Assembly (NCBI GenBank): GCA_021383565.1
Contig: CP079699.1
Span: forward strand, 372,001 to 436,000
Reading direction: 5' to 3'
Origin: Levilactobacillus brevis
Lineage (GTDB): Bacteria > Bacillota > Bacilli > Lactobacillales > Lactobacillaceae
DNA: 64,000 nt
The position numbers were made by a program, and so were the translations under genes. The notes beneath the pieces were generated by a model, which had not been told where the DNA came from, searched no databases, and saw only the letters and a list, made by a program, of their open reading frames with translations. The stretch's first letter is position 1. The number at the start of each line of letters is the position of its first letter. Below, piece by piece: positions 1 to 64,000 of this stretch.

Positions 1-21
1 ACCATATTTTTAAAGATTCGG

Positions 22-393
22 TTAAACTAATAAAACTAGTAAAACGAGTAACGTCACGAGTGACGGCATTCCTTGCAGCCAAAAAATTTCCTTTTTCGCG
101 GTGAGACTGCCAAAAATGGCCACGATGACGATGAAAATCAATAGAATGGCGGTGGCAATCAGACTGGCGCGACCGGTCAACACCCATTGCAGGGCAATCA
201 GGCTAACACCCAACATTCCGTTGTAGATGCCTTGATTGGCCAGTGCCGTCTTGGCTTCCGGCTGTTGAACGAAGCGCAGTGACATCCCAAAGGCCTTGGC
301 CTGAGTTGCGTCACTGCCCCAGATTTCGAGGCCCATAATGGCCAGATGTTCGAGGGCGACCAGATAGATAAGTATATTTAGAATGATTTGCAT
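22..393 (-). CDS. DUF1304 family small membrane protein
   Basis: A 123-residue, almost wholly hydrophobic protein with about four membrane segments (near residues 4-24, 50-70, 75-95 and 103-123). The N-terminal pattern ALEHLAIMGLEIW followed by NQGIYNGMLG is the signature of the DUF1304 family, whose function is unknown. A ribosome site AAGGAA lies 7 bases before the ATG. It reads away from the next gene, and the 200 bases between them hold two similar boxes (GTGTCCAGGGGTCATC near 439 and TGTGCCAGGGGAGCTCATC near 524) that could be a shared operator, which is only a guess. Confidence 0.8.
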   Translation of the reverse strand: MQIILNILIYLVALEHLAIMGLEIWGSDATQAKAFGMSLRFVQQPEAKTALANQGIYNGMLGVSLIALQWVLTGRASLIATAILLIFIVIVAIFGSLTAKKEIFWLQGMPSLVTLLVLLVLLV

Positions 394-608
394 TAGTAAT
401 TCCTTCTTTCTAAGCGGACAAGGTGGTAAACTAATAGTGTCCAGGGGTCATCGGTTAAACATAAATTTGTTGAGACTTTAAGCTAATTTTTAGTTTGGCG
501 TGTAGAATAATAATTAAGCAATATGTGCCAGGGGAGCTCATCTGTTTTGGAGTGGCATGAATCGTGATGTATCAACCTTTATGGCAAATTTGAATGGAGG
601 AATTATTT

Positions 609-1103
609 ATGAGACTCCTAGACTTAAGCGGCCAACAATTCGGCAGACTGACGGTTATTCGGCGAGACGGCACGGCCAAGAACGGTAACGCGACTTGGTT
701 GTGTAAATGCAGTTGTGGTAATTTAGTGACGGTCGATAGTTATCGGCTCCGTCACGGCATTACGGTCAGCTGTGGGTGCTACCGCCGCGACATCAGTAAG
801 GCCCGGCTGACGAAGGATCCCCGGACGCGTAAACAAATTGGGAACGCCACGAATTTACCGTTAGTCAATGGTTCTAACGTTGCAGCCCTGACCAAGATTA
901 GCTCCCGCAATATTTCCGGGGTTATCGGTGTTAGCTTCGATAAGCGCTCGGGCAAGTGGGCGGCACGTCTATTCTACCATGGTCGTTACGTTTTGAATCA
1001 AAATTTTAGCGACTTTAACGATGCGGTCGCGGCTCGGCGTCAAGCGGAGCAACAGTTAAACCAACGAGAGAATTTTAAAGTTGAAGAATCCGCTGAAGGC
1101 TAA
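609..1103 (+). CDS. AP2-like / zinc-knuckle DNA-binding protein, standalone
   Basis: About 164 residues. The N-terminal half has the pattern GQQFGRLTV...WLCKCSCGN...VSCGCYR, four or more cysteines arranged as in the zinc-knuckle half of phage HNH/AP2 proteins. The C-terminal half (ISGVIGVSFDKRSGKWAARLFYHGRYV) matches the AP2/ERF-like three-stranded sheet seen in homing-endonuclease accessory domains. No HNH catalytic motif is present, so it should bind DNA rather than cut it. Start at 609 chosen because GGAGG at 596-600 sits 8 bases upstream; an ATG at 594 would overlap that site. Such proteins are usually phage-borne; here it stands alone in the chromosome beside fumC with its own terminator. 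Confidence 0.7.
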   Translation: MRLLDLSGQQFGRLTVIRRDGTAKNGNATWLCKCSCGNLVTVDSYRLRHGITVSCGCYRRDISKARLTKDPRTRKQIGNATNLPLVNGSNVAALTKISSRNISGVIGVSFDKRSGKWAARLFYHGRYVLNQNFSDFNDAVAARRQAEQQLNQRENFKVEESAEG

Positions 1104-1137
1104 TCAGCGAATTTACCAGTAAGCATAGAAGCCAAGC

Positions 1138-1166
1138 AGCCGGTCCAACTAGGGGCCGGCTTTTTT
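1138..1166 (+). terminator. Rho-independent terminator after the AP2-like gene
   Basis: AGCCGGTCC, loop AACTA, then GGGGCCGGCT followed by six T. The stem is GC-rich and the T run is immediate. Confidence 0.85.
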
Positions 1167-1249
1167 GGCCTTCGGGGTGAGAATGATTGACGGCGTACGG
1201 CTAAATTGGGTATGCTGGTGCTAGTTGAGAAGACGAGAGGAAGATTAAC

Positions 1250-2638
1250 ATGGAATATCGTGAAGAAGCGGATACCTTGGGGACAGTGCGGGTACCGGCG
1301 ACGGCTCTGTGGGGTGCGCAAACGGAACGGAGTCGGCATAATTTTACGACGGGGCCGCTCATGCCACTGCCGCTGATTCGGGCACTATTACAAATTAAGC
1401 GGGCCGCCGCAACCGCCAATCGGGATCTGGGAGAATTGCGTGAGGAGAAGGCCGAGTTGATTAGCCGTGCGGCTACAGACCTGTTGGCCTTGCCGGATGA
1501 TCAGTTGCGTCCGGATTTCCCGTTGCACGTTTACCAGACGGGATCGGGGACGCAGACCAATATGAATGTTAATGAGGTTATCGCCCACCAGACGGCCAAG
1601 TACGACCCAACCAATGGCGTGCTGCCCAACGATGATGTCAATCATGGTCAGAGCTCTAACGATGTCTTTCCCACGGCCATGGCCATTACGGCGCGGGTGG
1701 CGGTGCGCCAACTGGAGGATGCCGTGCAACATCTGATGGACGAACTGGCAGTCAAGCAGGCGGCCTATCAGGATGTGGTCAAGATTGGTCGGACCCATTT
1801 ACAGGATGCGACGCCCTTGACGTTTGGCCAGGAGGTCAGTGGTTGGGTTAGCATGCTGGACCATGATTGGGATTACTTAAAGTCCCTGGACGATTCGCTG
1901 TTAGAGCTACCGATCGGCGGGACGGCCGTGGGCACGGGGCTTAACGCCGCCCCGGGCTTCGCCTCGTTGGTGGCTGAGCAGCTCAGTCAGGCCTACAACC
2001 AACCGTTTACGGCCAAGACCAATAAGTTCTTCGGATTGGCGGCGCATTCCGGACTCAACGTGGTGCACGGTGGTCTGAAGACACTGGCCAGCGATCTGTT
2101 GAAGATTGCCAATGACGTACGGTTCCTAGCCAGTGGTCCCCGGGCTGGTTATCACGAACTGAACATTCCGGCCAACGAACCGGGGTCGTCGATCATGCCC
2201 GGCAAGGTCAACCCGACCCAGGCGGAGGCACTAACGATGGCTGCTACCCGGGTGATGGGCAATGATGTGACGATTACAGTGGCGGCCTCGCAGGGGAATT
2301 TTGAAATGAACGTCTATAAGCCGGTGATTATTGAAACTTTTCTGGAATCGGCGACGTTGTTGACGGGGACAGTAACTGGATTTGCGGACAAGCTCGTGCA
2401 TGGTTTGACGGTCAACACGCAACGGATGGCGGACTTGGTCGACCAATCGCTCATGACCGTTACCGCGTTGTCGCCGTATATTGGCTACCACGCGAGTGCC
2501 GAGATTGCCCAGTTGGCGGAGCGTGAGGGGTTAACCTTACGTGCAGCGGCCGTCAAGTCCGGTAAGGTTACGGCCGATCAGTTTGACCAGTGGGTGGACC
2601 CCTTGGCGATGACCGGGGTTAAACAACCGCGGAATTAG
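1250..2638 (+). CDS. fumC: Class II fumarate hydratase
   Basis: A 462-residue cytoplasmic enzyme interconverting fumarate and L-malate, of the usual length for the iron-independent class II family. Visible landmarks are GSGTQTNMNVNEV (about residues 97-109), the HxxVN-type segment with SSNDVFPTA (near 137), the TxxQDATPLTFGQE segment (near 183), and the fumarase/aspartase signature GSSIMPGKVNPTQ (near 311-323). AGGAAGA precedes the ATG. Lactobacilli usually lack a full citrate cycle, so the enzyme most likely serves malate/fumarate interconversion next to aspartate or succinate metabolism. It is transcribed alone; the downstream region is occupied by a dispersed repeat. Confidence 0.95.
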   Translation: MEYREEADTLGTVRVPATALWGAQTERSRHNFTTGPLMPLPLIRALLQIKRAAATANRDLGELREEKAELISRAATDLLALPDDQLRPDFPLHVYQTGSGTQTNMNVNEVIAHQTAKYDPTNGVLPNDDVNHGQSSNDVFPTAMAITARVAVRQLEDAVQHLMDELAVKQAAYQDVVKIGRTHLQDATPLTFGQEVSGWVSMLDHDWDYLKSLDDSLLELPIGGTAVGTGLNAAPGFASLVAEQLSQAYNQPFTAKTNKFFGLAAHSGLNVVHGGLKTLASDLLKIANDVRFLASGPRAGYHELNIPANEPGSSIMPGKVNPTQAEALTMAATRVMGNDVTITVAASQGNFEMNVYKPVIIETFLESATLLTGTVTGFADKLVHGLTVNTQRMADLVDQSLMTVTALSPYIGYHASAEIAQLAEREGLTLRAAAVKSGKVTADQFDQWVDPLAMTGVKQPRN

Positions 2639-2643
2639 CGGGT

Positions 2644-2792
2644 CTGGTCGCCTTGTCGTTCGCGAAATCTGTTGTTCATCACGACTCGTTCAAACCGTCG
2701 TTTCGCTGGTGGTTATCGTTTTGCTGGGAATCACTATTTTCCAGCCACGTTTTCGGTCAACGACCAAATCTGGCGAACGTCAAGGTGGCCAG
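2644..2792. repeat. MITE-like dispersed repeat, copy C (149 bp)
   Basis: Bounded by an inverted repeat of about 26 bases: the left end begins CTGGTCGCCTTGTCGTTCGC and the right end, read on the other strand, begins CTGGCCACCTTGACGTTCGC. The same ends occur in copies at 5331-5630 and 34149-34376. The interior also folds back on itself. No credible gene lies inside; a 61-codon open frame across it is a by-product. Confidence 0.7.
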
Positions 2793-2847
2793 CTGCGGTG
2801 ATAGTGAAAGCGAACAGTTTATAACTGTTAAGCAATAGCTCAATAGC

Positions 2848-2886
2848 CATAGTCATCAAAAAATACATGATGACTGCGGTTTTTGC
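2848..2886 (+). terminator. Possible terminator downstream of fumC and the repeat
   Basis: AGTCATC and GATGACT form a seven-base stem with a ten-base AT-rich loop, followed by GCGGTTTTTG. The stem is weak in GC. The rest of 2839-3043 is AT-rich and holds only the promoter region of the next gene. Confidence 0.4.
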
Positions 2887-3043
2887 GTGCACTGAGCTGC
2901 GAACAGGAATTAGATGGCAAAATGATTAAATTAGCTTGACTTTTCTCTAATTAAATATTAATGTTAACCACAATCGTATAACCCAAATACTAGAGCGACA
3001 AGCTTTTTAGTGGGTGATGCGTAAATTTAAGGAGCGAATGTCT

Positions 3044-4411
3044 ATGCCAGAAGAAACTACCGATACGCTACAAACCGCGATCGATCAGGCCTTACAAGCC
3101 GATCGGCCCCGATTAGCGAAGTATTTAAGTATTGAAACGGTTGCGGCCAAACACCTCGGGATTGCCGAAACGGTCAGTGTGATTGAACAAGCCTTTCAAG
3201 ATTTGGGTGCGGTGGTGACGGTCTGGCGGGACATTCCAGGAAGCAATCCCTTTGTCTTTGCGACGTTACCCGCGGGTCCCAACGGAAATGCGGATAAAAC
3301 CTTGTTGTTCTACAACCATTACGACGTCCAGCCGGCAGAACCTCTGGAAGAGTGGGACAGTGAACCCTTCCAGCTCACGGAAAAGGACGGTCGGTACGTG
3401 GCCCGGGGAGTGTCGGACGATAAGGGTGAGCTGATGGTTCGGTTGTCTGCGGTCAAGGCGTTGCAGCAGACTGGCGGCTTGCCATGTAATCTGAAGTTCG
3501 TTGTGGAAGGCGAGGAGGAGATTGGGAGTCCCCACATCCAGCCGATGACCGAGAAGCATGCCGCGGATCTAGCGGCCGATGCCATTATTTGGGAAACGGG
3601 CGGCAAGGATGCCGATGAGAATTTTCAGGTGACCTGTGGGGTCAAGGGGATCGTCAGCTTCAATGTGACGACGAAATCGGCCGAGAGTGACCTGCACTCC
3701 TCACTGGCAACCTTCGTGGACAATGCTGTATGGCGGCTGGTCCAGGGTCTCGCGACACTGCGAGGACCGAAAGGCGAAGTGCTGGTGGACGGTCTAAATG
3801 ATGGCGTAAAACCCTTGACACCGACGGAGCAGGCGGCGATCGATGCGCTGCCCTTTAACGAAGCGGCGACGCGGCAAAACTTTGGTTTGAAATTACCGTT
3901 GCTTTCGGATAAGCCCGCCGAAGCGCTCGTGAACCGGCCATCCATTACGATTAACGGCATCTCCGGGGGCTATGAGGGGGATGGCCTGAAGACCGTCTTA
4001 CCAAAGGAAGCCCGCGCCCAGCTAGATTGCCGACTGGTTCCCGGTCAGGATCCGCGTCACGTGGCCGAACTGGTTCAGCAACAGTTGGACCGCAATGGCT
4101 TTGCCGATCTGCACGTGAGCTACAATCAGGGGGAGCCGGCCTTTCGTTCCGATCTGACGGATGACTTCGTTCGAACGGCGGTGGCTACGGCCCATGAGGT
4201 CTATGGCGACGCAGTGAAATTGGTGCCGAACGCCGGTGGCAGTGGGCCCCAAGCCCCATTTGCTCAGGCGGTGGGTGCCCCCATCGTGTCGGTTGGCTCG
4301 ACGTGGGCCGGTTCCGGGGCCCATGCGCCGAATGAAAACGTCCGGGTCAAGGATTATGCGCAGGCCACGCGGTACACGGCGCGGGTTTTACAGAACTTTG
4401 GCCAAAACTAA
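3044..4411 (+). CDS. M20 family metallopeptidase (dipeptidase)
   Basis: About 455 residues. This family uses two zinc ions to hydrolyse dipeptides or related amide bonds in the cytoplasm. The metal-binding and catalytic motifs are present in order: FYNHYDVQPAEP (first His and Asp), DDKGELM (bridging Asp region), EGEEEIGSPH (catalytic and ligand Glu), and a late GGSGPQAPFAQ...GSGAHAPNE region carrying the last His ligand. A dimerisation lid lies between about residues 215 and 330. It resembles the CNDP/carnosinase-like subgroup more than PepV. Start at 3044 chosen because GGAG at 3031 is 9 bases away; the ATG at 3038 is only 3 bases from it. Confidence 0.88.
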   Translation: MPEETTDTLQTAIDQALQADRPRLAKYLSIETVAAKHLGIAETVSVIEQAFQDLGAVVTVWRDIPGSNPFVFATLPAGPNGNADKTLLFYNHYDVQPAEPLEEWDSEPFQLTEKDGRYVARGVSDDKGELMVRLSAVKALQQTGGLPCNLKFVVEGEEEIGSPHIQPMTEKHAADLAADAIIWETGGKDADENFQVTCGVKGIVSFNVTTKSAESDLHSSLATFVDNAVWRLVQGLATLRGPKGEVLVDGLNDGVKPLTPTEQAAIDALPFNEAATRQNFGLKLPLLSDKPAEALVNRPSITINGISGGYEGDGLKTVLPKEARAQLDCRLVPGQDPRHVAELVQQQLDRNGFADLHVSYNQGEPAFRSDLTDDFVRTAVATAHEVYGDAVKLVPNAGGSGPQAPFAQAVGAPIVSVGSTWAGSGAHAPNENVRVKDYAQATRYTARVLQNFGQN

Positions 4412-4422
4412 CAATTAATCAC

Positions 4423-4479
4423 TAAAAAAACTCGCGTTATCAGTTTGCCGGAGACGGTCGAAACGGATAACGCGAGTTT
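4423..4479. terminator. Bidirectional terminator between convergent genes
   Basis: AACTCGCGTTATC and GATAACGCGAGTTT form a 13-base stem around a 26-base loop. It has an A run on the left and T run on the right, so it can serve both the M20 peptidase and the NlpC/P60 gene. Confidence 0.8.
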
Positions 4480-4493
4480 GCTATAAGTTGGAT

Positions 4494-5132
4494 TTAGTTA
4501 ACCACGATGTAGTAGCTAGCTGGCCAGTAAGTTTGGCTGAAGACGCCAATCCCATCGGATTCGTTTTGGGCGGCAACGTACTTGCCATTCCCCAGGGAAA
4601 TCCCGTCATGGTAAGGCGCGCTGTCGGAACCCCAGAAGAGGATAGCGCCAGCGGGGGCGTTGACCACGTCATAGTGGTGGGTGCCCAGATTGGTTTGTTG
4701 GTAAGTCGTCCGGGCGCTCAGGCCAAAGGCGTATTGAACCAAGCCGGAGCAGTCAAAGCCACTGAGAGAACTGCCACCGTAAACGTAAGGAACGCCACTG
4801 TTCGCAACCGCAAGGGCCTTAGCGACGGCGCTGTTGGAACTCGCGGCCGTTGTGTTGGTCGTCGTTGAAGTAGCCGTATTGGTGGCGGTTGTTTGGCCAG
4901 TCGTGTTGGTGTGTTGGTAACTGGTGTTTTGCGCAGCAGCCGAACCAGTCGAGCTGGTGTTGGTCGTTGTCGTGGTTGCTGGTGCTTGGCTGACCTGCGT
5001 GGTTTGAGCGGTGTTGGCGCCGCTAGTCGTGGTCATGTGAGCCGAAGCCGTCGTGGTGACGGTAAAGAGTAGTGCAGCGGCACCCAGAGTCGTCAATAAA
5101 ACTTTAGTTGTTGTGGTATTGATAAATGTCAC
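4494..5132 (-). CDS. Secreted NlpC/P60 peptidoglycan hydrolase
   Basis: About 212 residues. A signal peptide (hydrophobic LLTTLGAAALLFTVT, cleavage near ASA-H) is followed by a long Thr/Ser/Asn-rich linker (about 30-100) and a C-terminal NlpC/P60 domain. The catalytic Cys is in FDCSGLVQYAFG and the His in PYHDGISLGNGKYV. These enzymes cleave D-Glu-diaminopimelate or related stem-peptide bonds, acting on the cell wall in daughter-cell separation. The low-complexity linker resembles wall-spanning spacers. Start: GTG at 5132 has AGAAG 7 bases upstream; a TTG two codons earlier overlaps that site. No LysM or SH3 anchor is seen, so attachment to the wall is unexplained. Confidence 0.85.
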   Translation of the reverse strand: MTFINTTTTKVLLTTLGAAALLFTVTTTASAHMTTTSGANTAQTTQVSQAPATTTTTNTSSTGSAAAQNTSYQHTNTTGQTTATNTATSTTTNTTAASSNSAVAKALAVANSGVPYVYGGSSLSGFDCSGLVQYAFGLSARTTYQQTNLGTHHYDVVNAPAGAILFWGSDSAPYHDGISLGNGKYVAAQNESDGIGVFSQTYWPASYYIVVN

Positions 5133-5330
5133 TCGCAATCTTCTAAGTATTTGGTAGCCAATTAGCTGACTACAAAATTAAGTATAACGAAGAAAAATTG
5201 CGGGGGCGTATCAGTCAAGTGACAAACGAATGCCGGTTAGATGACAGGATATGTCAGCTAAGACAAACGATTGGGCGGATAACTAGCTGATAGGTTTAGT
5301 TGCTCGGCAGGTGAAATACAACTGTGGTAA

Positions 5331-5630
5331 CTGGCCGCCTGACCGTTCGTCAAGTCTGGGCTGGAACGCTGGGAAGGACGTTTCAAGCAAAAATGTGGTC
5401 TCGGAACGTGCTTGAAACCGCCGAGGATCGACTTTTCCAAGTCGCCCATTCCGAACTGATAGATCATCAGTTCAAAATGCCCCGGCTGAGTCCGGATTTA
5501 ACTCACTTACGGTGCCACAGTTAGCGACCATCGATTTTGGTCCAACCACGCAACGGGACTGTCGGTCGCACCAATTATCCCACTACTCTAAGCCGCAGGC
5601 GACATTTTGGACGAACGGCAAGGCGGCCAG
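5331..5630. repeat. MITE-like dispersed repeat, copy A (300 bp)
   Basis: Left end CTGGCCGCCTGACCGTTCGT; right end on the other strand CTGGCCGCCTTGCCGTTCGT. Internally, 5350-5363 pairs with 5489-5502 (13 of 14 positions, several G-U), TTTCAAGC near 5380 pairs with GCTTGAAA near 5410, and GAACTGAT/ATCAGTTC near 5453-5473 forms a third stem. The same stems with changed bases occur in the copy at 34149, which suggests structure is conserved at RNA or single-strand level. No gene is supported between 5139 and 5651. Confidence 0.75.
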
Positions 5631-5651
5631 GTTCCACTGGTGATTTTAGCC

Positions 5652-5687
5652 AAAATAAAAACCCGTTAGTCGCGCAACTAACGGGTT
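5652..5687 (-). terminator. tmRNA terminator
   Basis: On the minus strand AACCCGTTAGTTGCG is paired with CGACTAACGGGTT and followed by TTTATTTT, seven bases after the tmRNA 3' end. Confidence 0.9.
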
Positions 5688-5693
5688 CATCGA

Positions 5694-6061
5694 TGGAGGC
5701 GGCGGGGATCGAACCCGCGTCCTAGCATATTGCCAACTTAACGTCTACACGCATAGGCAGACTACTTAAAGTTTCACTGAACAACTTGCCGCCTGTCAGG
5801 GCCCACATGCTCAGCTAACCTGATTTTTCTCTTCTACCGTACTTCAGGTGGGAGTCGTTAGCGTAAGTCCGTTAAATTTAGGACCCAGATCTAGACCACG
5901 GACAAGCCTAGGAGGATCTACGTTAAGCGCCTATTAAGCAGCTAAAGCGTAAGAATTGTTATTATTTTTTGCAGTTATAATAAACTGGACCTTTTAACGT
6001 AGATGCCGCTACGGCGCGCAGTCAAGCTTCAACCTATACCAGTCGAATCCAGAACGCCCCC
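5694..6061 (-). ncRNA. ssrA: Transfer-messenger RNA
   Basis: A 368-nt tmRNA that rescues stalled ribosomes. The 5' end GGGGGCG pairs with CGCCTCC at the 3' end; the T arm has GCGGG, TTCGATC, CCCGC. The 5' start GGGGGCGTTCTGGATTCGAC is the typical opening. The resume codon GCA begins the tag frame AKNNNNSYALAA followed by TAA (near 5935-5975), the tag type expected in lactobacilli. CCA is not encoded and would be added later. It has its own promoter and terminator. Confidence 0.97.
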
Positions 6062-6079
6062 ATAAATTGATACTCATCT

Positions 6080-6107
6080 AGTTTAACATACCAGTGGGGG
6101 AGTGCAA
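6080..6107 (-). promoter_or_regulatory. ssrA promoter candidate
   Basis: On the minus strand TTGCAC, 16 bases, then TAAACT, about 20-25 bases before the mature 5' end. A short leader would be removed by RNase P. Confidence 0.55.
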
Positions 6108-6330
6108 ACGATTTTGCCTAATCGCGGCTAATTTAAGGAAAAAATCGCCAAGTCAGTATAGTATAATGGGGAGGTAAGTAACCAGATGGCACAGGCTCGC
6201 CGGGAAAAGTTACAGAAACTTCATGGTTCCATCATGGGGATTTCTGATTGACCGAGTAGTTTTAGGACACTATGACTCACAAACTTTTTGCCGGCTCCGC
6301 ATCCGTTAAGCCTAACCTTGGGAGGTAGCA

Positions 6331-7065
6331 ATGAAGTTATTAATGATTGAAGATAACCATTCAGTTTCACAAATGATGTCGATGTTTTTTAAGAAGGAAC
6401 AGTGGGACGCAGAATTTGCGTACGACGGTAATGAAGCCGTTGAAATGTTTAAGGCCGCACCCAATGATTGGGACATGGTGACGCTCGACCTCAACCTGCC
6501 CGGTATGGACGGGATGCAGGTGAGCGCCGAGATTCGTAAGCTGTCGCCAACCGTGCCGATTATCATGTTAACAGCCAGAGATTCCGAGAGCGATCAGGTT
6601 TTGGGACTGGAAATGGGCGCGGATGATTACGTTACCAAGCCCTTCAGTCCAATTACGTTGATTGCCCGGATTAAGGCGTTGCATCGGCGGGCCGAGCTCG
6701 GGCCGATTTCAAAGGGTTCCGAGACGGTACCGCTAGACGATACCGAGTCATTCGACGTGGTGACGGAGAACTTTAAGCTGAATACCAAGACGCGCGAGGC
6801 GTACTTGAACGGCCAGCAGATTCACGACCTGACACCGAAGGAATTCGATCTACTGAAGACGTTGGCGCAGAAGCCCCGGCAGGTCTTCTCCCGAGAACAG
6901 CTCCTGCAGCTGGTCTGGGACTACGAATACTACGGGGATGAACGGACCGTGGATGCCCACATCAAAAAACTCCGACAAAAAATTGAAAAGGTTGGCCCGC
7001 AGATTATTCAAACGGTCTGGGGCGTGGGTTATAAATTCGACGATAGTGGAGCAGATCAGCAATGA
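6331..7065 (+). CDS. OmpR/PhoB-family response regulator
   Basis: A 244-residue cytoplasmic transcription factor. The receiver domain (1-120) has the acidic pair ED at 7-8, the phospho-acceptor Asp53 in TLDLNLPGMDG, Thr in MLTARD and Lys in TKPFSP. The winged-helix domain (about 145-238) contains LTPKEFDLLKTLA and RTVDAHIKKLRQKI. GGGAGGT lies 5-6 bases before the ATG, and a TATAAT at 6162-6167 may belong to its promoter. The stop codon overlaps the start of the downstream kinase (ATGA), so the two are translationally coupled. The signal it senses cannot be read from the sequence. Confidence 0.93.
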   Translation: MKLLMIEDNHSVSQMMSMFFKKEQWDAEFAYDGNEAVEMFKAAPNDWDMVTLDLNLPGMDGMQVSAEIRKLSPTVPIIMLTARDSESDQVLGLEMGADDYVTKPFSPITLIARIKALHRRAELGPISKGSETVPLDDTESFDVVTENFKLNTKTREAYLNGQQIHDLTPKEFDLLKTLAQKPRQVFSREQLLQLVWDYEYYGDERTVDAHIKKLRQKIEKVGPQIIQTVWGVGYKFDDSGADQQ

Positions 7066-8528
7066 AGCTAATGTACCAACAGATGTTGGGGTTCTTTGCG
7101 GCGATTATGATTATCCTGATTATCATGGGCGTTTCCTACTCCCAGATGACCCGGCACATGGTCTACAGCAATACCTGGAATTCGCTTGAAAAGTATTCCA
7201 ACAGTTTAATTGAACAGTCTTTACGTATCAGTTCACAAGACGCGCACACGGTTAATTTTGATACAACCTCGCTGGAGAGTAGCGAACAGTTGCTGCAAAA
7301 CCAGGCGATTAGTACCACGATCTACAGTGCCAGCAACAAGGTCGTCTTTCCGGCCAGTGTGTATCAGCAGTCGATTAAGGCGTCTGACTGGAAGAAACTC
7401 AAGAATAATCAAATTATTCACAAAGTGGTCGATCGGCGGGTACGGAACAAGAACGGCCGGGTCAGTCCAGCCATGACAGAAGTGATGAAGCCGTACTTTT
7501 ACAATAACCGCTTGGTCGCCGTGGTTGTGATGGGGGCGTTTGTCTCCGATATCAATACCAGTGTGAACCAGATTAATCGTAATTTGATTCGGGCGTTGCT
7601 GGTTTCCATCGTGGTGGCGATCGTCGCCAGCTATATTTTGGCCCGATATTACACGTCGCGAATTAACCGGCTGCGAAAGGCAACAAATCAAGTGGCTAAA
7701 GGGAATTACGATGTTGAGATGACCAGTAAGAATCGCGATGAAATTGATGATCTGATCAATGATTTCAACGGGATGGCCCATTCGTTAAAGGACTCACAAG
7801 AAGAGATTCAGCGACAGGAACAGCGCCGGCGCGAATTCATGGCGAATGCGTCCCACGAGATGCGTACGCCACTGACCACCATCAATGGATTGCTGGAGGG
7901 ACTGGCTTACGACGCCATTCCTGAAGAAAGTAAGGAGGAGAGTATCGACCTGATGCGTAGTGAAACCAGTCGGCTAATTCGCTTGGTCAACGAGAACTTA
8001 GACTACGAAAAGATCCGTTCAAACCAGATTTCGCTCAACCTTCACGAATTCAATGCCGTGGATGCACTCCATAATATAGTAGAACAATTAAAACAAAAGG
8101 CCGATGATAGCGGGGATACTCTCGAGTTACAGGCGCCGAAAGAAATTCCGGTATACGCCGATTACGACCGGTTTGTTCAGATTATGTTTAACATTGCACA
8201 AAATGCCATTCAGTTTACCCAGCATGGAACCATTACGCTGTCCGCCCAACGCGGCTACGAGGAAACTATCGTCAAGGTGGCTGATACCGGGATGGGGATG
8301 ACGGAGGAACAGCTTCAGAATATCTGGGAACGCTACTACAAGGCCGATCCGTCCCGTAAGAACACCAAGTACGGAGAGTCTGGACTGGGCTTGTCGATCG
8401 TTCACCAGCTGGTTCAGCTCCATCATGGTAAAATTAGTGTGACCAGCAAGGAAAACGTCGGCACGACCTTCACCGTTATTTTCCCCGATCAGCATCAGAC
8501 CAATTCGGAACGCGCGAAGATGGATTAA
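7062..8528 (+). CDS. Sensor histidine kinase (HAMP-HisKA-HATPase)
   Basis: A 488-residue membrane kinase and partner of the preceding regulator. A first membrane helix (about 6-26) and a second (about 172-194) bracket an extracellular sensor domain of about 145 residues, followed by HAMP (to about 250). The phospho-His lies in the H box ANASHEMRTPL (near 265). The ATP-binding domain has the N box NIAQNAIQF, G1 DTGMGM and G2 GESGLGLSIV. It overlaps the regulator by four bases. Domain order fits the PhoR/ResE-like class that phosphorylates OmpR-type regulators in low-GC Gram-positives. Confidence 0.93.
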   Translation: MKLMYQQMLGFFAAIMIILIIMGVSYSQMTRHMVYSNTWNSLEKYSNSLIEQSLRISSQDAHTVNFDTTSLESSEQLLQNQAISTTIYSASNKVVFPASVYQQSIKASDWKKLKNNQIIHKVVDRRVRNKNGRVSPAMTEVMKPYFYNNRLVAVVVMGAFVSDINTSVNQINRNLIRALLVSIVVAIVASYILARYYTSRINRLRKATNQVAKGNYDVEMTSKNRDEIDDLINDFNGMAHSLKDSQEEIQRQEQRRREFMANASHEMRTPLTTINGLLEGLAYDAIPEESKEESIDLMRSETSRLIRLVNENLDYEKIRSNQISLNLHEFNAVDALHNIVEQLKQKADDSGDTLELQAPKEIPVYADYDRFVQIMFNIAQNAIQFTQHGTITLSAQRGYEETIVKVADTGMGMTEEQLQNIWERYYKADPSRKNTKYGESGLGLSIVHQLVQLHHGKISVTSKENVGTTFTVIFPDQHQTNSERAKMD

Positions 8529-8606
8529 TGCTGAACAAAGCAAACCGATTGCTGTGTTTATCGCGCTACCGTGATACAATGAGGGGAACCATTAAGGAGG
8601 AAACTA

Positions 8607-9755
8607 TTGAAACGTGTACAAATTACCGGGAAGTCCGTTCGTAAATTTGAGGACGGCTATCCCATCGTATCTTTAACTGACTTAGAAAATGCCCAAGACT
8701 TCGACAATGGCGCTTGGGTGCAACTCGAAAATCATGGCCATTTTGTGGCCACAGCTTACTTTGCCAAGCAGCACCGGGGTGTGGGCTTCGTCATGAGTCT
8801 GCGGGAAAACGAAAGCATTGACGAACGCTTCTTTACCAGTAAGTTCCGTGCGGCGGTGGCTAAGCGGGCAGCTTTTGCTGACAGTCCAGCCTACCGGTTA
8901 TTTAACGGAACCGGCGATGGCCTGGGCGGCTTGGTCGTTGACGTCTTCAACGGACAATACGTTTTCCGTTGGCAGAACAGCGCCATCAAGCAACAAGCTA
9001 AGTTGATTTACGCTGGTTTTGAACGGATCGTGGGCAAGGGCCAGACGATTCTGGCCGAAGTGCCGGGTCAAGAGCACTTACAACTGGTCAGCGGGCAATT
9101 AGAAGATCAGCCGTCAGCCGTATTGGAAAATGGGGTCACGTATCCCGTGGACTTAACGGTCAGCCGACAACTATTGGCCTTGGAATTCCGTGACATTCGG
9201 GCGTGGGCCAAGGCAACCAGCCAGCAGCGGCGGATTCTGAACTTGTTCAGCGCCGAAACGGGTCTGGTAACGGCCGCAATGCTCGGTGGGGCGATTGAAG
9301 CGGTCACCGTTGACCCGACTAATCGGGCCACGACGGCTGTTCAGGCGCAGTTGGCAGCGAACAACTTTGACCAAGCGGCCGTGGAAATGCGGACGATGGA
9401 CGTGGCCAACTATCTGGATTATGCGGTCAAGCATGACCTCACCTTTGATACGATCTTCATCAATCCACCGGCCTTTATCCGCGGCAAGAAGCGGGCGTTC
9501 ACCCTGGAACAAGACTTACAGGACCTGATTGAACAAGCGCTGAAGCTGGCCAAGGCGGGCACGCAGGTGGTTGTGACGACCACAACGCCGACCTACAGTA
9601 TGAAGCGTCTGCGGGAGACAATTAGTGACGCGGCGCAAAATTATACCGGTCATGTAACTGTTTCCAACACGTACCTTTCACCGAACGACTTCTTGACGAA
9701 TCGGGCCGACCGTCATAGCGAGGCGTTAAAGGGCGTTCAGCTGACTGTCGATTAA
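8607..9755 (+). CDS. Class I rRNA methyltransferase, RlmI/RlmCD-like with PUA domain
   Basis: A 382-residue protein. The N-terminal 80 residues form a PUA-like domain (GAWVQLENHGHFVATAYFAK) used to bind RNA; the middle has the EEHE-like RlmI fold, and the C-terminal part is a Rossmann methyltransferase with the SAM loop LNLFSAETG (near 213) and the catalytic-like FINPPAF (near 285). RlmI of E. coli makes m5C1962 in 23S rRNA; the catalytic Cys of that enzyme is not evident here, so the exact base is uncertain. The start is TTG, fixed by AAGGAGG at 8594-8600. Confidence 0.85.
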   Translation: MKRVQITGKSVRKFEDGYPIVSLTDLENAQDFDNGAWVQLENHGHFVATAYFAKQHRGVGFVMSLRENESIDERFFTSKFRAAVAKRAAFADSPAYRLFNGTGDGLGGLVVDVFNGQYVFRWQNSAIKQQAKLIYAGFERIVGKGQTILAEVPGQEHLQLVSGQLEDQPSAVLENGVTYPVDLTVSRQLLALEFRDIRAWAKATSQQRRILNLFSAETGLVTAAMLGGAIEAVTVDPTNRATTAVQAQLAANNFDQAAVEMRTMDVANYLDYAVKHDLTFDTIFINPPAFIRGKKRAFTLEQDLQDLIEQALKLAKAGTQVVVTTTTPTYSMKRLRETISDAAQNYTGHVTVSNTYLSPNDFLTNRADRHSEALKGVQLTVD

Positions 9756-9784
9756 TTGAAAACATCTTGAAAAGAATTGCAAAC

Positions 9785-9828
9785 AATCCCAACCGGTAAG
9801 ATAGACCACTTACCGATTGGGGTTTTTG
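9785..9828 (+). terminator. Terminator after the methyltransferase gene
   Basis: CCCAACCGGTAAG and CTTACCGATTGGG pair with one mismatch around an 8-base loop, followed by G and TTTTT. Confidence 0.85.
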
Positions 9829-9885
9829 TTAAGCATTTATAGTTTACATTTAGAATCGAAAACAGTAGACTTACTATTGCTAAAT

Positions 9886-9899
9886 AAAAAACGCTTTCA
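9886..9899 (+). promoter_or_regulatory. Candidate cre (CcpA) site before the sugar transporter
   Basis: AAAAAACGCTTTCA matches 12 of 14 positions of TGWAANCGNTNWCA, lying about 40 bases before the transporter start. Suggests carbon catabolite control but two conserved positions (TG) are missing. Confidence 0.35.
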
Positions 9900-9940
9900 A
9901 GAAAAATGACAAGAATTGAAACGAGAGTTGAGGTTTACAA

Positions 9941-10807
9941 ATGGGTATTTTACTAGCTTTAATCCCCACTGTGTGTTGGGGAAGTATCGGGTTAATCAGT
10001 GGGAAACTAGGTGGAACATCCTACCAACAAACGTTGGGGATGACTGCCGGTGCCGTCTTGTTTGGTCTGTTTTCAGTCTTTTATTTCCATACGGCAATTT
10101 CGGGGATGGCGATGGTTGTTGGGATCGCGTCGGGACTTTGCTGGTCCGTGGGGCAGTTTGAACAATTCCAATCCATGAAGTTTATTGGTATCTCCCGGAC
10201 GGTGCCCATTTCGACCGGTCTCCAGTTAGTGGGGACGGCGTTAGCTGGGGTCCTGTTATTCCATGAATGGAAAACGACGCGGATGGTGACCATGGGGACC
10301 ATCGCCGTAATCGTATTGATTGCAGGGGCGGCGCTGACGTCGCTCCGTGATTCTCGTGCCCAGACGTCGGGAACGAGTCAACCGATGCAAGCCGGTAAAG
10401 GGGCCACTGCTATTATTATTTCCACGATCGGGTACGTGTTGTACACGGTCATCGTCAATGCTTCCGGTTTACCTTCTAAGACGGTCATCTTTCCGCAATC
10501 GCTGGGGATGATTCTGGGCGCCACGATTTTCGTGCTGTTCTCCCGGCAAAAGGTCATGCACAAGGCGACGGCCAAGAACATTATGACCGGGATCGTCTGG
10601 GGCATTGGGAACTTCTTCATGTTCATGGCCATCCCATCAATTGGTCTAGCCATCAGTTACTCGTTGGCCCAATGTGGGATTGTGATTTCAACCTTTGGGA
10701 GCATCTGGCTCTTGGGTGAAAAGAAGACTGGTCGCGAAATGGTCTACATCACGATTGGTTCCTTATTGGTCGTCGTTGGTGGGGTAACCCTCGGTTTGAT
10801 GAAATAG
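9941..10807 (+). CDS. GRP-family sugar uptake protein (GlcU/RbsU-like)
   Basis: A 288-residue membrane protein with about ten helices in two five-helix halves. The opening MGILLALIPTVCWGSIGLISGK and the internal MAIPSIGLAISYSLAQCG are typical of the glucose/ribose porter (GRP) branch of the drug/metabolite transporter superfamily, which imports glucose or ribose by proton symport without phosphorylation. GAGG lies upstream of the ATG. It sits directly before pgi, which fits glucose import followed by isomerisation of glucose-6-phosphate after glucokinase. Substrate cannot be fixed from sequence. Confidence 0.88.
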   Translation: MGILLALIPTVCWGSIGLISGKLGGTSYQQTLGMTAGAVLFGLFSVFYFHTAISGMAMVVGIASGLCWSVGQFEQFQSMKFIGISRTVPISTGLQLVGTALAGVLLFHEWKTTRMVTMGTIAVIVLIAGAALTSLRDSRAQTSGTSQPMQAGKGATAIIISTIGYVLYTVIVNASGLPSKTVIFPQSLGMILGATIFVLFSRQKVMHKATAKNIMTGIVWGIGNFFMFMAIPSIGLAISYSLAQCGIVISTFGSIWLLGEKKTGREMVYITIGSLLVVVGGVTLGLMK

Positions 10808-10872
10808 GTTACATTTGGTTGGTAACGAAGGTTATCGACCTTTTTCTTTACAAAGAAATTTGGACTATACCA

Positions 10873-10900
10873 TTTACAACGCGGCAGTTTGCGTTATAAT
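10873..10900 (+). promoter_or_regulatory. pgi promoter
   Basis: TTTACA, 16 bases, TATAAT, 39 bases before the pgi start. Confidence 0.7.
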
Positions 10901-10938
10901 GGACTAGTCAATAACAATAAAAGTGAGGTTTTCTTAAT

Positions 10939-12285
10939 ATGGCACATATCGCCTTTGATCTTTCGAAACTTGAACCATTTGTTCATGACAACGAATTAGG
11001 AGAAATGCAAGCAATGGTGACGGCGGCGGACACTGAGTTACGCCAAGGAACCGGTGCGGGTAGCGACTTCCGTGATTGGTTAACGTTACCTAAGGATTAC
11101 GACAAGGAAGAATTTGCCCGGATTAAGGCTGCAGCGAAGAAGATTCAATCCGACTCCGCTGTGCTGGTCGTTATCGGTATCGGGGGCTCTTACTTGGGTG
11201 CCAAGATGGCCGTTGATTTCTTGAACGATACGTTCTTCAACTATTTGCCAGCCGACAAGCGGAACGCCCCACAAGTCTTCTTTGCTGGGAACTCCGTGAG
11301 TGCCGACTACGTCCACGACCTGATTAACCTGATTGGCGATCGGGACTTCTCCGTTAACGTGATTTCGAAGTCTGGGACCACGACGGAACCATCCATTGCC
11401 TTCCGGATCTTCAAAGACATGTTGATCAAGAAGTATGGTGAAGCTGGTGCCAAGGAACGGATTTACGCGACGACTGATAAGAAGCGCGGTGCCTTGAAGA
11501 CCGAAGCCAATGCTGCTGGTTACGAATCCTTCGTGATTCCTGATGGTGTTGGTGGCCGTTACTCCGTCCTGAGTGCCGTTGGCTTATTGCCAATCGCAGC
11601 TTCAGGTGCCAACATTGATGAGTTAATGCAAGGGGCTGCGGACGCACAAGACGCCTACACGAACCCTGATTTAACCAAGAACGAAGCTTACCAATACGCC
11701 GCCTTACGGAATATTTTGTACCGCAAGGGCTACACGACCGAATTGCTGGAAAACTACGAACCACGCCTGCAATACTTAGCAGAATGGTGGAAGCAGTTGA
11801 CCGGTGAATCCGAAGGTAAGGATCAAAAGGGGATTTACCCATCTTCCGCCAACTTCAGTACCGACCTGCACTCCTTGGGTCAGTACATCCAAGAAGGGCA
11901 ACGGAACCTGATGGAAACCGTTGTGATGATCGACAAGCCACGGACCGACGTTGATGTCCCAACGGCTGACGATGATCTGGACGGCTTAGGCTACTTGCAA
12001 GGCAAGAACATGGGCTTTGTGAACCAAAAGGCCTTTGAAGGGGTTGTCTTGGCTCATACCGATGGTGGTGTGCCTAATATGAGCGTTCATATCCCAGATA
12101 CGACGCCATACACGTTGGGTTACCTAATCTACTTCTTTGAAGTGGCTATTGGGATCTCCGGTTACCTGAACGGGATTAACCCATTCAACCAACCTGGTGT
12201 TGAGGCCTACAAGACCAACATGTTTGCTCTTTTAGGCAAGCCCGGGTTTGAAAAGTTAGGCAAGGAACTAAACGCCCGGCTTTAA
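10939..12285 (+). CDS. pgi: Glucose-6-phosphate isomerase
   Basis: A 448-residue cytoplasmic glycolytic enzyme interconverting glucose-6-phosphate and fructose-6-phosphate, of normal length for Firmicutes. Phosphosugar-binding segments [13 protein letters not shown] (about 76-88) and [10 protein letters not shown] (about 144-153) are present, as are the catalytic Glu region in SLGQYIQEG (near 313) and the late Lys in [16 protein letters not shown] lies upstream of the ATG. It has its own promoter and terminator. Confidence 0.97.
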
Positions 12286-12305
12286 TTTAACGAATAAGTT
12301 AGGGA

Positions 12306-12338
12306 AGCACTCAGTTCACCGTGAACGGGGTGCTTTTT
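12306..12338 (+). terminator. pgi terminator
   Basis: GCACTCAGTTCAC, loop, GTGAACGGGGTGC, TTTTT. Confidence 0.85.
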
Positions 12339-12390
12339 ATTTGGCGTAGGGGCTGACTCTGGGGGAATAGAGAACAGTGGCCGTCAATTA

Positions 12391-12405
12391 ATTGTTAACC
12401 GGTTA
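12391..12405. promoter_or_regulatory. Perfect palindrome upstream of the YfhO gene
   Basis: GTTAACCGGTTAAAC contains the 12-base perfect palindrome TTAACCGGTTAA about 185 bases before the GTG start. A further downstream TGTATAAAAT (near 12480) may be an extended -10. Possible operator; the regulator is unknown. Confidence 0.3.
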
Positions 12406-12582
12406 AACATAGAAACGGCTATCACTGGGAATGTTACAGCAAGTGAAGATTTTGTTACAGTTTGGGATTACCCCTTGTGATGTATAAAATCCCCCCGTAT
12501 AGTTGTAAGAGGGAATATCGGAATTTTTATGAACAGTTGCAATCGGAGCAACAGGGACTTTGAATAAGGGGAGAGAATTTTA

Positions 12583-15500
12583 GTGAAGGCTTCAAAGAAG
12601 AATTATTGGCTTTATACGCTAATCTTTGCCGGATTAGTGGTTTGTCTCTACGGCATTTTTATCCTGACGGGTAAGTCGTTCATCTGGGAAGGGGACGGCT
12701 TGGCACAGCATTATCCCGTACTGGAAAAGTTTTATACCTGGTTACATGCAGGGAGTTTATCAGGGTGGTCATGGAATCTTGGCTTAGGCGCGGATAAAAT
12801 GACGACCTTCTCTTACTATGTCTTGGGGGACCCTTTCAGTTATCTGATCTGGTTCTTCCCGAAGCACAGTATTGAGATGGGCTACAACCTGTTGATTCTA
12901 CTGCGACTATACGTGAGTGGTTTGGCATTCATGCTGTTTGCTCGGCAACGTCACTTTAAGCCCGGCAGTCAGATGATGGGGACGTTGACGTACACCTTTA
13001 CCGGGTATTCACTGTACGTTAGCATTCGGCACCCATTTTTCTTGTTACCCATGATCTTGTTCCCACTGTTAGCTTACGGGATTGATCACATCTATCAGGG
13101 AAAAACGTGGGTCCCGCTGGCCGTCTTCACGGGGCTGGCCCTGGTCAGCAACTTTTATTTTGCATACATTCTGGCAATTGGGAGTCTGGTCTACGCCGTT
13201 TTGCGGTACTTCAATGTCCGGGACACGATCGCCCAAAAAGGCTGGCCTCTAATCATTAAATTGGTGGGTGCCGGATTGGCCGGTTTCTTGCTGTCCGGGA
13301 TCATCTTTATTCCATCATTAATTGGGGTTTTGACGTCGACGCGGGCCACGGGAAACTTTGCCAACGGTTACTTTATTTATCCATTTAGCTATTATTTGCG
13401 GTTGCCGAATGCGCTGGGGACGACGGGGAATCCCATGCGCTTCTGGGCCAATCTGGGCTTAGCTGGGCTGACTTTCTTGAGCCTGATGTACGTGGTGCGG
13501 CATGCGCGCCGGTACCTCTGGTTTGATATCGGGTTGTTAATCTTGGTCATCGGCTCGTTACTACCCGAGGTTGCTGCCATCATGAACGGGGGCACCACGC
13601 CGTCGCAACGATGGCTATTACTGGGTTGCTTGGCCTTTAGTCTGGCGGTCATGTACTTTATTGATGCCTTGCCGCGAATCGATCGGAGCGACCTTTCGGC
13701 GATGATCGTCGGCACGTTATTTTTGCTGGTCCTGGTTTGGGCCGCCAACGGGTTTATCTTTAGCAATGATCCGCACGATTTTGTTATCTATGGGTTACTC
13801 CTGCTCACGTTAGGAGCGATCGTGGTGGGTCACTTCTATCAGTGGTCGCGTCACCGGGTTATCTGGACGTTGCTGGGACTCTTGTGTTTAAACATTGTGG
13901 CCAACGGTTACGGGTACTTCAGCCCTAACGCTGGGGGTGCCAGCAATCAATTGCTGACACGCGGTGTTGCTAGCAAGTTCCAGCGTAATTTCTACGATGG
14001 GGCCGAGAGCTACGTGAAGCAGCAACCCGGTTTTAAGCGCAGTACGATTAGCAAGTATTATTACTATAGTAATGAAGCGAAAACCAATATGGGGATGAAT
14101 TTAGGTGCCCATGACATCATGTCGTATTTCTCAATTCAAGATGGATCGGTGGGCGACTTCAGCGAAGAATTGGCCAACTCACAATTCAAGATGAATAAAC
14201 CCATCAATCAGGCGGACAATCGAACCACGATGAGTAATCTGCTCGGTGTTAACTACATTTTCGCCCGGAGTAATCAGCTCAAGACACAGGGTTTTCCGTA
14301 CGGCTATACACCCGTGAAAAAGAACGGACACGTGTTGACCTATAAGGATCGACCCGTCCATGACCTGGGGAATAACTATGATACGGTCATTTTGAAGTCA
14401 AAATACGCGTTGCCACTGGCTTATTTGCAGACTAAGCAGCTGAGTCAGAGACAGTTCAAGCAGCTGAACGGGAGTGATAAGGAACAAGCCCTGACGTATG
14501 GTGCGTTGACCGCCAAACAAGCCAAGGGTGTTCCGACGACGACCTACCACAGTCAGAGTAAGACGCTGGGGTATCAAACGCAGGCAGATAACAGCACGGT
14601 GCTGGATAATTTGAAACAGGTCATGAAGTTCCGGCAACAAGGAAATCAGATGGACCCCGACAAGATTACCACCACCAAGTCATCATTGATACAGACCAAC
14701 CAAGACCGGTCCGTTAACATTACGGATGACAAGGCACGGTTGGAACGGCTGACTGGGCAAAATCGGACTGCGTTGCAGCAAAATAACCGGGCAAACCGGA
14801 CGGCGCTGCATAAGATGATTAGTGACAATCAGAACCAACCGGTCACGTATCGTCTGCATCTCAAGCAACCTAAGCAAAATAAGGGAACGGAGATGTATCT
14901 GGAACTCGATGGTATTCAGGCTGAACGGTTCTCAGTCAACGATAAGTATCAAGCCGCGAAGACAACCAAGGCCTTCAGTAACCAGGCGTTCACGGGGATT
15001 ACGCGGATTAATCAGTTGCGTTCGTCAATCTGGAATCAAAGTGACGGGGCTTACTCGGTTACAGCGACGACGGCTAACAACGTCACGAGCTTTAATCAAC
15101 TTGGCCAGTCAAACCTGTCGGACTACCAGGAGAAGCATCACGTGCTCCTGAATTTAGGGTATTCGGACAAGGCACGGCACAATATTAAGTTAACGTTTAA
15201 GGGCGTCAAGAATCTGTCGTTTAAATCGGCTAAGGTCATTGCGGTGCCATTTGGCAGCCAATATGATCAACGGATGTCACAGCTCCAGAAGCAAGGCTTG
15301 CAGGGCTTAGACGTCAAAAATAACCGGGTGACGGGAACGTCACGGTCGACGCAAGCCAGTGTGCTGACAACGTCGATTCCGTATAACACGGGTTGGCAGC
15401 TGAAGGTGGACGGCAAGCAACAGCCGATCACCAAGGTTAACGTTGGATTCGTGGGTGCTCGGCTTTCGGCGGGAACCCATAAGATTGAACTCACCTATCG

Positions 15501-15600
15501 GACGCCAGGACAACGCCTCGGCATGGGGTTAACCCTACTGGGCGCTCTGGTATTGCTCGTCACCGGTGGCTACCACTTCTGGTGGCGTCGACGGCGGTAA
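12583..15600 (+). CDS. YfhO family membrane glycosylation protein
   Basis: A 1005-residue protein with a GT-C-like architecture. About a dozen membrane helices fill residues 8-470, with the acidic motif WEGDGLAQHYP in the first extracellular loop, as in other YfhO proteins. A long extracellular region (about 470-970) is rich in Asn, Gln and Lys, and a final helix (about 975-995) ends in a basic tail. In other Firmicutes YfhO proteins are linked to adding sugars to lipoteichoic acid or other wall polymers using lipid-linked donors; that role is inferred here. The start is GTG, preceded by AAGGGGAGAG. Confidence 0.88.
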   Translation: MKASKKNYWLYTLIFAGLVVCLYGIFILTGKSFIWEGDGLAQHYPVLEKFYTWLHAGSLSGWSWNLGLGADKMTTFSYYVLGDPFSYLIWFFPKHSIEMGYNLLILLRLYVSGLAFMLFARQRHFKPGSQMMGTLTYTFTGYSLYVSIRHPFFLLPMILFPLLAYGIDHIYQGKTWVPLAVFTGLALVSNFYFAYILAIGSLVYAVLRYFNVRDTIAQKGWPLIIKLVGAGLAGFLLSGIIFIPSLIGVLTSTRATGNFANGYFIYPFSYYLRLPNALGTTGNPMRFWANLGLAGLTFLSLMYVVRHARRYLWFDIGLLILVIGSLLPEVAAIMNGGTTPSQRWLLLGCLAFSLAVMYFIDALPRIDRSDLSAMIVGTLFLLVLVWAANGFIFSNDPHDFVIYGLLLLTLGAIVVGHFYQWSRHRVIWTLLGLLCLNIVANGYGYFSPNAGGASNQLLTRGVASKFQRNFYDGAESYVKQQPGFKRSTISKYYYYSNEAKTNMGMNLGAHDIMSYFSIQDGSVGDFSEELANSQFKMNKPINQADNRTTMSNLLGVNYIFARSNQLKTQGFPYGYTPVKKNGHVLTYKDRPVHDLGNNYDTVILKSKYALPLAYLQTKQLSQRQFKQLNGSDKEQALTYGALTAKQAKGVPTTTYHSQSKTLGYQTQADNSTVLDNLKQVMKFRQQGNQMDPDKITTTKSSLIQTNQDRSVNITDDKARLERLTGQNRTALQQNNRANRTALHKMISDNQNQPVTYRLHLKQPKQNKGTEMYLELDGIQAERFSVNDKYQAAKTTKAFSNQAFTGITRINQLRSSIWNQSDGAYSVTATTANNVTSFNQLGQSNLSDYQEKHHVLLNLGYSDKARHNIKLTFKGVKNLSFKSAKVIAVPFGSQYDQRMSQLQKQGLQGLDVKNNRVTGTSRSTQASVLTTSIPYNTGWQLKVDGKQQPITKVNVGFVGARLSAGTHKIELTYRTPGQRLGMGLTLLGALVLLVTGGYHFWWRRRR

Positions 15601-15610
15601 GTCTAGAAAA

Positions 15611-15679
15611 AGAGCATCTCTCGACGCGTCGGGGGATGCTCAATGAGAAGGTACTTCGTGTAAAAGCGGGGTGCCTTTT
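15611..15679 (+). terminator. Double hairpin terminator after the YfhO gene
   Basis: GAGCATC...GATGCTC forms one hairpin at about 15611-15640; AAGGTACTTCG pairs with GCGGGGTGCCTT (G-U pairs included) at 15648-15679 and is followed by the T run. Confidence 0.7.
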
Positions 15680-15870
15680 TAGTTGTAATTAAAGAAATCC
15701 CAGATCAATGTGGCGGTCAAGACCACAATAAAGGCCAGTTCAGCGAAGAAATAGTGGTGGGGTGGTGTCTGCCGGCGGCCCATCATTGGCCAAGGCTCCG
15801 GTTAAGCCGTAAAGTAACGTGGCAGCAGAGGTGAGACGGTGTGTAACGACCCATTTCTAGCGAGTCCTCC
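15679..15870 (-). pseudogene. Degenerate small two-helix membrane gene
   Basis: Reading on the minus strand, AGGAGG near 15867 precedes an ATG at 15854, but that frame stops after 23 codons. An adjacent frame carries the plausible helix RLTSAATLLYGLTGALAND, and after a frame change an ORF at 15786-15679 gives MMGRRQTPPHHYFFAEL and a second helix FIVVLTATLIWDFFNYN. This looks like a roughly 55-residue membrane protein broken by frameshifts. Alternatively the 35-residue C-terminal frame alone may be expressed. The remaining bases to 16013 are very AT-rich and hold nothing recognisable. Confidence 0.35.
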
Positions 15871-16013
15871 TTGAAAGGAAAGGTTTAACGGTACAGACCA
15901 ATCTTAAAGGAAGCACCCGTGTTTGGCAAGAAGTTTATCTATTTAATTATTTATAATGTTATAATTAAAATTATTTAAACCGATTAAAGCTGGAGAGAAC
16001 GCTGTGGGGCGGC

Positions 16014-16271
16014 CTAGGAGGCGGTCTGTGTTGTTTGGGCAATGATAGTGAATCTTTCAATGACGTACTGGTGCCGAGCGTTGTAATGGCCATATAGGGC
16101 GACCTGCGAGTTGCGGGTCGCCTGGTCAAGGAAATTCAGGCCATGCTGATGAACGAGGCAGTTTAGTTGTGTGCCGTCGGTTGTTGTCAGCTTGACGAAG
16201 AGTAGCAGGGGCGCTAGCTTTAAGACTTTAGGCGTGGTTGTAATTTTGCCGTTTACGGCGAATTTAGTCAT
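16014..16271 (-). CDS. Small OB-fold-like protein under SOS control
   Basis: An 85-residue soluble protein, not recognised as a named family. Alternating hydrophobic strands (FAVNGKI, LLLFVKLTT, QLNCLVH, SQVALYGHY, YVIERFTII) suggest a five-stranded OB fold such as those binding single-stranded nucleic acid. The start ATG at 16271 has GAGG 8 bases upstream; a GTG nine bases earlier overlaps that site. Its promoter contains a perfect LexA box between the -35 and -10, so it should be induced by DNA damage. The IS30 element has landed just upstream of the promoter. Function is inferred from fold-like pattern and regulation only. Confidence 0.65.
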   Translation of the reverse strand: MTKFAVNGKITTTPKVLKLAPLLLFVKLTTTDGTQLNCLVHQHGLNFLDQATRNSQVALYGHYNARHQYVIERFTIIAQTTQTAS

Positions 16272-16287
16272 GATAATCACCTCATAA

Positions 16288-16316
16288 GCATTATACGAAC
16301 AAACGTTCGATAAAGC
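16288..16316 (-). promoter_or_regulatory. SOS promoter: LexA box between -35 and -10
   Basis: On the minus strand TTGCTT, 17 bases, TATAAT. The spacer contains CGAACGTTTGTTCG (16296-16309), a perfect match to the Gram-positive LexA/DinR box CGAACRNRYGTTYG read on the plus strand. Bound LexA would block RNA polymerase. Confidence 0.85.
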
Positions 16317-16458
16317 AACTCGTTGATCTTGCTAATTTTCTAGATTTATTGAAAGTTTAAACCGTATGGTAAAGTCATTTTAGCTGAGTTAAAATCCAAC
16401 AAAATTTCGCAAATTGCAAGTGCAAGTTAGCCAGCGCAGGCGAAGACAGCTGGCGGAA

Positions 16459-17593
16459 AGGTTTCAGTGAGTTTCAATTGAAGAAAGCTAAGCAGTATGA
16501 GCCTTGCGAGCACGCTTGACTTCTCTTTCAAAAGCTTCGGCTGGTGTTTTGAACTTTAAAATTCGCCGAGGCAGGTTGTTCAGATGCGATTGAGCAATCT
16601 GAACTTGGCTTGGAGTGGCAATGTCGAGTGATTGCCCCTTGGGAAAATAGCGACGAAGCATCCGATTATGAACTTCATTAGTGCCTCGTTCTGAAGATGT
16701 GTACGGGTGGGCAAAATAAGTGTCAGCTATGCCATTCAGTGCAGTCTCTAAGGTCGTAAACTCAGTACCATTATCTGCCGTCACGGTCTTGATAATATCA
16801 CCATATTGATTAACAATATTTCGCAATGCATACGATACTGAATCTGCGTCTTTACCCTCAATCAAGCAGACTATTTCAAAGCGTGTTTTACGCTCTGTGA
16901 AAGTCAACAAGACGCTCTGGCTACCATTACGCTCACCAACAACGGTATCAATTTCAAAATGTCCAAACTCATGACGGTTATTGACCTTCTTGGGGCGTTC
17001 ATCAATACTTTTAGAACCGGCCAGCCGTTTAACTTTCGTTGTTTTATGATGAGCCATTCGGCGTCTTACTTTCTCCACAAGATCGATATTGCGGATCTCC
17101 AATAATTGTGCATCAATATAGTTGTACAGTGTCTTCGCACAAATCATCTTATGAGGTGAAAATAAACGGTGCTTTTTAGCATATCCTACCGTTGCGTCGG
17201 GTGACCAGTGCTCCGTGTGAAACTTGTCATCAAAGTAGGCTAGGAAGTCGGTGACTTGCTTAAACTTTAATGGACGTCTACTATTGGACCGGTTCTCCTC
17301 ATAGCGAGCCTGAGCTGCTTCAGGACAATAAACCTTAAGGTAGTGCTTCTCTCCGTTAATCTTCTTAACCTGCTTAATAGTGCCACGAGAAAGCTCATTA
17401 TTAATGGTTTGATGACTAACACCGATAATAGATGCAATCTGGCGTGCAGAATGGCCTTCGGAGTGTAGAGAAGCAATCATTCCACGTTCAATTTGAGTTA
17501 AGTGGTGACCCTTTTGACGATTTGTGGTAAGCTGTTGTTGCGTCAAGACGAAAACCTCTCTCATTGTTTAGTGTTGGAACTTCAATGATACCT
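16459..17593 (-). mobile_element. IS30-family insertion sequence
   Basis: About 1.13 kb around one transposase gene. Imperfect terminal inverted repeats are suggested by AGGTTTCAGTGAGTTTCAA at the left and AGGTATCATTGAAGTTCCAA at the right (other strand). Ends are approximate. No clear short target duplication was identified, though the 13-base word TCCAACAAAATTT occurs outside both ends (16395 and 17673). Confidence 0.6.
16488..17546 (-). CDS. IS30-family transposase
   Basis: About 352 residues. An N-terminal helix-turn-helix (LTQIERGMIASLHSEGHSARQIASIIGVSHQTINNEL) recognises the inverted repeats. The DDE catalytic core is complete: first Asp in FEIDTVVGERNG, second Asp in TVTADNGTEF, and the Glu in SSERGTNEVHNR (with the expected ERGTNEN-like IS30 motif). 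The frame is open, so the element may be active. The start is likely TTG at 17546 with AGAGAGG 8 bases upstream; an in-frame ATG at 17564 lacks a ribosome site. Confidence 0.9.
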   Translation of the reverse strand: MTQQQLTTNRQKGHHLTQIERGMIASLHSEGHSARQIASIIGVSHQTINNELSRGTIKQVKKINGEKHYLKVYCPEAAQARYEENRSNSRRPLKFKQVTDFLAYFDDKFHTEHWSPDATVGYAKKHRLFSPHKMICAKTLYNYIDAQLLEIRNIDLVEKVRRRMAHHKTTKVKRLAGSKSIDERPKKVNNRHEFGHFEIDTVVGERNGSQSVLLTFTERKTRFEIVCLIEGKDADSVSYALRNIVNQYGDIIKTVTADNGTEFTTLETALNGIADTYFAHPYTSSERGTNEVHNRMLRRYFPKGQSLDIATPSQVQIAQSHLNNLPRRILKFKTPAEAFEREVKRARKAHTA

Positions 17594-17738
17594 GATTTTT
17601 CGTCTTGGTGTCTTTTTTTGACCATTTTTTGATCAATCAACATGGGTGGCTAACTTGATTATAAAATTCGCGTCCAACAAAATTTTTGATATAAATGGTA
17701 ATTTCAATTACCGATTTTGAAAGACCAGTTTGAAATTT

Positions 17739-17782
17739 TTCGCAAGTTTTGCCGAAGCACGGCTTTGCGAAGAACTTGCGAA
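17739..17782. repeat. Long hairpin between the IS and tRNA-Glu
   Basis: TTCGCAAGTT and AACTTGCGAA are separated by 24 bases that contain a further GCC/GGC pair. It lacks a T run. Role unknown; could be an IS-linked or RNA end structure. Confidence 0.5.
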
Positions 17783-17813
17783 GCTGAAGTCATAAATGAT
17801 GATTTTTTGTACA

Positions 17814-17864
17814 AAAAATCACCCAACAAATGCTGATATAACAGCGCTTGTTGGGTGACTCACA
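17814..17864 (-). terminator. tRNA-Glu terminator
   Basis: On the minus strand CACCCAACAA pairs with TTGTTGGGTG and is followed by ATTTTTTG. Confidence 0.85.
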
Positions 17865-17884
17865 CGTCGATAATTCTTTAATTA

Positions 17885-17958
17885 TCACCCGCACGGGGCT
17901 CGAACCCGTAACTCCGCCTTGAGAGGGCGACGTCTTAAACCAGTTTGACCAGCGGGCA
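17885..17958 (-). tRNA. tRNA-Glu (anticodon CTC)
   Basis: A 74-nt cloverleaf: acceptor TGCCCGC/GCGGGTG (the outer two pairs are wobble), D arm with GTC/GAC, anticodon stem TCGCC/GGCGG with loop CTCTCAA giving CTC, and T arm ACGGG-TTCGAGC-CCCGT. CCA is not encoded. It has its own promoter and terminator. The identity follows from the anticodon; the weak outer acceptor pairs make it slightly unusual. Confidence 0.8.
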
Positions 17959-17981
17959 ATGTCATTAACTAGGCAATTACT

Positions 17982-18010
17982 AATGTACGCTACTTGCCAA
18001 AAATTGTCAA
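17982..18010 (-). promoter_or_regulatory. tRNA-Glu promoter
   Basis: On the minus strand TTGACA, 17 bases, TACATT, about 24 bases before the tRNA. Confidence 0.8.
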
Positions 18011-18080
18011 TTGTTGTTTGCATAAAATTACACGAAATTGGGAATTCATACAGTTTACTGAACTTTTTCGTGAAAATGAG

Positions 18081-18109
18081 TTGACACTAATATCCAAACA
18101 AGTTACTAT
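18081..18109 (+). promoter_or_regulatory. tRNA-Gln promoter
   Basis: TTGACA, 17 bases, TACTAT, 30 bases before the tRNA. It is divergent from the tRNA-Glu promoter. Confidence 0.85.
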
Positions 18110-18138
18110 TAAATAGTTGTTTCGGCAACGAGCCTTAT

Positions 18139-18211
18139 TGGGTATTCGCCAAATTGGTAAGGCAGCGGACTCTGAATCCGTAATTTACTGGTTCGAGCCC
18201 AGTATACCCAA
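18139..18211 (+). tRNA. tRNA-Gln (anticodon CTG), integration target
   Basis: A 73-nt cloverleaf: acceptor TGGGTAT/ATACCCA, D arm GCC/GGC, anticodon loop CTCTGAA giving CTG, T arm ACTGG-TTCGAGC-CCAGT. Its 3' end CCAGTATACCCA is repeated at 24903, marking it as the attB of the integrative element; the gene is restored by the copy carried on the element. Confidence 0.92.
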
Positions 18212-18212
18212 T
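18199..18212. other. attL core
   Basis: CCAGTATACCCAAT within the T arm and acceptor of tRNA-Gln, identical to the copy at 24903-24916. Confidence 0.85.
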
Positions 18213-18224
18213 TTTACATTTACA

Positions 18225-18278
18225 TTAGTCGTTATAGGAGCTGACAAAGCCCGCTATAACGGCTTTTCTTTTACTTTC
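18225..18278 (+). terminator. tRNA-Gln terminator supplied by the element
   Basis: TTAGTCGTTATAGG...CTATAACGGCTTTTCTTTT forms a stem (CGTTATAG/CTATAACG) and T-rich tail. A similar but different hairpin with the same CGGCTTTTCTTTT tail lies past attR (24930-24976), so the element has replaced the original terminator with its own. Confidence 0.65.
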
Positions 18279-18312
18279 GCTTGTGATTAGCAACTGACAT
18301 TTAACAGCAAAA

Positions 18313-18344
18313 GACATTCAATAGACATTCAAAAAGACATTCAC
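18313..18344. repeat. Integrase arm-type repeats, left
   Basis: Three copies of AGACATTCA at 18313, 18324 and 18336 (spacing 11-12 bases, about one helical turn) plus a related TGACATTTAA just before. The same word occurs twice at the right end. Typical placement for arm sites of a two-domain tyrosine integrase. Confidence 0.75.
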
Positions 18345-18350
18345 GGCCTC

Positions 18351-18462
18351 ATCCCCTCAGCGAATCAATTGCCCTTCTGCTACCTGCACCGGCCCATGGC
18401 AAGGCAGTAACCGGGGACGTGTCCCCAGAGGCCGCCTATATCACAGGGCCTGGCAGGGGATG
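18351..18462. repeat. Structured repeat R1, copy 1
   Basis: Outer stem CATCCCC/GGGGATG, inner CGGCC/GGCCG and a tip hairpin GGGGAC-GT-GTCCCC, followed by CGCCTATATCACAGGGCC. Related copies are at 23128, 23848 and 24481. No gene fits here. Confidence 0.75.
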
Positions 18463-18493
18463 AACAAAACCCGCTTTCATAGATCTAGGATTT

Positions 18494-19651
18494 TTAGAAA
18501 TTCAAATAGTTTGCCAACTTACTAGTTGCCTCGTTCTTTTCCTTATCCGTCACGGCAGTGTAAATATCTAGGGTCGTCTTGTAACTTGAGTGCCCCAGTT
18601 GGTCTTGCACTGACTTGATAGACGCCCCTGCTTCAAATGCCAGGGTTGCATAGGTGTGGCGGAAGGCATGAACGGTAACGTGCTTCAAATCATATTTCCC
18701 AAGTGTATGCTCCAACCACTTTCTAGGTTTCGTAGGCTGGCACATCTCGTTGTTTTCGTTGGCAAAGACAAGGTTGCTCCCTTGATTCGCGTTGAACCCG
18801 TATTGCAGTAGCCGTTGTTGTTGCTCTAGCTTCCACTGCTGTAAGATACGGCACGTTTTAGGGTCAATGTAGACGGTTCGGTTACTGCGGGCCGTCTTAG
18901 GTGATTGGACGAGCAACCGGGCGTTATCGCCCCGTGATTGCGTCTTAGATACAGTCACCGTGCCCTTCTTAAAGTCAATATCAGACCACAGCAGGCAGAG
19001 CATTTCAGACTTGCGCATACCACTGAACGCCGCCAAGCGGAAAAACACGTTGGCCTGCGGGTCGTTGGTGTCATCATTCAAGCATTCAAAAAAGTGTTCA
19101 AGTTCGGTCCGGTCAAAATAGTTTTCCAGGTTCTTGCGGGAACGATTATCTTTGTTAACGGGGATGATGACCCGTTTAGCCGGGTTCTCCTTGATGACTT
19201 TCATGTTAATGGCAAAGTCCAAAACGCTTGATACGTAGTTTAGCAGGGTATGGTACTTAACTAGTCCTGCGGCAAACCAGTCGTTAATGGCATTCTGGCA
19301 GACTGCAATACTAATCTGCTTAACACGGAACTCACCAAAAACCGGTAGAATGTGAAGCCGAAACATCCGCTTAGTGGTTGCCCAAGTGCTTTCCTTAACC
19401 GTGTTCTGATACTGCGTAAACCAGAGGTCGTAAATATCTTTGAATGTAGAATAGTTCTGCTTGCTAGGAACCCCGTTAGTGTCAGCGTCAATCTGTAGAC
19501 GTGAGATGATTAGTTGGGCTTCTTTTTTTGTTCGCAATCCACGTTTGGTTGTGTAACGTTTCTTGCCCGTGAGTGGGTCTACACCCAAGTAGACTTGAAT
19601 TTTATAACACGTGTTTCCTTTTCTATCCTGATACTTCTTGATACTAGCCAT
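18494..19651 (-). CDS. int: Tyrosine recombinase integrase
   Basis: 385 residues, of the Tn916/lactococcal-phage type. It has an N-terminal arm-binding domain (SIKKYQDRKGNTCYKIQVYLGVDPLTGKK), a SAM-like core-binding domain (about 65-160) and a C-terminal catalytic domain. The active-site residues are visible: Arg in FSGMRKSEMLCL, HAFRHTYATL (His-x-x-Arg), His in QLGHSSYKTTLDIYT with the nucleophilic Tyr. It acts on the att sites 280 bases away, with arm sites AGACATTCA. Start at 19651 chosen for GGAGGT 6 bases upstream; an upstream GTG-type extension would run through the direct repeat region and is not supported. It ends beside a degenerate TAGATCTAGGA palindrome. Confidence 0.95.
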   Translation of the reverse strand: MASIKKYQDRKGNTCYKIQVYLGVDPLTGKKRYTTKRGLRTKKEAQLIISRLQIDADTNGVPSKQNYSTFKDIYDLWFTQYQNTVKESTWATTKRMFRLHILPVFGEFRVKQISIAVCQNAINDWFAAGLVKYHTLLNYVSSVLDFAINMKVIKENPAKRVIIPVNKDNRSRKNLENYFDRTELEHFFECLNDDTNDPQANVFFRLAAFSGMRKSEMLCLLWSDIDFKKGTVTVSKTQSRGDNARLLVQSPKTARSNRTVYIDPKTCRILQQWKLEQQQRLLQYGFNANQGSNLVFANENNEMCQPTKPRKWLEHTLGKYDLKHVTVHAFRHTYATLAFEAGASIKSVQDQLGHSSYKTTLDIYTAVTDKEKNEATSKLANYLNF

Positions 19652-19671
19652 AATGCTACCTCCATAACGTA

Positions 19672-19727
19672 CCACGGCAGGGCAATGGTTATGTAAAGGT
19701 ATCACATCCTAGATCTAGGATTCTAAG
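19672..19727. repeat. 56-bp direct repeat, left copy
   Basis: Begins CCACGGCAGGGCAATGGTTA and ends at the CCTAGATCTAGG palindrome plus ATTCTAAG. It is repeated at 21053-21108 with a single visible difference. The two copies enclose the repressor and two HTH genes. Confidence 0.85.
19708..19719. repeat. CCTAGATCTAGG palindrome, at repressor 3' end
   Basis: The repressor stop codon TAG is inside the palindrome. Other full copies: 21089, 21907, 23103, 24460; a degenerate one is near 18480. Confidence 0.85.
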
Positions 19728-20350
19728 AGGTCAACAAGGTAATTGAATTGTTCTTTCAGTTCGGCAATGGCTTGTCGTTGTGCCTCACTGCTCCCTGCAA
19801 TGGCAGGGTTAACATTCATCCCCAGTAAAGTGACAAGGGTCTGAATGCCAGAGGTCAAGCCGGCGGTGTCTGCTTTATCTGCATTCTGCACTAGCTTGAT
19901 GGTTGTTTTAATGGTTCTTAGTGCCGGTGTCCCCAGTTCTGCTAGGTTGGCCGTTGCTACTAATTTTTGAATATCAACAACTATTTGTGCTTTTTCAGCA
20001 CTGGCTATTTCATTTAGCGCACCGCCTGTGATACCCTCAGCCACCTTATCCGATTCATCCCCAGACAGGTCTTTACCGGATTGCCACTTCTCAATGGCTT
20101 TCATGATTGCGGTATCGTTTTGCGGCTCACCGTTTAGTAGGTAATCCACAGAAACGTTGCTTAGTTCTGCTATGGATTGCATACGCTTGTTGCTAGGCAG
20201 ATTGATACCTCTTTCCCAGCGTGAAACGATACTAGCAGACGCCGGTGGGTCAATCAGACTACCGAACGCCGCTAGGTCGATACCCCGTGACAATCTAAGA
20301 GACTTGATACGGGTGCCGACTTGCTTGCGTTGTTCTTCCTTTTCAGTCAT
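19715..20350 (-). CDS. CI-like HTH (XRE) repressor of the element
   Basis: 211 residues. The N-terminal XRE helix-turn-helix is at about 10-70 (RIKSLRLSRGIDLAAFGSLI...SIVSRWERGINLP...LSNVSVDYLLNG). The C-terminal part is alpha-helical, with no S24 peptidase Ser-Lys motif, so LexA-like self-cleavage is unlikely; derepression would need an antirepressor from elsewhere. It is divergent from the small HTH gene at 20489, the classic lysogeny-switch arrangement. Its stop codon lies in the conserved palindrome. GGAGGTG lies upstream of the start. Confidence 0.88.
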   Translation of the reverse strand: MTEKEEQRKQVGTRIKSLRLSRGIDLAAFGSLIDPPASASIVSRWERGINLPSNKRMQSIAELSNVSVDYLLNGEPQNDTAIMKAIEKWQSGKDLSGDESDKVAEGITGGALNEIASAEKAQIVVDIQKLVATANLAELGTPALRTIKTTIKLVQNADKADTAGLTSGIQTLVTLLGMNVNPAIAGSSEAQRQAIAELKEQFNYLVDLLES

Positions 20351-20364
20351 CTATAACACCTCCC

Positions 20365-20436
20365 TGCATGTATATTACCACATTATTGCACCTTATTACT
20401 TAAAGTGTTGCATTTTAGTGTAATCCGTTGTATGAT
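20365..20436. promoter_or_regulatory. Divergent operator/promoter region of the lysogeny-type switch
   Basis: TTGCAT, 17 bases, TATGAT (20408-20436) drives rightward genes. The region repeats TTGCAC/TTGCAT and TTAGTGTAA/ACTTAAAGT-like words that are likely repressor operators. Confidence 0.55.
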
Positions 20437-20488
20437 AATGACGTTATATGAACTTACTAACTGTTTTTTTATAAGGAGATGACGTTTT

Positions 20489-20671
20489 ATGAACTTAGTT
20501 GATGGCTCACGCTACTTTTCAATGAAGCAGGCTTGCACCTACCTGGGAATTAAATCCACTAGGACGTTGAACAAGTACATCAGCAACGGGTTACCAGTCA
20601 TTAGCATTGCAGGGTCTAAACGGATTGACAAGTTGGACGCTGATAAATTCATGGCCGCTCACAAGCATTAG
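20489..20671 (+). CDS. Small excisionase-like HTH protein
   Basis: 60 residues with a MerR/Xis-type winged HTH: FSMKQACTYLGIKSTRTLNKYISNGLPVISIAGSKRI. AAGGAG lies 10 bases before the ATG. Position as first rightward gene opposite the repressor suggests an excisionase or Cro-like role. It is homologous in pattern to the next gene, so the two may be duplicates with different targets. Confidence 0.75.
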   Translation: MNLVDGSRYFSMKQACTYLGIKSTRTLNKYISNGLPVISIAGSKRIDKLDADKFMAAHKH

Positions 20672-20780
20672 TGGTTGATAGCTGAAATTTACGTAAATGC
20701 CTAGCCAAGCTAACCATCATAAGTAACTATACAGTTACATCCTCAGTAGTGGGGATGAACCACTTAGGAGGTATGGCATT

Positions 20781-21050
20781 ATGGAAATTCCAGTTGAACT
20801 ATCAGAAACCGCATTGAATCAGATTGGTGCAGTCATGCAGGAAATGGCACTGAAAGCATTTAAGGACGCAGGCACGAAACAATCGTTCGGCCCTTATATG
20901 ACAAAACAGGAAGCCGCCAAGTATCTGCACGTTTCATCTCAGACCCTCAACGCATTCATTGCGGAAGGGTTAGAGGTGACGACCATTGGAAACATTACCC
21001 GAATCAGTAAAGAATCTGCGAACAAGTTTATGGAAGCACACACAATCTAA
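20781..21050 (+). CDS. Second HTH (excisionase-family) protein
   Basis: 89 residues. A helical N-terminal 40 residues (VELSETALNQIGAVMQEMALKAF) is followed by an HTH of the excisionase type (MTKQEAAKYLHVSSQTLNAFIAEGLEVTTIGNITRI...ANKFMEAH). The last segment KFMEAH parallels KFMAAH in the preceding gene. Its leader GGAGGTATGGCA is the same as that of the Rha-like gene downstream, a sign that leaders were copied between genes in this element. Confidence 0.72.
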   Translation: MEIPVELSETALNQIGAVMQEMALKAFKDAGTKQSFGPYMTKQEAAKYLHVSSQTLNAFIAEGLEVTTIGNITRISKESANKFMEAHTI

Positions 21051-21052
21051 AG

Positions 21053-21108
21053 CCACGGCAGGGCAATGGTTATGCAAAGGTATCACATCCTAGATCTAGG
21101 ATTCTAAG
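21053..21108. repeat. 56-bp direct repeat, right copy
   Basis: Matches 19672-19727 and includes the palindrome at 21089-21100. Recombination between the two would delete the repressor and both small HTH genes. Confidence 0.85.
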
Positions 21109-21216
21109 CACCTAGGTTAATGATTCAAAATCAACAAAATATTAGAGCATTGGAGTTTTGCACGGCAGTCGTGCTGAACTATTGAACCACCACAGAAAGC
21201 AATTGGAGGTATGGCA

Positions 21217-21903
21217 ATGAACAATCTAGTTTTCTGCACCAACGTTAGTGTCACGGCAAGTACGTATACCACCAGTGACGCAATTGCAAAGTACGCTGGG
21301 ATTACACGTAAATCAGTTAATGAACTAATCAGACGGTACAAAAAGGACTTGAAGGACTTTGGATTACTTCCATCTGAAAAGGAAGTATTAGTTGGCCGCG
21401 GTCAACCCCGAAAAGTCTGGCACTTAAATAGAAATCAGGCAACGCTACTGATTACTTACCTAGATAACACCCCACAAGTTCGCGAGTTTAAGAAAAGTCT
21501 GGTCTGGCAGTTCGACGCAATGCAACAGGAACTGCTAGAACGTCGAGTTAGCTACCAGGCCGCCAAGCCGGTATCTAAGAGCCTAGGCGAAAGCATTAAG
21601 AGCAGTGCCGCATTCGATGGCAACCCGTTCGCTTACAGCAATCTGAACGGGCTAGTGTATCGCCAAGCACTGGGGATGACCGCCAAGCAATTGCGGGACA
21701 CCCGGCACATCCCCCAGAGCAGAGCAATCACACAGTACCTCACTGTTAAAGAGACTGCGGCAGTTGCCAAGGTTAAGCGGCAGATAGCCATGCTGTTAGA
21801 TATGGGGTTGGATTACAGCCGCATTAAAGCGGTTCTAGGCAACCAGGGTATCGTTTATAATGCCACCCTGAATGTACCAGCACCGGCGGCAACGACCGGC
21901 TAA
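21217..21903 (+). CDS. Rha-family phage regulatory protein
   Basis: 228 residues. The N-terminal 100 match the Rha pattern: TTSDAIAKYAGITRKSVNELIRRYKKDLKDFG...GQPRKVWHLNRNQATLLITYLDNTPQVREFKKSLVWQFDAM. Rha proteins are phage/island regulators that interfere with phage growth when a host factor is lacking. The C-terminal 110 residues are different and contain a possible HTH (LTVKETAAVAKVKRQIAMLLDMGLDYSRIKAVLG). Start: ATG 21217 has GGAGG 7 bases upstream; the ATG at 21211 abuts it. The stop codon is followed within 4 bases by the palindrome. Confidence 0.82.
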   Translation: MNNLVFCTNVSVTASTYTTSDAIAKYAGITRKSVNELIRRYKKDLKDFGLLPSEKEVLVGRGQPRKVWHLNRNQATLLITYLDNTPQVREFKKSLVWQFDAMQQELLERRVSYQAAKPVSKSLGESIKSSAAFDGNPFAYSNLNGLVYRQALGMTAKQLRDTRHIPQSRAITQYLTVKETAAVAKVKRQIAMLLDMGLDYSRIKAVLGNQGIVYNATLNVPAPAATTG

Positions 21904-21906
21904 CAT

Positions 21907-21918
21907 CCTAGATCTAGG
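21907..21918. repeat. CCTAGATCTAGG palindrome after the Rha-like gene
   Basis: Starts 4 bases past the stop codon. Confidence 0.85.
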
Positions 21919-21979
21919 ATTCATCCCCGTTGGTGGTTCCCTGCTACCGGGATAGGATGACAAGGTTGCCCTTGATTCT

Positions 21980-22075
21980 GACAAGCTCATTTCAATTCTA
22001 AGCGTTTCTGGGGATGACTGGCATAGTTTGCTAGGCAATCCCATTAAACGACCACAGAGGGGAAACGAGCTTGTC
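21980..22075. repeat. Structured repeat R2, copy 1
   Basis: GACAAGCTC pairs perfectly with GAGCTTGTC; inside, CGTTTCTG faces CAGAGGGGAAACG. The conserved leading block ACAAGCTCATTTCAATTCTA recurs at 23692 in copy 2. Confidence 0.75.
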
Positions 22076-22173
22076 AGGTATGGCAACCGTCTAAAATGTA
22101 TCGCAAAGAATCGCGGCAAAGGTTCCAGGCAAAGACGTGGCAAAGCACCACAGCAAAGAAAGGACAAAATATT

Positions 22174-22401
22174 ATGACAATCACCCAATTACTAAGCACC
22201 CTGAATGAGGATACCAACTTACACGCACGTATGGATAACGACACCCTGTACCTTGAGGGGCAAAAGTTCTTGACCGTTGACACCAGCGCAATTATTTTCT
22301 GGCAACATACCTCAACCATCCTGCACCCTGCTGGCTTGCTGGCAGTAGCAAAGTATGCCGCTCAATTTTCTACGGATTCTAATTCTGCTACTTTATTGTA
22401 G
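22174..22401 (+). CDS. Unknown 75-residue protein of the element
   Basis: Not recognised. A mixed alpha/beta pattern (LLSTLNEDTNLHARM...LYLEGQKFLTV...IIFWQHTSTILHPAGLLAVAKYAAQF). AAAGGA sits 9 bases before the ATG at 22174, which is why an upstream in-frame ATG at 22096 was not used. It lies in the rightward operon between the Rha-like and RinA-like genes. Confidence 0.55.
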   Translation: MTITQLLSTLNEDTNLHARMDNDTLYLEGQKFLTVDTSAIIFWQHTSTILHPAGLLAVAKYAAQFSTDSNSATLL

Positions 22402-22554
22402 GTTTCCGGTGATTAAAGGGGGCCGCCCGGGTTGACGCCGGGTGTCCGTATATCAATGCCATCAGCTTATAAAAATTTTCAGTTTCAAAATAGTTTTAGT
22501 TAGGGGGGGTAAACTATAGTAGTTGCTCCCCTATAGCTTTGAGGAGGACTTTTC
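22402..22554 (+). promoter_or_regulatory. Leader of the RinA-like gene with hairpins
   Basis: Holds CCCGG-GTTGACG-CCGGG (near 22427-22443) followed by GTATATCA, reminiscent of the R1 tail, and AGGGG/CCCCT around CTATAG near 22505-22535. GAGGAGG lies before the start. May be a degenerate R1 relative or a regulatory leader. Confidence 0.35.
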
Positions 22555-22977
22555 ATGATGAAAATTGAGACGTTTCACTTCCTAGAAAACATCCTGCGGG
22601 ACTACCCCCGGTCTAACCGAATCATTGCAGATTATGAGGAGTCGCTACGCTCACCTTACCGGGATGGTAGGGATGAGAATGTTGGCGGTGGCCGTATGCA
22701 AAACAACCGGGATGACAGAGTGGAAAACATGGCTATCAGTATTGCCACCGATAGGACGTTGCGGAACCTGCACTTGTATCAGGAAACAGTATCTAGGGTG
22801 CTAGGCAGAAGTGACCCGGATACCCGTGCCATTATTGACCTACTGTATTTCCACCCTGCTAACCAGGTCAATATATCTGGGGTTGCTATGAGAATGCACA
22901 TGGGACGCACGGCAGTTAGCCGTAGACGTGCAGCATTTTTTAAGATGTTGGCCCGTGAGTTGGGGTACCTGTATTGA
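22555..22977 (+). CDS. RinA/ArpU-like late regulator
   Basis: 140 residues. A helical N-terminal half precedes a sigma-70 region 4-like HTH (TRAIIDLLYFHPANQVNISGVAMRMHMGRTAVSRRRAAFFKMLARELGYLY), the pattern of RinA/ArpU/DUF722 proteins that switch on late phage genes such as terminase. Here no late gene follows, only the repeat-rich region, so the protein may act on a helper phage or be a leftover. GAGGAGG lies upstream. Confidence 0.75.
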   Translation: MMKIETFHFLENILRDYPRSNRIIADYEESLRSPYRDGRDENVGGGRMQNNRDDRVENMAISIATDRTLRNLHLYQETVSRVLGRSDPDTRAIIDLLYFHPANQVNISGVAMRMHMGRTAVSRRRAAFFKMLARELGYLY

Positions 22978-23061
22978 AGTAGTGCAGTAGCGCGTTGACA
23001 GGCGCATTCTGCGGCATTTAAAACTGAACCGGTGGGTAGTTGCCCACTAGATTAACGTGTG

Positions 23062-23092
23062 AGGCGTCCTGATAATGCAGGAACGTCTTTTT
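23062..23092 (+). terminator. Terminator after the RinA-like gene
   Basis: AGGCGTCCTG and CAGGAACGTCT pair with one bulge and one G-U, then TTTTT. Confidence 0.7.
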
Positions 23093-23102
23093 ATTTTACA
23101 TT

Positions 23103-23114
23103 CCTAGATCTAGG
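23103..23114. repeat. CCTAGATCTAGG palindrome in the noncoding region
   Basis: Sits between the terminator and R1 copy 2. Confidence 0.85.
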
Positions 23115-23127
23115 GCCGTTCCTGATT

Positions 23128-23241
23128 CATCCCCACAGCAGAGCAGTGAGTTGGCGCCTACCTGCAACGGCCCACAGCAAGGCAGTAACCGGGGACACGT
23201 CCCCAGAGGCCGCCTATATCACAGGGCCTAGCAGGGGGATG
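23128..23241. repeat. Structured repeat R1, copy 2
   Basis: Outer stem CATCCCC/GGGGATG, tip hairpin GGGGAC-AC-GTCCCC, tail CGCCTATATCACAGGGCC. A 68-codon open frame across it is a shadow. Confidence 0.8.
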
Positions 23242-23292
23242 AGACCTTGCAGTGCTTTGTTCTAAAAAAGACCCCCCATAAAGAGTAACTTA

Positions 23293-23529
23293 GGTTCCAA
23301 GTTCCAACACTGGTTCTTACTTAATTACTAAAATTGGAACCACCTTTATCCTTACTCTTCCAAGGGATTTACCTATCTTGGTTCCGTAGTTCCACTTTTT
23401 AAGAGAAAGTTATTACAAGGATAATAAGGCTTACTGCGTCACTATAAAAAGATAATCTGCTAAAAAGTTGGAACTTGGAACCTAAGCAATTAAATCTGTT
23501 GAGGCTGTAAGGATTAGACTGGTTCCAAA
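23293..23529. repeat. Iteron array 1 around an AT-rich core (ori-like)
   Basis: GGTTCCAAGTTCCAAC at 23293 and GTTGGAACTTGGAACC at 23467 are inverted pairs of doubled iterons. Further TTGGAACC, TGGTTCC, GTTCCAC and GGTTCCAA units lie between and outside them. The core from about 23395 to 23466 is AT-rich. This layout matches iteron origins of phage satellites, but no initiator gene is present. Confidence 0.6.
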
Positions 23530-23595
23530 CCATAAGGCTAAACAGAACTCATTTCGGGAACTGCAATATCACAATCACAGAAAGGACTTGCAAAA

Positions 23596-23712
23596 TTGAG
23601 ACTCAAAACGTTACATCCCCACATCTCAGCAGAAAGCTACCACCCTGCACCACAGTTCTGTAATCCCCATTCTGTACCATACTGCATTCTGGCAAGCTCA
23701 TTTCAATTCTAA
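23596..23712 (+). CDS. Small TTG-start ORF a (possible remnant)
   Basis: 38 codons starting MRLKTLHPH, with AAAGGA 9 bases before the TTG. Its 5' leader and first six codons are the same as in the ORF at 24366, over about 45 bases. The rest runs into R2 copy 2, where it stops at TCTAA. Probably a duplicated gene start cut off by a module boundary rather than a functional protein. Confidence 0.3.
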   Translation: MRLKTLHPHISAESYHPAPQFCNPHSVPYCILASSFQF

Positions 23713-23785
23713 GAGCCTCTGGGGGATGGCTGGCATACTTGTCCACAAACGTGCCTAGACGCTCACAGAGGCTAAAAGAGCTGAC
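23691..23785. repeat. Structured repeat R2, copy 2
   Basis: GCAAGCTCATTTCAATTCTA as in copy 1, then AGCCTCTG pairing perfectly with CAGAGGCT where copy 1 has CGTTTCTG against AGAGGGGAAACG. The outer stem is partly lost (AGCTC/GAGCT remains). Confidence 0.75.
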
Positions 23786-23847
23786 AATTAGTGGCAGTGC
23801 ATTCAAAATGCCATCCTCCCAGCAGGGTAATGGATAACACCCCGACA

Positions 23848-23955
23848 CATCCCACTGACTCCCTGCGGTCTGCTACCTGCACCGGCCCATGGCAAGGCAG
23901 TAACCGGGGACACGTCCCCAGAGGCCGCCTATATCACAGGGCCTAGCAGGGGATG
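23848..23955. repeat. Structured repeat R1, copy 3
   Basis: Nearly identical to copies 1 and 2 from CTACCTGCA to the GGGGATG end. Confidence 0.8.
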
Positions 23956-24012
23956 AGACCCTGCAGTGCTTTACTGTAAAGAAAGTACCCCGAAAAGAGA
24001 AATGATTAAAAG

Positions 24013-24336
24013 GTTGGAACGGGCTTAAATACTACTCCCACAGGGGATTGATGAGTTTTAGCACAGTGTTCCAACTCTGGTTCCATCTTATCAGCAAAGG
24101 TTGGAACACCTTTAAACCTTACTCCCTCAAGGGGTTTACCCCTACTTGTTCCAAGTTCCAACTTAAATAGTAATTATTATATATACGGGAGCAAGGGTTG
24201 TTATATATCTCTGCAAAAAAGAAAAGTGCTAGAAAGTTGGAACGTTGGAACAAACATAGTCTAACCCCTTGGGGCTGTACGCGTTAGGCCCGTTCCAACC
24301 TTGACGATTAGTCAGAACCTATTCTGGAACCTGGAA
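24013..24336. repeat. Iteron array 2 around an AT-rich core (ori-like)
   Basis: TGTTCCAAGTTCCAAC at 24147 and GTTGGAACGTTGGAAC at 24236 face each other across a 73-base core containing TAATTATTATATATA. Additional units are at 24013, 24068, 24079, 24099, 24292 and 24325. Overall order matches array 1, including the conserved CTTACTC...AAGGG.TTTACC block before the core. Confidence 0.65.
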
Positions 24337-24365
24337 CATCACAATCACAGAAAGGACTTGCAAAA

Positions 24366-24464
24366 TTGAGACTCAAAACGTTGTTAAATCACTACGCCGC
24401 CAAGGACGTTCCCGGCACATCCCCGACAACCGGGAAAGATACGCCAACCATCCTGCAACCCTAG
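24366..24464 (+). CDS. Small TTG-start ORF b (possible remnant)
   Basis: 32 codons, MRLKTLLNHYAAKDVPG..., with the same leader as ORF a. It ends at the TAG of the palindrome at 24460-24471, so the palindrome supplies the stop. Possible truncated N-terminus of a former replication gene; unproven. Confidence 0.35.
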   Translation: MRLKTLLNHYAAKDVPGTSPTTGKDTPTILQP

Positions 24465-24471
24465 ATCTAGG
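24460..24471. repeat. CCTAGATCTAGG palindrome supplying a stop codon
   Basis: Contains the TAG that ends the small ORF b. Confidence 0.85.
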
Positions 24472-24480
24472 ATTCTGCAC

Positions 24481-24602
24481 CAGTGTCAGCAGTTGATGGC
24501 CGTTGGGCACCGTTAGTAGCTCCCTGCAACGGGCAACTACAAGGCCACACCGGGGAACGTGTTCCCAGAGACCGCCTATATCACAGCCCCAGACCGGGGA
24601 TG
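24481..24602. repeat. Structured repeat R1, copy 4 (divergent)
   Basis: The tip hairpin is GGGAAC-GT-GTTCCC, where the other copies have GGGGAC/GTCCCC: both sides changed together. CGCCTATATCACAG is kept, and GGGGATG closes the element. An added stem GTAGT/ACTAC lies at 24515-24540. Confidence 0.7.
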
Positions 24603-24701
24603 ATTAACGCAAAACCTTGTTATCCCCACTGTGGGTGCTATACTCATATTGAATGTGAAGGGGTGCCATACCTCTATTGGGCTGATAACATACCTTTTTA
24701 G
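24600..24701 (+). CDS. Possible 33-residue zinc-knuckle peptide
   Basis: MINAKPCYPHCGCYTHIECEG...YWADNIPF has a CxxxCxC...C cluster like the small zinc ribbons of phage genomes. GGGG of repeat R1 directly abuts the ATG, so the ribosome site is poor. It is followed at once by a strong terminator, which supports transcription through it. Could be the tail of a longer lost gene. Confidence 0.35.
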   Translation: MINAKPCYPHCGCYTHIECEGVPYLYWADNIPF

Positions 24702-24728
24702 CTTCCCTGTGGCCGGGGGAGCTTTTTT
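24699..24728 (+). terminator. Terminator near the right end of the element
   Basis: AGCTTCCC, loop TGTGGCCG, GGGGAGCT, then TTTTTT. Confidence 0.85.
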
Positions 24729-24820
24729 GGTACATGAGGGCAAATAAAAAGCTGCTAACTTTTCAGCTAACAGCACATTGCCCCACCGTGACTTAATTCT
24801 AAATTTCTGATTCTAGTAAA

Positions 24821-24841
24821 AGACATTCAAAAAGACATTCA
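24821..24841. repeat. Integrase arm-type repeats, right
   Basis: Two copies of AGACATTCA (24821 and 24833), 12 bases apart, in the same orientation as the three left copies. Confidence 0.75.
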
Positions 24842-24902
24842 AAATATAAAGCTATGCCTACAAACGTTGTTTCTTCAACGTTTTCAAGGGGGTTGGTTAT
24901 TT

Positions 24903-24916
24903 CCAGTATACCCAAT
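24903..24916. other. attR core
   Basis: CCAGTATACCCAAT, restoring the tRNA-Gln 3' end sequence on excision. Past it, 24930-24976 holds the original tRNA terminator hairpin with tail GGCGGCTTTTCTTTT. Confidence 0.85.
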
Positions 24917-25029
24917 CGATACAAATCGTTAGTCGCCAGCAAAGCTCATGAAGCTTGGTATGGCGGCTTTTCTTTTGCTTTCAATCACTATTGAGATCTG
25001 TGATAATCGACTGAAAGGTGTCAAATGAC

Positions 25030-25065
25030 AGCCAACTACGGAGCCAATTACGGAGCCAGTTTTGG
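25030..25065. repeat. Tandem TACGGAGCCAA motif outside attR
   Basis: Direct repeats CTACGGAGCCAA and TTACGGAGCCAG, 12 bases apart. They resemble integrase arm sites and may be left over from another element. Nothing else is recognised from 24977 to 25186. Confidence 0.35.
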
Positions 25066-25186
25066 CCAGTGGGCTGGATCGTAGATACTTAGTGCATGGC
25101 TTTGAAGACGGCTTCTTTAGCCAATAAATTTTAAGTTGACCGCTATTTTCCCGCAAAAGACAGCCATTTAGTCAGTCACAGCGCAA

Positions 25187-25224
25187 AAAAAGTGATCCGA
25201 CCGTAGTCGTGACCACTTTTTTCG
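25187..25224 (-). terminator. Terminator of the LPXTG protein gene
   Basis: On the minus strand AAAAAAGTGGTC...GGATCACTTTTTTT, stem with A and T runs. Confidence 0.75.
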
Positions 25225-25246
25225 ATAATCAGCAAATTAGCGTACG

Positions 25247-27049
25247 TTACTGACGACGTTCACGGTACCAGAAGCCTAGCGTCAAGACTAACAGGATCAC
25301 ACCGATTATTGTCAGAATCAGGTTGCTGGTGTGGTACTCGCCCGTTTGTGGTAGGGTAGCGCCAGATGTGGCCTGATGACTCGGCGCTGTGGTGGTGCTA
25401 GCTCCTGAGCCGGCATTAGACGTTGCGGCGTTGCCAGCGCCAGCGGCATTAGTTGCTGGTTGGCTCGTCCCGTTTGTCTGACCGGTCATATGACCGCTGG
25501 CACCGCCATTCGTGACGTTACTGGTGGTTTGACCAGCGCCTGGCTTGTGCGTCGCTGCCGGCTGACTTGGCTTATTCGGCTTCGTTGGCTTCGGTGGTTT
25601 AACCGAAGGCGTCGTGGTTCCGGGGTTTTCAGGATGCGTTGGTATCGTCGTTCCTGGATTCTCGGGATTTGTCGGCGTTGTTGGGGGTGTCGTCCCTGGA
25701 TGTTCCGGATTCTCAGGGTTTTCTGGATTTTCGGGATTCTCAGGATTCGTCGTTGGTGGCGTTGTGGTTCCTGGGTTCTCAGGATTCTCAGGATTCGTGA
25801 CTGGTGGTGTCGTCGTTCCTGGATTTTCCGGGCCAGTCCCGCCACCGGTTAACGCCGTGTCCGTAGCAGACACGGCGACCGCGGCGGTTGAGTCGGCCGT
25901 AATTTCAAATGAAATCGGGGCTGGATTCAACGCATAGCCTTCAGGTGCCTTGGTTTCCACGAATTGGTAGTGACCAGCGGCCAGATTTTCCACGGTGAGG
26001 GCACCTTGGTCATCGGTCGTCAGACCAGTCTGCAGGATTTGACCATTGGCGTCACGTAACTCGTAAACGGCACCAGCCAAGGCTTTGCCGGTGGCCGCAT
26101 CGGTTTTGGTTAAAATAACCTTGCCGACTTGCTCGTCCGCCGTGTTACCGCCGCCGTTACCGCTACCGGTACCGCCCCAAGCGATGCTGGACCCCACGTT
26201 TTGGCCATTCAACGTGGCATTATTCTTCCACAGGCCACTAGTTCCGGAAATCTCCGGCTTAGTGTGGTAGGTCATGTTGACGGCGGTAGTGACATCGTCG
26301 AAGGTGAAGATGATGGTGTTATTGCTGGCATCAACCGTGGGCGTAATGGTATTGCCATCACTCACAAAACTCCCATTGGTATCGTACTTCCCAGTCTGAG
26401 CATACACACTTCCTGGAATGTAGGATTGGCCAGGACCGAGGTTGTCGGTGACGACCGTTTGTCCTAAATGCGTGCTGTTGGGGTTGAAGGCAATATTCCA
26501 AGTTAATCGCGATGGCGAACCGTCTGGATTGTGGCCGGAAACCCAGCCAATCTTGTTAATTCCCCAATCGAGGCCAACGTTGGCATTTTCCTGCGTCCCC
26601 TTGACGTAGAACTGCAGGTGACCGCCACGGTTGGTTGCGGTACTCGACAGGACATCGTTAAACGTGATGGTCCCGGTCGTGGCACCTTCCTCGATGGAAA
26701 ACATCCCAATCTTCTGACCATTATCATCGTAAAGTGGGAAGCTTAAATCCTTACGACCAACCGCACTCTGTGGCAGGTTGACGGTGGCCGTGTCGCCATC
26801 CTGGATGGTGACGCCATCTGGAATCCCCCATTGATAGAGCAATTCGTAATTATCCCACTTGCTGAGCTCACTCCCGTTAGGAATTGTTTTGCCGTTGGAA
26901 TCCGTGATCGTCGCGTTGTTTTCGCCTAGGCCGGAGACTTCAATATTTCTGGCGTGAGCAGTGACTCCGCCAGCGCCAAAGCCTCCGATCAGACAAACTA
27001 AAACGGCGATGAGGATACCCAAGACGACATGACTCTTTTTTCTTGGCAT
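25247..27049 (-). CDS. LPXTG wall-anchored adhesin with Cna-B/SpaA domain
   Basis: 600 residues. Order: signal peptide (1-33, HVVLGILIAVLVCLIGGF), an Ig-like adhesin domain resembling the collagen/fibrinogen-binding families (about 35-290), a SpaA/Cna-B domain (about 308-400; KTDAATGKALAGAVYEL with the Lys and FVETKAPEGY with the Glu of an intramolecular isopeptide bond), a Pro-rich stalk of NPENPGTT-type repeats (about 405-490), a Ser/Thr/Ala/Gly spacer, then LPQTG at about 566-570, a membrane helix and the RERRQ tail. Sortase A would link it to peptidoglycan. AAGGAGG precedes the ATG. The binding partner is unknown. Confidence 0.92.
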   Translation of the reverse strand: MPRKKSHVVLGILIAVLVCLIGGFGAGGVTAHARNIEVSGLGENNATITDSNGKTIPNGSELSKWDNYELLYQWGIPDGVTIQDGDTATVNLPQSAVGRKDLSFPLYDDNGQKIGMFSIEEGATTGTITFNDVLSSTATNRGGHLQFYVKGTQENANVGLDWGINKIGWVSGHNPDGSPSRLTWNIAFNPNSTHLGQTVVTDNLGPGQSYIPGSVYAQTGKYDTNGSFVSDGNTITPTVDASNNTIIFTFDDVTTAVNMTYHTKPEISGTSGLWKNNATLNGQNVGSSIAWGGTGSGNGGGNTADEQVGKVILTKTDAATGKALAGAVYELRDANGQILQTGLTTDDQGALTVENLAAGHYQFVETKAPEGYALNPAPISFEITADSTAAVAVSATDTALTGGGTGPENPGTTTPPVTNPENPENPGTTTPPTTNPENPENPENPENPEHPGTTPPTTPTNPENPGTTIPTHPENPGTTTPSVKPPKPTKPNKPSQPAATHKPGAGQTTSNVTNGGASGHMTGQTNGTSQPATNAAGAGNAATSNAGSGASTTTAPSHQATSGATLPQTGEYHTSNLILTIIGVILLVLTLGFWYRERRQ

Positions 27050-27074
27050 CTTAATCCTCCTCCAATCGATACTT

Positions 27075-27095
27075 GTCAGCGGTCCACCGGCTGAC
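27075..27095. repeat. Hairpin in the 5' leader of the adhesin gene
   Basis: GTCAGC and GCTGAC form a stem about 25 bases before the start. The remaining 27096-27449 region has no gene; a TATAGT near 27170 on the minus strand may be the promoter -10. Confidence 0.4.
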
Positions 27096-27449
27096 GAATT
27101 GTCAACTGGCGTAACTGCTGGTCACAGGAATACCCGCCGAACAGGTACTTCTTCCACTGCTCGTATCTACTATAGTGACATTTACGATCGAAGGGGTATT
27201 TGTGAGAATAAAAGTCGTGGGTTGGAAAGGGGACGGCTGTTAACTCGCCCTTAACCGCGTTTTCCGATTGCTTTCACGGCTAAAGTGTCGCCACTCGCCA
27301 CGGGGCACAGCCTTTTAAGTCGCCGGTTATCCAAGGGGTAAGGGCGTTGGTGGTTTAATGCTGGTCCCCGTTAATCAATGCGCTGTCACGTCCTTACGAC
27401 GAGGGCGGCTATGTCGAAACGACGCGCAGACAGTAACGGTGGCGGCAGA

Positions 27450-27497
27450 AAAAAACGAGCACCAGACGAAAACGTCTGACACTCGTTGATTGTTCTA
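27450..27497 (-). terminator. Terminator of the EAL gene
   Basis: On the minus strand ACGAG..TCAGACG-TTTT-CGTCTG..CTCGT then seven T. Confidence 0.9.
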
Positions 27498-27507
27498 GTT
27501 ATGCTGA

Positions 27508-28185
27508 TTAGAAGTGATCGCCATCTAGTTTAAAGAGGTGAGGCTTGCCGTAGAACCAACCCTGACACAGGTCGATCTCAAGGCTATCGGCCATATCGGC
27601 TTCCTCCTGGTTCTCGACACCTTCCAGAATTAAACGCAACTTATATTGGTCGGCAATGCCCTTCCAGAACTTGAGGTTTTCCGGAATCTCGGCTTCGCGA
27701 CCCTCTTGGCGAAAGTTTTGCATCGCAAATTTAATTTCGCTGGCGTAGGGGAGAATGGGCTTGAGGTGCGCGTATGTATTCAGTCCCGTCCCAATATCGT
27801 CTAGACTCAGTTGAATGCCGTGCTCGTCGAAGAAATGAACCTGATCAATAATCTGCTGATTCGTCACGTGTTCGTCGGTGACTTCCTCGGTGACCTCTAA
27901 GACCAAGTTGACTGGGTAAATCTGTTTCTGTGCATCGAGAATGGCCTGCGCAATGGTACAGTCGATGAACTGTCCCTGATTAACGTTAAACGAAACGGAG
28001 CCAATCTTCAGCATTAACTTTTTCGCCGTCCGGGCAATCAAGTCAGCTTGAACGTCAATGGGGATGGACTCAAAATCTTGGGGGAGGACCCATTTGTCGT
28101 CAACGCGTTGGCGAATTAGCATCTCGTAGCCGATGAGCGAATTATTTAAAACATCGAGTTGTGGCTGCAAAAAATAACGATACAT
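27508..28185 (-). CDS. EAL-domain protein (c-di-GMP phosphodiesterase-like)
   Basis: 225 residues, a single EAL domain with no sensor region or membrane helix. Motifs: GYEMLIR in place of the usual EALLR (Glu and Arg kept), SFNVN (metal Asn), LEVTEE (metal Glu), DDIGTG (the two metal Asp), EIKF (Lys), EGVE (catalytic Glu) and QGWFYGKP. Most residues needed to hydrolyse c-di-GMP to pGpG are present, so activity is plausible, though the A-to-M and F-to-I changes mark it as divergent. It is divergently arranged with a GGDEF gene 276 bases away, together a compact c-di-GMP module. Confidence 0.88.
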   Translation of the reverse strand: MYRYFLQPQLDVLNNSLIGYEMLIRQRVDDKWVLPQDFESIPIDVQADLIARTAKKLMLKIGSVSFNVNQGQFIDCTIAQAILDAQKQIYPVNLVLEVTEEVTDEHVTNQQIIDQVHFFDEHGIQLSLDDIGTGLNTYAHLKPILPYASEIKFAMQNFRQEGREAEIPENLKFWKGIADQYKLRLILEGVENQEEADMADSLEIDLCQGWFYGKPHLFKLDGDHF

Positions 28186-28376
28186 AAATTTCCAGAGCCT
28201 CCTTTGCTAGGTTGTCTGCTACCATCATACTTTATTTTGCGGAATTAAAATAGGTTTTTCAACAAAACCGTGGCAATCAGCGTTATTGATGTAACAAGTT
28301 AACCAATTAGAGTAATAAAGTGCTATAGTATTGTCAGCAGGATTGGATTATAGTTATAACAATGGATTAATTGTGC

Positions 28377-28394
28377 TGACAAGTATATTTGTCA
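28377..28394. promoter_or_regulatory. Inverted repeat upstream of the GGDEF gene
   Basis: TGACAA-GTATAT-TTGTCA, a perfect 6+6 inverted repeat 67 bases before the start. Possible operator in the shared EAL/GGDEF intergenic region. Confidence 0.4.
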
Positions 28395-28461
28395 ATATTA
28401 AGAAATAATGCAGCTTGCTTCCCAGCGTGGGAAAACTACTGAAAACAAGGAGATTGATCAG

Positions 28462-29586
28462 ATGACTTGGTCAGTTTGGTTGGTACCACCGATGATAACC
28501 AGTATCTTTTTCGTTTTAGGTGTGATTACCCTTTATTGGTCAATCTTTAATTGGGCGACTTCTAAGGCTGAATCGCAGAATAAGCCGGTAAATGTGAAAC
28601 GCGTTCAGACGATAGTTGGGCTGGTTTGTGCAGTGACTTCTGTGTTTGCGCTACAATTAATCGTGCGCGATAGTCATTTATCGTGGACGTTCACCAACTT
28701 TCAATTGTTACTTTTGATTTTTGTGGCTTATTTTCTACAGGTACGGATTCCCTATTGGGCCGTGTTCCTGGCGGGCATTGCCTTCATGTTGATGAACGGC
28801 AACATTGACCAGCCGCTGTCGTGGGTCTATACGTTCCTGTTTGTCTTCTTCTACGTGTTCTCGTACGTGCAAAGCACCCACCTCTGGCGTGCGCCGTTTA
28901 CCCGTTACGCCATCGTGGCAGTGGTCTTCGCGTTGCCGTTGTGGTATCTCGTGAAGTTGCGGTTCCATCTGCCGTGGTCCACGTATTTCGATGAGATGAT
29001 TAATTACTTGATTCTGGTCGTTCTGATGTATGGTTACTTCAAGATTCAGGACAAAGACCGGCGCATCAAGGACCGGCTCTTTCAGTCGGCCAACTGGGAT
29101 GCGTTGACCAAGGTCCAGAACTTCGCGGCGTACGATCGGGCAATTGGCTATGAGTTCCGCCAAAGCGCGGCTCACGACCGGGATTTGTCGATGATCATGT
29201 TCGACATCGATCATTTCAAACACGTCAACGATACCTACGGCCATCTTGCCGGAGACGAAGTGCTCAAGCAGGTATCCCGGACGGTGGCGAGCACCCTCAA
29301 GGCCGTTGATCCCAAGATTGTGCTGTACCGTACGGGGGGCGAAGAGTTCAACATCATCTTCCCCAATTACACGGTGGATCGGACCGAACAAGTGGCACAG
29401 AAAGTCTTTGACGCAGTGAAGGACTTGACGATCGCTTACAACGATGTGGAGATTAAGGTCACGATTTCTGTGGGGGTATCCGCTTTGAGCTTGAAGGACA
29501 GCAACCCCTTGGATTTCTACAAGCGGGTCGACGCCAATCTTTATCGGTCGAAACAAAATGGCCGGCAACAGATTACGGTTGGGTAA
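28462..29586 (+). CDS. Membrane-bound GGDEF diguanylate cyclase
   Basis: About 374 residues. Six membrane helices (residues 5-200) form an unknown sensor; the C-terminal GGDEF domain (about 205-370) has FDIDHFKHVNDTYGHLAGDEVL and the active-site loop RTGGEEF. The usual inhibitory RxxD motif before GGEEF is absent, so product feedback is unlikely. It would make c-di-GMP from two GTP. Start at 28462 has AAGGAG 9 bases upstream. Paired with the EAL gene, it suggests working c-di-GMP signalling, uncommon in many lactobacilli. Confidence 0.9.
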   Translation: MTWSVWLVPPMITSIFFVLGVITLYWSIFNWATSKAESQNKPVNVKRVQTIVGLVCAVTSVFALQLIVRDSHLSWTFTNFQLLLLIFVAYFLQVRIPYWAVFLAGIAFMLMNGNIDQPLSWVYTFLFVFFYVFSYVQSTHLWRAPFTRYAIVAVVFALPLWYLVKLRFHLPWSTYFDEMINYLILVVLMYGYFKIQDKDRRIKDRLFQSANWDALTKVQNFAAYDRAIGYEFRQSAAHDRDLSMIMFDIDHFKHVNDTYGHLAGDEVLKQVSRTVASTLKAVDPKIVLYRTGGEEFNIIFPNYTVDRTEQVAQKVFDAVKDLTIAYNDVEIKVTISVGVSALSLKDSNPLDFYKRVDANLYRSKQNGRQQITVG

Positions 29587-29687
29587 ATTTTATTTAAGCT
29601 AAGCGCTAATTCGTGAAAATCACGCGATTATCGTGTAAAATGGTCTTCTAGTCAGGGGTTAGCCGCTGACGGATTGGAGCGATCACC

Positions 29688-29894
29688 GTGATCTTACTAT
29701 TACTTCTGTTATTGTTACTGTTTCCACTGTTACGCTTAACGTTCGGCTTGGCAGGCTGGCTGTTGGGAATCGTGGGAACGGTCATTATCGGGGCCATCGT
29801 TCTCGTCGCTTTCGCCGCACTGTTCCGGTTCTTTATCGTCGCGGTACTGGTGATTGGCGGCGGACTGTGGGCCTCGCATGCGCTGTTCAGTTAG
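29688..29894 (+). CDS. Small hydrophobic membrane protein
   Basis: 68 residues, nearly all hydrophobic, with two helices (about 1-25 and 27-62). GTG start with GGAG 8 bases before. Leu-rich opening ILLLLLLLLLFPLL. No family recognised; resembles small envelope-stress membrane proteins in size. Shares a bidirectional terminator with the next gene. Confidence 0.6.
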   Translation: MILLLLLLLLLFPLLRLTFGLAGWLLGIVGTVIIGAIVLVAFAALFRFFIVAVLVIGGGLWASHALFS

Positions 29895-29938
29895 TGTGGT
29901 GGCCGAAAGGTTAAACCGTGATTGAATGTGAAAAATAA

Positions 29939-29968
29939 AAAGCTTCGGCCTAGGCCGGAGCTTTTTTG
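29939..29968. terminator. Bidirectional terminator
   Basis: AAGCTTCGGCC-TA-GGCCGGAGCTT with A run on the left and six T on the right. Confidence 0.9.
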
Positions 29969-29976
29969 ACGGTTCG

Positions 29977-30306
29977 CTATTCAAATGACATTTCTACGAG
30001 GTAGGTGTGTTCACTCTTGACGTAACCGGTTGTAATCCAAACTTCCTGATAGTCTAGCTTGGAGCTGTTGGTTCGTGCGAAGAAATCTTCCAGCAGGTCG
30101 CCATTCTTGGCTAGGAAATCATCGCCCATGCGGTTCACCAGTAGGTTGTTCTCCGGGAAGTAAATATCGGCGTTGGCCACTGGTACCGTGTCGGGCACCC
30201 CAACGGTCACGACATTACTGTTCGGCTGGGGGATGAATTTAACTTTGTCTTGGTGTCGGTGAATATAAGATAGAACGTTATAGATTGAATCAGAGTTGCT
30301 CGCCAC
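29977..30306 (-). CDS. Uncharacterised 109-residue soluble protein
   Basis: Not recognised. Mixed alpha/beta pattern with a Tyr/Asp-rich C-terminal half (LDYQEVWITTGYVKSEHTYLVEMSFE). GTG start preceded by AAGGGAG 10 bases upstream. It reads away from the ABC exporter genes; the intergenic region is shared, so co-regulation is possible. Confidence 0.55.
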   Translation of the reverse strand: MASNSDSIYNVLSYIHRHQDKVKFIPQPNSNVVTVGVPDTVPVANADIYFPENNLLVNRMGDDFLAKNGDLLEDFFARTNSSKLDYQEVWITTGYVKSEHTYLVEMSFE

Positions 30307-30400
30307 AGTTGTCTTGCTCCCTTCGGTGTCTATATTGTAACAAATATTTTTGCGTTTACCAGTAGTTCGCGAAGAGATAATCCGTTATTGCAAACGAATT

Positions 30401-30456
30401 TCAGGCGAGTATAATTGCCACAGGCGAGTATAATTGCTACATATGTAGTTTATACA
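30401..30456 (+). promoter_or_regulatory. Duplicated promoter box and palindrome before the ABC exporter
   Basis: CAGGCGAGTATAATTGC occurs twice in tandem (near 30402 and 30422), each holding TATAAT, followed by the palindrome CTACATATGTAG (near 30437). Looks like a duplicated -10 element with an operator. Confidence 0.5.
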
Positions 30457-30496
30457 GTTTTCAGAGAGAAAAAAGAAGAAAGAAGGCCAAAATTCA

Positions 30497-32230
30497 ATGA
30501 TGCGACTTGCCCGAAAACACTTGGACTGGTGGGCAGTAGTCCTTGCTGTGGGCTTTATGATCATTCAAGTTATTTGTGATCTTTCGTTGCCAACGCTAAC
30601 TTCCGATATTATTGATAAGGGGATTGCGCAAAACGACATTGGCTACATCTAGCAAACTGGTGGGAAGATGCTCCTGCTGAGTTTTATTGGGGTGCTGGGT
30701 TCTGCGGGGAACGTTTACTACGCCGCGACCCAATCCCAGAAGATGGGTCAACGGATTCGTTCGTCAATTTTCAAGAAGGTTACGTTCTCCTCAACCGAAG
30801 AATTTGAAACGGTGGGGAACGCGTCACTGATTACCCGGACGACCAACGATGTGGTGCAGATTCAAAACGTCATGGTGCAGATGCTGCGGATGATGTTGAT
30901 GGCGCCAATCATGTTGATCGGTGCGGGGGTTCTGACCTATATCAAGAGCCCCAAGTTAACGCTGGTCTTTCTGGTGGCTTTACCGGTACTTGCCATTTTT
31001 ACCGGAGCCATCATGTATTTTGCTGTGCCCTTATTCAAGAGCTTGCAGAAGAAGATTGACCGGATTAACCTGACCTTCCGTGAAGGCTTGACGGGCGTGC
31101 GGGTCATTCGGGCGTTTAATCAAGATCAGTTTGAACAAGACCGCTTCGAAGGCGCTAACCAAGACTACACCCAAACGGGGATTAAGGTCTTCATGATTGT
31201 TTCACTGATGTTCCCCGTGATTACGCTGATTATCAGTGGGACTAACATCGGTATCGTGTGGTATGGTGGGCAATTAATTGCCAGCCAATCCATGGCCGTC
31301 GGGAACTTAGTGGCGTTCATGACTTATGCGACGCAGATTCTGATTAGCTTTATGATGGTTTCGATGATCTTCGTCTTCGTTCCCCGGGCCCAAGCTTCGG
31401 CGGCTCGGATCAATGAGGTCATGGACTTGAAGTCCAAGATTAACGATGCCGATCAGCCAGTCAGCCTAAACGATAACGCGGCCAGCTTGACGTTTGACCA
31501 CGTGAACTTCCGGTACACTGGGGCCGAAGAATTGGCCTTGGCGGACGTGAACTTCAGTGCGACCGCCGGCCAGACCGTGGCGATTATTGGGGGAACTGGT
31601 TCTGGGAAATCCACACTGGTCAACCTGATTCCACGGCTATTTGACCCAGAGAGTGGTCAGATTCGGCTAAATGGTACGGCCTTAACGGCGCTTAGCCAAC
31701 ACGATTTACACCAGGCGATTTCGATCACCCAGCAAAAGGCGGTCCTGTTCTCCGGAACCATCAAGAGCAACATGGCTTACGGGATGCCGGACGCTACGGA
31801 TGACCAGATTTGGCACGCCTTAGATGTCGCTCAAGCCAGTGACTTTGTGAAAGAAGAGGGTGGCTTAGACGCCGTGGTCGAACAAGACGGGGATAACTTC
31901 TCCGGTGGACAACGACAACGACTGGTGATCGCCCGGACAATTCTGAAGCGCGCCAGTGTCTATATCTTTGATGATTCCTTCTCCGCGCTGGACTTCAAGA
32001 CGGATTCCTTACTGCGGCAACAATTGCGGCAGGATGAGCAGGTCCAAAATGGGGTAACGGTCATCGTTGCTCAACGGGTCTCGACCGTGGCCGATGCCGA
32101 TCTCATCTTAGTTATTGATGGTGGTCAGATCGTGGGTCAAGGAACGCATGAAGAATTAAAGGCTAACAATAAGACGTATCAAGAAATTCTGGACTCACAA
32201 CTCCGAAAGGGGGACGTCGTCGATGCGTAA
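30497..32230 (+). pseudogene. ABC exporter subunit A, interrupted by in-frame TAG
   Basis: The frame from ATG 30497 to 32230 would give 577 residues: six membrane helices and an ATPase domain with Walker A GGTGSGKST, signature FSGGQRQRL and Walker B VYIFDDSFSALD. The catalytic Glu after Walker B is replaced by Asp, typical for the degenerate half of heterodimeric exporters. Codon 52 (30650-30652) is TAG in an otherwise intact frame, just after the first helix; the position is often Trp or a polar residue in relatives. The next usable ATG is 30668, which would drop the first helix. Overlaps subunit B by 8 bases. Confidence 0.85.
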
Positions 32231-34064
32231 TGGACGCGGATCTATAACTAAACAGCGGCCACAAAGTTTCTGGGGCACGACGATTCGGCTCTTCCGTTAC
32301 ATGGGCCGTTGGATTCCAGGCATTGTGATTGTGTTAATCTTTGCCGCAATTGCGGTTATCTTGCAAATTAAGACGCCTAAGATTTTAGGGAAAGCCACGA
32401 CGGAACTGTTCAAGGGTGTGATGAAGGGGCAGGCTGAGTTAAAGGCCGGGATTCCCATGCACAGCCTTCCCGTGGACTTCAGTAAGATTGGTCAAATTCT
32501 ACTGGTCGTGGGTGTAATGTACGCTGCGGCGGCAATCTTCAACGTGATTCAACAGGTCATTATGAACTGGATTGCGCAGAAGGTGGTCTACCAGCTTCGG
32601 CGAGACCTCAAACAAAAGATGCAACACCTTCCCATCAGTTACTACGATACCCATAGCAATGGGGACCTGATGTCGCGGATGGCCAACGATATGGATAACA
32701 TTGGTGGGACGTTACAATAAACGCTCTCGCAGATGGTAACCAGTGTGCTGACCTTCTTCGGGGTGCTTTACATGATGCTCACGATCAGTGGGTGGCTAAC
32801 GTTAGTTGCGTTACTCTCTGTGCCTCTGAGCTTGGTCGTGGTCATGATCGTGGCGCCTAAGTCACAGCGGTTCTTTGCGAGCCAACAGAAGAACTTGGGA
32901 CTGCTCAACGACACGGTTGAAGAAACGTATGCTGGCCATACTGTGGTCAAGACGTTTAACCGTGAACAGGCGACCCAGGAACAATTCGAGCAACACAACA
33001 AGAAGTACTACCAGTCGGCTTGGAAGGCCCAGTTTGTTTCCAGCCTGATCTTCCCATTGATGAACTTCGTGAAGAACTTGGACTACTTGGCTGTTGCCGT
33101 GATTGGTGGGATTCAGGTTGCCAATGGACAGGTTAGCTTGGGGAACGTGCAAGCCTTCTTGCAATATACCAACCAGTTCTCACAACCCATCACGCAGATG
33201 GCTAACTTGACCAATACCATTCAGGCGACAATTGCGTCCGCCGAACGGGTCTTCGCGGTCTTGGACGAAAAGGAAATGGACGAATCCGCCGATGCAGCCT
33301 TGCCTGCACAGACGGCCGACGCGGGCAACGTGATTGAATTTGACAACGTGGCCTTCCAGTACGATCCTGAAAATCCACTGATTGAAGACTTCAATCTGAA
33401 GGTTAAGCCGGGTGAAATGGTCGCGATCGTCGGGCCAACTGGTGCCGGGAAGACGACCATTATCAACTTGTTGGAACGCTTCTACGATGTGGGTTCCGGC
33501 CAAATCAAGTATCGCGGTGAGACGACGACCAAGGTCTCCCGTTCAGAATTGCGAAAACACTTCGCGATGGTTCTGCAGGACACGTGGTTGTTCACCGGGT
33601 CCATCTTCGATAATATTCGGTACGGCCGGGAGAATGCCACCGATGAGGAAGTTTACGCGGCAGCCAAGGCGGCGCACGCGGACACCTTCATCCGGCAGTT
33701 ACCGGACGGTTATGACACCGTCTTGAACGAAGCGGCCTCGAACATTTCGCAAGGGCAACGGCAACTGTTGACGATTGCCCGGGCCTTCGTGGCTGATCCG
33801 GACGTGCTCATCTTGGATGAAGCCACGAGTTCCGTGGATACGCGGACCGAAATGCTCATCCAGCAGGCCATGGAACGCTTGCTGGCGGGTCGGACCAGCT
33901 TCGTGGTGGCGCACCGACTATCCACGATTCAAAACGCGGAAAACATTGTGGTCATGAATCACGGTCACATCGTTGAAACGGGGAATCACGACAGCCTGTT
34001 GGCGGCCGATGGCTTTTACGCCGACCTGTACAACAGTCAGTTTGCGGGCAATAACCTCGCTTAA
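32223..34064 (+). pseudogene. ABC exporter subunit B, interrupted by in-frame TAA
   Basis: The frame from 32223 to 34064 would give 613 residues with six membrane helices and a consensus ATPase domain: Walker A GPTGAGKTT, signature ISQGQRQLL and Walker B VLILDEATSSVD. Codon 166 (32718-32720) is TAA, in the context GGTLQ-stop-TLSQM, where a Gln codon CAA would differ by one base. The frame then continues without a shift. Together with the TAG in subunit A this would inactivate both halves of a heterodimeric multidrug-type exporter unless stops are read through or are sequence errors. Confidence 0.85.
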
Positions 34065-34090
34065 CGGTTAACTTAAAATGATAAGCAATG

Positions 34091-34122
34091 AGGCCCTGGA
34101 CGCAACTGTCCGGGGCCTTTTT
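34091..34122 (+). terminator. Terminator of the ABC exporter operon
   Basis: AGGCCCTGGAC, loop GCAACT, GTCCGGGGCCT, TTTTT. Confidence 0.9.
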
Positions 34123-34148
34123 GGGATGACCAGCAACCTTGGATAGCG

Positions 34149-34376
34149 CTGATCGCCTTACCGTTCGCCAAATCTAGGCTGGAACGTTGGGGAGAGGATC
34201 GGTCCAAGCCTGAGGAGCGGTCTTGGCCCTCGCTTGAAACCGCCAAAGACCAGCGTTTTCAAGGCGCCCATGCGGGGCTGATGAACCATCAGCCCCGCAT
34301 GCCCCGACTGAGCCTAGATTTGGCTCACTCACGGCTTATATGCCTGCTAGCCGCAGGAGGCCGGGAATGGAGCCAG
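34149..34376. repeat. MITE-like dispersed repeat, copy B (about 228 bp)
   Basis: Left end CTGATCGCCTTACCGTTCGC. GCCAAATCTAGGCT pairs perfectly with AGCCTAGATTTGGC; inside, GCGGGGCTGATG and CATCAGCCCCGC form a perfect 12-base hairpin, and CTTGAAA pairs with TTTCAAG. These stems match copy A with base changes on both sides. The right inverted repeat is degenerate, ending near GCCAGCTG. Confidence 0.7.
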
Positions 34377-34457
34377 CTGTGCGTGTGAAGTTAGCTGTCT
34401 GAGTCAGGTTACTTCACTGGACGACCTTGGAGACGTGAATTTTCGGCTTCAAGGTGA

Positions 34458-34485
34458 GGAGAAAGACCGCACTGTGGCTTTCTCC
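34458..34485. repeat. Hairpin upstream of the serine hydrolase gene
   Basis: GGAGAAAG and CTTTCTCC form a perfect 8-base stem. No T run. The rest of 34377-34623 shows no gene. Confidence 0.4.
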
Positions 34486-34623
34486 GCTCCCCACAGCAGG
34501 CGTAATTTCTGGCAGCCGAAGGCGGATGACATCATCTATTGATGCCGAAACTTTGGCAATCCAGTAGTCAGCCACCCGGATTCCGGGGTAGAATGGGATG
34601 GAGAGAAAGTTGAGGCGGTAGAA

Positions 34624-35634
34624 ATGACGTATCCACAAACGAAAGCGGCGTTACGGCGCCTAATCACCGATGGCATTGTGCCCGGCGTGAGCTATGCCTT
34701 TATCGACCAGGATCGGGTGGAGACCGGCGAGATGGGGCAAGCAGCGTTGGTGCCTCACTCGGAGGCCTTACGACCGGGGATGGTGTATGACGTGGCCTCA
34801 CTGACCAAGGTCGTGGGAACCCTAAGCGTTACCCTCCAGCTGTTGGCACAGGGGCGGTTGCGCCTGACTGATTCGCTCAGCGATTGGCTTCCTGACTGGC
34901 AGGACCGGCGCGTGACGGTTCGTCATTTGCTGACCCATACCTCGGGGATTGTGGGTTATATTCCCAATCGTAATCAGTTGGCTGCCCCGGATTTGGCGGC
35001 AGCCTTGCTCAAACTCCACGTGGGGCCGACGTTTAACCGTAAAATGGTCTACGCCGACGTCAATTACATCTTCATGGGGTGGATTGTGGAGCGGATTCTG
35101 GGCGAACCCATCCAGATGGCCGTCCAGAAGCGCGTACTGACGCCGTTGGGCATGAGTCACAGCACCTTTACACCGCAGAACCCGCTGGATTGCGTACCCA
35201 CGGCCGTGACCCGTGAGCGCGGGCTGATTCGCGGCGCGGTGCACGATCCCAAGGGCTACGTGCTCCAACGGCGCTGTGGTTCGGCCGGCCTCTTCAGTAC
35301 GGCGCGGGACCTCGCCACGTTCTGTCAGGCCTACCTGTATCCCGAAAAGGTGGCGGGGATCTTGCCGCCAACTTGGGTGAACCGCTTGACGGTGGATTGG
35401 ACGCTTGGTAGGCGAGCCAATCGGTCACTGGGTTGGGCACTGACCGCTTCACAGTGGCCGGTTAGCCACCGAGTCATCTGGCATTCCGGGTTCACGGGCA
35501 CTTACTTGGTGATTGATCAGGCGGCTAAGCAAGCCATGGTGTTCCTGTCGAATCGGGTCCACCCGGTCGCCCCGAACCTGCCGTATCTGGACCAGCGCAA
35601 CGCCGTGATTGGTACGTACTTGGCTGAGAAATAA
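34624..35634 (+). CDS. Serine hydrolase, class C beta-lactamase-like
   Basis: 336 residues. The SxxK motif is Ser59-Leu-Thr-Lys62, the second motif is Tyr-Ala-Asp (YADVNY; Asp where YxN has Asn), and the third is HSG in WHSGFTG. No signal peptide is visible, so it would act in the cytoplasm, or by an unrecognised route. Relatives include esterases and D,D-peptidases; a beta-lactamase role is not implied. GAGGCGG lies before the ATG. Confidence 0.85.
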   Translation: MTYPQTKAALRRLITDGIVPGVSYAFIDQDRVETGEMGQAALVPHSEALRPGMVYDVASLTKVVGTLSVTLQLLAQGRLRLTDSLSDWLPDWQDRRVTVRHLLTHTSGIVGYIPNRNQLAAPDLAAALLKLHVGPTFNRKMVYADVNYIFMGWIVERILGEPIQMAVQKRVLTPLGMSHSTFTPQNPLDCVPTAVTRERGLIRGAVHDPKGYVLQRRCGSAGLFSTARDLATFCQAYLYPEKVAGILPPTWVNRLTVDWTLGRRANRSLGWALTASQWPVSHRVIWHSGFTGTYLVIDQAAKQAMVFLSNRVHPVAPNLPYLDQRNAVIGTYLAEK

Positions 35635-35805
35635 CCTGAGAAGCGGTTTGCCGGTTCGGTTTGAAGCCTGGCAGAATTCGCCAATCTCCAAACACGTCCC
35701 GCGCTGTAAGTTGATCCAGAACGTCCGCTATTATACTGGGCGTTATCCTTGTCACACTAAGAGTTCTAGCTGTTTTCTAGCCTTCAACCTTCAGTTAGTA
35801 AGTAA

Positions 35806-35852
35806 AAAAGCTGGCTTGAACCGCCTCAAAAGAGGGATTCAAGCCAGCTTTA
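35806..35852 (-). terminator. Terminator of murT-gatD
   Basis: On the minus strand AAAGCTGGCTTGAA pairs with TTCAAGCCAGCTTT and is followed by a T run. The bases 35635-35805 hold nothing else recognisable. Confidence 0.9.
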
Positions 35853-35858
35853 ATGGTT

Positions 35859-36563
35859 TTAGAACGTTGCCGGAATCGGCAGAGCTTCCTGTTGACTGAA
35901 ATCGTCGTTCGGAAACTTGCGCTTCAAAGCGGCGACCAGCAAATGCTTGGCGATTTCGCCGTTACGGGTCAGAATCGGGCCGTGGAAGTAGGAGCAGTAG
36001 ACGTTCTTGTAGATGGCGCCTTCCGTCCCGTCTTCACCGTTATTGCCCTTGCCGCTGACCACGTTGCCCAGCGGCCGTTCATCCTTGCCTAGATAGGTCA
36101 ACCCTTGATGGTTTTCGAAGCCGTGGTAGGTTTCACCGGTCTCTTGGTTCTTGATCACGATGTCGCCGATGAACCGATTGTGGTCCTGGGCCAACGTGTA
36201 GTGGTCTAGCGCACCGATCCCAGGTAGCTTTTCGCCATCGGCCCCAATATAGTAGTGACCGAGGAGTTGGAAGCCGCCACAGATAGCCAGAAGGGGCCCA
36301 CCGGATTCGATGAACTTAGTGAGTTCGGCCTTCTTAGTCTGAATATCCTGAGAAACAATGGTCTGTTCAAAGTCTTGACCACCGCCGAAGAAAGCGAGGT
36401 CGTAATCGGCCGCTTGGAAATCTTCCTCCAGGCTGACAATCTTAACGTTTAAGTGCACATCCATTTGTTTGGCATAGTGGTTCAGCGCGAGAATGTTACC
36501 AACATCTCCGTACGTGTTCATCAGGTTACCGTAGAGGTGTGCCACGTTTAATTCGTAAGTCAT
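35859..36563 (-). CDS. gatD: Lipid II isoglutaminyl synthase, glutamine amidotransferase subunit
   Basis: 234 residues, a CobQ/CobB-type class I amidotransferase. The nucleophile is Cys95 in LLAICGGFQLLG, and the FFGGGQDFEQ segment and a His in SYFHGPILTRNGEI complete the domain. With MurT it amidates the alpha-carboxyl of D-Glu in lipid II to D-isoglutamine, needed for efficient cross-linking. It overlaps murT by four bases, ensuring equal translation. Confidence 0.95.
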   Translation of the reverse strand: MTYELNVAHLYGNLMNTYGDVGNILALNHYAKQMDVHLNVKIVSLEEDFQAADYDLAFFGGGQDFEQTIVSQDIQTKKAELTKFIESGGPLLAICGGFQLLGHYYIGADGEKLPGIGALDHYTLAQDHNRFIGDIVIKNQETGETYHGFENHQGLTYLGKDERPLGNVVSGKGNNGEDGTEGAIYKNVYCSYFHGPILTRNGEIAKHLLVAALKRKFPNDDFSQQEALPIPATF

Positions 36564-37936
36564 ACGCCCAATCCCTCCTTGATGTAGCCCTTAGTGGCTA
36601 GGATTTTTCGCATCTGGAGCATCGCGGTGTAGGTGGCCAGCACGTAGACCCGTTCGGTAGGGACCTTCTTGATCTCCGCGACGACTTTTTCCAAATCGGG
36701 TTCCACGATGTGGCGGTCGTCCGGAATACCAGCGACCTTGAGCCGGAAGGTGATGTCCTTGTAGCGCTCGCCCCCGGTGATCACCGTCGGAATGTCCCGT
36801 TTGGCCAGCTGCTCGAAGTCACCGTCCCAGATCCAACTGGTGTCGATTCCGTCGGCGTAGTTGGCATTTAGCAGGCCAACCAGTGAGAACTTCTGCTTAT
36901 CGGTGCCGATCATATGGAGCACTTGGTCCAGTCCCACGGGATTCTTGACCAGAATAATCGTGACCTGCTTACCGTCCACGTCGATGACCTCTTGGCGGCC
37001 AAAGACCTGCTGATTGCCGGTAAAGGCACGCGCAATCTGGGCGGGCGCTACACCCATGAAACGACCCACCGCATACGCGGCCAGTGCATTGTAGATGTTG
37101 TAGGTCCCCCCAACACCGATCTTAAAGTCGTGACCATCCACCGCAAATTCGGAGGAGGTCGGCGTTTGCTCGCCTAACTTGGTTAAACGGTAGGTGAGTT
37201 CTGGCCGTTCGAAGCCACAGTTCGGGCAGAAGTACTTGCCTTGGTTGCTGTAGGTCAGGGAATGGTAGTGGAGAATATGCTCACAGACGGGACACAGCAC
37301 GCCATCCGTGTTGGGTTTAGCCTTCAAGTCCTGATCGGGCTGGTCATCAAAACCGTAATATTCGATGGGGTTCGGCAGTTCCTTGGAGTGGAAGATGGGT
37401 GAATCTCCATTGGCGATGATCGTGGCGTTTGGCGCTAGGGCCACCCCGTCGAGAATCTTCTGGTAAGTCGTATAGATTTCGCCGTAGCGGTCCATCTGAT
37501 CCCGGAAGATGTTGGTGAAGACGAAGGCCTTGGGTTCGATGTATTGGGTGACCTTGATCACGTTGGCCTCGTCGACCTCGAGGACGGCTAAGGGCCGCCC
37601 CGTCTTAGGATGCTTAGCATTCAGAAAGGTCGTCACGATCCCTTGTTCCATGTTGGAACCGGTGGGATTGGTTAGAATTGCCGGGTATTTTTGATGGAGA
37701 ACGGAGACCGTGAGTGCGGTGGTCAGCGTCTTGCCGTTGGTCCCGGTAATGACGATGACATCGTATTTCGCGCCCAGCGTCCGTAAAATGTTGGGGTCCA
37801 GCTTCAGCGTAATCTTCCCGGGCAGAGAACTGCCCCCGTGAAGAAACGTGTGGAGAAACCAGTAAGAGGATTTCCCCGCGAAGGTGGCAAAGCCGCTTCT
37901 TAATGACATGGATATTTCGCTCCTTAATCGCGACAA
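36560..37936 (-). CDS. murT: Lipid II isoglutaminyl synthase, Mur ligase subunit
   Basis: 458 residues. A Mur ligase central domain carries the ATP loop VITGTNGKTLTTA (near 58-70) and later EVDEAN, and an inserted Zn ribbon CPVCEHILHY...KYFCPNCGF (about 215-245) is typical of MurT. The C-terminal part is DUF1727. It activates the D-Glu carboxyl with ATP for amidation by ammonia from GatD. AAGGAG lies 10 bases before the ATG. The operon is antisense to tdk. Confidence 0.95.
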   Translation of the reverse strand: MSRLRSEISMSLRSGFATFAGKSSYWFLHTFLHGGSSLPGKITLKLDPNILRTLGAKYDVIVITGTNGKTLTTALTVSVLHQKYPAILTNPTGSNMEQGIVTTFLNAKHPKTGRPLAVLEVDEANVIKVTQYIEPKAFVFTNIFRDQMDRYGEIYTTYQKILDGVALAPNATIIANGDSPIFHSKELPNPIEYYGFDDQPDQDLKAKPNTDGVLCPVCEHILHYHSLTYSNQGKYFCPNCGFERPELTYRLTKLGEQTPTSSEFAVDGHDFKIGVGGTYNIYNALAAYAVGRFMGVAPAQIARAFTGNQQVFGRQEVIDVDGKQVTIILVKNPVGLDQVLHMIGTDKQKFSLVGLLNANYADGIDTSWIWDGDFEQLAKRDIPTVITGGERYKDITFRLKVAGIPDDRHIVEPDLEKVVAEIKKVPTERVYVLATYTAMLQMRKILATKGYIKEGLGV

Positions 37937-38113
37937 ATTTTTTAATGTCGGGTTCCTTAATATTCAAGCCTTAATTTTAGCATTTTTTCAACGTTTAGGG
38001 GAGAACTATGCCCTAACTTTGACAAAATCCCAAGAACTTTGGCGGCGTCACGGTCGAATTTTCCTAGGGAATCAGCTATAATAGATGGAAACTGTCAAAA
38101 AGGTGGGAATAAC

Positions 38114-38698
38114 GTGGCGCAGCTATTTTTTCGGTACGGTGCAATGAATAGTGGGAAGACCATTGAAATCTTGAAGGTCGCCCATAACTATGAGGAACAA
38201 CACAAGCGGGTCATTATCATGACGAGTGGGCTGGATACCCGCGACGAGGTGGGATACATTGCCAGTCGCATTGGGTTGAAGCGCGAGGCACACCCCATCT
38301 TCGAAAAGACCAACCTGTACGACGAAATTAAGCGGATTGACGCGCACGCCAACTGTGTCTTAATTGACGAGGCGCAGTTCTTGAAGAAAGACCACGTGCT
38401 CCAGTTGGCCAAGGTTGTGGACGATCTGAAGATTCCCGTGATGACCTTTGGGTTGAAGAATGATTTTAAGAATGAATTGTTCGAAGGATCCAAGTACCTG
38501 TTACTCTATGCGGATAAGATTGAGGAAATGAAGACCATCTGCTGGTTCTGCACCAAGAAGGCCATCATGAATCTACGGTTCCACGATGGCCGGCCGGTGT
38601 ACGAGGGCGAGCAGGTTCAGATCGGCGGTAACGAGGCCTACTATCCCGTTTGCCGGCGCCACTATTTCAATCCCCCATTGGATCAGATTGGGAAATAA
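38114..38698 (+). CDS. tdk: Thymidine kinase
   Basis: 194 residues, a type II thymidine kinase phosphorylating thymidine to dTMP in salvage. P-loop YGAMNSGKT (near 9-17), DEAQF Walker B (near 88-92), lasso-domain Cys pair CWFC and a further Cys in VCRRHYF for zinc. GTG start at 38114 with AGGTGGG 6-7 bases upstream; longer starts would lie in the promoter region. Confidence 0.95.
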
Positions 38699-38720
38699 CC
38701 GGATCGCGACCCGGTATTTT
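38696..38720 (+). terminator. tdk terminator
   Basis: ACCGG-ATCGCGA-CCCGGT then ATTTT. Confidence 0.6.
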
Positions 38721-38773
38721 ACAAAAAGAGCTGGCACTTGCCGTCAGATATGGTAAGCTGGCTTAGCGAGAGC

Positions 38774-38826
38774 GGATGTCGTATGTAGCGGCGCAAGCGC
38801 AATACGACTTTTTGTGACGCTCTGAA
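38774..38826 (+). promoter_or_regulatory. Nested hairpin with T run before prfA
   Basis: GTCGTAT pairs with ATACGAC directly before TTTTT, and an outer AGAGCG faces CGCTCT after the T run. The outer pairing is only six bases and the inner one is terminator-like, so this could be a plain terminator or a transcription attenuator for prfA-prmC. Confidence 0.45.
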
Positions 38827-38876
38827 TCACCCTAGACGAGATATAGACGATGTAAAAACGAAACGAGGTTAATCGA

Positions 38877-39962
38877 ATGGACGAAATGTTTGATAAGCTC
38901 CAAGCCGTAGCCGATCGCTACGATGAGCTGAATGAATTGATCAGTGACCCAGAAGTCATTGCGGATACGCAACGCTTCATGGCGCTCTCCAAAGAAGAAG
39001 GGGAGCTACGCGAAACGGTCGACAAGTACCACCAGTATCAAGACGTGACCCAACAGATTAAGGATGACGACGAGATGCTCCGTGAAAAGCTCGACGATGA
39101 CATGGATGCCATGGTCAAGGACGAGCTGAAGGATTTAAACGAGCAAAAAGAAAAGCTGGAAGAAGACATCAAGGTCTTACTGTTGCCGAAGGACCCCAAC
39201 GATGACAAGAACATCATCATGGAAATTCACGGCGCGGCCGGTGGGGATGAAGCCAGCTTATTTGCGGCCGATCTCTTTAGCATGTACTCCAAGTACGCCG
39301 AACGCCAAGGCTGGAAGACGGAAATTGTCGACGAGAATGCCACCGAAGTCGGGGGCTTTAAAGAAATCGTCATGATGATTACCGGTGACAAGGTCTACTC
39401 CAAGCTGAAGTATGAAAACGGCGCGCACCGGGTTCAACGGGTGCCCGTTACCGAATCAGCCGGTCGGGTGCACACGAGTACCGCAACCGTTGGGGTGATG
39501 CCGGAAGAAGAGGACGTGGACATTGATATCGATCCCAAAGACATCCGGACCGACGTTTACCGTTCCTCTGGTGCCGGTGGCCAACACATCAACAAGACCT
39601 CTTCTGCCGTGCGGATGACCCACTTGCCAACCGGGATCGTCGTGGCCATGCAAGACGAACGGTCACAACAACAAAACCGGGCCAAGGCCATGCAGATTCT
39701 GCGGGCGCGGGTCTACGATTACTACAAGCAACAAGAAGAAAGTGCCTACAATGCCGAACGGAAGTCGGCCGTGGGAACCGGGGATCGTTCCGAACGGATT
39801 CGGACCTATAACTACCCTCAAAACCGGGTAACCGATCACCGGATTGGGTTAACGTTGAACAAGCTAGACCGCGTGATGAACGGGGAACTCGACGATATTA
39901 TCGACGCCCTCATCTTGTCCGATCAGGCCGCTAAGCTTGAAGACTTGAAGAACAATGGCTAA
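38877..39962 (+). CDS. prfA: Peptide chain release factor 1
   Basis: 361 residues. RF1 recognises UAA and UAG: the codon-recognition tripeptide PVT is in [15 protein letters not shown], and the catalytic GGQ is in [17 protein letters not shown]. Length is standard. It overlaps prmC by 8 bases; PrmC methylates the Gln of GGQ, so the coupling matches function. Since both exporter stops (TAG and TAA) are RF1 codons, this factor would read them. Confidence 0.97.
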
Positions 39963-40797
39963 GTCATTGACCTATTTGGCAGCGCTGCGGCAGGGTCAGG
40001 CCCAGTTGACGGCGGCCAATCAGGACCCCAGTGCGGCGCAATACCTGCTGACGGAAGCCCACGGTTGGACGTTTACCCAATTGGTCTTGCACTATCGCGA
40101 GACGTTACCAGTGGCCGAGATCCAGGCCTTTCAGCATCAACTGGACCGGGTGGCCGCGGGTGAACCGGCGCAGTACGTTTTAGGTCGGGCTAATTTCTAT
40201 GGTCGCGACTTCCGCGTGACGCCTGACACCCTCATTCCCCGTCAGGAAACGGAGGAATTGGTGGGGTGGATCTTGGCGGCAACCACGCCATCGCCGATAC
40301 GCGTCCTTGACGTGGGAACGGGTAGTGGCGCCATTGCGGTGACGCTAAAGGCCGAACGCCCGGATTGGACGGTCACCGCCAGCGACATTTCGGCGGCCGC
40401 TATTGCCGTCGCGCGAACGAATGCTCAGCGGTTAGCCGCGCCCGTTGATTGGGTGACGGGGGATTTATTTGCGCCGGTCACCGGCCAGCGATTCGACGTG
40501 ATCGTGTCGAATCCGCCCTACATCGATCGGGCGGAGACGGCGGTCATGGACGCGTCTGTCAAGCGTTATGAGCCGGAACAGGCCTTGTACGCGGCGCACC
40601 ACGGTCTGGCCTTCTACCAGCGATTTGCCAGTGAATTGGCGGCCTACCTGTTGCCAGGCGGCCAATTTTTTGCCGAAATTGGTTACCAACAGGGCGCTAC
40701 GGTCAGGGCAATCTTCGAGACGGCCTTACCGGCAGCCACGGTGACGATTCGCGCGGACATTAACGGTCACGATCGCATGGTCCACGTACAACTCTAG
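39955..40797 (+). CDS. prmC: Release factor glutamine methyltransferase
   Basis: 280 residues. SAM-binding [15 protein letters not shown] (near 115-129) and the glutamine-binding NPPY in [12 protein letters not shown] (near 183-186). It N5-methylates the GGQ glutamine of RF1 and RF2. N-terminal helical domain about 1-80. Translationally coupled to prfA. Confidence 0.95.
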
Positions 40798-40826
40798 TTT
40801 TTTGGCGATGGGAGAGAAGAGACTTT

Positions 40827-41843
40827 ATGGAAACAAAAATTTTTCAACCAAATCAAATTAACGAGGCGGCAGCGGCCATTCAAGCCGGTCAACTCGTGGC
40901 ATTCCCCACGGAGACCGTCTATGGCTTGGGCGCGGATGCTACCAATGAGGCGGCGGTCAAACAGGTTTACTTGGCCAAAGGCCGTCCCAGCGACAACCCA
41001 CTGATTGTTCACGTGACGGGCGAGGACACGGTTAAGCAGTACGCTCAGCCGTTGTCGCCTAAGGCCGAAGCGTTGATTAAAGCGTTCTGGCCGGGCCCGT
41101 TGACTCTCATTTTTAAGTTACAACCCGGTAAGCTATCCAAGGCGGTTACTGGCGGCTTGGAGACGGCGGCCTTTCGCAACCCCGCTAACCAAGTCACACT
41201 GGATCTGATCAAAGCAGCCGGCGTACCACTGGTAGGACCATCCGCGAACACGTCCGGTAAGCCCAGTCCAACGCTGGCCAAGCACGTCTACCACGATCTC
41301 AACGGCAAGATTGCCGGGATTCTAGACGATGGGCCCACTAAGGTGGGGGTGGAGTCGACGGTGCTTGATATGTCGACGCCGGTCCCGACCATCTTACGGC
41401 CGGGCGGTGTGACCGAGGAACAGCTGGCGGCCGTGATTGGCACGGTGCAATCCAACCATCACAAGGTGGGTAAGGGCGAGATTCCTAAGGCCCCCGGGAT
41501 GAAGTACAAGCACTACGCCCCCGACGCGCAGGTCACGATTGTGGACGATGAAGCCGACTGGCCCGCAGCGCTTGCTTGGGCAGCTCAGCAGGCTGGAACC
41601 ATCGGCGTCATGGCCTTGGACCGAACGTTGGCTAACGAGACGTTACCGGCCAACACCGAGGCCTTTTCGTTGGGCGCCGATATGGCCAGTGCCAGTCACC
41701 GCTTATTTGCGGGACTCCGACACTACGATCTGGAATCACCGGTTACTGGGATTTTGGCCCAAGGCTTTGCGCCCGAAGGCTTAGGTGCGGCCTACATGAA
41801 CCGGTTGAACAAGTCGGCCGGGCAACAACATTTTACGAAATAA
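40827..41843 (+). CDS. tsaC: L-threonylcarbamoyladenylate synthase
   Basis: 338 residues, the long Sua5/YwlC form: a YrdC domain (about 1-205; FPTETVYGLGADA, KGRPSDNPLIVHV, GPSANTSGKPSP) plus a C-terminal Sua5 domain (about 215-338). It makes threonylcarbamoyl-AMP from threonine, bicarbonate and ATP for the t6A modification of tRNAs that read ANN codons. Conserved in the prfA-prmC-tsaC-glyA order. Confidence 0.95.
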   Translation: METKIFQPNQINEAAAAIQAGQLVAFPTETVYGLGADATNEAAVKQVYLAKGRPSDNPLIVHVTGEDTVKQYAQPLSPKAEALIKAFWPGPLTLIFKLQPGKLSKAVTGGLETAAFRNPANQVTLDLIKAAGVPLVGPSANTSGKPSPTLAKHVYHDLNGKIAGILDDGPTKVGVESTVLDMSTPVPTILRPGGVTEEQLAAVIGTVQSNHHKVGKGEIPKAPGMKYKHYAPDAQVTIVDDEADWPAALAWAAQQAGTIGVMALDRTLANETLPANTEAFSLGADMASASHRLFAGLRHYDLESPVTGILAQGFAPEGLGAAYMNRLNKSAGQQHFTK

Positions 41844-42047
41844 GATGAATTTTAAGCGGAGCGTGGGTGCGTTCGGTCGGAGAGATCGGGGCAGTCGCGC
41901 TTTTTGCGTGGTCGCGCTTGCCAGCCGTCACCCGTAGCTGCTTCCCACGGTGCCGGTCGTTATAAAAATATAAATAGGCCAAACTTCTCCCGTAAACTAG
42001 CGAAATTTGGTAAAATGGTGACAACTATAGTTCAGGAGGGATCGCCA

Positions 42048-43289
42048 GTGAATTTTAAAGAACAAGATCCAGCGTTATGGGACGCTATTGCTCACGAGGA
42101 GCAGCGGCAAGAGGATACCATTGAACTCATTGCCTCGGAAAACATCGTGAGTCACGCGGTACGCACCGCCCAGGGCTCTGTGTTGACGAACAAGTATGCC
42201 GAGGGCTATCCAGGCAAACGGTATTACGGGGGCACCCAGTACATCGACGTGGTGGAGCAACTCGCCATTGACCGTGCTAAGAAGCTGTTTAACGCCGAGT
42301 ATGCCAATGTCCAGCCTCACTCCGGGTCACAAGCTAATCAGGCCGTCTATGCGGCATTTTTGAAGCCTGGGGACACTATCTTGGGGATGGGTCTGGACGC
42401 CGGGGGACATTTAACCCACGGCGCCAAGGTCAACTTCTCTGGTAAGTTGTATGAGGCCTACAGCTACGGCTTGAATCCCAATACGGAACTCCTGGACTAC
42501 GACATGATTCGTGACTTGGCGTTAAAAGTGAAGCCGCAGATGATCGTGGCCGGGGCCTCCGCTTACTCGCGGACGATTGATTGGCAGGCCTTCCGGGCGA
42601 TTGCCGATGAGGTTGGCGCCTATCTGATGGTCGACATGGCCCACATCGCCGGACTCGTCGCGGCGGGACTACATCCGAGCCCCGTAGGCATTGCCGACGT
42701 GGTCACGACCACGACGCACAAGACGTTGCGAGGGCCGCGGGGCGGGTTGATCCTATCCCAAGCTGAAAATGCCAAGCGGATCAATTCGGCCGTCTTCCCT
42801 GGGACGCAGGGGGGACCACTGGAGCACGTGATTGCAGGGAAAGCGGCGGCCTTTTTCGAAGATCTTCAACCGGCCTTCACCGATTATGCTCGGCAGATCA
42901 TCACGAACGCGGCGGCGATGGCCGATGAATTCAAGCAATTGCCAACGGTGCGGGTAGTTTCGGGCGGCACGGACAATCACCTGATGACCCTGGACCTATC
43001 GGCGACCGACCTAAACGGTAAGCAGGCACAAGAATTGCTGGATAGTGTGATGATTACCACCAACAAGGAAGCCATCCCTAACGAGACCCTCAGTCCATTC
43101 AAGACATCGGGGATTCGGTTGGGCACGCCGGCCATCACGACGCGAGGCTTTACGGCTGATGAGTGTCGCGAAGTAGCTGATTTAATCGTCAAGACGGTCC
43201 TAAATCCCAACGATGACGCTGTTTTGGCATCGGTCAAATACCGGGTGCACGCCTTGACGCAGGCACATCCTTTAACGGCTTTGCCATAA
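42048..43289 (+). CDS. glyA: Serine hydroxymethyltransferase
   Basis: 413 residues. Converts serine and tetrahydrofolate to glycine and 5,10-methylene-THF. The PLP-binding Lys is in [16 protein letters not shown], and [20 protein letters not shown] and [10 protein letters not shown] are intact. GTG start at 42048 with AGGAGGG 7 bases upstream. Earlier in-frame ATGs lie in the promoter (TAAAAT at 42011) and are unlikely starts. Confidence 0.97.
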
Positions 43290-43382
43290 TTTTACTGAAA
43301 AAACGTTTTCATTCAAAATTAATCCGTTCTGGTAGCGTAGTTAATGGTACAATTGTAAGAAATCATAAAGGAGCGTTTATTC

Positions 43383-44018
43383 ATGGGGAAGTTTCAAGTA
43401 CTCGACCACCCGTTGATTCAACACAAGTTAACTATTATTCGGAATAAGAACTGCGGTACCCGCAGTTTCCGCGAGGTAGTCAACGAAATCTCGACTCTGA
43501 TGGCATACGAAGTGTCACGCGATATGCCATTGCAGGACAAGGTTATTGAGACGCCAGTGGCCAAGATGACCGCCAAAGAACTGGCCGGTAAGAAAGTGGC
43601 GATTGTGCCCATCTTACGGGCTGGTATCGGTATGGTCGATGGGATCTTAGAGTTGATCCCCGCTGCAAAGGTCGGTCACATTGGGATGTACCGTGACGAA
43701 GAGACCCTGCAGCCCCATGAATACTTTGTTAAGATGCCTTCCGATATCGATCAACGCCAGATCTTCATCGTTGATCCGATGTTGGCGACTGGTGGCTCTG
43801 CCATCATGGCGATTGATGCCTTAGTCAAGCGGGGTGCGAGCGAAAAGAACATGAAGTTCGTGTGCCTGGTATCTGCACCGGAAGGGGTCAAAGCCTTACG
43901 GGAAGCTCATCCGGATGTCGATATTTACGCGGCAGCTTTGGATGATCACTTGAACGAAGATGGCTACATCGTACCTGGTTTGGGCGATGCTGGTGATCGT
44001 TTGTTTGGGACGAAGTAA
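43383..44018 (+). CDS. upp: Uracil phosphoribosyltransferase
   Basis: 211 residues. Converts uracil and PRPP to UMP. PRPP loop [13 protein letters not shown] (near 130) and uracil-binding [16 protein letters not shown] near the C-terminus are intact. AAGGAGCG lies before the ATG. Confidence 0.97.
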
Positions 44019-44026
44019 ACTTTAAA

Positions 44027-44058
44027 GAGATTCAGCTTAGGGCTGAGTCTCTTATTTA
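44027..44058 (+). terminator. upp terminator
   Basis: AGAGATTCAGC-TTAG-GGCTGAGTCTCT followed by TATTTATTTT. Confidence 0.8.
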
Positions 44059-44213
44059 TTTTCCGAAATGGGGGTGGTGCCCCGTTTGCACCGGATTTTC
44101 TCGAATTTATGCGGCCGTTTATCGTGGATCTTGGCTTAACCGGACCTATTTACAGAAAATCTCCTTGACAAGTGGCAATTCTTCTGGGGCTACTTGCGCG
44201 CGCAAACAGGATG

Positions 44214-44227
44214 TGAAAACGGTTACG
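44214..44227 (+). promoter_or_regulatory. Candidate cre (CcpA) site before the ATP synthase operon
   Basis: TGAAAACGGTTACG matches 13 of 14 positions of TGWAANCGNTNWCA. About 235 bases before atpB. Confidence 0.5.
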
Positions 44228-44289
44228 AACCTTTTCAGCACTAAGCTTATCCAAGTTGTGAATAATGTTTAGACTGTAAAAAATTGTTT

Positions 44290-44448
44290 TGTTTTTTAGC
44301 TGAATTGGTGGTATCATTTCCAGTGTATTTGAATGGAGCGCTCGCTTCGTTCACTATTCCGCATTTCTCGGAAGAAAGCTTGATGAAAACGTTAGGCGAA
44401 GCCTTCGAGAAACCGCGTCCATATAGTGTTGAAAAGAGGTGATATTCG
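44290..44448 (+). promoter_or_regulatory. atp operon promoter and structured leader
   Basis: TATCAT near 44317 is a likely -10, with a T-rich -35 region before it. The leader of about 130 bases contains TTCTCGGAAG facing CTTCGAGAA (44368-44413), a candidate regulatory stem. No atpI or leader gene is present in 44059-44448. Confidence 0.4.
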
Positions 44449-45168
44449 GTGAATGATGGTCCAGTTTCGACCTTCCAATTTCTGGGATTGACGTTTAGCA
44501 CGGCAAACATTGTATCTGCATCTGTTGTGTTTGTCCTTGTTGTTGCCCTGGTATTCTTCACTTCCAGACATTTGGCCATGAAGCCAACCAAGGGGCAAAA
44601 CTTCTTGGAATGGCTGATTGATTTTACCAACGGAATTTTGAAGGGGTCCATTCCAACCAAGGAAATTGGTGGGTTTGGATTGTACGGTTTCACTTTATTT
44701 ATCTTCCTGTTCCTGTCGAACGAATTGGGATTATTTCTCAATATCGCGATGCCGAACGGTGCCACCATCGTCCGGAGTCCTACGTCCGATCCAATCACGA
44801 CGTTGACTTTTTCATTGATGACGTTGATGCTTGCGCAGTTTGCAGGGATAAATAAATTGGGTTACAAGACCCATTTTGAGAACTACTTGAAGCCTTTCAA
44901 GGTCTGGATAATTATCAGTATCTTTGAAGAGTTCACAAACTTCTTAACGTTGGGTCTACGTATCTTCGGGGTTATCTTCTCTGGTGAAATGCTACTGGGG
45001 ATAATCTGGAAGCTCGCAGCGTCACATGGCATCGCAACGATGATAGTCGCTGTACCACTCGAAATGGCTTGGCAAGGATTCTCTGCATTCTTGGGAGCAA
45101 TTCAGGCCTTCGTCTTCGTTACGTTGTCATCAGTTTACATTTCTCAAAAGCTTGAAGTTGAGGAATAA
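44449..45168 (+). CDS. atpB: F1Fo ATP synthase subunit a
   Basis: 239 residues, five to six membrane helices. Forms the proton half-channels; the essential Arg lies in the LTLGLRIFGVIFSGEML segment. GTG start with AGAGGTGAT upstream. First gene of the complete eight-gene operon; atpI, often before it, is missing. Confidence 0.95.
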   Translation: MNDGPVSTFQFLGLTFSTANIVSASVVFVLVVALVFFTSRHLAMKPTKGQNFLEWLIDFTNGILKGSIPTKEIGGFGLYGFTLFIFLFLSNELGLFLNIAMPNGATIVRSPTSDPITTLTFSLMTLMLAQFAGINKLGYKTHFENYLKPFKVWIIISIFEEFTNFLTLGLRIFGVIFSGEMLLGIIWKLAASHGIATMIVAVPLEMAWQGFSAFLGAIQAFVFVTLSSVYISQKLEVEE

Positions 45169-45181
45169 AGTCTTTATATAA

Positions 45182-45415
<234 letters not shown>

Positions 45416-45465
45416 TTTTAGACACGATGACGTTTATATCTGATAGTAGAAGGAGGTGTCAATAG

Positions 45466-45981
45466 ATGCTCTCACATTTAGTGGTTGGCGCAGGGCTTTA
45501 CTTCGGTGATTCAATTTTCTATGTTACCTGTTTCTTACTGTTACTGTGGATCGTTAAGGTGCTGGCTTGGAAGCCAGTAACTAAGATGATGCAGGACCGG
45601 GCCGACAAGATCAGCAATGATATCGACTCCGCTGAAAGCTCACGGAATGAAGCGGCTGACTTAGTTCAGAAGCGGCAAACCGCGTTAGCTAATTCACGAT
45701 CCGAAGCACAAACGATTGTTAACGATGCGAAGACTAACGGTCAACAACAACGTGAACAAATCGTGACTCAAGCTCAAACAGATGCACAGACGTTGAAGCA
45801 AAATGCCCAAAAGGACATTGAGCAAGAACGCCAAGATGCCCTGGTCAATGCCCGCAATGACGTGGCGGACCTATCTATTGAGATTGCTTCCAAGATCATT
45901 CAACGAGAATTGAAAGCTGACGATCAAAAGGCATTAATTGATTCTTATATCGAAGGGTTGGGGAAGCAACATGAGTCTTAA
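45466..45981 (+). CDS. atpF: F1Fo ATP synthase subunit b
   Basis: 171 residues: one N-terminal membrane helix (about 15-35) and a long charged coiled coil (about 45-165) forming the peripheral stalk. AGGAGGTG precedes the ATG. Confidence 0.95.
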
Positions 45982-46513
45982 TAGGGCAACTGTAGCGAAA
46001 CGCTACGCAAAAGCATTATTTGAACTGTTGTCCGAAAAAGACCAACTGGAGTCAGGCTTCACAGAGCTCAAAGAACTTCGAAGTATCTTCCAGGACAACC
46101 CGCAATTGAGCACTTTGCTCTCAGACGCTAGCCTGCAGGTTGCTGAACGTGAAGCTTTAGTGCAACCGTTACTGAAAGACGCATCGCCATATATCAAGAA
46201 CTTTGTTCAAATGGTATATGACTATGGCCGGATGGACAACGTGGTTGATATCGTTGACCAATTCCAAGCCATGTATGATGAGGCTAACCATACGGTTTAC
46301 GCTGAAGTAACCACGGCAGTGCCTTTGACTGACGACCAGAAGACGCAGATCGAGACGTCTTACGCCAAGCGCGTAGGGGCCGACAAGGTTATTTTGTCGA
46401 GTCATGTCGATCCTTCTGTGATTGGTGGGGTCATCGTTAAAGCCGCTGACACGGTTCTTGATGGTAGCTTAAGAACAAAAATCAATCGTTTACGGCAGCA
46501 ACTGCTAGCATAA
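45971..46513 (+). CDS. atpH: F1Fo ATP synthase subunit delta
   Basis: 180 residues, helical N-terminal domain ([12 protein letters not shown]) and C-terminal [15 protein letters not shown] signature. Links the stalk to the top of F1. Start 45971 overlaps atpF by 11 bases; GGGGAAG lies just upstream. Confidence 0.95.
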
Positions 46514-46528
46514 CGAATTCGGTAATAA

Positions 46529-48070
<1,542 letters not shown>

Positions 48071-48100
48071 GATTACTTGAAGGAAGGATGGTGAGAAATA

Positions 48101-49000
48101 ATGGCTGAATCAATTCATGACGTTCAACGTCGGATTAATTCCACGAAAGCAACCCGTCAAATTACGGCGGCAATGCACATGGTTTCGACCGCGAAGTTAA
48201 ATAAGATTCAGAAACACGCAGTCGGCTACCAAGACTATGTTTCGAAAGTTAAGGCTGTCGTTATGCATCTTTCACAGTCTCATCTGTTAGATAATTCCTC
48301 AAGTAGCCTACAGTCGAACCGTCCAGTAAAGAAAACCGCATATTTAGTGATCACCTCCGATCGTGGAATGGTGGGAAGCTATAACAGTAGCGTGCTCCGC
48401 GAAGCCAATACGTTCATCAAAGAACGGACACCCAATCCTGACGACTACATGGTGTTAGCCGTTGGGGGTACCGGTGCCGACTTCTACCGGAACCGCGGAA
48501 TCAACGTGGCTTATGAATACCGTGGGGTCAGCGACGTTCCTGAGTTTAACGAAGCTCGGGAGATCGTTAAGACCGTTACCACGATGTTTGACAACGAAGT
48601 GTTTGATGAACTCTTCGTTTGTTACAACCACTTTGTGAACCGGATTTCGTCCCGTTTTCGGGCTGAAAAAATGTTACCAGTCGACAAGGAAACCTTGTCC
48701 TCTGATGCGGCAAACGATACGCAAGCAGCACCGTTAACGGCTGAATACGACACGGAACCTTCTGAAGAAGAAGTGTTACAAGTCGTTCTGCCACAATACG
48801 CAGAGAGCCTGGTATACGGCGCTATCTTGGACGCGAAGACTTCCGAACACGCATCAAGTTCAAACGCGATGCAATCAGCCACTGATAATGCGGATGATTT
48901 GATTGATACGTTGCAACTGCACTATAATCGTGCACGGCAAGCAGCGATTACCACTGAAATCACCGAAATTACTGGTGGTCAGGAAGCCTTAAATAATTAA
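48101..49000 (+). CDS. atpG: F1Fo ATP synthase subunit gamma
   Basis: 299 residues. N-terminal coiled-coil [20 protein letters not shown] and C-terminal [22 protein letters not shown] make the central shaft. AAGGAAGG upstream. Confidence 0.97.
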
Positions 49001-49016
49001 TGACGGGAGGAATTAA

Positions 49017-50438
<1,422 letters not shown>

Positions 50439-50451
50439 GGAGGGATTCTAA

Positions 50452-50871
50452 TTGGCTGATAATCAATCAGTATTATCCGTTAGTATCGTAACCCCAGATG
50501 GCCGGGTCTATGACCACGATGGTGATCTCTTGGTCATTAAGACTAAGCTGGGTCAACTCGGGATTATGCCCAATCACGTACCCGTCATTTCTTCTCTAGA
50601 AGTGGATGAGGTCCGGATCAAACATGATGGTGAAGAAGATGAAGTTGCCGTTAACGGTGGTTTCCTCGAATTCTCCGATAATGTGGCCACTATTGTTGCC
50701 GACAGTGCGGAACGTCAAGACGATATTGACGTCGGTCGTGCCGAAAGTGCTCGGGATCGTGCTCAGGCGGCCATTAAAAAGGCCCAAGATGAACATGACG
50801 CTGACACCTTGGCGCGGGCAGAAGTCGCTTTGCGGCGGGCCATCAACCGAATTAACGTCGCCAACCATTAA
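50452..50871 (+). CDS. atpC: F1Fo ATP synthase subunit epsilon
   Basis: 139 residues: beta-sandwich (1-88) with PLGQLGIMPNHVP-like loop and C-terminal helical hairpin (90-138) that can inhibit hydrolysis. TTG start with GGGAGGG upstream. Confidence 0.95.
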   Translation: MADNQSVLSVSIVTPDGRVYDHDGDLLVIKTKLGQLGIMPNHVPVISSLEVDEVRIKHDGEEDEVAVNGGFLEFSDNVATIVADSAERQDDIDVGRAESARDRAQAAIKKAQDEHDADTLARAEVALRRAINRINVANH

Positions 50872-50891
50872 GCACAATAACTGCATTTTAA

Positions 50892-50927
50892 GAAAGACCA
50901 TTCTCACTAACGGGAATGGTCTTTTTT
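50892..50927 (+). terminator. atp operon terminator
   Basis: AAGACCATTCTC-ACTAAC-GGGAATGGTCTT then TTTT. Confidence 0.95.
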
Positions 50928-51125
50928 CGTTATGGGGAAACTGGTCTTCCTAGGCAATCTAGGCGCCGGAGGGGATTAATCGGTTTTAGAACGATTGGTC
51001 TATCTCGCAGCGCGAGAAAGTTCGCGTTTGACGATGACTGAGTCAGTGGGAGAACCATTGATGATGGGGCTGTCAACCGTTTACTCTGTACTTTTGGAAG
51101 ACTAGTGCCATTGTTGCGGGTAATC

Positions 51126-51157
51126 TTTTGAATATCTTATAGTTTGTTCAGTTATAA
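51126..51157 (+). promoter_or_regulatory. Promoter candidate for DUF1146-murA
   Basis: TTGAAT, about 19 bases, TATAAT. A second weaker TATGCT lies near 51229. The 50930-51120 stretch contains only a small GCGCGA/TTCGCG hairpin (about 51017-51036). Confidence 0.5.
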
Positions 51158-51269
51158 TTGTTAATAAAGCCAAATGTAATATTACAAACGGCGAATTCGG
51201 CGGAATTTCAAGGACAAGGACGAAAAATTATGCTATAGTTGGTGAGAATGTTTAGAAAGGATTGAGTTA

Positions 51270-51497
51270 ATGAAACTTATTGGGTTGCAGGGAATTTTAA
51301 CGATTATTAGTCATTTAACGTTCATCGCCCTCGCGTTCTGGGCGATTTCAGCGTTGCACATCGAACGGCTAATGTCGGTGTACCCACGTCAAGCACGGGT
51401 TGTAATCGTCATGTTATCGGTTGCAATAGGGTACGGCTGCAGCTCGTTCTTTCTAGACTTCATCAATAATGTTCGTAATCTGGGCTATTTACTATAG
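51270..51497 (+). CDS. DUF1146 family membrane protein (YwzB-like)
   Basis: 75 residues with two helices (about 8-28 and 43-70). The family is conserved right after the atp operon and before murA in Bacilli. Function unknown. AAAGGA lies upstream. Confidence 0.85.
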
Positions 51498-51528
51498 GCA
51501 AGCCCGAAAATTCTTTTGGAGGTATCCC

Positions 51529-52836
51529 ATGGAAAAAATTATTGTTCATGGTGGGAACCGCTTAACTGGTGAGGTAAATATCGAAGGGGCAAAGAATGCG
51601 GTTTTGCCAATTCTGGCAGCCTCAATTCTGGGCCAAGATGGACTCACCCACTTAGCAAATGTTCCAGTTTTGTCTGATGTTTATACGATGAATAAGGTTC
51701 TTCGATTCCTGAACTTGCGGGTTGATTTTAACGAAAAACAACGTGAGATCACGATCGATGCGACCCACCAAGTTTCTAGTGAAGCACCATTTGAATACGT
51801 TTCCAAGATGCGCGCGTCTATCGTTGTGATGGGGCCACTGTTGGCACGCTTGGGCCATGCCCGCGTGGCGTTGCCTGGTGGTTGTGCGATTGGAACGCGA
51901 CCAATTGACCTGCATTTGAAGGGCCTCGAAGCCTTGGGCGCCCGGATTGAACAACACGATGGCTACATTGAAGCCTTTGCCGATCAGCTGAAGGGAAGTC
52001 ACATCTACTTAGATTTCCCAAGTGTTGGTGCGACGCAAAATATCATGATGGCCGCCTGCCTGGCGCAGGGGACGACCGTGATTGATAATGTTGCCCGTGA
52101 ACCTGAAATCGTGGACCTCGCTAATGTCTTGAATAAGATGGGGGCTCATGTACGGGGTGCCGGGACGGAAACGTTGCGGATCGATGGCGTTGAAAAAATG
52201 CACGGGACCGAACACAATGTGGTTCAGGACCGGATCGAAGCGGGGACCTTTATGGTTGCTGCGGCGCTGACGCAAGGCAATGTCCTCATCAAGGATGGCA
52301 TTGTTGAACATAACAAGCCCCTCATTTCCAAATTACAAGAAATGGGTGTGCGCGTGACTGAAGAGCCCGGGGGTATTCGGGTCATTGGACCAGAAAAGTT
52401 ACGGCCAACGGATGTTAAGACGCTCCCGTATCCAGGCTTTCCAACGGATATGCAGCCGCAGATGACCATCTTGCAGTTGGCTGCTGAGGGAACTAGTACC
52501 ATGACGGAGACCGTGTTTGAGAATCGCTTCATGCATCTGGAAGAGTTACGGCGGATGAATGCACAATTCCAAATCAATGGCCGGACGGTTGTGATGCACG
52601 GGCCAACCGACTTCAACGGGGCTGAAGTGGCCGCTACGGACTTACGAGCCGCTGCTGCGTTAGTGCTGGCAGGTTTGGTTGCCGACGGGTACACGCAGGT
52701 GACTAACCTGAAGTACTTGGACCGAGGCTACTACGACTTCCACAAGAAGTTGACGGCCTTAGGTGCCGAAGTTAAACGGGTTGATTTCCCAGAAGACGAT
52801 ACGGTGGTCTTAAAGAACGCGCACGTTAAAAATTAG
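51529..52836 (+). CDS. murA: UDP-N-acetylglucosamine 1-carboxyvinyltransferase
   Basis: 435 residues. First committed step of peptidoglycan synthesis (enolpyruvyl transfer to UDP-GlcNAc). N-terminal [22 protein letters not shown], and the catalytic, fosfomycin-reactive Cys in [15 protein letters not shown]. Start at 51529 with TGGAGGT 5-6 bases upstream; the longer frame would overlap DUF1146. Many Bacilli carry two murA paralogues; this is the one after the atp operon. Confidence 0.96.
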
Positions 52837-52847
52837 AACTTATTTTG

Positions 52848-52871
52848 GGTGGCACTTGTGGCCACCTTTTT
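52848..52871 (+). terminator. murA terminator
   Basis: GGTGGC-ACTTGTG-GCCACC then TTTTT. Confidence 0.85.
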
Positions 52872-53015
52872 ATTTATCGCGGAAACGGTCGGGCTGGGAA
52901 TGTTAACAATTGCTTTAGTTCCCCGGCATCCGCGAGAAAGCATTTAGAGTTAGTGAAGATTATGGTATAATGAAATGTTGAAAATTGGCATTAAAAATCA
53001 GGAGGACGCATAAGT

Positions 53016-54020
53016 ATGGCGAAAGACATTGGAATTGATTTGGGGACCGCGAACGTTTTAATCTACGTGGTCGGCAAGGGTATCGTATTAAATGAACCAT
53101 CAGTGGTCGCAATCGACACGAAGACTGATAAGGTATTAGCGGTGGGCTCCGAAGCTTACCGGATGGTTGGTCGGACCCCCGGCAACATCCGCGCAATTCG
53201 TCCCCTGAAGGATGGCGTCATTTCTGATTTCGATATTACCGAAGCCATGCTCTCCTATTTCATTAATAAATTAAGTGTTAAGGGCTTCTTATCCAAGCCC
53301 AACATCATGATCTGTGCGCCAACGAATATCACCGAGATTGAACGTAAGGCCATCATTCAGGCGGCTGAAAAATCTGGTGGGGCCAAGGTTTACCTGGAAT
53401 ACGAACCCAAGGTCGCCGCTCTGGGTGCCGGCATGGACATCTTCAAGCCGAGTGGTAACATGGTTATTGACATGGGTGGTGGGACCAGTGATATTGCCAT
53501 TCTGTCGTTGGGTGACATCGTGGCTAGCCGCTCCATTCGGGTGGCCGGTGACCGGATGAACACGGAAATCGTGAACTATCTGAAGCATCACCACAACCTG
53601 ATCATTGGGGAACGGACCGCCGAAACCATCAAGATTAAGATTGGGACGGCCTATCCAGAACCCGGTAACGAAGACAAGACGATGGAAGTACGGGGCCGAG
53701 ATTCCGTGAGTGGGATGCCAACCGAAACGACCATTACGGCCGCTGAAGTTGAGTTGGCCATCCATGATTCCGTGGAACAAATCGTCTCCGCTGCCATGGC
53801 CGTCTTGGAAACGACGCCACCTGAACTGGCTGCGGACATCATTGACCGTGGCATCATGTTGACCGGTGGTGGAGCGCTCCTAGACGGGATTGACAAGCTC
53901 TTCTCCGAACGCTTGATGGTGCCGGTCATCATTTCTGAAGACCCACTGGATAACGTGGCCAAGGGTGCTGGCGTCCTACTGGAACACATGGATACGAAGA
54001 CGGCTAAGGAAAACAACTAG
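53016..54020 (+). CDS. mbl: MreB-family rod-shape protein (Mbl type)
   Basis: 334 residues, bacterial actin. Phosphate-1 loop DIGIDLGTANVLIY, connect and phosphate-2 region VIDMGGGTSDIAILS, and adenosine loop MLTGGGALLDGIDKL are intact. It guides wall insertion together with RodA. AGGAGGA before the ATG. Assigned Mbl rather than MreB because mreCD do not follow and the location after murA fits. Confidence 0.92.
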   Translation: MAKDIGIDLGTANVLIYVVGKGIVLNEPSVVAIDTKTDKVLAVGSEAYRMVGRTPGNIRAIRPLKDGVISDFDITEAMLSYFINKLSVKGFLSKPNIMICAPTNITEIERKAIIQAAEKSGGAKVYLEYEPKVAALGAGMDIFKPSGNMVIDMGGGTSDIAILSLGDIVASRSIRVAGDRMNTEIVNYLKHHHNLIIGERTAETIKIKIGTAYPEPGNEDKTMEVRGRDSVSGMPTETTITAAEVELAIHDSVEQIVSAAMAVLETTPPELAADIIDRGIMLTGGGALLDGIDKLFSERLMVPVIISEDPLDNVAKGAGVLLEHMDTKTAKENN

Positions 54021-54044
54021 GCGTTAAAAGAGGAGGAACCAACG

Positions 54045-54338
54045 ATGAAGTGGTTACTGACGAAATTGGTACGGGGTTATCAGCGCTTCATTTCACCGTT
54101 GTTTCCACCAACCTGTCGGTATTATCCGACTTGTTCGACTTACATGCTTCAGGCGTTAGCCAAGCATGGTGCCATTAAAGGTGGCCTGATGGGGCTGGCG
54201 CGTATCTTGCGTTGCCATCCTTTCGTCCGCGGTGGCGTGGACCCGGTACCGGAGCACTTTACGCTTCGCCGTAATTTCGCGGCCGAACAGGCTTACCGCA
54301 AGGAAATGGGCCTTGATAAAAATTCCCCCACTAAATAA
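54045..54338 (+). CDS. yidD: Membrane protein insertion efficiency factor
   Basis: 97 residues. The pattern [38 protein letters not shown]...[13 protein letters not shown] is diagnostic (three conserved Cys). Acts near YidC in insertion of membrane proteins. Confidence 0.95.
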
Positions 54339-54350
54339 AGGAGAGTTGTC

Positions 54351-54575
54351 ATGAGTAAACGAGAAAAATCTGTCCAAGTGACGGTCGACGAACAAAAGTT
54401 GCCGGACGGCACGACCATGTCCATCTTAAAGATTGGGCAAGACACGATCGGCACAGTTAAACCAAATGAAGATCGGTTTGAAGCGCAACTGAACGATGGT
54501 GACGTTTATCGCGTTAAGACCGTTGACGAGGGCGTTGAGCTGCTCTTGCGGGACTACCACCTTCATCGCGGATAA
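54351..54575 (+). CDS. DUF2969 family protein
   Basis: 74 residues, soluble, beta-rich. Lactobacillales-specific family found beside yidD and rodA; function unknown. AAGGAGAG upstream; last gene of the mbl operon. Confidence 0.85.
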   Translation: MSKREKSVQVTVDEQKLPDGTTMSILKIGQDTIGTVKPNEDRFEAQLNDGDVYRVKTVDEGVELLLRDYHLHRG

Positions 54576-54590
54576 TAAATTTTAGTAAAA

Positions 54591-54626
54591 TTGGCCGCAG
54601 TGGATCGTTAAAGTTCACTGCGGCCT
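54591..54626 (+). terminator. Terminator of mbl-yidD-DUF2969
   Basis: GGCCGCAGTGGA...TTCACTGCGGCC followed by TTTATA. Confidence 0.85.
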
Positions 54627-54670
54627 TTATACTTAAGACAAATCTTAGTTTGAATTAAGGAGCAATCATT

Positions 54671-55876
54671 GTGGCAAAGAATGCGACAGAACAACGGACC
54701 GATGCGGATTCCCGGATTGACTGGGGAATTATCTTCTGCGTTTTGATGTTGGCCTTGATCGGGCTGGCATCCATCTACGTAGCCGCGACCCATGATAGTA
54801 GCGCCACGAGTGTCACGTCTGCCGTGGTCTCTCAGCTGGTGTGGTATGTCATTGGGACGGTCGCGATTATTATTATCATGCAGTTTGACTCCGAACAGTT
54901 GTGGAAAGTGGCCCCGTTACTCTACGGGTTGGGGCTCTTCCTGTTGGCCGCGGTTTTGATTTTTTACAGTCGCGCGTACTATGCGAATACGGGGGCGCGG
55001 AGTTGGTTTGCCATTGGTGGACTGACGTTCCAGCCATCCGAAGTCATGAAGCCGGCCTTCATCTTGATGCTGGCTCGGGTGGTGACGGAGCACAATAGCT
55101 TGAATCCCATTCACACCATGCGTACGGACTGGGCGTTGATTGGCAAGTTGATTCTGTGGACGGTGCCTGTCGCCGTCTTACTGAAGTTGCAAAATGACTT
55201 TGGGACCATGCTGGTGTTCTTCGCCATCGTGGGGGGGGTCCTGCTGGTCTCGGGAATTACCTGGAAGATCATTGCCCCGGCGTTTGCGATCGTGGGCGGG
55301 GTCGGCGGCACTGCGCTGGCGTTGGTTACCACCGATGCTGGGCGAAAGATTCTGGAGAAGATTGGCTTTCAGGCCTATCAATTCTCCCGGGTCGACACCT
55401 GGCTCCATCCCTCACAGGATACTTCAAACAGCGGGTATCAGCTATGGCAGAGTATGAAGGCGATTGGCTCCGGCGGTATCTTTGGGACCGGCTTCAACGT
55501 CTCTCACGTCTACGTGCCCGTGCGGGAGTCCGATATGATTTTCTCTGTGATTGGGGAGAACTTCGGATTTATCGGTGGGTGTGTCTTAATCTTCCTGTAC
55601 TTCCTGTTGATCTATCAAATGATTCGGGTGACGTTTGACACGAAGAACGTCTTTTACGCCTACATCTCAACTGGGGTTATCATGATGATTCTCTTCCACG
55701 TATTCGAAAACGTCGGAATGAGCATCGGGTTGCTCCCACTGACTGGTATTCCATTGCCGTTTGTTAGTCAAGGGGGGTCAGCCCTGATTGGGAATCTGAT
55801 TGGGATTGGTTTAATCATGTCAATGCGGTATCATTATAAGAGTTACATGTTTAGTCGTAACGACGCATTTAAATAA
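54671..55876 (+). CDS. rodA: SEDS peptidoglycan polymerase RodA
   Basis: 401 residues, about ten membrane helices. SEDS family glycosyltransferase that polymerises glycan strands from lipid II in the elongasome. GARSWFAIGGLTFQPSEVMKPAFI and the late LPLTGIPLPFVSQGGSALI are signatures. GTG start with AAGGAG 8 bases upstream. RodA rather than FtsW because of its location near mbl. Confidence 0.92.
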   Translation: MAKNATEQRTDADSRIDWGIIFCVLMLALIGLASIYVAATHDSSATSVTSAVVSQLVWYVIGTVAIIIIMQFDSEQLWKVAPLLYGLGLFLLAAVLIFYSRAYYANTGARSWFAIGGLTFQPSEVMKPAFILMLARVVTEHNSLNPIHTMRTDWALIGKLILWTVPVAVLLKLQNDFGTMLVFFAIVGGVLLVSGITWKIIAPAFAIVGGVGGTALALVTTDAGRKILEKIGFQAYQFSRVDTWLHPSQDTSNSGYQLWQSMKAIGSGGIFGTGFNVSHVYVPVRESDMIFSVIGENFGFIGGCVLIFLYFLLIYQMIRVTFDTKNVFYAYISTGVIMMILFHVFENVGMSIGLLPLTGIPLPFVSQGGSALIGNLIGIGLIMSMRYHYKSYMFSRNDAFK

Positions 55877-55893
55877 AGAGGAGACTAGATAAT

Positions 55894-56196
55894 ATGGCTG
55901 AAATGGTAAAGTATTTTTGGACAAAAGCAGTAGATGACGGTACGCGTATCGGTTTGACGACTGAGGGCCAAGACGAATTAGGGACAATTAAATTCGCCAA
56001 ATTACCAGCAGTTGGGGACACCGTTAAGAAGGGCGACAACCTGTTGAGCGTTGAAGCTGACAAGGCGGTTTCCGATATTCCTAGCCCAGTTTCTGGGAAG
56101 GTCACCGCAGTTAACCCGGCCTTGACCGATGACTTCGCTGCGTTAAACGGTGCGGACACGGACGCTGCTTGGTTCGTGGACATTCAAGAAGCTTAA
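55894..56196 (+). CDS. gcvH: Glycine cleavage H-like lipoyl carrier protein
   Basis: 100 residues, shorter than the usual 125-130. The lipoylated Lys57 lies in SVEADKAVSDIPSPVSG. No gcvT, gcvPA or gcvPB is nearby, and lactobacilli usually lack them, so it probably serves as a lipoyl relay to other complexes rather than glycine cleavage. AGAGGAGA upstream. Confidence 0.88.
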   Translation: MAEMVKYFWTKAVDDGTRIGLTTEGQDELGTIKFAKLPAVGDTVKKGDNLLSVEADKAVSDIPSPVSGKVTAVNPALTDDFAALNGADTDAAWFVDIQEA

Positions 56197-56204
56197 TGAA
56201 CGAG

Positions 56205-56242
56205 TACCGGTGCTGACCCTTGCGGCTGGCACCGGTTTTTTT
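56205..56242 (+). terminator. gcvH terminator
   Basis: ACCGGTGC...GGCACCGGT then seven T. Confidence 0.9.
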
Positions 56243-56301
56243 AGTCTTCCAGTGAATGGACGGTCGCAACCGGTTTCTTAGGCCTTTACGCGGGAGTCGG
56301 G

Positions 56302-56307
56302 TATAAT
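56302..56307 (+). promoter_or_regulatory. -10 box of the SPFH gene
   Basis: TATAAT 33 bases before the start; a good -35 is not seen. Confidence 0.5.
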
Positions 56308-56339
56308 GGAGGTAGTAATTCGGAAATGGAGTGAGTCAC

Positions 56340-57191
56340 ATGAACGAAAAGAATGTGTTTCACATCAACGGCTACTTGGGTTTGTTGATTGTCTTGGCCT
56401 TATTTATTGTCGGTGGCTGGATGGCCTTTGAGGGCATCATGCTACCACTGGCGGTGATCATCATTATTCTGGCGGCGTTGGCGGCTAGCAGTTTGACCAT
56501 CATTAGCCCCAACCAGTCCAAGGTCCTAACATTCTTTGGACGCTATATTGGGACGATTCGTGAGGCAGGGCTGTATCTGACCGTCCCACTGACCAACAAG
56601 TCGACGGTCTCGCTACGGGTACGGAACTTCAACAGCGCCATTTTGAAAGTTAACGACCTGCAAGGGAACCCCGTGGAGATTGCCGCGGTGATCGTCTTTA
56701 AAGTGGTCGATACCAGCAAGGCGTTGTTCTCGGTGGAAGATTATGAGCAATTCGTGGAAATTCAAAGCGAATCGGCCATTCGGCACGTGGCCTCGGAATA
56801 CGCCTACGATAACTTTGGCGATGGTGAGGCACTGACCCTGCGGAGCAATCCGACAGAGGTCTCCAATCACTTGACGGAGGAGCTGCAGGAACGGTTGGAT
56901 GTCGCGGGGGTAAAGATCATTGAAACTCGCCTGACGCACTTGGCCTACGCGACTGAGATTGCGTCAGCGATGCTACAACGGCAACAATCGCAAGCTATTC
57001 TGTCCGCACGGAAGATCATCGTGGAAGGGGCCGTCTCGATTACCGAGGGTGCCATCACGCGGCTAGCTAACGAAACGGACCTGGAACTCAGCGACAATCA
57101 AAAATTACAGTTAATCAACAACATGATGGTTTCCATCATCAACGAGCGGGGCTCCCAACCGGTGATCAATACCGGGAAGGTCGAGTCCTAA
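56340..57191 (+). CDS. SPFH/band-7 membrane protein
   Basis: 283 residues. Two N-terminal membrane segments (about 10-30 and 33-52) precede a stomatin/prohibitin (SPFH) domain (about 55-235) starting ISPNQSKVLTFFGRYIGTIREAGLYLTVP. Such proteins form oligomeric rings that organise membrane domains or regulate proteases. Start: ATG 56340 has GGAG 8 bases before; the GTG at 56331 overlaps it. It forms a possible pair with the DUF2785 gene. Confidence 0.85.
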   Translation: MNEKNVFHINGYLGLLIVLALFIVGGWMAFEGIMLPLAVIIIILAALAASSLTIISPNQSKVLTFFGRYIGTIREAGLYLTVPLTNKSTVSLRVRNFNSAILKVNDLQGNPVEIAAVIVFKVVDTSKALFSVEDYEQFVEIQSESAIRHVASEYAYDNFGDGEALTLRSNPTEVSNHLTEELQERLDVAGVKIIETRLTHLAYATEIASAMLQRQQSQAILSARKIIVEGAVSITEGAITRLANETDLELSDNQKLQLINNMMVSIINERGSQPVINTGKVES

Positions 57192-57247
57192 TGAGTCAAC
57201 AGGCACGGTAGACCGCAGACGAGCGGAAAATTATTGGAGGGTCACGT

Positions 57248-58219
57248 ATGGATGAACAGATCGGGGAGTTGCAGCGACAGCTGGCGGCCTTAAATCAAGA
57301 ATTAAAGAGTGGGACGGTGTTTCAGTCTCTGGGGCCACGGTTGGGCCAGCTGATGGACGGCATTCACCGGCATCGGCGAACGCCCGTTACGCTACCCGAT
57401 GATCAGGACGGGATCACCGAATACCTGATGGAACTGCGTGATGAGCTCAACCAGAACCATTCCCTGTATCTGCCCCTGCAGGACCTCGATTTTTTACTGA
57501 GTCACCTGGCCTCGCCCGATCCAGACATTCGGTACAACGGGGTGAATTTCACCATTTATGACGCGCTACAGCAGAATGCGCTGGACGCCAACGAACAAGT
57601 CACGCTGATTAACTTTCTCAGCCGAGACGCCACGTTATTTGCCCACATTCTGGAGCCAACCAACGCCGCGGTCTTTGGCCGGGCCAGTTCGGCGTCGATG
57701 TTAGCTGTTGCGTTGCATTTTGCGGTCGAAAACGAGCTCCAGAGGAAGTTGGACTACCAGCATCTGGTGAATCAGGTAGCCACCTACATTTGCCTGGAGA
57801 CGGATACGCGGGGCTTTGTGAACCAACAGGGCTGGGCCCACGCGTACGCGGCCATTATTGACCTGCTGGTGGTGTTGTCCGAGACGGATGACCTACCGCG
57901 AGCCGACAAGCTCTTCTTACTGTTGACGCTGATTGAACGGTTGAAGCGGCTAACCACGCCGCTGATTTATGGGGAAAATGACCGGATGGCCGCGTACTTT
58001 GTCACGCTGACCAATCGCCATTCGCTCTATGAGGCGACGCTCCTCAACGCCCTCAAGCAGTGGCGGCAGACGGTAGCACGGCACCGACGGCCGGATAATC
58101 TGGCGGGATGGAATCAGTTCTTCAACCGTAAGCGGCTGTCAGACGCCTTACGCCTGCGCAAGGATGCCAGTCCCCAGCTCAAAAAATATTTAAACTCAAC
58201 TATCGATTTTTTAGGCTGA
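57248..58219 (+). CDS. DUF2785 family protein
   Basis: 323 residues, soluble and mostly helical. The GWAHAYAAIIDLLVVL segment and the preceding ETDTRGFVNQQ are typical of DUF2785, of unknown function. TTGGAGGGTC precedes the ATG. Confidence 0.75.
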   Translation: MDEQIGELQRQLAALNQELKSGTVFQSLGPRLGQLMDGIHRHRRTPVTLPDDQDGITEYLMELRDELNQNHSLYLPLQDLDFLLSHLASPDPDIRYNGVNFTIYDALQQNALDANEQVTLINFLSRDATLFAHILEPTNAAVFGRASSASMLAVALHFAVENELQRKLDYQHLVNQVATYICLETDTRGFVNQQGWAHAYAAIIDLLVVLSETDDLPRADKLFLLLTLIERLKRLTTPLIYGENDRMAAYFVTLTNRHSLYEATLLNALKQWRQTVARHRRPDNLAGWNQFFNRKRLSDALRLRKDASPQLKKYLNSTIDFLG

Positions 58220-58293
58220 AAAGATATTCAATTTTTTAGAGAAATGGTATACTGAAGGCTAACCGAAATATATACGATAGGATGAGTGACAAA

Positions 58294-59433
58294 ATGGATA
58301 CAAAAGCAAAATTACACGTAGGTCTATTATTCGGTGGTAATTCTTCGGAACATGATGTTTCTAAGCGTTCAGCCCACAACATTTATGATGCCATGGACAA
58401 GACGCGTTACGACGTCAGTTTATTCTTATTGACGCGTGACGGCTTTGTTCTGAGCGATGCCGCTTCTCGGCGCGTGTTCGACGGTGAAGACGAGGCAGCG
58501 GTGGCTGCTGAAGAACAAGCCCAAGTAGACGCTACGAACCCATTGGCACCCATTTGGAATTTATCCCAAGCAAAGGATATTGATGTTTTCTTCCCAATCA
58601 TTCATGGTAACTTGGGTGAAGACGGTACGATCCAGGGGCTTTTCCGCTTACTGAAAAAGCCTTTCGTGGGGAGTGGCGTCTTGGCATCAGCGACGGCCTT
58701 TGATAAGGATATGACGAAGCAGGTTCTGACGACCCATGGCATTCGGAACACGAAGTACGTGGTCATCACGCCGGAAAACCGTGACGAGTACGATTACGCC
58801 ACGGTTCAAGAAAAGTTGGGGACTAACGTCTTCATCAAGCCTGCCAACCAAGGCTCTTCAGTCGGCATTCACAAAGCTGGTAACGAACAAGAATTTAACG
58901 ACGGTATCGCGGATGCCTTCCGTTATGACTTCAAGATACTAGTGGAAGAAACGATTGCCGGACCAGAGGAAGTCGAAATTTCCATTTTGGGGAACGAACA
59001 CCCGCAAGCGTCCAAATTGGGGGCCATCCGGGTGCCAGAATCCGATGTGTTCTACGACTACAACAATAAGTTCGTCGATGCCAGTGGCGTGACCTTCGAA
59101 GTCCCGGTTGAACTACCAGCCGAACTGACGACGGAAATCACGACGATGGGATTACGGACTTACGCCGCATTAGGTTTGAAGGGGATGGCTCGGATCGATT
59201 ATCTGGTCTCCCAAGATGGCGTCCCGTACGTTGGCGAGGTCAACACGTTACCAGGGTTCACCAACATTAGCTTGTACCCACAACTGTGGCAAGCGTCCGG
59301 GATTAGCTATGCCGACTTAATCGACCGGTTGATTGACTTGGCACGTGACGAATTTAAGTATCAAAATGAATTGGCTTACGACTTCATTCCGTTAGATGAT
59401 AACTCGGCGGCTTCAACTTACAAGCCGAAGTAA
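58294..59433 (+). CDS. ddl: D-alanine-D-alanine ligase family, D-Ala-D-Lac (F) type
   Basis: 379 residues, ATP-grasp enzyme. HVGLLFGGNSSEHDVSKRSA at the N-terminus, FIKPANQGSSVGIHK and NTLPGFTNISLYPQLW at the C-terminus. The specificity residue in YDYNNKFVDASG is Phe (codon 59071-59073), equivalent to F261 in the Leuconostoc enzyme; a Tyr here means D-Ala-D-Ala. The cell wall should end in D-Ala-D-Lac, giving intrinsic vancomycin resistance. Start is uncertain: ATG 58282 abuts AGGA, so 58294 is preferred. Confidence 0.92.
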   Translation: MDTKAKLHVGLLFGGNSSEHDVSKRSAHNIYDAMDKTRYDVSLFLLTRDGFVLSDAASRRVFDGEDEAAVAAEEQAQVDATNPLAPIWNLSQAKDIDVFFPIIHGNLGEDGTIQGLFRLLKKPFVGSGVLASATAFDKDMTKQVLTTHGIRNTKYVVITPENRDEYDYATVQEKLGTNVFIKPANQGSSVGIHKAGNEQEFNDGIADAFRYDFKILVEETIAGPEEVEISILGNEHPQASKLGAIRVPESDVFYDYNNKFVDASGVTFEVPVELPAELTTEITTMGLRTYAALGLKGMARIDYLVSQDGVPYVGEVNTLPGFTNISLYPQLWQASGISYADLIDRLIDLARDEFKYQNELAYDFIPLDDNSAASTYKPK

Positions 59434-59450
59434 CACGGATAGTTTTAGGA

Positions 59451-59484
59451 ATCGAGGCTGTGACGGAAGTCATGGTCTCTTTTT
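59451..59484 (+). terminator. ddl terminator
   Basis: GAGGCTGTGAC-GGAA-GTCATGGTCTC (G-U pairs included) then six T. Confidence 0.8.
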
Positions 59485-59523
59485 TATTTTCACGAGTCGT
59501 TGAACTGGGAGGTTAGAACGCAC

Positions 59524-61143
59524 ATGAGGGGACAAACTTTTGGACACCGTTTAAGACGAAGCTGGCGACAGGGTCTCGGTGCCCCGGGGCTCTTGCTGGG
59601 TTGGGAAGTGCTTGCCGGCTTATTTGCTGCCGTGCGCTGGCTGAGTGGGCGTCCCGGTTGGTCGGTGGCGCTAGTCGTCACCAGCCTTGCCTTACTGATG
59701 ATGGCGGCCGGGCAACTCATGCAGGTGGCCCGACTGTACGGTCAGCCGACGTCCCCGGATTGGGTGACCAGCTGGCGGCTCGTGTGGCACCACAAGTGGG
59801 CGTGGTTAGCCGTCGTCCTCATCGTGGGACTTCTGGCGCTACCGTTAGGGCTATGGGGCTTGAGCAGTCGGGTCTTGGTTCGGGTACCGTTGGCGGCCAG
59901 TGTCGTGAACTTTGTCTCACTCCATCGCCGACCGGTCGTCGTGACCGCCGGCATCCTATACGTATTGCTGGCGGGATACCTGTTGTTATGGGGCCCGCGG
60001 CACTTCCATCGGTTGACACCTAGGATCGACCATCCCGGCTCAATAGGACAGATGCTAAGTGGCCTGCTCATTTGTGGTGGATTGACGGTGCTCTGGCGCG
60101 GCCTGGGTGTCGGCCTGGTCTGGCTAAATCAACAGTATGACCGCCATGGTAGCCTACTGGGGACGCGGTGGGTGTTGACCATTTCCCTAGTCATTGTCCT
60201 GTTGACCTTCGTTTTCGTCAGCATTCTGGGCGCCTTGACGCTGGTGTGGAGTTGGTATGGTCAGCCCGACTTATCCGGACGCAATCATGGTCGGCAGTCG
60301 CGACGCGGGTCACTGATTGGCGGCGGTCTGTGTCTCTTACTCTTGGGTACGGTCGTGCAGCAGACGCTGACGCAAGCGCCACAATTTTCACGGACCACGA
60401 CCATCAGTCATCGGGGCGTGGATCACGCGCGGGGCGTGCAGAATACCATTGGGGCCTTGAAGCAAGTGACCGGCGAGCACCCGAGTTACGTGGAAATGGA
60501 TTTGCACGAGACCAAGGACCACCAGTGGGTCGTGCTCCACGACGAGAATTTAGCGGCGTTAGCGGGCCGCAACGTCACGCCTCACCAGTTGACGTCGCGG
60601 CAGCTAACTGGGCTGACACTCCACGAGAACGGGCAATCCGCGCGCTTGGCGGGGTGGCCTGCGTATCTGGCGACCGCTGAACGTTTACACCAGCCGTTGA
60701 TGGTTGAACTCAAGACCACGCCGCAGGATTCGGCGGGGATGGTCAGGCGATTCGCGCACCAGTATGGTCAACGGTTGCTGCGCGATCACGCCATCGTCCA
60801 TTCCCTGGACTATCGGGTCGTCGCACAACTCAGACGGGAGATGCCTCGGCTGAAAGTGGGCTATATTCTGCCGTTTAATTGGGTCTCACCGCAGTCGGTA
60901 CCGGCGGACTTCTACTCGTTTCAACAGATTTCGGCGAGTCAGCAGTTCATTCTCGCTGCGCATCAGATGGGGGTCGCGGCGTATATTTGGACGCCGGATG
61001 TTCAGGATAAAATGGCCCGGATGTGGGCGCTGGGGGCAGACGGTCAGATTACCAATGAGTTGCAGCGTTTGCAAGCCGTCACGCAGCAGGCCCCGCAACG
61101 TGCACAGTGGGCAGTTCTTCAGAATTTTATTTTCAGCTATTAA
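59524..61143 (+). CDS. Glycerophosphodiester phosphodiesterase with membrane domain
   Basis: About 539 residues. A membrane region of about seven helices (1-285) precedes a GDPD TIM barrel (about 300-535). Catalytic His and Arg in SHRGV, Glu-x-Asp in VEMDLHETKD and His in VLHDENL are visible. It hydrolyses glycerophosphodiesters to glycerol-3-phosphate; with the membrane domain it may act on polyglycerol-phosphate wall polymers. Start ATG 59524 with GGGAGGT upstream; a longer TTG start is less likely. Confidence 0.9.
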   Translation: MRGQTFGHRLRRSWRQGLGAPGLLLGWEVLAGLFAAVRWLSGRPGWSVALVVTSLALLMMAAGQLMQVARLYGQPTSPDWVTSWRLVWHHKWAWLAVVLIVGLLALPLGLWGLSSRVLVRVPLAASVVNFVSLHRRPVVVTAGILYVLLAGYLLLWGPRHFHRLTPRIDHPGSIGQMLSGLLICGGLTVLWRGLGVGLVWLNQQYDRHGSLLGTRWVLTISLVIVLLTFVFVSILGALTLVWSWYGQPDLSGRNHGRQSRRGSLIGGGLCLLLLGTVVQQTLTQAPQFSRTTTISHRGVDHARGVQNTIGALKQVTGEHPSYVEMDLHETKDHQWVVLHDENLAALAGRNVTPHQLTSRQLTGLTLHENGQSARLAGWPAYLATAERLHQPLMVELKTTPQDSAGMVRRFAHQYGQRLLRDHAIVHSLDYRVVAQLRREMPRLKVGYILPFNWVSPQSVPADFYSFQQISASQQFILAAHQMGVAAYIWTPDVQDKMARMWALGADGQITNELQRLQAVTQQAPQRAQWAVLQNFIFSY

Positions 61144-61194
61144 TGGGTTCGACAGGAACTCAATTGTCGGTTAATAGACGCATATTCTAAACTA

Positions 61195-61243
61195 TAAAAG
61201 AGTTAATATACGGTCGATGGGCGGCCGAATATTAATCCTTTTA
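61195..61243 (+). terminator. Long hairpin terminator of the GDPD gene
   Basis: AAAAG, TTAATAT and GGTCG pair with CGGCC, ATATTAA and CTTTT. AT-rich but long. Confidence 0.6.
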
Positions 61244-61302
61244 TATCTAAATGATAAAATGGTATAGACAGATTAAAGTTCCTTAATAAAATCGCATAAT
61301 GC

Positions 61303-61330
61303 TTGTAATTCCCGGCAAATCACTTATCAT
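61303..61330 (+). promoter_or_regulatory. Promoter candidate of the PlcR-like gene
   Basis: TTGTAA, 16 bases, TATCAT, giving a leader of about 160 bases. The rest of 61244-61498 has no gene. Confidence 0.5.
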
Positions 61331-61498
61331 GGTAAATAAGATAAAGCGGCCGCAGTATGGCCAGTCATTACCAGGGGATGAAGATTAACGCCTGCTATTG
61401 TTTGCGGTCGGGGATTAGGTGTTAAGAACATTTTGAGTAATGTTCGGATTTATCAAGTTGACTGCTACCTAACGTTACGAATCGTAGGGAGAGATAAG

Positions 61499-62356
61499 AT
61501 GCGTTTATTAGGGAATAAAGTTAAACAATACCGGAAACAGAAGAATTTATCACAGCAAGAATTGGCCGATGGTATCTGTACGCAAGCGACCGTTAGCCTA
61601 ATGGAAAAGAAGAACAAGGTGCCTAGCATCAAGATTATTTTACAGATTTGCCGCCGGCTGAATATTTCCCTGGACGATGTGTTGTCCGGGTTAGGTAGCG
61701 GGTTGGATGAACAGTTTAACTGTATTTCCACGGCCGTCCGGCGAGAGGACTATGCCTTAGCTAGCGAACTGTTGGGGAAGATGAACATGACCAATGTGCA
61801 AAACGGTTTTGACCGTGAACGGTATCACTACTATCGCGGATTCATTGAGCTGGGTGCACGGCAGCGGCCGGATGAAGCCATTTTTCATTTTAATTTATTA
61901 TTACACCGGTCTTATCGGATGCCGTGGGACCTCTACGCTATCGTGGGTAACGTGGGGATGGCGGCGGCTTATTTGGAACGGCAGGAACTGGACAAGACCC
62001 GCTATTACTTGAATGCGGCCAGCAACTACTTAGATGACTTTGAGTGGCACGACGAGGAAAGTTTCCAACGGATGATCTGGGCCCGCTACCGGATTTCTAA
62101 GCTTTATTTAGCGTTGGAACAACCTCAATTGGCGGTTGAGAACGTCGAAGCGGCCCTGCGCGCGGTGAAGTATCAGACTTCACTGTACTTAATTGACGTG
62201 CTATACGAAGTTAAAGGACAGGCCGAACAAGCCTTGCTCGCGACAGCGGCGGCCAAGCGGAGTCTAGTAATTGCCAGAACGTTAGCGTTGGTGACGCACA
62301 ACGTGGCCTTGCAGGAACGTCTGATTCCCCAAATTGGCCCGATGTTAACGGAGTAA
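61499..62356 (+). CDS. XRE-TPR regulator, PlcR/RNPP-like
   Basis: 285 residues. An N-terminal XRE helix-turn-helix (LGNKVKQYRKQKNLSQQELADGICTQATVSLMEKKNKVPSIKIILQICRRLNISLDDVL) is followed by TPR-like helical repeats (about 75-280), the layout of RNPP regulators that bind small peptides. No secreted peptide gene is visible next to it. Start at 61499 with AGGGAG 8 bases before. Confidence 0.82.
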   Translation: MRLLGNKVKQYRKQKNLSQQELADGICTQATVSLMEKKNKVPSIKIILQICRRLNISLDDVLSGLGSGLDEQFNCISTAVRREDYALASELLGKMNMTNVQNGFDRERYHYYRGFIELGARQRPDEAIFHFNLLLHRSYRMPWDLYAIVGNVGMAAAYLERQELDKTRYYLNAASNYLDDFEWHDEESFQRMIWARYRISKLYLALEQPQLAVENVEAALRAVKYQTSLYLIDVLYEVKGQAEQALLATAAAKRSLVIARTLALVTHNVALQERLIPQIGPMLTE

Positions 62357-62360
62357 AGGA

Positions 62361-62387
62361 AAGCCTGAGGGTGACCTCGGGCTTTTC
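62361..62387 (+). terminator. Terminator of the PlcR-like gene
   Basis: AAGCC..AGG-GTGA-CCT..GGCTTTT. Confidence 0.8.
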
Positions 62388-62413
62388 GCGTCTTATCGTG
62401 AATTGGAGATCAA

Positions 62414-62451
62414 AAAAGTACCGCCACTGGCAATCCAGTAGCGGTACTTGG
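62414..62451 (-). terminator. Terminator of the universal stress gene
   Basis: On the minus strand AAGTACCGCTACTGG-ATTG-CCAGTGGCGGTACTT then TTTT. Confidence 0.9.
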
Positions 62452-62468
62452 TTTCAAACAGGTCATGG

Positions 62469-62948
62469 TTATCTTTCAGGATGAGTATTCTTAGCGGGCC
62501 GGTTATTTTGGTCGGTCCGAACCACCAGAACGTCGCAAACCGCGGTCCGCGTGACGTATTCAGTGACTGAGCCAATCAGTAACCGTTCCACCGCATTAAG
62601 TCCGGTGGCCCCGATCATGATCAAGTCAGTATCATTGTCCCGGGGAACGTCGCGGGCAATGATGGTCTTAGGCGCACCGTATTCGATCGCGTAGTCGATG
62701 CTCTCTAAGCCATCGGCCTTGGCATCAGCCACGTATTTGTCCAGCGTCTTTTTTGCCGTTTCCGTCACTTGCTCAACCATGCTGGTATCGAAGCTGGAAA
62801 TATTTTGGAAAGCCCGCGTATCAACAACGTGAACGAGATGTAAATCAGCATCGTTACGCTTAGCAACAGCGACCGCTTTCTTAAAGGCTAATTCAGCCTC
62901 GTATGAACCGTCAACTGGAACTAAAATGTGCTTGTATTGTTGTAACAT
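62469..62948 (-). CDS. Universal stress protein, UspA family
   Basis: 159 residues. ILVPVDGS at the N-terminus and the ATP-binding pattern GATGLNAVERLLIGSVTEYVTRTAVCDVLVVR at the C-terminus (G-2x-G-9x-G-S/T). Cytoplasmic. GAGAGGTG lies 7 bases before ATG 62948, which is preferred over a GTG at 62957. Confidence 0.93.
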   Translation of the reverse strand: MLQQYKHILVPVDGSYEAELAFKKAVAVAKRNDADLHLVHVVDTRAFQNISSFDTSMVEQVTETAKKTLDKYVADAKADGLESIDYAIEYGAPKTIIARDVPRDNDTDLIMIGATGLNAVERLLIGSVTEYVTRTAVCDVLVVRTDQNNRPAKNTHPER

Positions 62949-63044
62949 ATTGTTCACCTCTCATTACTTTATACTCTTATCATACGTTATTTGCCGCCAA
63001 ATAAAAAGCAATATGGTGAAAAAAGGTGGAAAACTTGGAAACGG

Positions 63045-63332
63045 TTACCGCTTTGGAAACCAATGCAAAAGCAACAGTTGAAACGCCATAATGGCAACCA
63101 CCCCAGCAAGTAAAGTGAGCGAAATAAAGATGGTGTTGTTCATGATGGTGGCGACGGCGGCGAGCACACCGATAATCATCAAAATAACGCCACAGATGAT
63201 GAGAACGTGGCTGAGCACGCTGGATTCTTCCGGATGAAAGACCAGGAAGGGCCGTTGGCGATGACTGAAGGCAAACCAGCCGATACCAAAGGAAAGTAGG
63301 GTGTAGCAAATCATGAGAATCGTGATGACCAT
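63045..63332 (-). CDS. Small membrane protein, unknown
   Basis: 95 residues with three helices (about 2-22, 42-62 and 68-90) and an HRQRPFLVFHPEESS loop. GGAGG lies before the start (AAGGAGGCCCCTC). Not recognised; sits between the stress protein and the 6S-like RNA. Confidence 0.65.
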   Translation of the reverse strand: MVITILMICYTLLSFGIGWFAFSHRQRPFLVFHPEESSVLSHVLIICGVILMIIGVLAAVATIMNNTIFISLTLLAGVVAIMAFQLLLLHWFPKR

Positions 63333-63452
63333 GAGGGGCCTCCTTGTAAGTTATCAATTGAATGAATTTGAGTCTGACGACCACGTCACTTCGGCAAGAA
63401 ACTCAGGCAAAGTGGCGTATGCCAATCTATTTAGAATAGCACACTGACGCCA

Positions 63453-63482
63453 AAAGAAAAGGACCATTCAATGGAATGGCCC
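63453..63482 (-). terminator. Terminator downstream of the 6S-like RNA
   Basis: On the minus strand GGGCCATTCCATTGAATGGTCC then TTTTCTTTT. Confidence 0.8.
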
Positions 63483-63504
63483 TCAAAGCACGAATGCTTT
63501 TGAT

Positions 63505-63692
63505 GATCTAAGTGGTGCCGTTAATTGTCTAGTCATGTTGACCCGCGATGACAAATGCAGGGGGGAGAGCGTGGCAGAGTGTCTGACTTCCAAGTGAAAA
63601 GGCATGTCATCTTCTCTGCCCTTAGGCAATCCCGTTTAATAATTACTTGTTCGGCAACTTGTAGTGAGACAACGCGTACACCTTAGAACCAC
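63505..63692 (-). ncRNA. ssrS: Probable 6S RNA (Lactobacillales, lacto-usp type)
   Basis: A gene-free stretch with its own promoter that would give an RNA of about 188 nt. The ends pair (AAGTGGT near 63695-63689 with ACCACTT at 63516-63510), then TTGTCT with AGACAA, and the far end has GGCAGAG/CTCTGCC, leaving an unpaired middle: the rod with a central bubble expected for 6S RNA, which binds the housekeeping RNA polymerase. Lies between rarA and a usp gene, matching the lacto-usp motif context. Called from shape and position, not from a covariance search. Confidence 0.6.
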
Positions 63693-63697
63693 TTGTA

Positions 63698-63725
63698 TAG
63701 TAGCATATTCTCCACGAAAATTCAA
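63698..63725 (-). promoter_or_regulatory. 6S RNA promoter
   Basis: On the minus strand TTGAAT, 16 bases, TACTAT. Confidence 0.7.
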
Positions 63726-63729
63726 TTCG

Positions 63730-64000
63730 TTACTTTCGGCTAGCCTGCCGCAATCGCTCGTATTGCGCGGCCAGCTGGCTCTCGAACCGCCCATTTGTTT
63801 TCGGGTGATAATATTGGGCATTGCGAAGAGTGTCTGGAAGATACTGTTGTTTGACCCAGTCGTTAGGAAAATTGTGTGGGTACTGGTAGTCCGTGCCGTG
63901 GCCTAATTTCTTAGCACCGGCGTAGTGGGCGTCTTTCAGATGATCGGGAACGGCGCCATTGTGGCCATTCAGCACGTCGGCTAGGGCGTCGTCCATGGCG
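63730..64000 (-). CDS. rarA: Replication-associated recombination protein A, C-terminal part
   Basis: Only the last 90 or so codons are inside the window; the gene continues past 64000. GHNGAVPDHLKDAHYAGAKKLGHGTDYQYPHNFPNDWVKQQYLP is the C-terminal signature of the RarA/MgsA AAA+ clamp-loader-like ATPase, which acts at stalled replication forks. Confidence 0.9.
   Translation of the reverse strand, partial: AMDDALADVLNGHNGAVPDHLKDAHYAGAKKLGHGTDYQYPHNFPNDWVKQQYLPDTLRNAQYYHPKTNGRFESQLAAQYERLRQASRK

Follow-up and report, generated by a model that had tools for sequence, protein, structure and literature searches.

PICIs have an attachment site with an integrase of their own, a repressor that lies next to the integrase gene and is divergent from excisionase (xis)-type genes, a pri/rep replication module, an origin of conserved organization, a specific packaging signal, phage-dependent induction, and genes for phage interference. 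According to the available text of the published accounts (PMC5052747, PMC6092414), the cos-type SaPIs (SaPIbov4 and SaPIbov5) and Gram-negative cos PICIs such as EcCICFT073 combine their own integrase and repressor with a phage cos site and the terminase of a helper. EcCICFT073 is described there as having no capsid genes and using full-sized heads, where the terminase passes over cos sites. SaPIbov5, at about 14 kb, has the SaPI layout with replication genes and size redirection, and the cos-type SaPIs carry a capsid-size gene, ccm, which is a capsid-protein homologue. The PICMIs of Vibrionaceae, as far as the accessible part of the report goes (PMC10803314), are about 6 kb in size, have an integrase, an AlpA-like regulator, and a primase, insert beside fis, and are packaged as helper-length concatemers with no capsid remodelling; no cos or pac is given there as identifiable in the helper. 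The Streptomyces phage satellites Flayer and Mulch, in the accessible text of PMC10690885, are missing key replication genes and encode terminase, portal, and capsid proteins.

The window analyzed here, 64,000 nucleotides of contig CP079699.1 of Levilactobacillus brevis, contains a chromosomal 6.7-kb element at a tRNA-Gln gene, bounded by two 14-bp att cores. With a probability of roughly 0.7, it is a minimal cos-type, PICI-like phage satellite that exploits the HNH nuclease, TerS, and TerL of a helper. Like the PICIs, it has an attachment site with its own integrase (cores at 18199 and 24903; PF00589), and the integrase and repressor genes are adjacent on one strand and divergent from the xis-type HTH genes. 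It also has iteron arrays as candidate origins and a cos-region block that, judged by sequence and position, would be the specific packaging signal. Its RinA/ArpU homologue and a 75-aa protein are no more than candidates for the interference genes. Unlike the PICIs, it has no pri/rep module in its seven genes or in ten additional small ORFs (the latter searched with PHROGs only). The original prediction that no named satellite family matches is therefore right about the missing pri/rep module and wrong about the layout, which is PICI-like. By sequence it resembles the cos-type SaPIs and EcCICFT073 in having its own integrase and repressor and a putative phage cos site, and it differs from them in having a RinA/ArpU homologue that adjoins cos. 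It is smaller than SaPIbov5, and it has no ccm, nor any capsid family in Pfam or PHROGs. It resembles the PICMIs in size, integrase, and AlpA-like regulator, but it has a cos block and a tRNA-Gln insertion site, and none of its seven genes matches a DUF3987/DUF5906-type primase in Pfam. It shares the missing replication genes with Flayer and Mulch and encodes none of their terminase, portal, and capsid proteins. Among the open-access papers listed for satellites of lactobacilli, ArpU in PICIs, and satellites free of replication genes, no title or abstract opening describes it.

Gene content and a sister element

The element measures 6,704 bp from core to core, and 3,591 of 6,703 bp are coding. 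A 5.2-kb sister element is found at the same tRNA-Gln site, with the same att cores, in Levilactobacillus huananensis. The genes and boundaries are as follows.

18138..18212, + strand: tRNA-Gln (CTG), the integration target, whose 3' end forms part of attL (ARAGORN, Rfam)
18199..18212: attL core CCAGTATACCCAAT, inside the tRNA-Gln 3' end (identical core in the sister)
18494..19651, - strand: tyrosine integrase (Pfam PF00589/PF14659/PF14657)
19715..20350, - strand: HTH repressor (Pfam HTH_3)
20489..20671, + strand: small HTH protein, AlpA/excisionase-like (profile matches below curated cut-offs)
20781..21050, + strand: second HTH protein, excisionase-type (TIGR01764, 28.6 bits, 0.2 bit short of the cut-off of 28.8)
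21211..21903, + strand: Rha family regulator, antirepressor-like (PF09669, phrog_2657)
22174..22401, + strand: 75-aa protein without a family match (profile searches)
22416..22511, + strand: cos-region block of helper-phage type, with a cosN candidate and a AGGGGGGGT box (homology, position)
22555..22977, + strand: RinA/ArpU family activator (TIGR01636, 81.4 bits against a cut-off of 31.9; phrog_36)
24903..24916: attR core CCAGTATACCCAAT (core comparison)

The core CCAGTATACCCAAT is present in 24 of the 30 tRNA-Gln loci fetched from the genus. For six of the seven, Pfam or PHROGs gives relatives of phage type. The att repeats, integrase, repressor, and small regulators are as originally predicted, and so is the absence of replication and virion genes, since searches with Pfam, PHROGs, and TIGRFAM-type profiles assigned none of the seven genes convincingly to a replication, packaging, or virion family. 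Both small HTH proteins have weak matches to phrog_57 (small terminase; E 0.014 and 0.004), which cover the HTH part only and rank far below their excisionase/HTH matches. The ten additional ORFs have no PHROGs match at all. The repressor has no Peptidase_S24 match in Pfam, and its structure model has a pLDDT of 42. The model of the 75-aa protein reaches 81, and a structure search found no significant fold match for it. Overall the element is probably able to excise and integrate by itself.

The DNA of the sister is 72-76% identical in long aligned parts, and it retains the att cores, the gene order, the cos block, and ArpU. Rha is missing among its ORFs, and a pattern search of viral contigs found no relatives of Rha or ArpU. 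The six genes common to both elements are under purifying selection. Four have dN/dS values of 0.14-0.24, namely the AlpA-like gene (0.14), the second HTH gene (0.17), the repressor (0.17; 67% identity), and the 75-aa protein (0.24; 64% identity). In the other two pN is far below pS; the integrase is 88% identical (pN 0.07, pS 0.60), and ArpU is 79% identical to the sister and 35% to its counterpart in the resident phage described below. Selection on six genes, together with a sister at the same site, argues that the element is no random remnant.

The cos-region block and the resident phage

The same genome holds a 38.6-kb phage, apparently a phage-plasmid, whose HNH protein belongs to phrog_144 and whose TerS belongs to phrog_83. 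The 96-bp block at 22416-22511, present in both elements, is homologous to the gap between HNH and terS in this phage, which is its cos region. The two agree at 71 of 98 aligned columns (72%), with a local alignment score of 41, whereas 1000 shuffles never exceeded 18. No other match below E 0.01 exists between the element and the whole resident-phage contig. A search of 397 family genomes for a 41-bp core of the block, allowing up to three mismatches, found it at three sites, in the element, the sister, and the resident phage; a reversed control pattern was found nowhere.

The position of the core is conserved in phages. It is found exactly in four viral contigs, and in all four terS lies 71-72 bp past the start of the core. 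In three of them an HNH gene ends just upstream, and the fourth contig starts there. The HNH and TerS proteins of these contigs are 88-99% and 86-96% identical to those of the resident phage. Where TerS belongs to the same family, phages have a common order of T-rich stretch, G-run box, and terS, and the sequence records of phages BK5-T and C3.1 begin 76 and 66 bp upstream of terS. The element has the cos architecture that precedes terS in the resident phage and in cos siphophages of the BK5-T/S. thermophilus type, which unlike the element are full phages. Searching the block against phage records gave nothing better than E 4. What is new is a putative packaging signal copied from the resident phage type, and it supports the original idea of a minimal satellite that borrows packaging. 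The block and the resident phage differ at 28% of aligned columns, so this phage may not be the true helper.

Repeats and candidate origins

Noncoding DNA makes up 46% of the element, and its right part (about 22978-24902, 1.9 kb) is rich in repeats, including 88-nt modules, a 138-nt pair, palindromes, and iterons. The original description of a repeat-built noncoding part holds, with the correction that there are several unrelated modules rather than one type. The cos-region block, which that description did not mention, lies outside this part and is the most informative noncoding block. The noncoding features are as follows.

18308..18343: left-hand direct repeats that contain GACATTCA, candidate arm sites for the integrase
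21974..22082, + strand: hairpin module copy 1 (fold z -6.9)
23067..23092, + strand: intrinsic terminator 3' of ArpU (also present in the sister)
23154..23242, + strand: 88-nt GC-rich module A (copies at 18376-18463, 23869-23956, 24516-24603)
23286..23560: TTGGAAC iteron array 1, six sites, origin candidate
23685..23797, + strand: hairpin module copy 2 (fold z -2.4)
24009..24340: TTGGAAC iteron array 2, eight sites, origin candidate
24617..24723, + strand: extended -10 promoter and terminator, candidate small RNA (consensus matches)
24818..24844: right-hand direct repeats that contain GACATTCA, candidate arm sites for the integrase

The TTGGAAC arrays are hypothetical replication origins. The pattern GTTGGAACN{0,1}TTGGAAC has four matches in the window, all within the element, and none in 100 shuffles. 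The motif TAGATCTA, picked after viewing the sequence, has six copies in the element and none in the remaining 57 kb. Nine of 369 family genomes have the former pattern, and the four matches of the L. brevis genome are all in the element; each of the other eight genomes has one match, located within or next to ordinary genes, and no more than three TTGGAAC per 100 bp there. The iterons were accordingly rejected as a feature common to a helper among these genomes. They were not found in the rest of the host genome or in the resident phage, which has seven scattered TTGGAAC and no GTTGGAAC. In the sister a GTTTTAC array takes their place; GTTTTAC pairs were found only in the sister element among five genomes tested, and the longer sister motif was found in no viral contig.

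TTGGAAC arrays (at least five in 350 bp) are present in at least 24 of 120 viral loci, which were preselected, among the matches listed, for holding one TTGGAAC pair. Four control heptamers form no arrays in these loci. Neighbors were inspected for 26 array loci, and Pfam was run on six proteins from five of these, giving Prim-Pol at one locus, a DUF927/primase-like protein at another, integrases at two, and an AAA/helicase-like ATPase with a family-less protein at the fifth. The arrays are therefore best treated as candidate origins.

Module A has three copies in the right part and a fourth at 18376, and it has no unusual fold. It was considered as an extra cos because it has TATATCA and GGCCGCC as cos does, and was rejected when it scored no better than shuffles in 24 of 24 comparisons. 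Among the four copies of the hairpin module, counting those of the sister (L043 7547-7655 and 8783-8893), two fold strongly and two weakly; only two of 29 consensus pairs have pair-keeping two-sided changes, and the module may act as RNA or as DNA. A known structured RNA family was also rejected, since Rfam gives tRNAs only in both elements. At the candidate small RNA the sister has a like promoter (L043 9540-9567), no plus-strand terminator in the scan, and a fold with a bulged hairpin followed by a T run; promoter and terminator totals are within about 1.5 s.d. of shuffle means. The sister has GACAGCCA repeats at both of its ends.

Proposed satellite cycle and alternatives

From these features we infer each step of a cycle. 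The repressor would keep the chromosomal element silent; since it has no S24 self-cleavage domain, release would probably come from a phage protein and not from the SOS response. The integrase and the excisionase-type HTH protein would then excise the element at the 14-bp cores, as intact attL and attR imply. The circle might be copied into concatemers, most likely by the helper replisome acting on the TTGGAAC arrays, although this step is speculative. The HNH nuclease, TerS, and TerL of a cos phage like the resident one would then recognize the cos block of the satellite. The element is probably packaged as multimers, so that a head would hold five units of 6.7 kb (33.5 kb) or six (40.2 kb), compared to 38.6 kb for the phage. 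The satellite RinA/ArpU probably tunes late transcription, either that of the helper or its own. A more far-reaching version, which we offer tentatively, is that the satellite supplies no replication or packaging protein and parasitizes phages by cis-acting DNA alone. It would use a borrowed cos and exchangeable origin cassettes (the two TTGGAAC arrays here, the GTTTTAC array in the sister) that match the replisomes of different helpers, and the regulators would only time excision and late expression.

Of the alternatives, an immobile deletion remnant of an ordinary prophage, keeping the lysogeny and regulatory ends and a chance piece of cos, survives best and is nonetheless improbable. The phage-type relatives of most of the genes are what it expects, and decay does occur at the tRNA-Gln site. 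Four relatives have a solo integrase at the same tRNA (G030, G003, G025, and G010, with G029 and G016 set aside for contig ends and G014 for an integrase only 42% identical); no second att core lies within 19.9 kb in these four, and host genes follow. Two others, G006 and G022, have left-end-like sequence without an integrase. However, the element has cos before ArpU, while the resident phage has the order ArpU-HNH-cos-terS, which a simple deletion cannot convert into that of the element. The sister has the same minimal set with both att cores and purifying selection. A full prophage with the same repeats, which had been named as the refuting observation, was not found; phage and plasmid records gave no match to the repeats, and in 397 family genomes (with no more than two candidates scored in each) only the element and the sister match over more than 36 bp. 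The suggestion of a decayed element is disfavored. The repeat part has a match in only two of 35 genus genomes, which, with the four solo integrases, would fit a rare or dying family.

The flanks were also compared with empty sites. Sequence past the sister attR resembles empty sites in three relatives (scores of 51-53; shuffles at most 18). The flank past the attR of the element scores higher than every shuffle against G009 and G019 (23-24) and against G022 (30), but G022, which has no integrase nearby, resembles the left end of the element more (41 compared to 30). The empty site is less clear for this element than for the sister.

Less probable still is a domesticated island in which the cos-like block and RinA/ArpU act as a decoy or interference against cos phages, with mobility secondary or lost. 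In favor of it, the element pairs the cos block with a phage late-activator homologue, and PICIs interfere severely with phages in the available text of PMC5052747. The att cores and conserved integrase argue for mobility, a PADLOC scan of four element proteins gave HTH-type matches only, and a phage of matching cos type in the same assembly means that exclusion is not complete. A self-replicating small integrative element, with an unrecognized initiator such as the conserved, family-less 75-aa protein and a cos used only for occasional transduction, is very unlikely: it has in its favor two iteron arrays of a kind found in other phage genomes, but no initiator, primase, or helicase family was found in the seven genes or the ten extra ORFs (PHROGs only for the latter), and the iteron sequence changes in the sister though the 75-aa protein is 64% identical.

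If the satellite reading is true, the minimum for tailed-phage satellites falls below the PICMIs, which still carry a primase. If the element also acts by cis-acting DNA alone, it would hijack a tailed phage with a smaller set of functions than any now known, and such satellites would be natural cosmids. Because the two elements differ in iterons but have kept cos, comparing them would show directly whether helper specificity lies in replication or packaging signals. With the element and a phage of matching cos type in the same assembly, L. brevis would provide a tractable system in a food bacterium.

Boundaries, gene content and sister of the element

The insertion at tRNA-Gln has the ends and the genes of an integrative element. 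The genome that carries it is 2.68 Mb in four contigs. A copy of the att core CCAGTATACCCAAT marks each end of the element, with a spacing of 6,704 bp between the two, and seven genes make up 54% of its length. Besides an integrase and a repressor they encode two small HTH proteins, Rha, a RinA/ArpU activator and a 75-aa protein that has no family. The activator scores 81.4 bits with the TIGR01636 profile, whose cut-off is 31.9.

Features of the element and its flanks (window positions)
16488-17564: IS30-type transposase gene (HTH_38 and rve), directly left of the tRNA pair
18199: first att core, inside the 3' end of tRNA-Gln
about 22978-24902: repeat-rich right part
24903: second att core
25247-27049: adhesin with an LPXTG anchor, collagen-binding and SpaA domains and a proline-rich region, directly next to the element on its right side

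Among the seven, family-profile searches found none that could convincingly be assigned to replication, terminase or virion functions. The two small HTH proteins have a weak small-terminase match (phrog_57, E 0.014 and 0.004) that covers the HTH only, and HTH/excisionase families match them far better. PHROGs gave no match for ten more small ORFs, of which nine lie in the right part. The original prediction of att repeats, an integrase, a repressor and no replication or virion gene is borne out by the cores at 18199 and 24903 and by the family assignments of the genes.

A search of other Lactobacillaceae genomes uncovered a related element. The right part was used as a DNA query against 397 family genomes, with at most two candidates scored per genome. 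Any match was found in six genomes, and besides the own genome only Levilactobacillus huananensis has a long one; the matches in the other four are 23-36 bp. In L. huananensis the same tRNA-Gln carries a sister element of 5,213 bp, which shares six genes with the first (integrase, repressor, both HTH genes, the 75-aa gene and ArpU) and lacks Rha. The aligned DNA of the two is 76% identical along 2.7 kb and 72% along 1.3 kb. A pattern-based scan with both repressors, using one genome per species for 84,980 species, gave 58 loci. The sole close one is in L. huananensis (67%), and the rest are partial-protein matches at 29-47% identity.

Codon comparison of the two elements gives dN/dS of 0.17 for the repressor, 0.14 and 0.17 for the HTH genes, and 0.24 for the 75-aa gene. 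ArpU has a pN of 0.11 and a pS of 0.81 (saturated), the integrase a pN of 0.07 and a pS of 0.60. A neighbouring gene of the host has comparable values (0.13 and 0.84). These low ratios, and pN far below pS, show purifying selection on the six shared genes.

The cos block and the resident phage

The own genome also contains an obvious candidate helper, the resident phage on contig 3. This contig of 38,618 bp encodes a CI-type repressor with Peptidase_S24, a Rha protein, a holin, a GH25 lysin and a tape measure protein. A ParA-type ATPase frame (AAA_31, CbiA) leaves the contig end and closes 10 residues into its start; next comes an ORF of 80 aa with no family assignment. Contig 3 is apparently a circular phage-plasmid, a siphophage of the cos type. 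It also has IS200-type and OrfB_IS605-type genes (positions 1999-3782 of extracted locus L048). With the element's integrase as query, four integrase-like places were found in the genome, all on contig 1.

Only one match between the element and contig 3 falls below E 0.01. It lies at 22416-22511 (E 1e-9) and is identical in 71 of the 98 columns of the alignment, so that the resident cos differs from the satellite block at 28% of columns. The next best (E 0.02) is 22 of 23 bases within the two ArpU genes. On contig 3 the match fills the gap from the end of an HNH nuclease gene (locus L047, 8567) to the start of terS (8469); terL, portal, Clp-type protease and capsid genes follow, and ArpU is upstream. 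In phages with an HNH-terS-terL cassette this gap is the position of cos, and the ends of phage records support that location here. TerS relatives (tblastn, 364 records) include BK5-T and Lacticaseibacillus phage C3.1, whose records start 76 bp (marked circular) and 66 bp (linear record) before terS; that of Oenococcus phage phiOE33PA starts 152 bp before it. The cohesive ends of BK5-T are published, to go by the title of Boyce 1995 as cited in PMC7489543. In six named phages and the resident phage, terS is preceded by a stretch rich in T and a box with a run of five to seven G; at the corresponding place the satellite has TTAGGGGGGGT and the sister TTAGGGGGGT, all as read by eye. In local alignment the satellite block scores 41 against the resident gap (1000 shuffles, at most 18). 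Its scores against BK5-T (19), Sha1 (19) and C3.1 (16) were reached by none of 300 shuffles, and that against phiOE33PA (15) by six of 300.

A 41-bp core within the block is specific. Allowing up to three mismatches, it occurs in two of the 397 family genomes at three places, namely the element, the sister and the resident phage, which are not independent matches since the pattern was derived from these three Levilactobacillus copies. The reversed pattern, used as a control, has no match in the 397 genomes. The independent evidence is the absence of the core elsewhere in the family and its exact presence in four contigs of a viral collection. In all four, terS (86-96% identical to the resident terS) begins 71-72 bp after the core start. 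In three, an HNH gene of 88-99% identity, of which one contig holds just the end, stops 26 bp before the core, and the fourth contig begins 38 bp before it. The core alignment took in seven copies.

The alternative raised with the original prediction, that the element is a simple deletion remnant of a prophage, is not favoured. The phage order is ArpU-HNH-cos-terS, whereas in both elements cos comes before ArpU, which occupies the place of terS; simple deletion therefore cannot account for the arrangement. ArpU of the element shares 79% identity with that of the sister and 35% with that of the phage, and thus has a separate history.

The tRNA-Gln site in the genus

The tRNA region was matched in all 35 genus genomes, and 24 of 30 fetched tRNA-Gln loci have the exact att core. 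An integrase lies within 1.5 kb in nine of these (one just 42% identical) and in none of the other 15. The sister's flank beyond attR matches empty sites in three genomes (G020, G015 and G012) with scores of 51-53, where shuffles reach 18 at most. For the element in the window, the flank beyond attR scores 30 with G022 and 23-24 with G009 and G019. These values exceed every shuffle, but its empty-site match is less clear than the sister's. The G022 flank is closer to the element's left end (41 versus 30), and that of G006 resembles the sister's left end (66). These two loci (L229 and L243), with no integrase within 1.5 kb, are possible left-end relics.

In G010, G030, G003 and G025 the integrase at the tRNA is followed by host genes with no second core, and these loci are relics. 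In G010 (L217) the tRNA-Glu/tRNA-Gln block and integrase are inverted, compared with window 12583-18212, relative to a YfhO gene and its small neighbour; by eye the order is similar in the other three. Locus L214 (G029:C29 20500-24597), near a contig end, has the same integrase family and tRNA with a different repressor and HTH gene, and may be a third element type.

Repeats and the proposed working of the element

The repeat modules of the original prediction are present, and they prove to be of several distinct kinds: hairpins, palindromes, module A, iterons and end repeats. TTGGAAC occurs 14 times in the element, in two arrays with inverted pairs, and 10 times in the other 57 kb. The arrays look like an origin; no initiator for them was found in the element. 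In the sister this place is taken by a stretch rich in GTTTTAC. Among the matches listed, 120 viral loci were chosen for holding one TTGGAAC pair, and 24 of them have arrays (at least five in 350 bp); four control heptamers gave none. The arrays are perhaps a widespread phage origin type. In these viral contigs they often have inverted pairs, and two lie beside Prim-Pol or primase-like genes.

A hairpin module of about 105 nt has two copies per element at matching relative positions (z -6.9, -2.4, -3.3 and -6.5), and among all loci examined its core pattern is found only in the element and sister. The palindrome TAGATCTA, usually as CTAGATCTAG, has six copies in the element, by eye mostly just past gene ends. 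The sister has GTAGATCTAC twice and GTAGGTCTAC once, a symmetric change. The 88-nt module A has four copies and no special fold; considered as a cos site, it was not cos-like in sequence comparison. Repeats at both ends, GACATTCA in the element and GACAGCCA in the sister, are candidate integrase arm sites. Consensus matches place a promoter-terminator pair, possibly for a small RNA, just inside attR. In the sister the scan lists a promoter and no terminator on that strand, and the fold has a bulged hairpin before a T run; the alignment of the elements does not align the two promoters.

Known satellites differ from the element in content. In PMC6092414 PICIs are described as having int, a repressor, xis, pri/rep and ori, together with functions for interference and packaging. 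The element lacks pri/rep and is therefore not filed as a PICI; by analogy it would work like one while lying outside the group by content. PICMI requires a primase and uses fis as its site, as outlined in PMC10803314, and the element has neither. Streptomyces satellites, as summarized in PMC10690885, likewise lack key replication genes, but they encode capsids. Among the open-access papers searched, at title and abstract level, none was found to describe an integrative satellite that lacks both replication proteins and packaging proteins.

In the proposed mechanism, phage entry or induction would lift the repressor, and the element would excise and then be copied. The helper's HNH, TerS and TerL would cut the DNA at the cos block and package multimers into the heads. 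With five or six units the length comes to 33.5 or 40.2 kb, near the 38.6-kb helper. EcCICFT073, a PICI that has no capsid genes, is described as packaged in heads of full size, with cos sites skipped (PMC6092414), and a PICMI as a concatemer of 8 copies (PMC10803314). Of these steps in the proposed mechanism, packaging has the best support and replication the least. Overall, excision, copying and cos packaging by a helper are the most likely working of the element.
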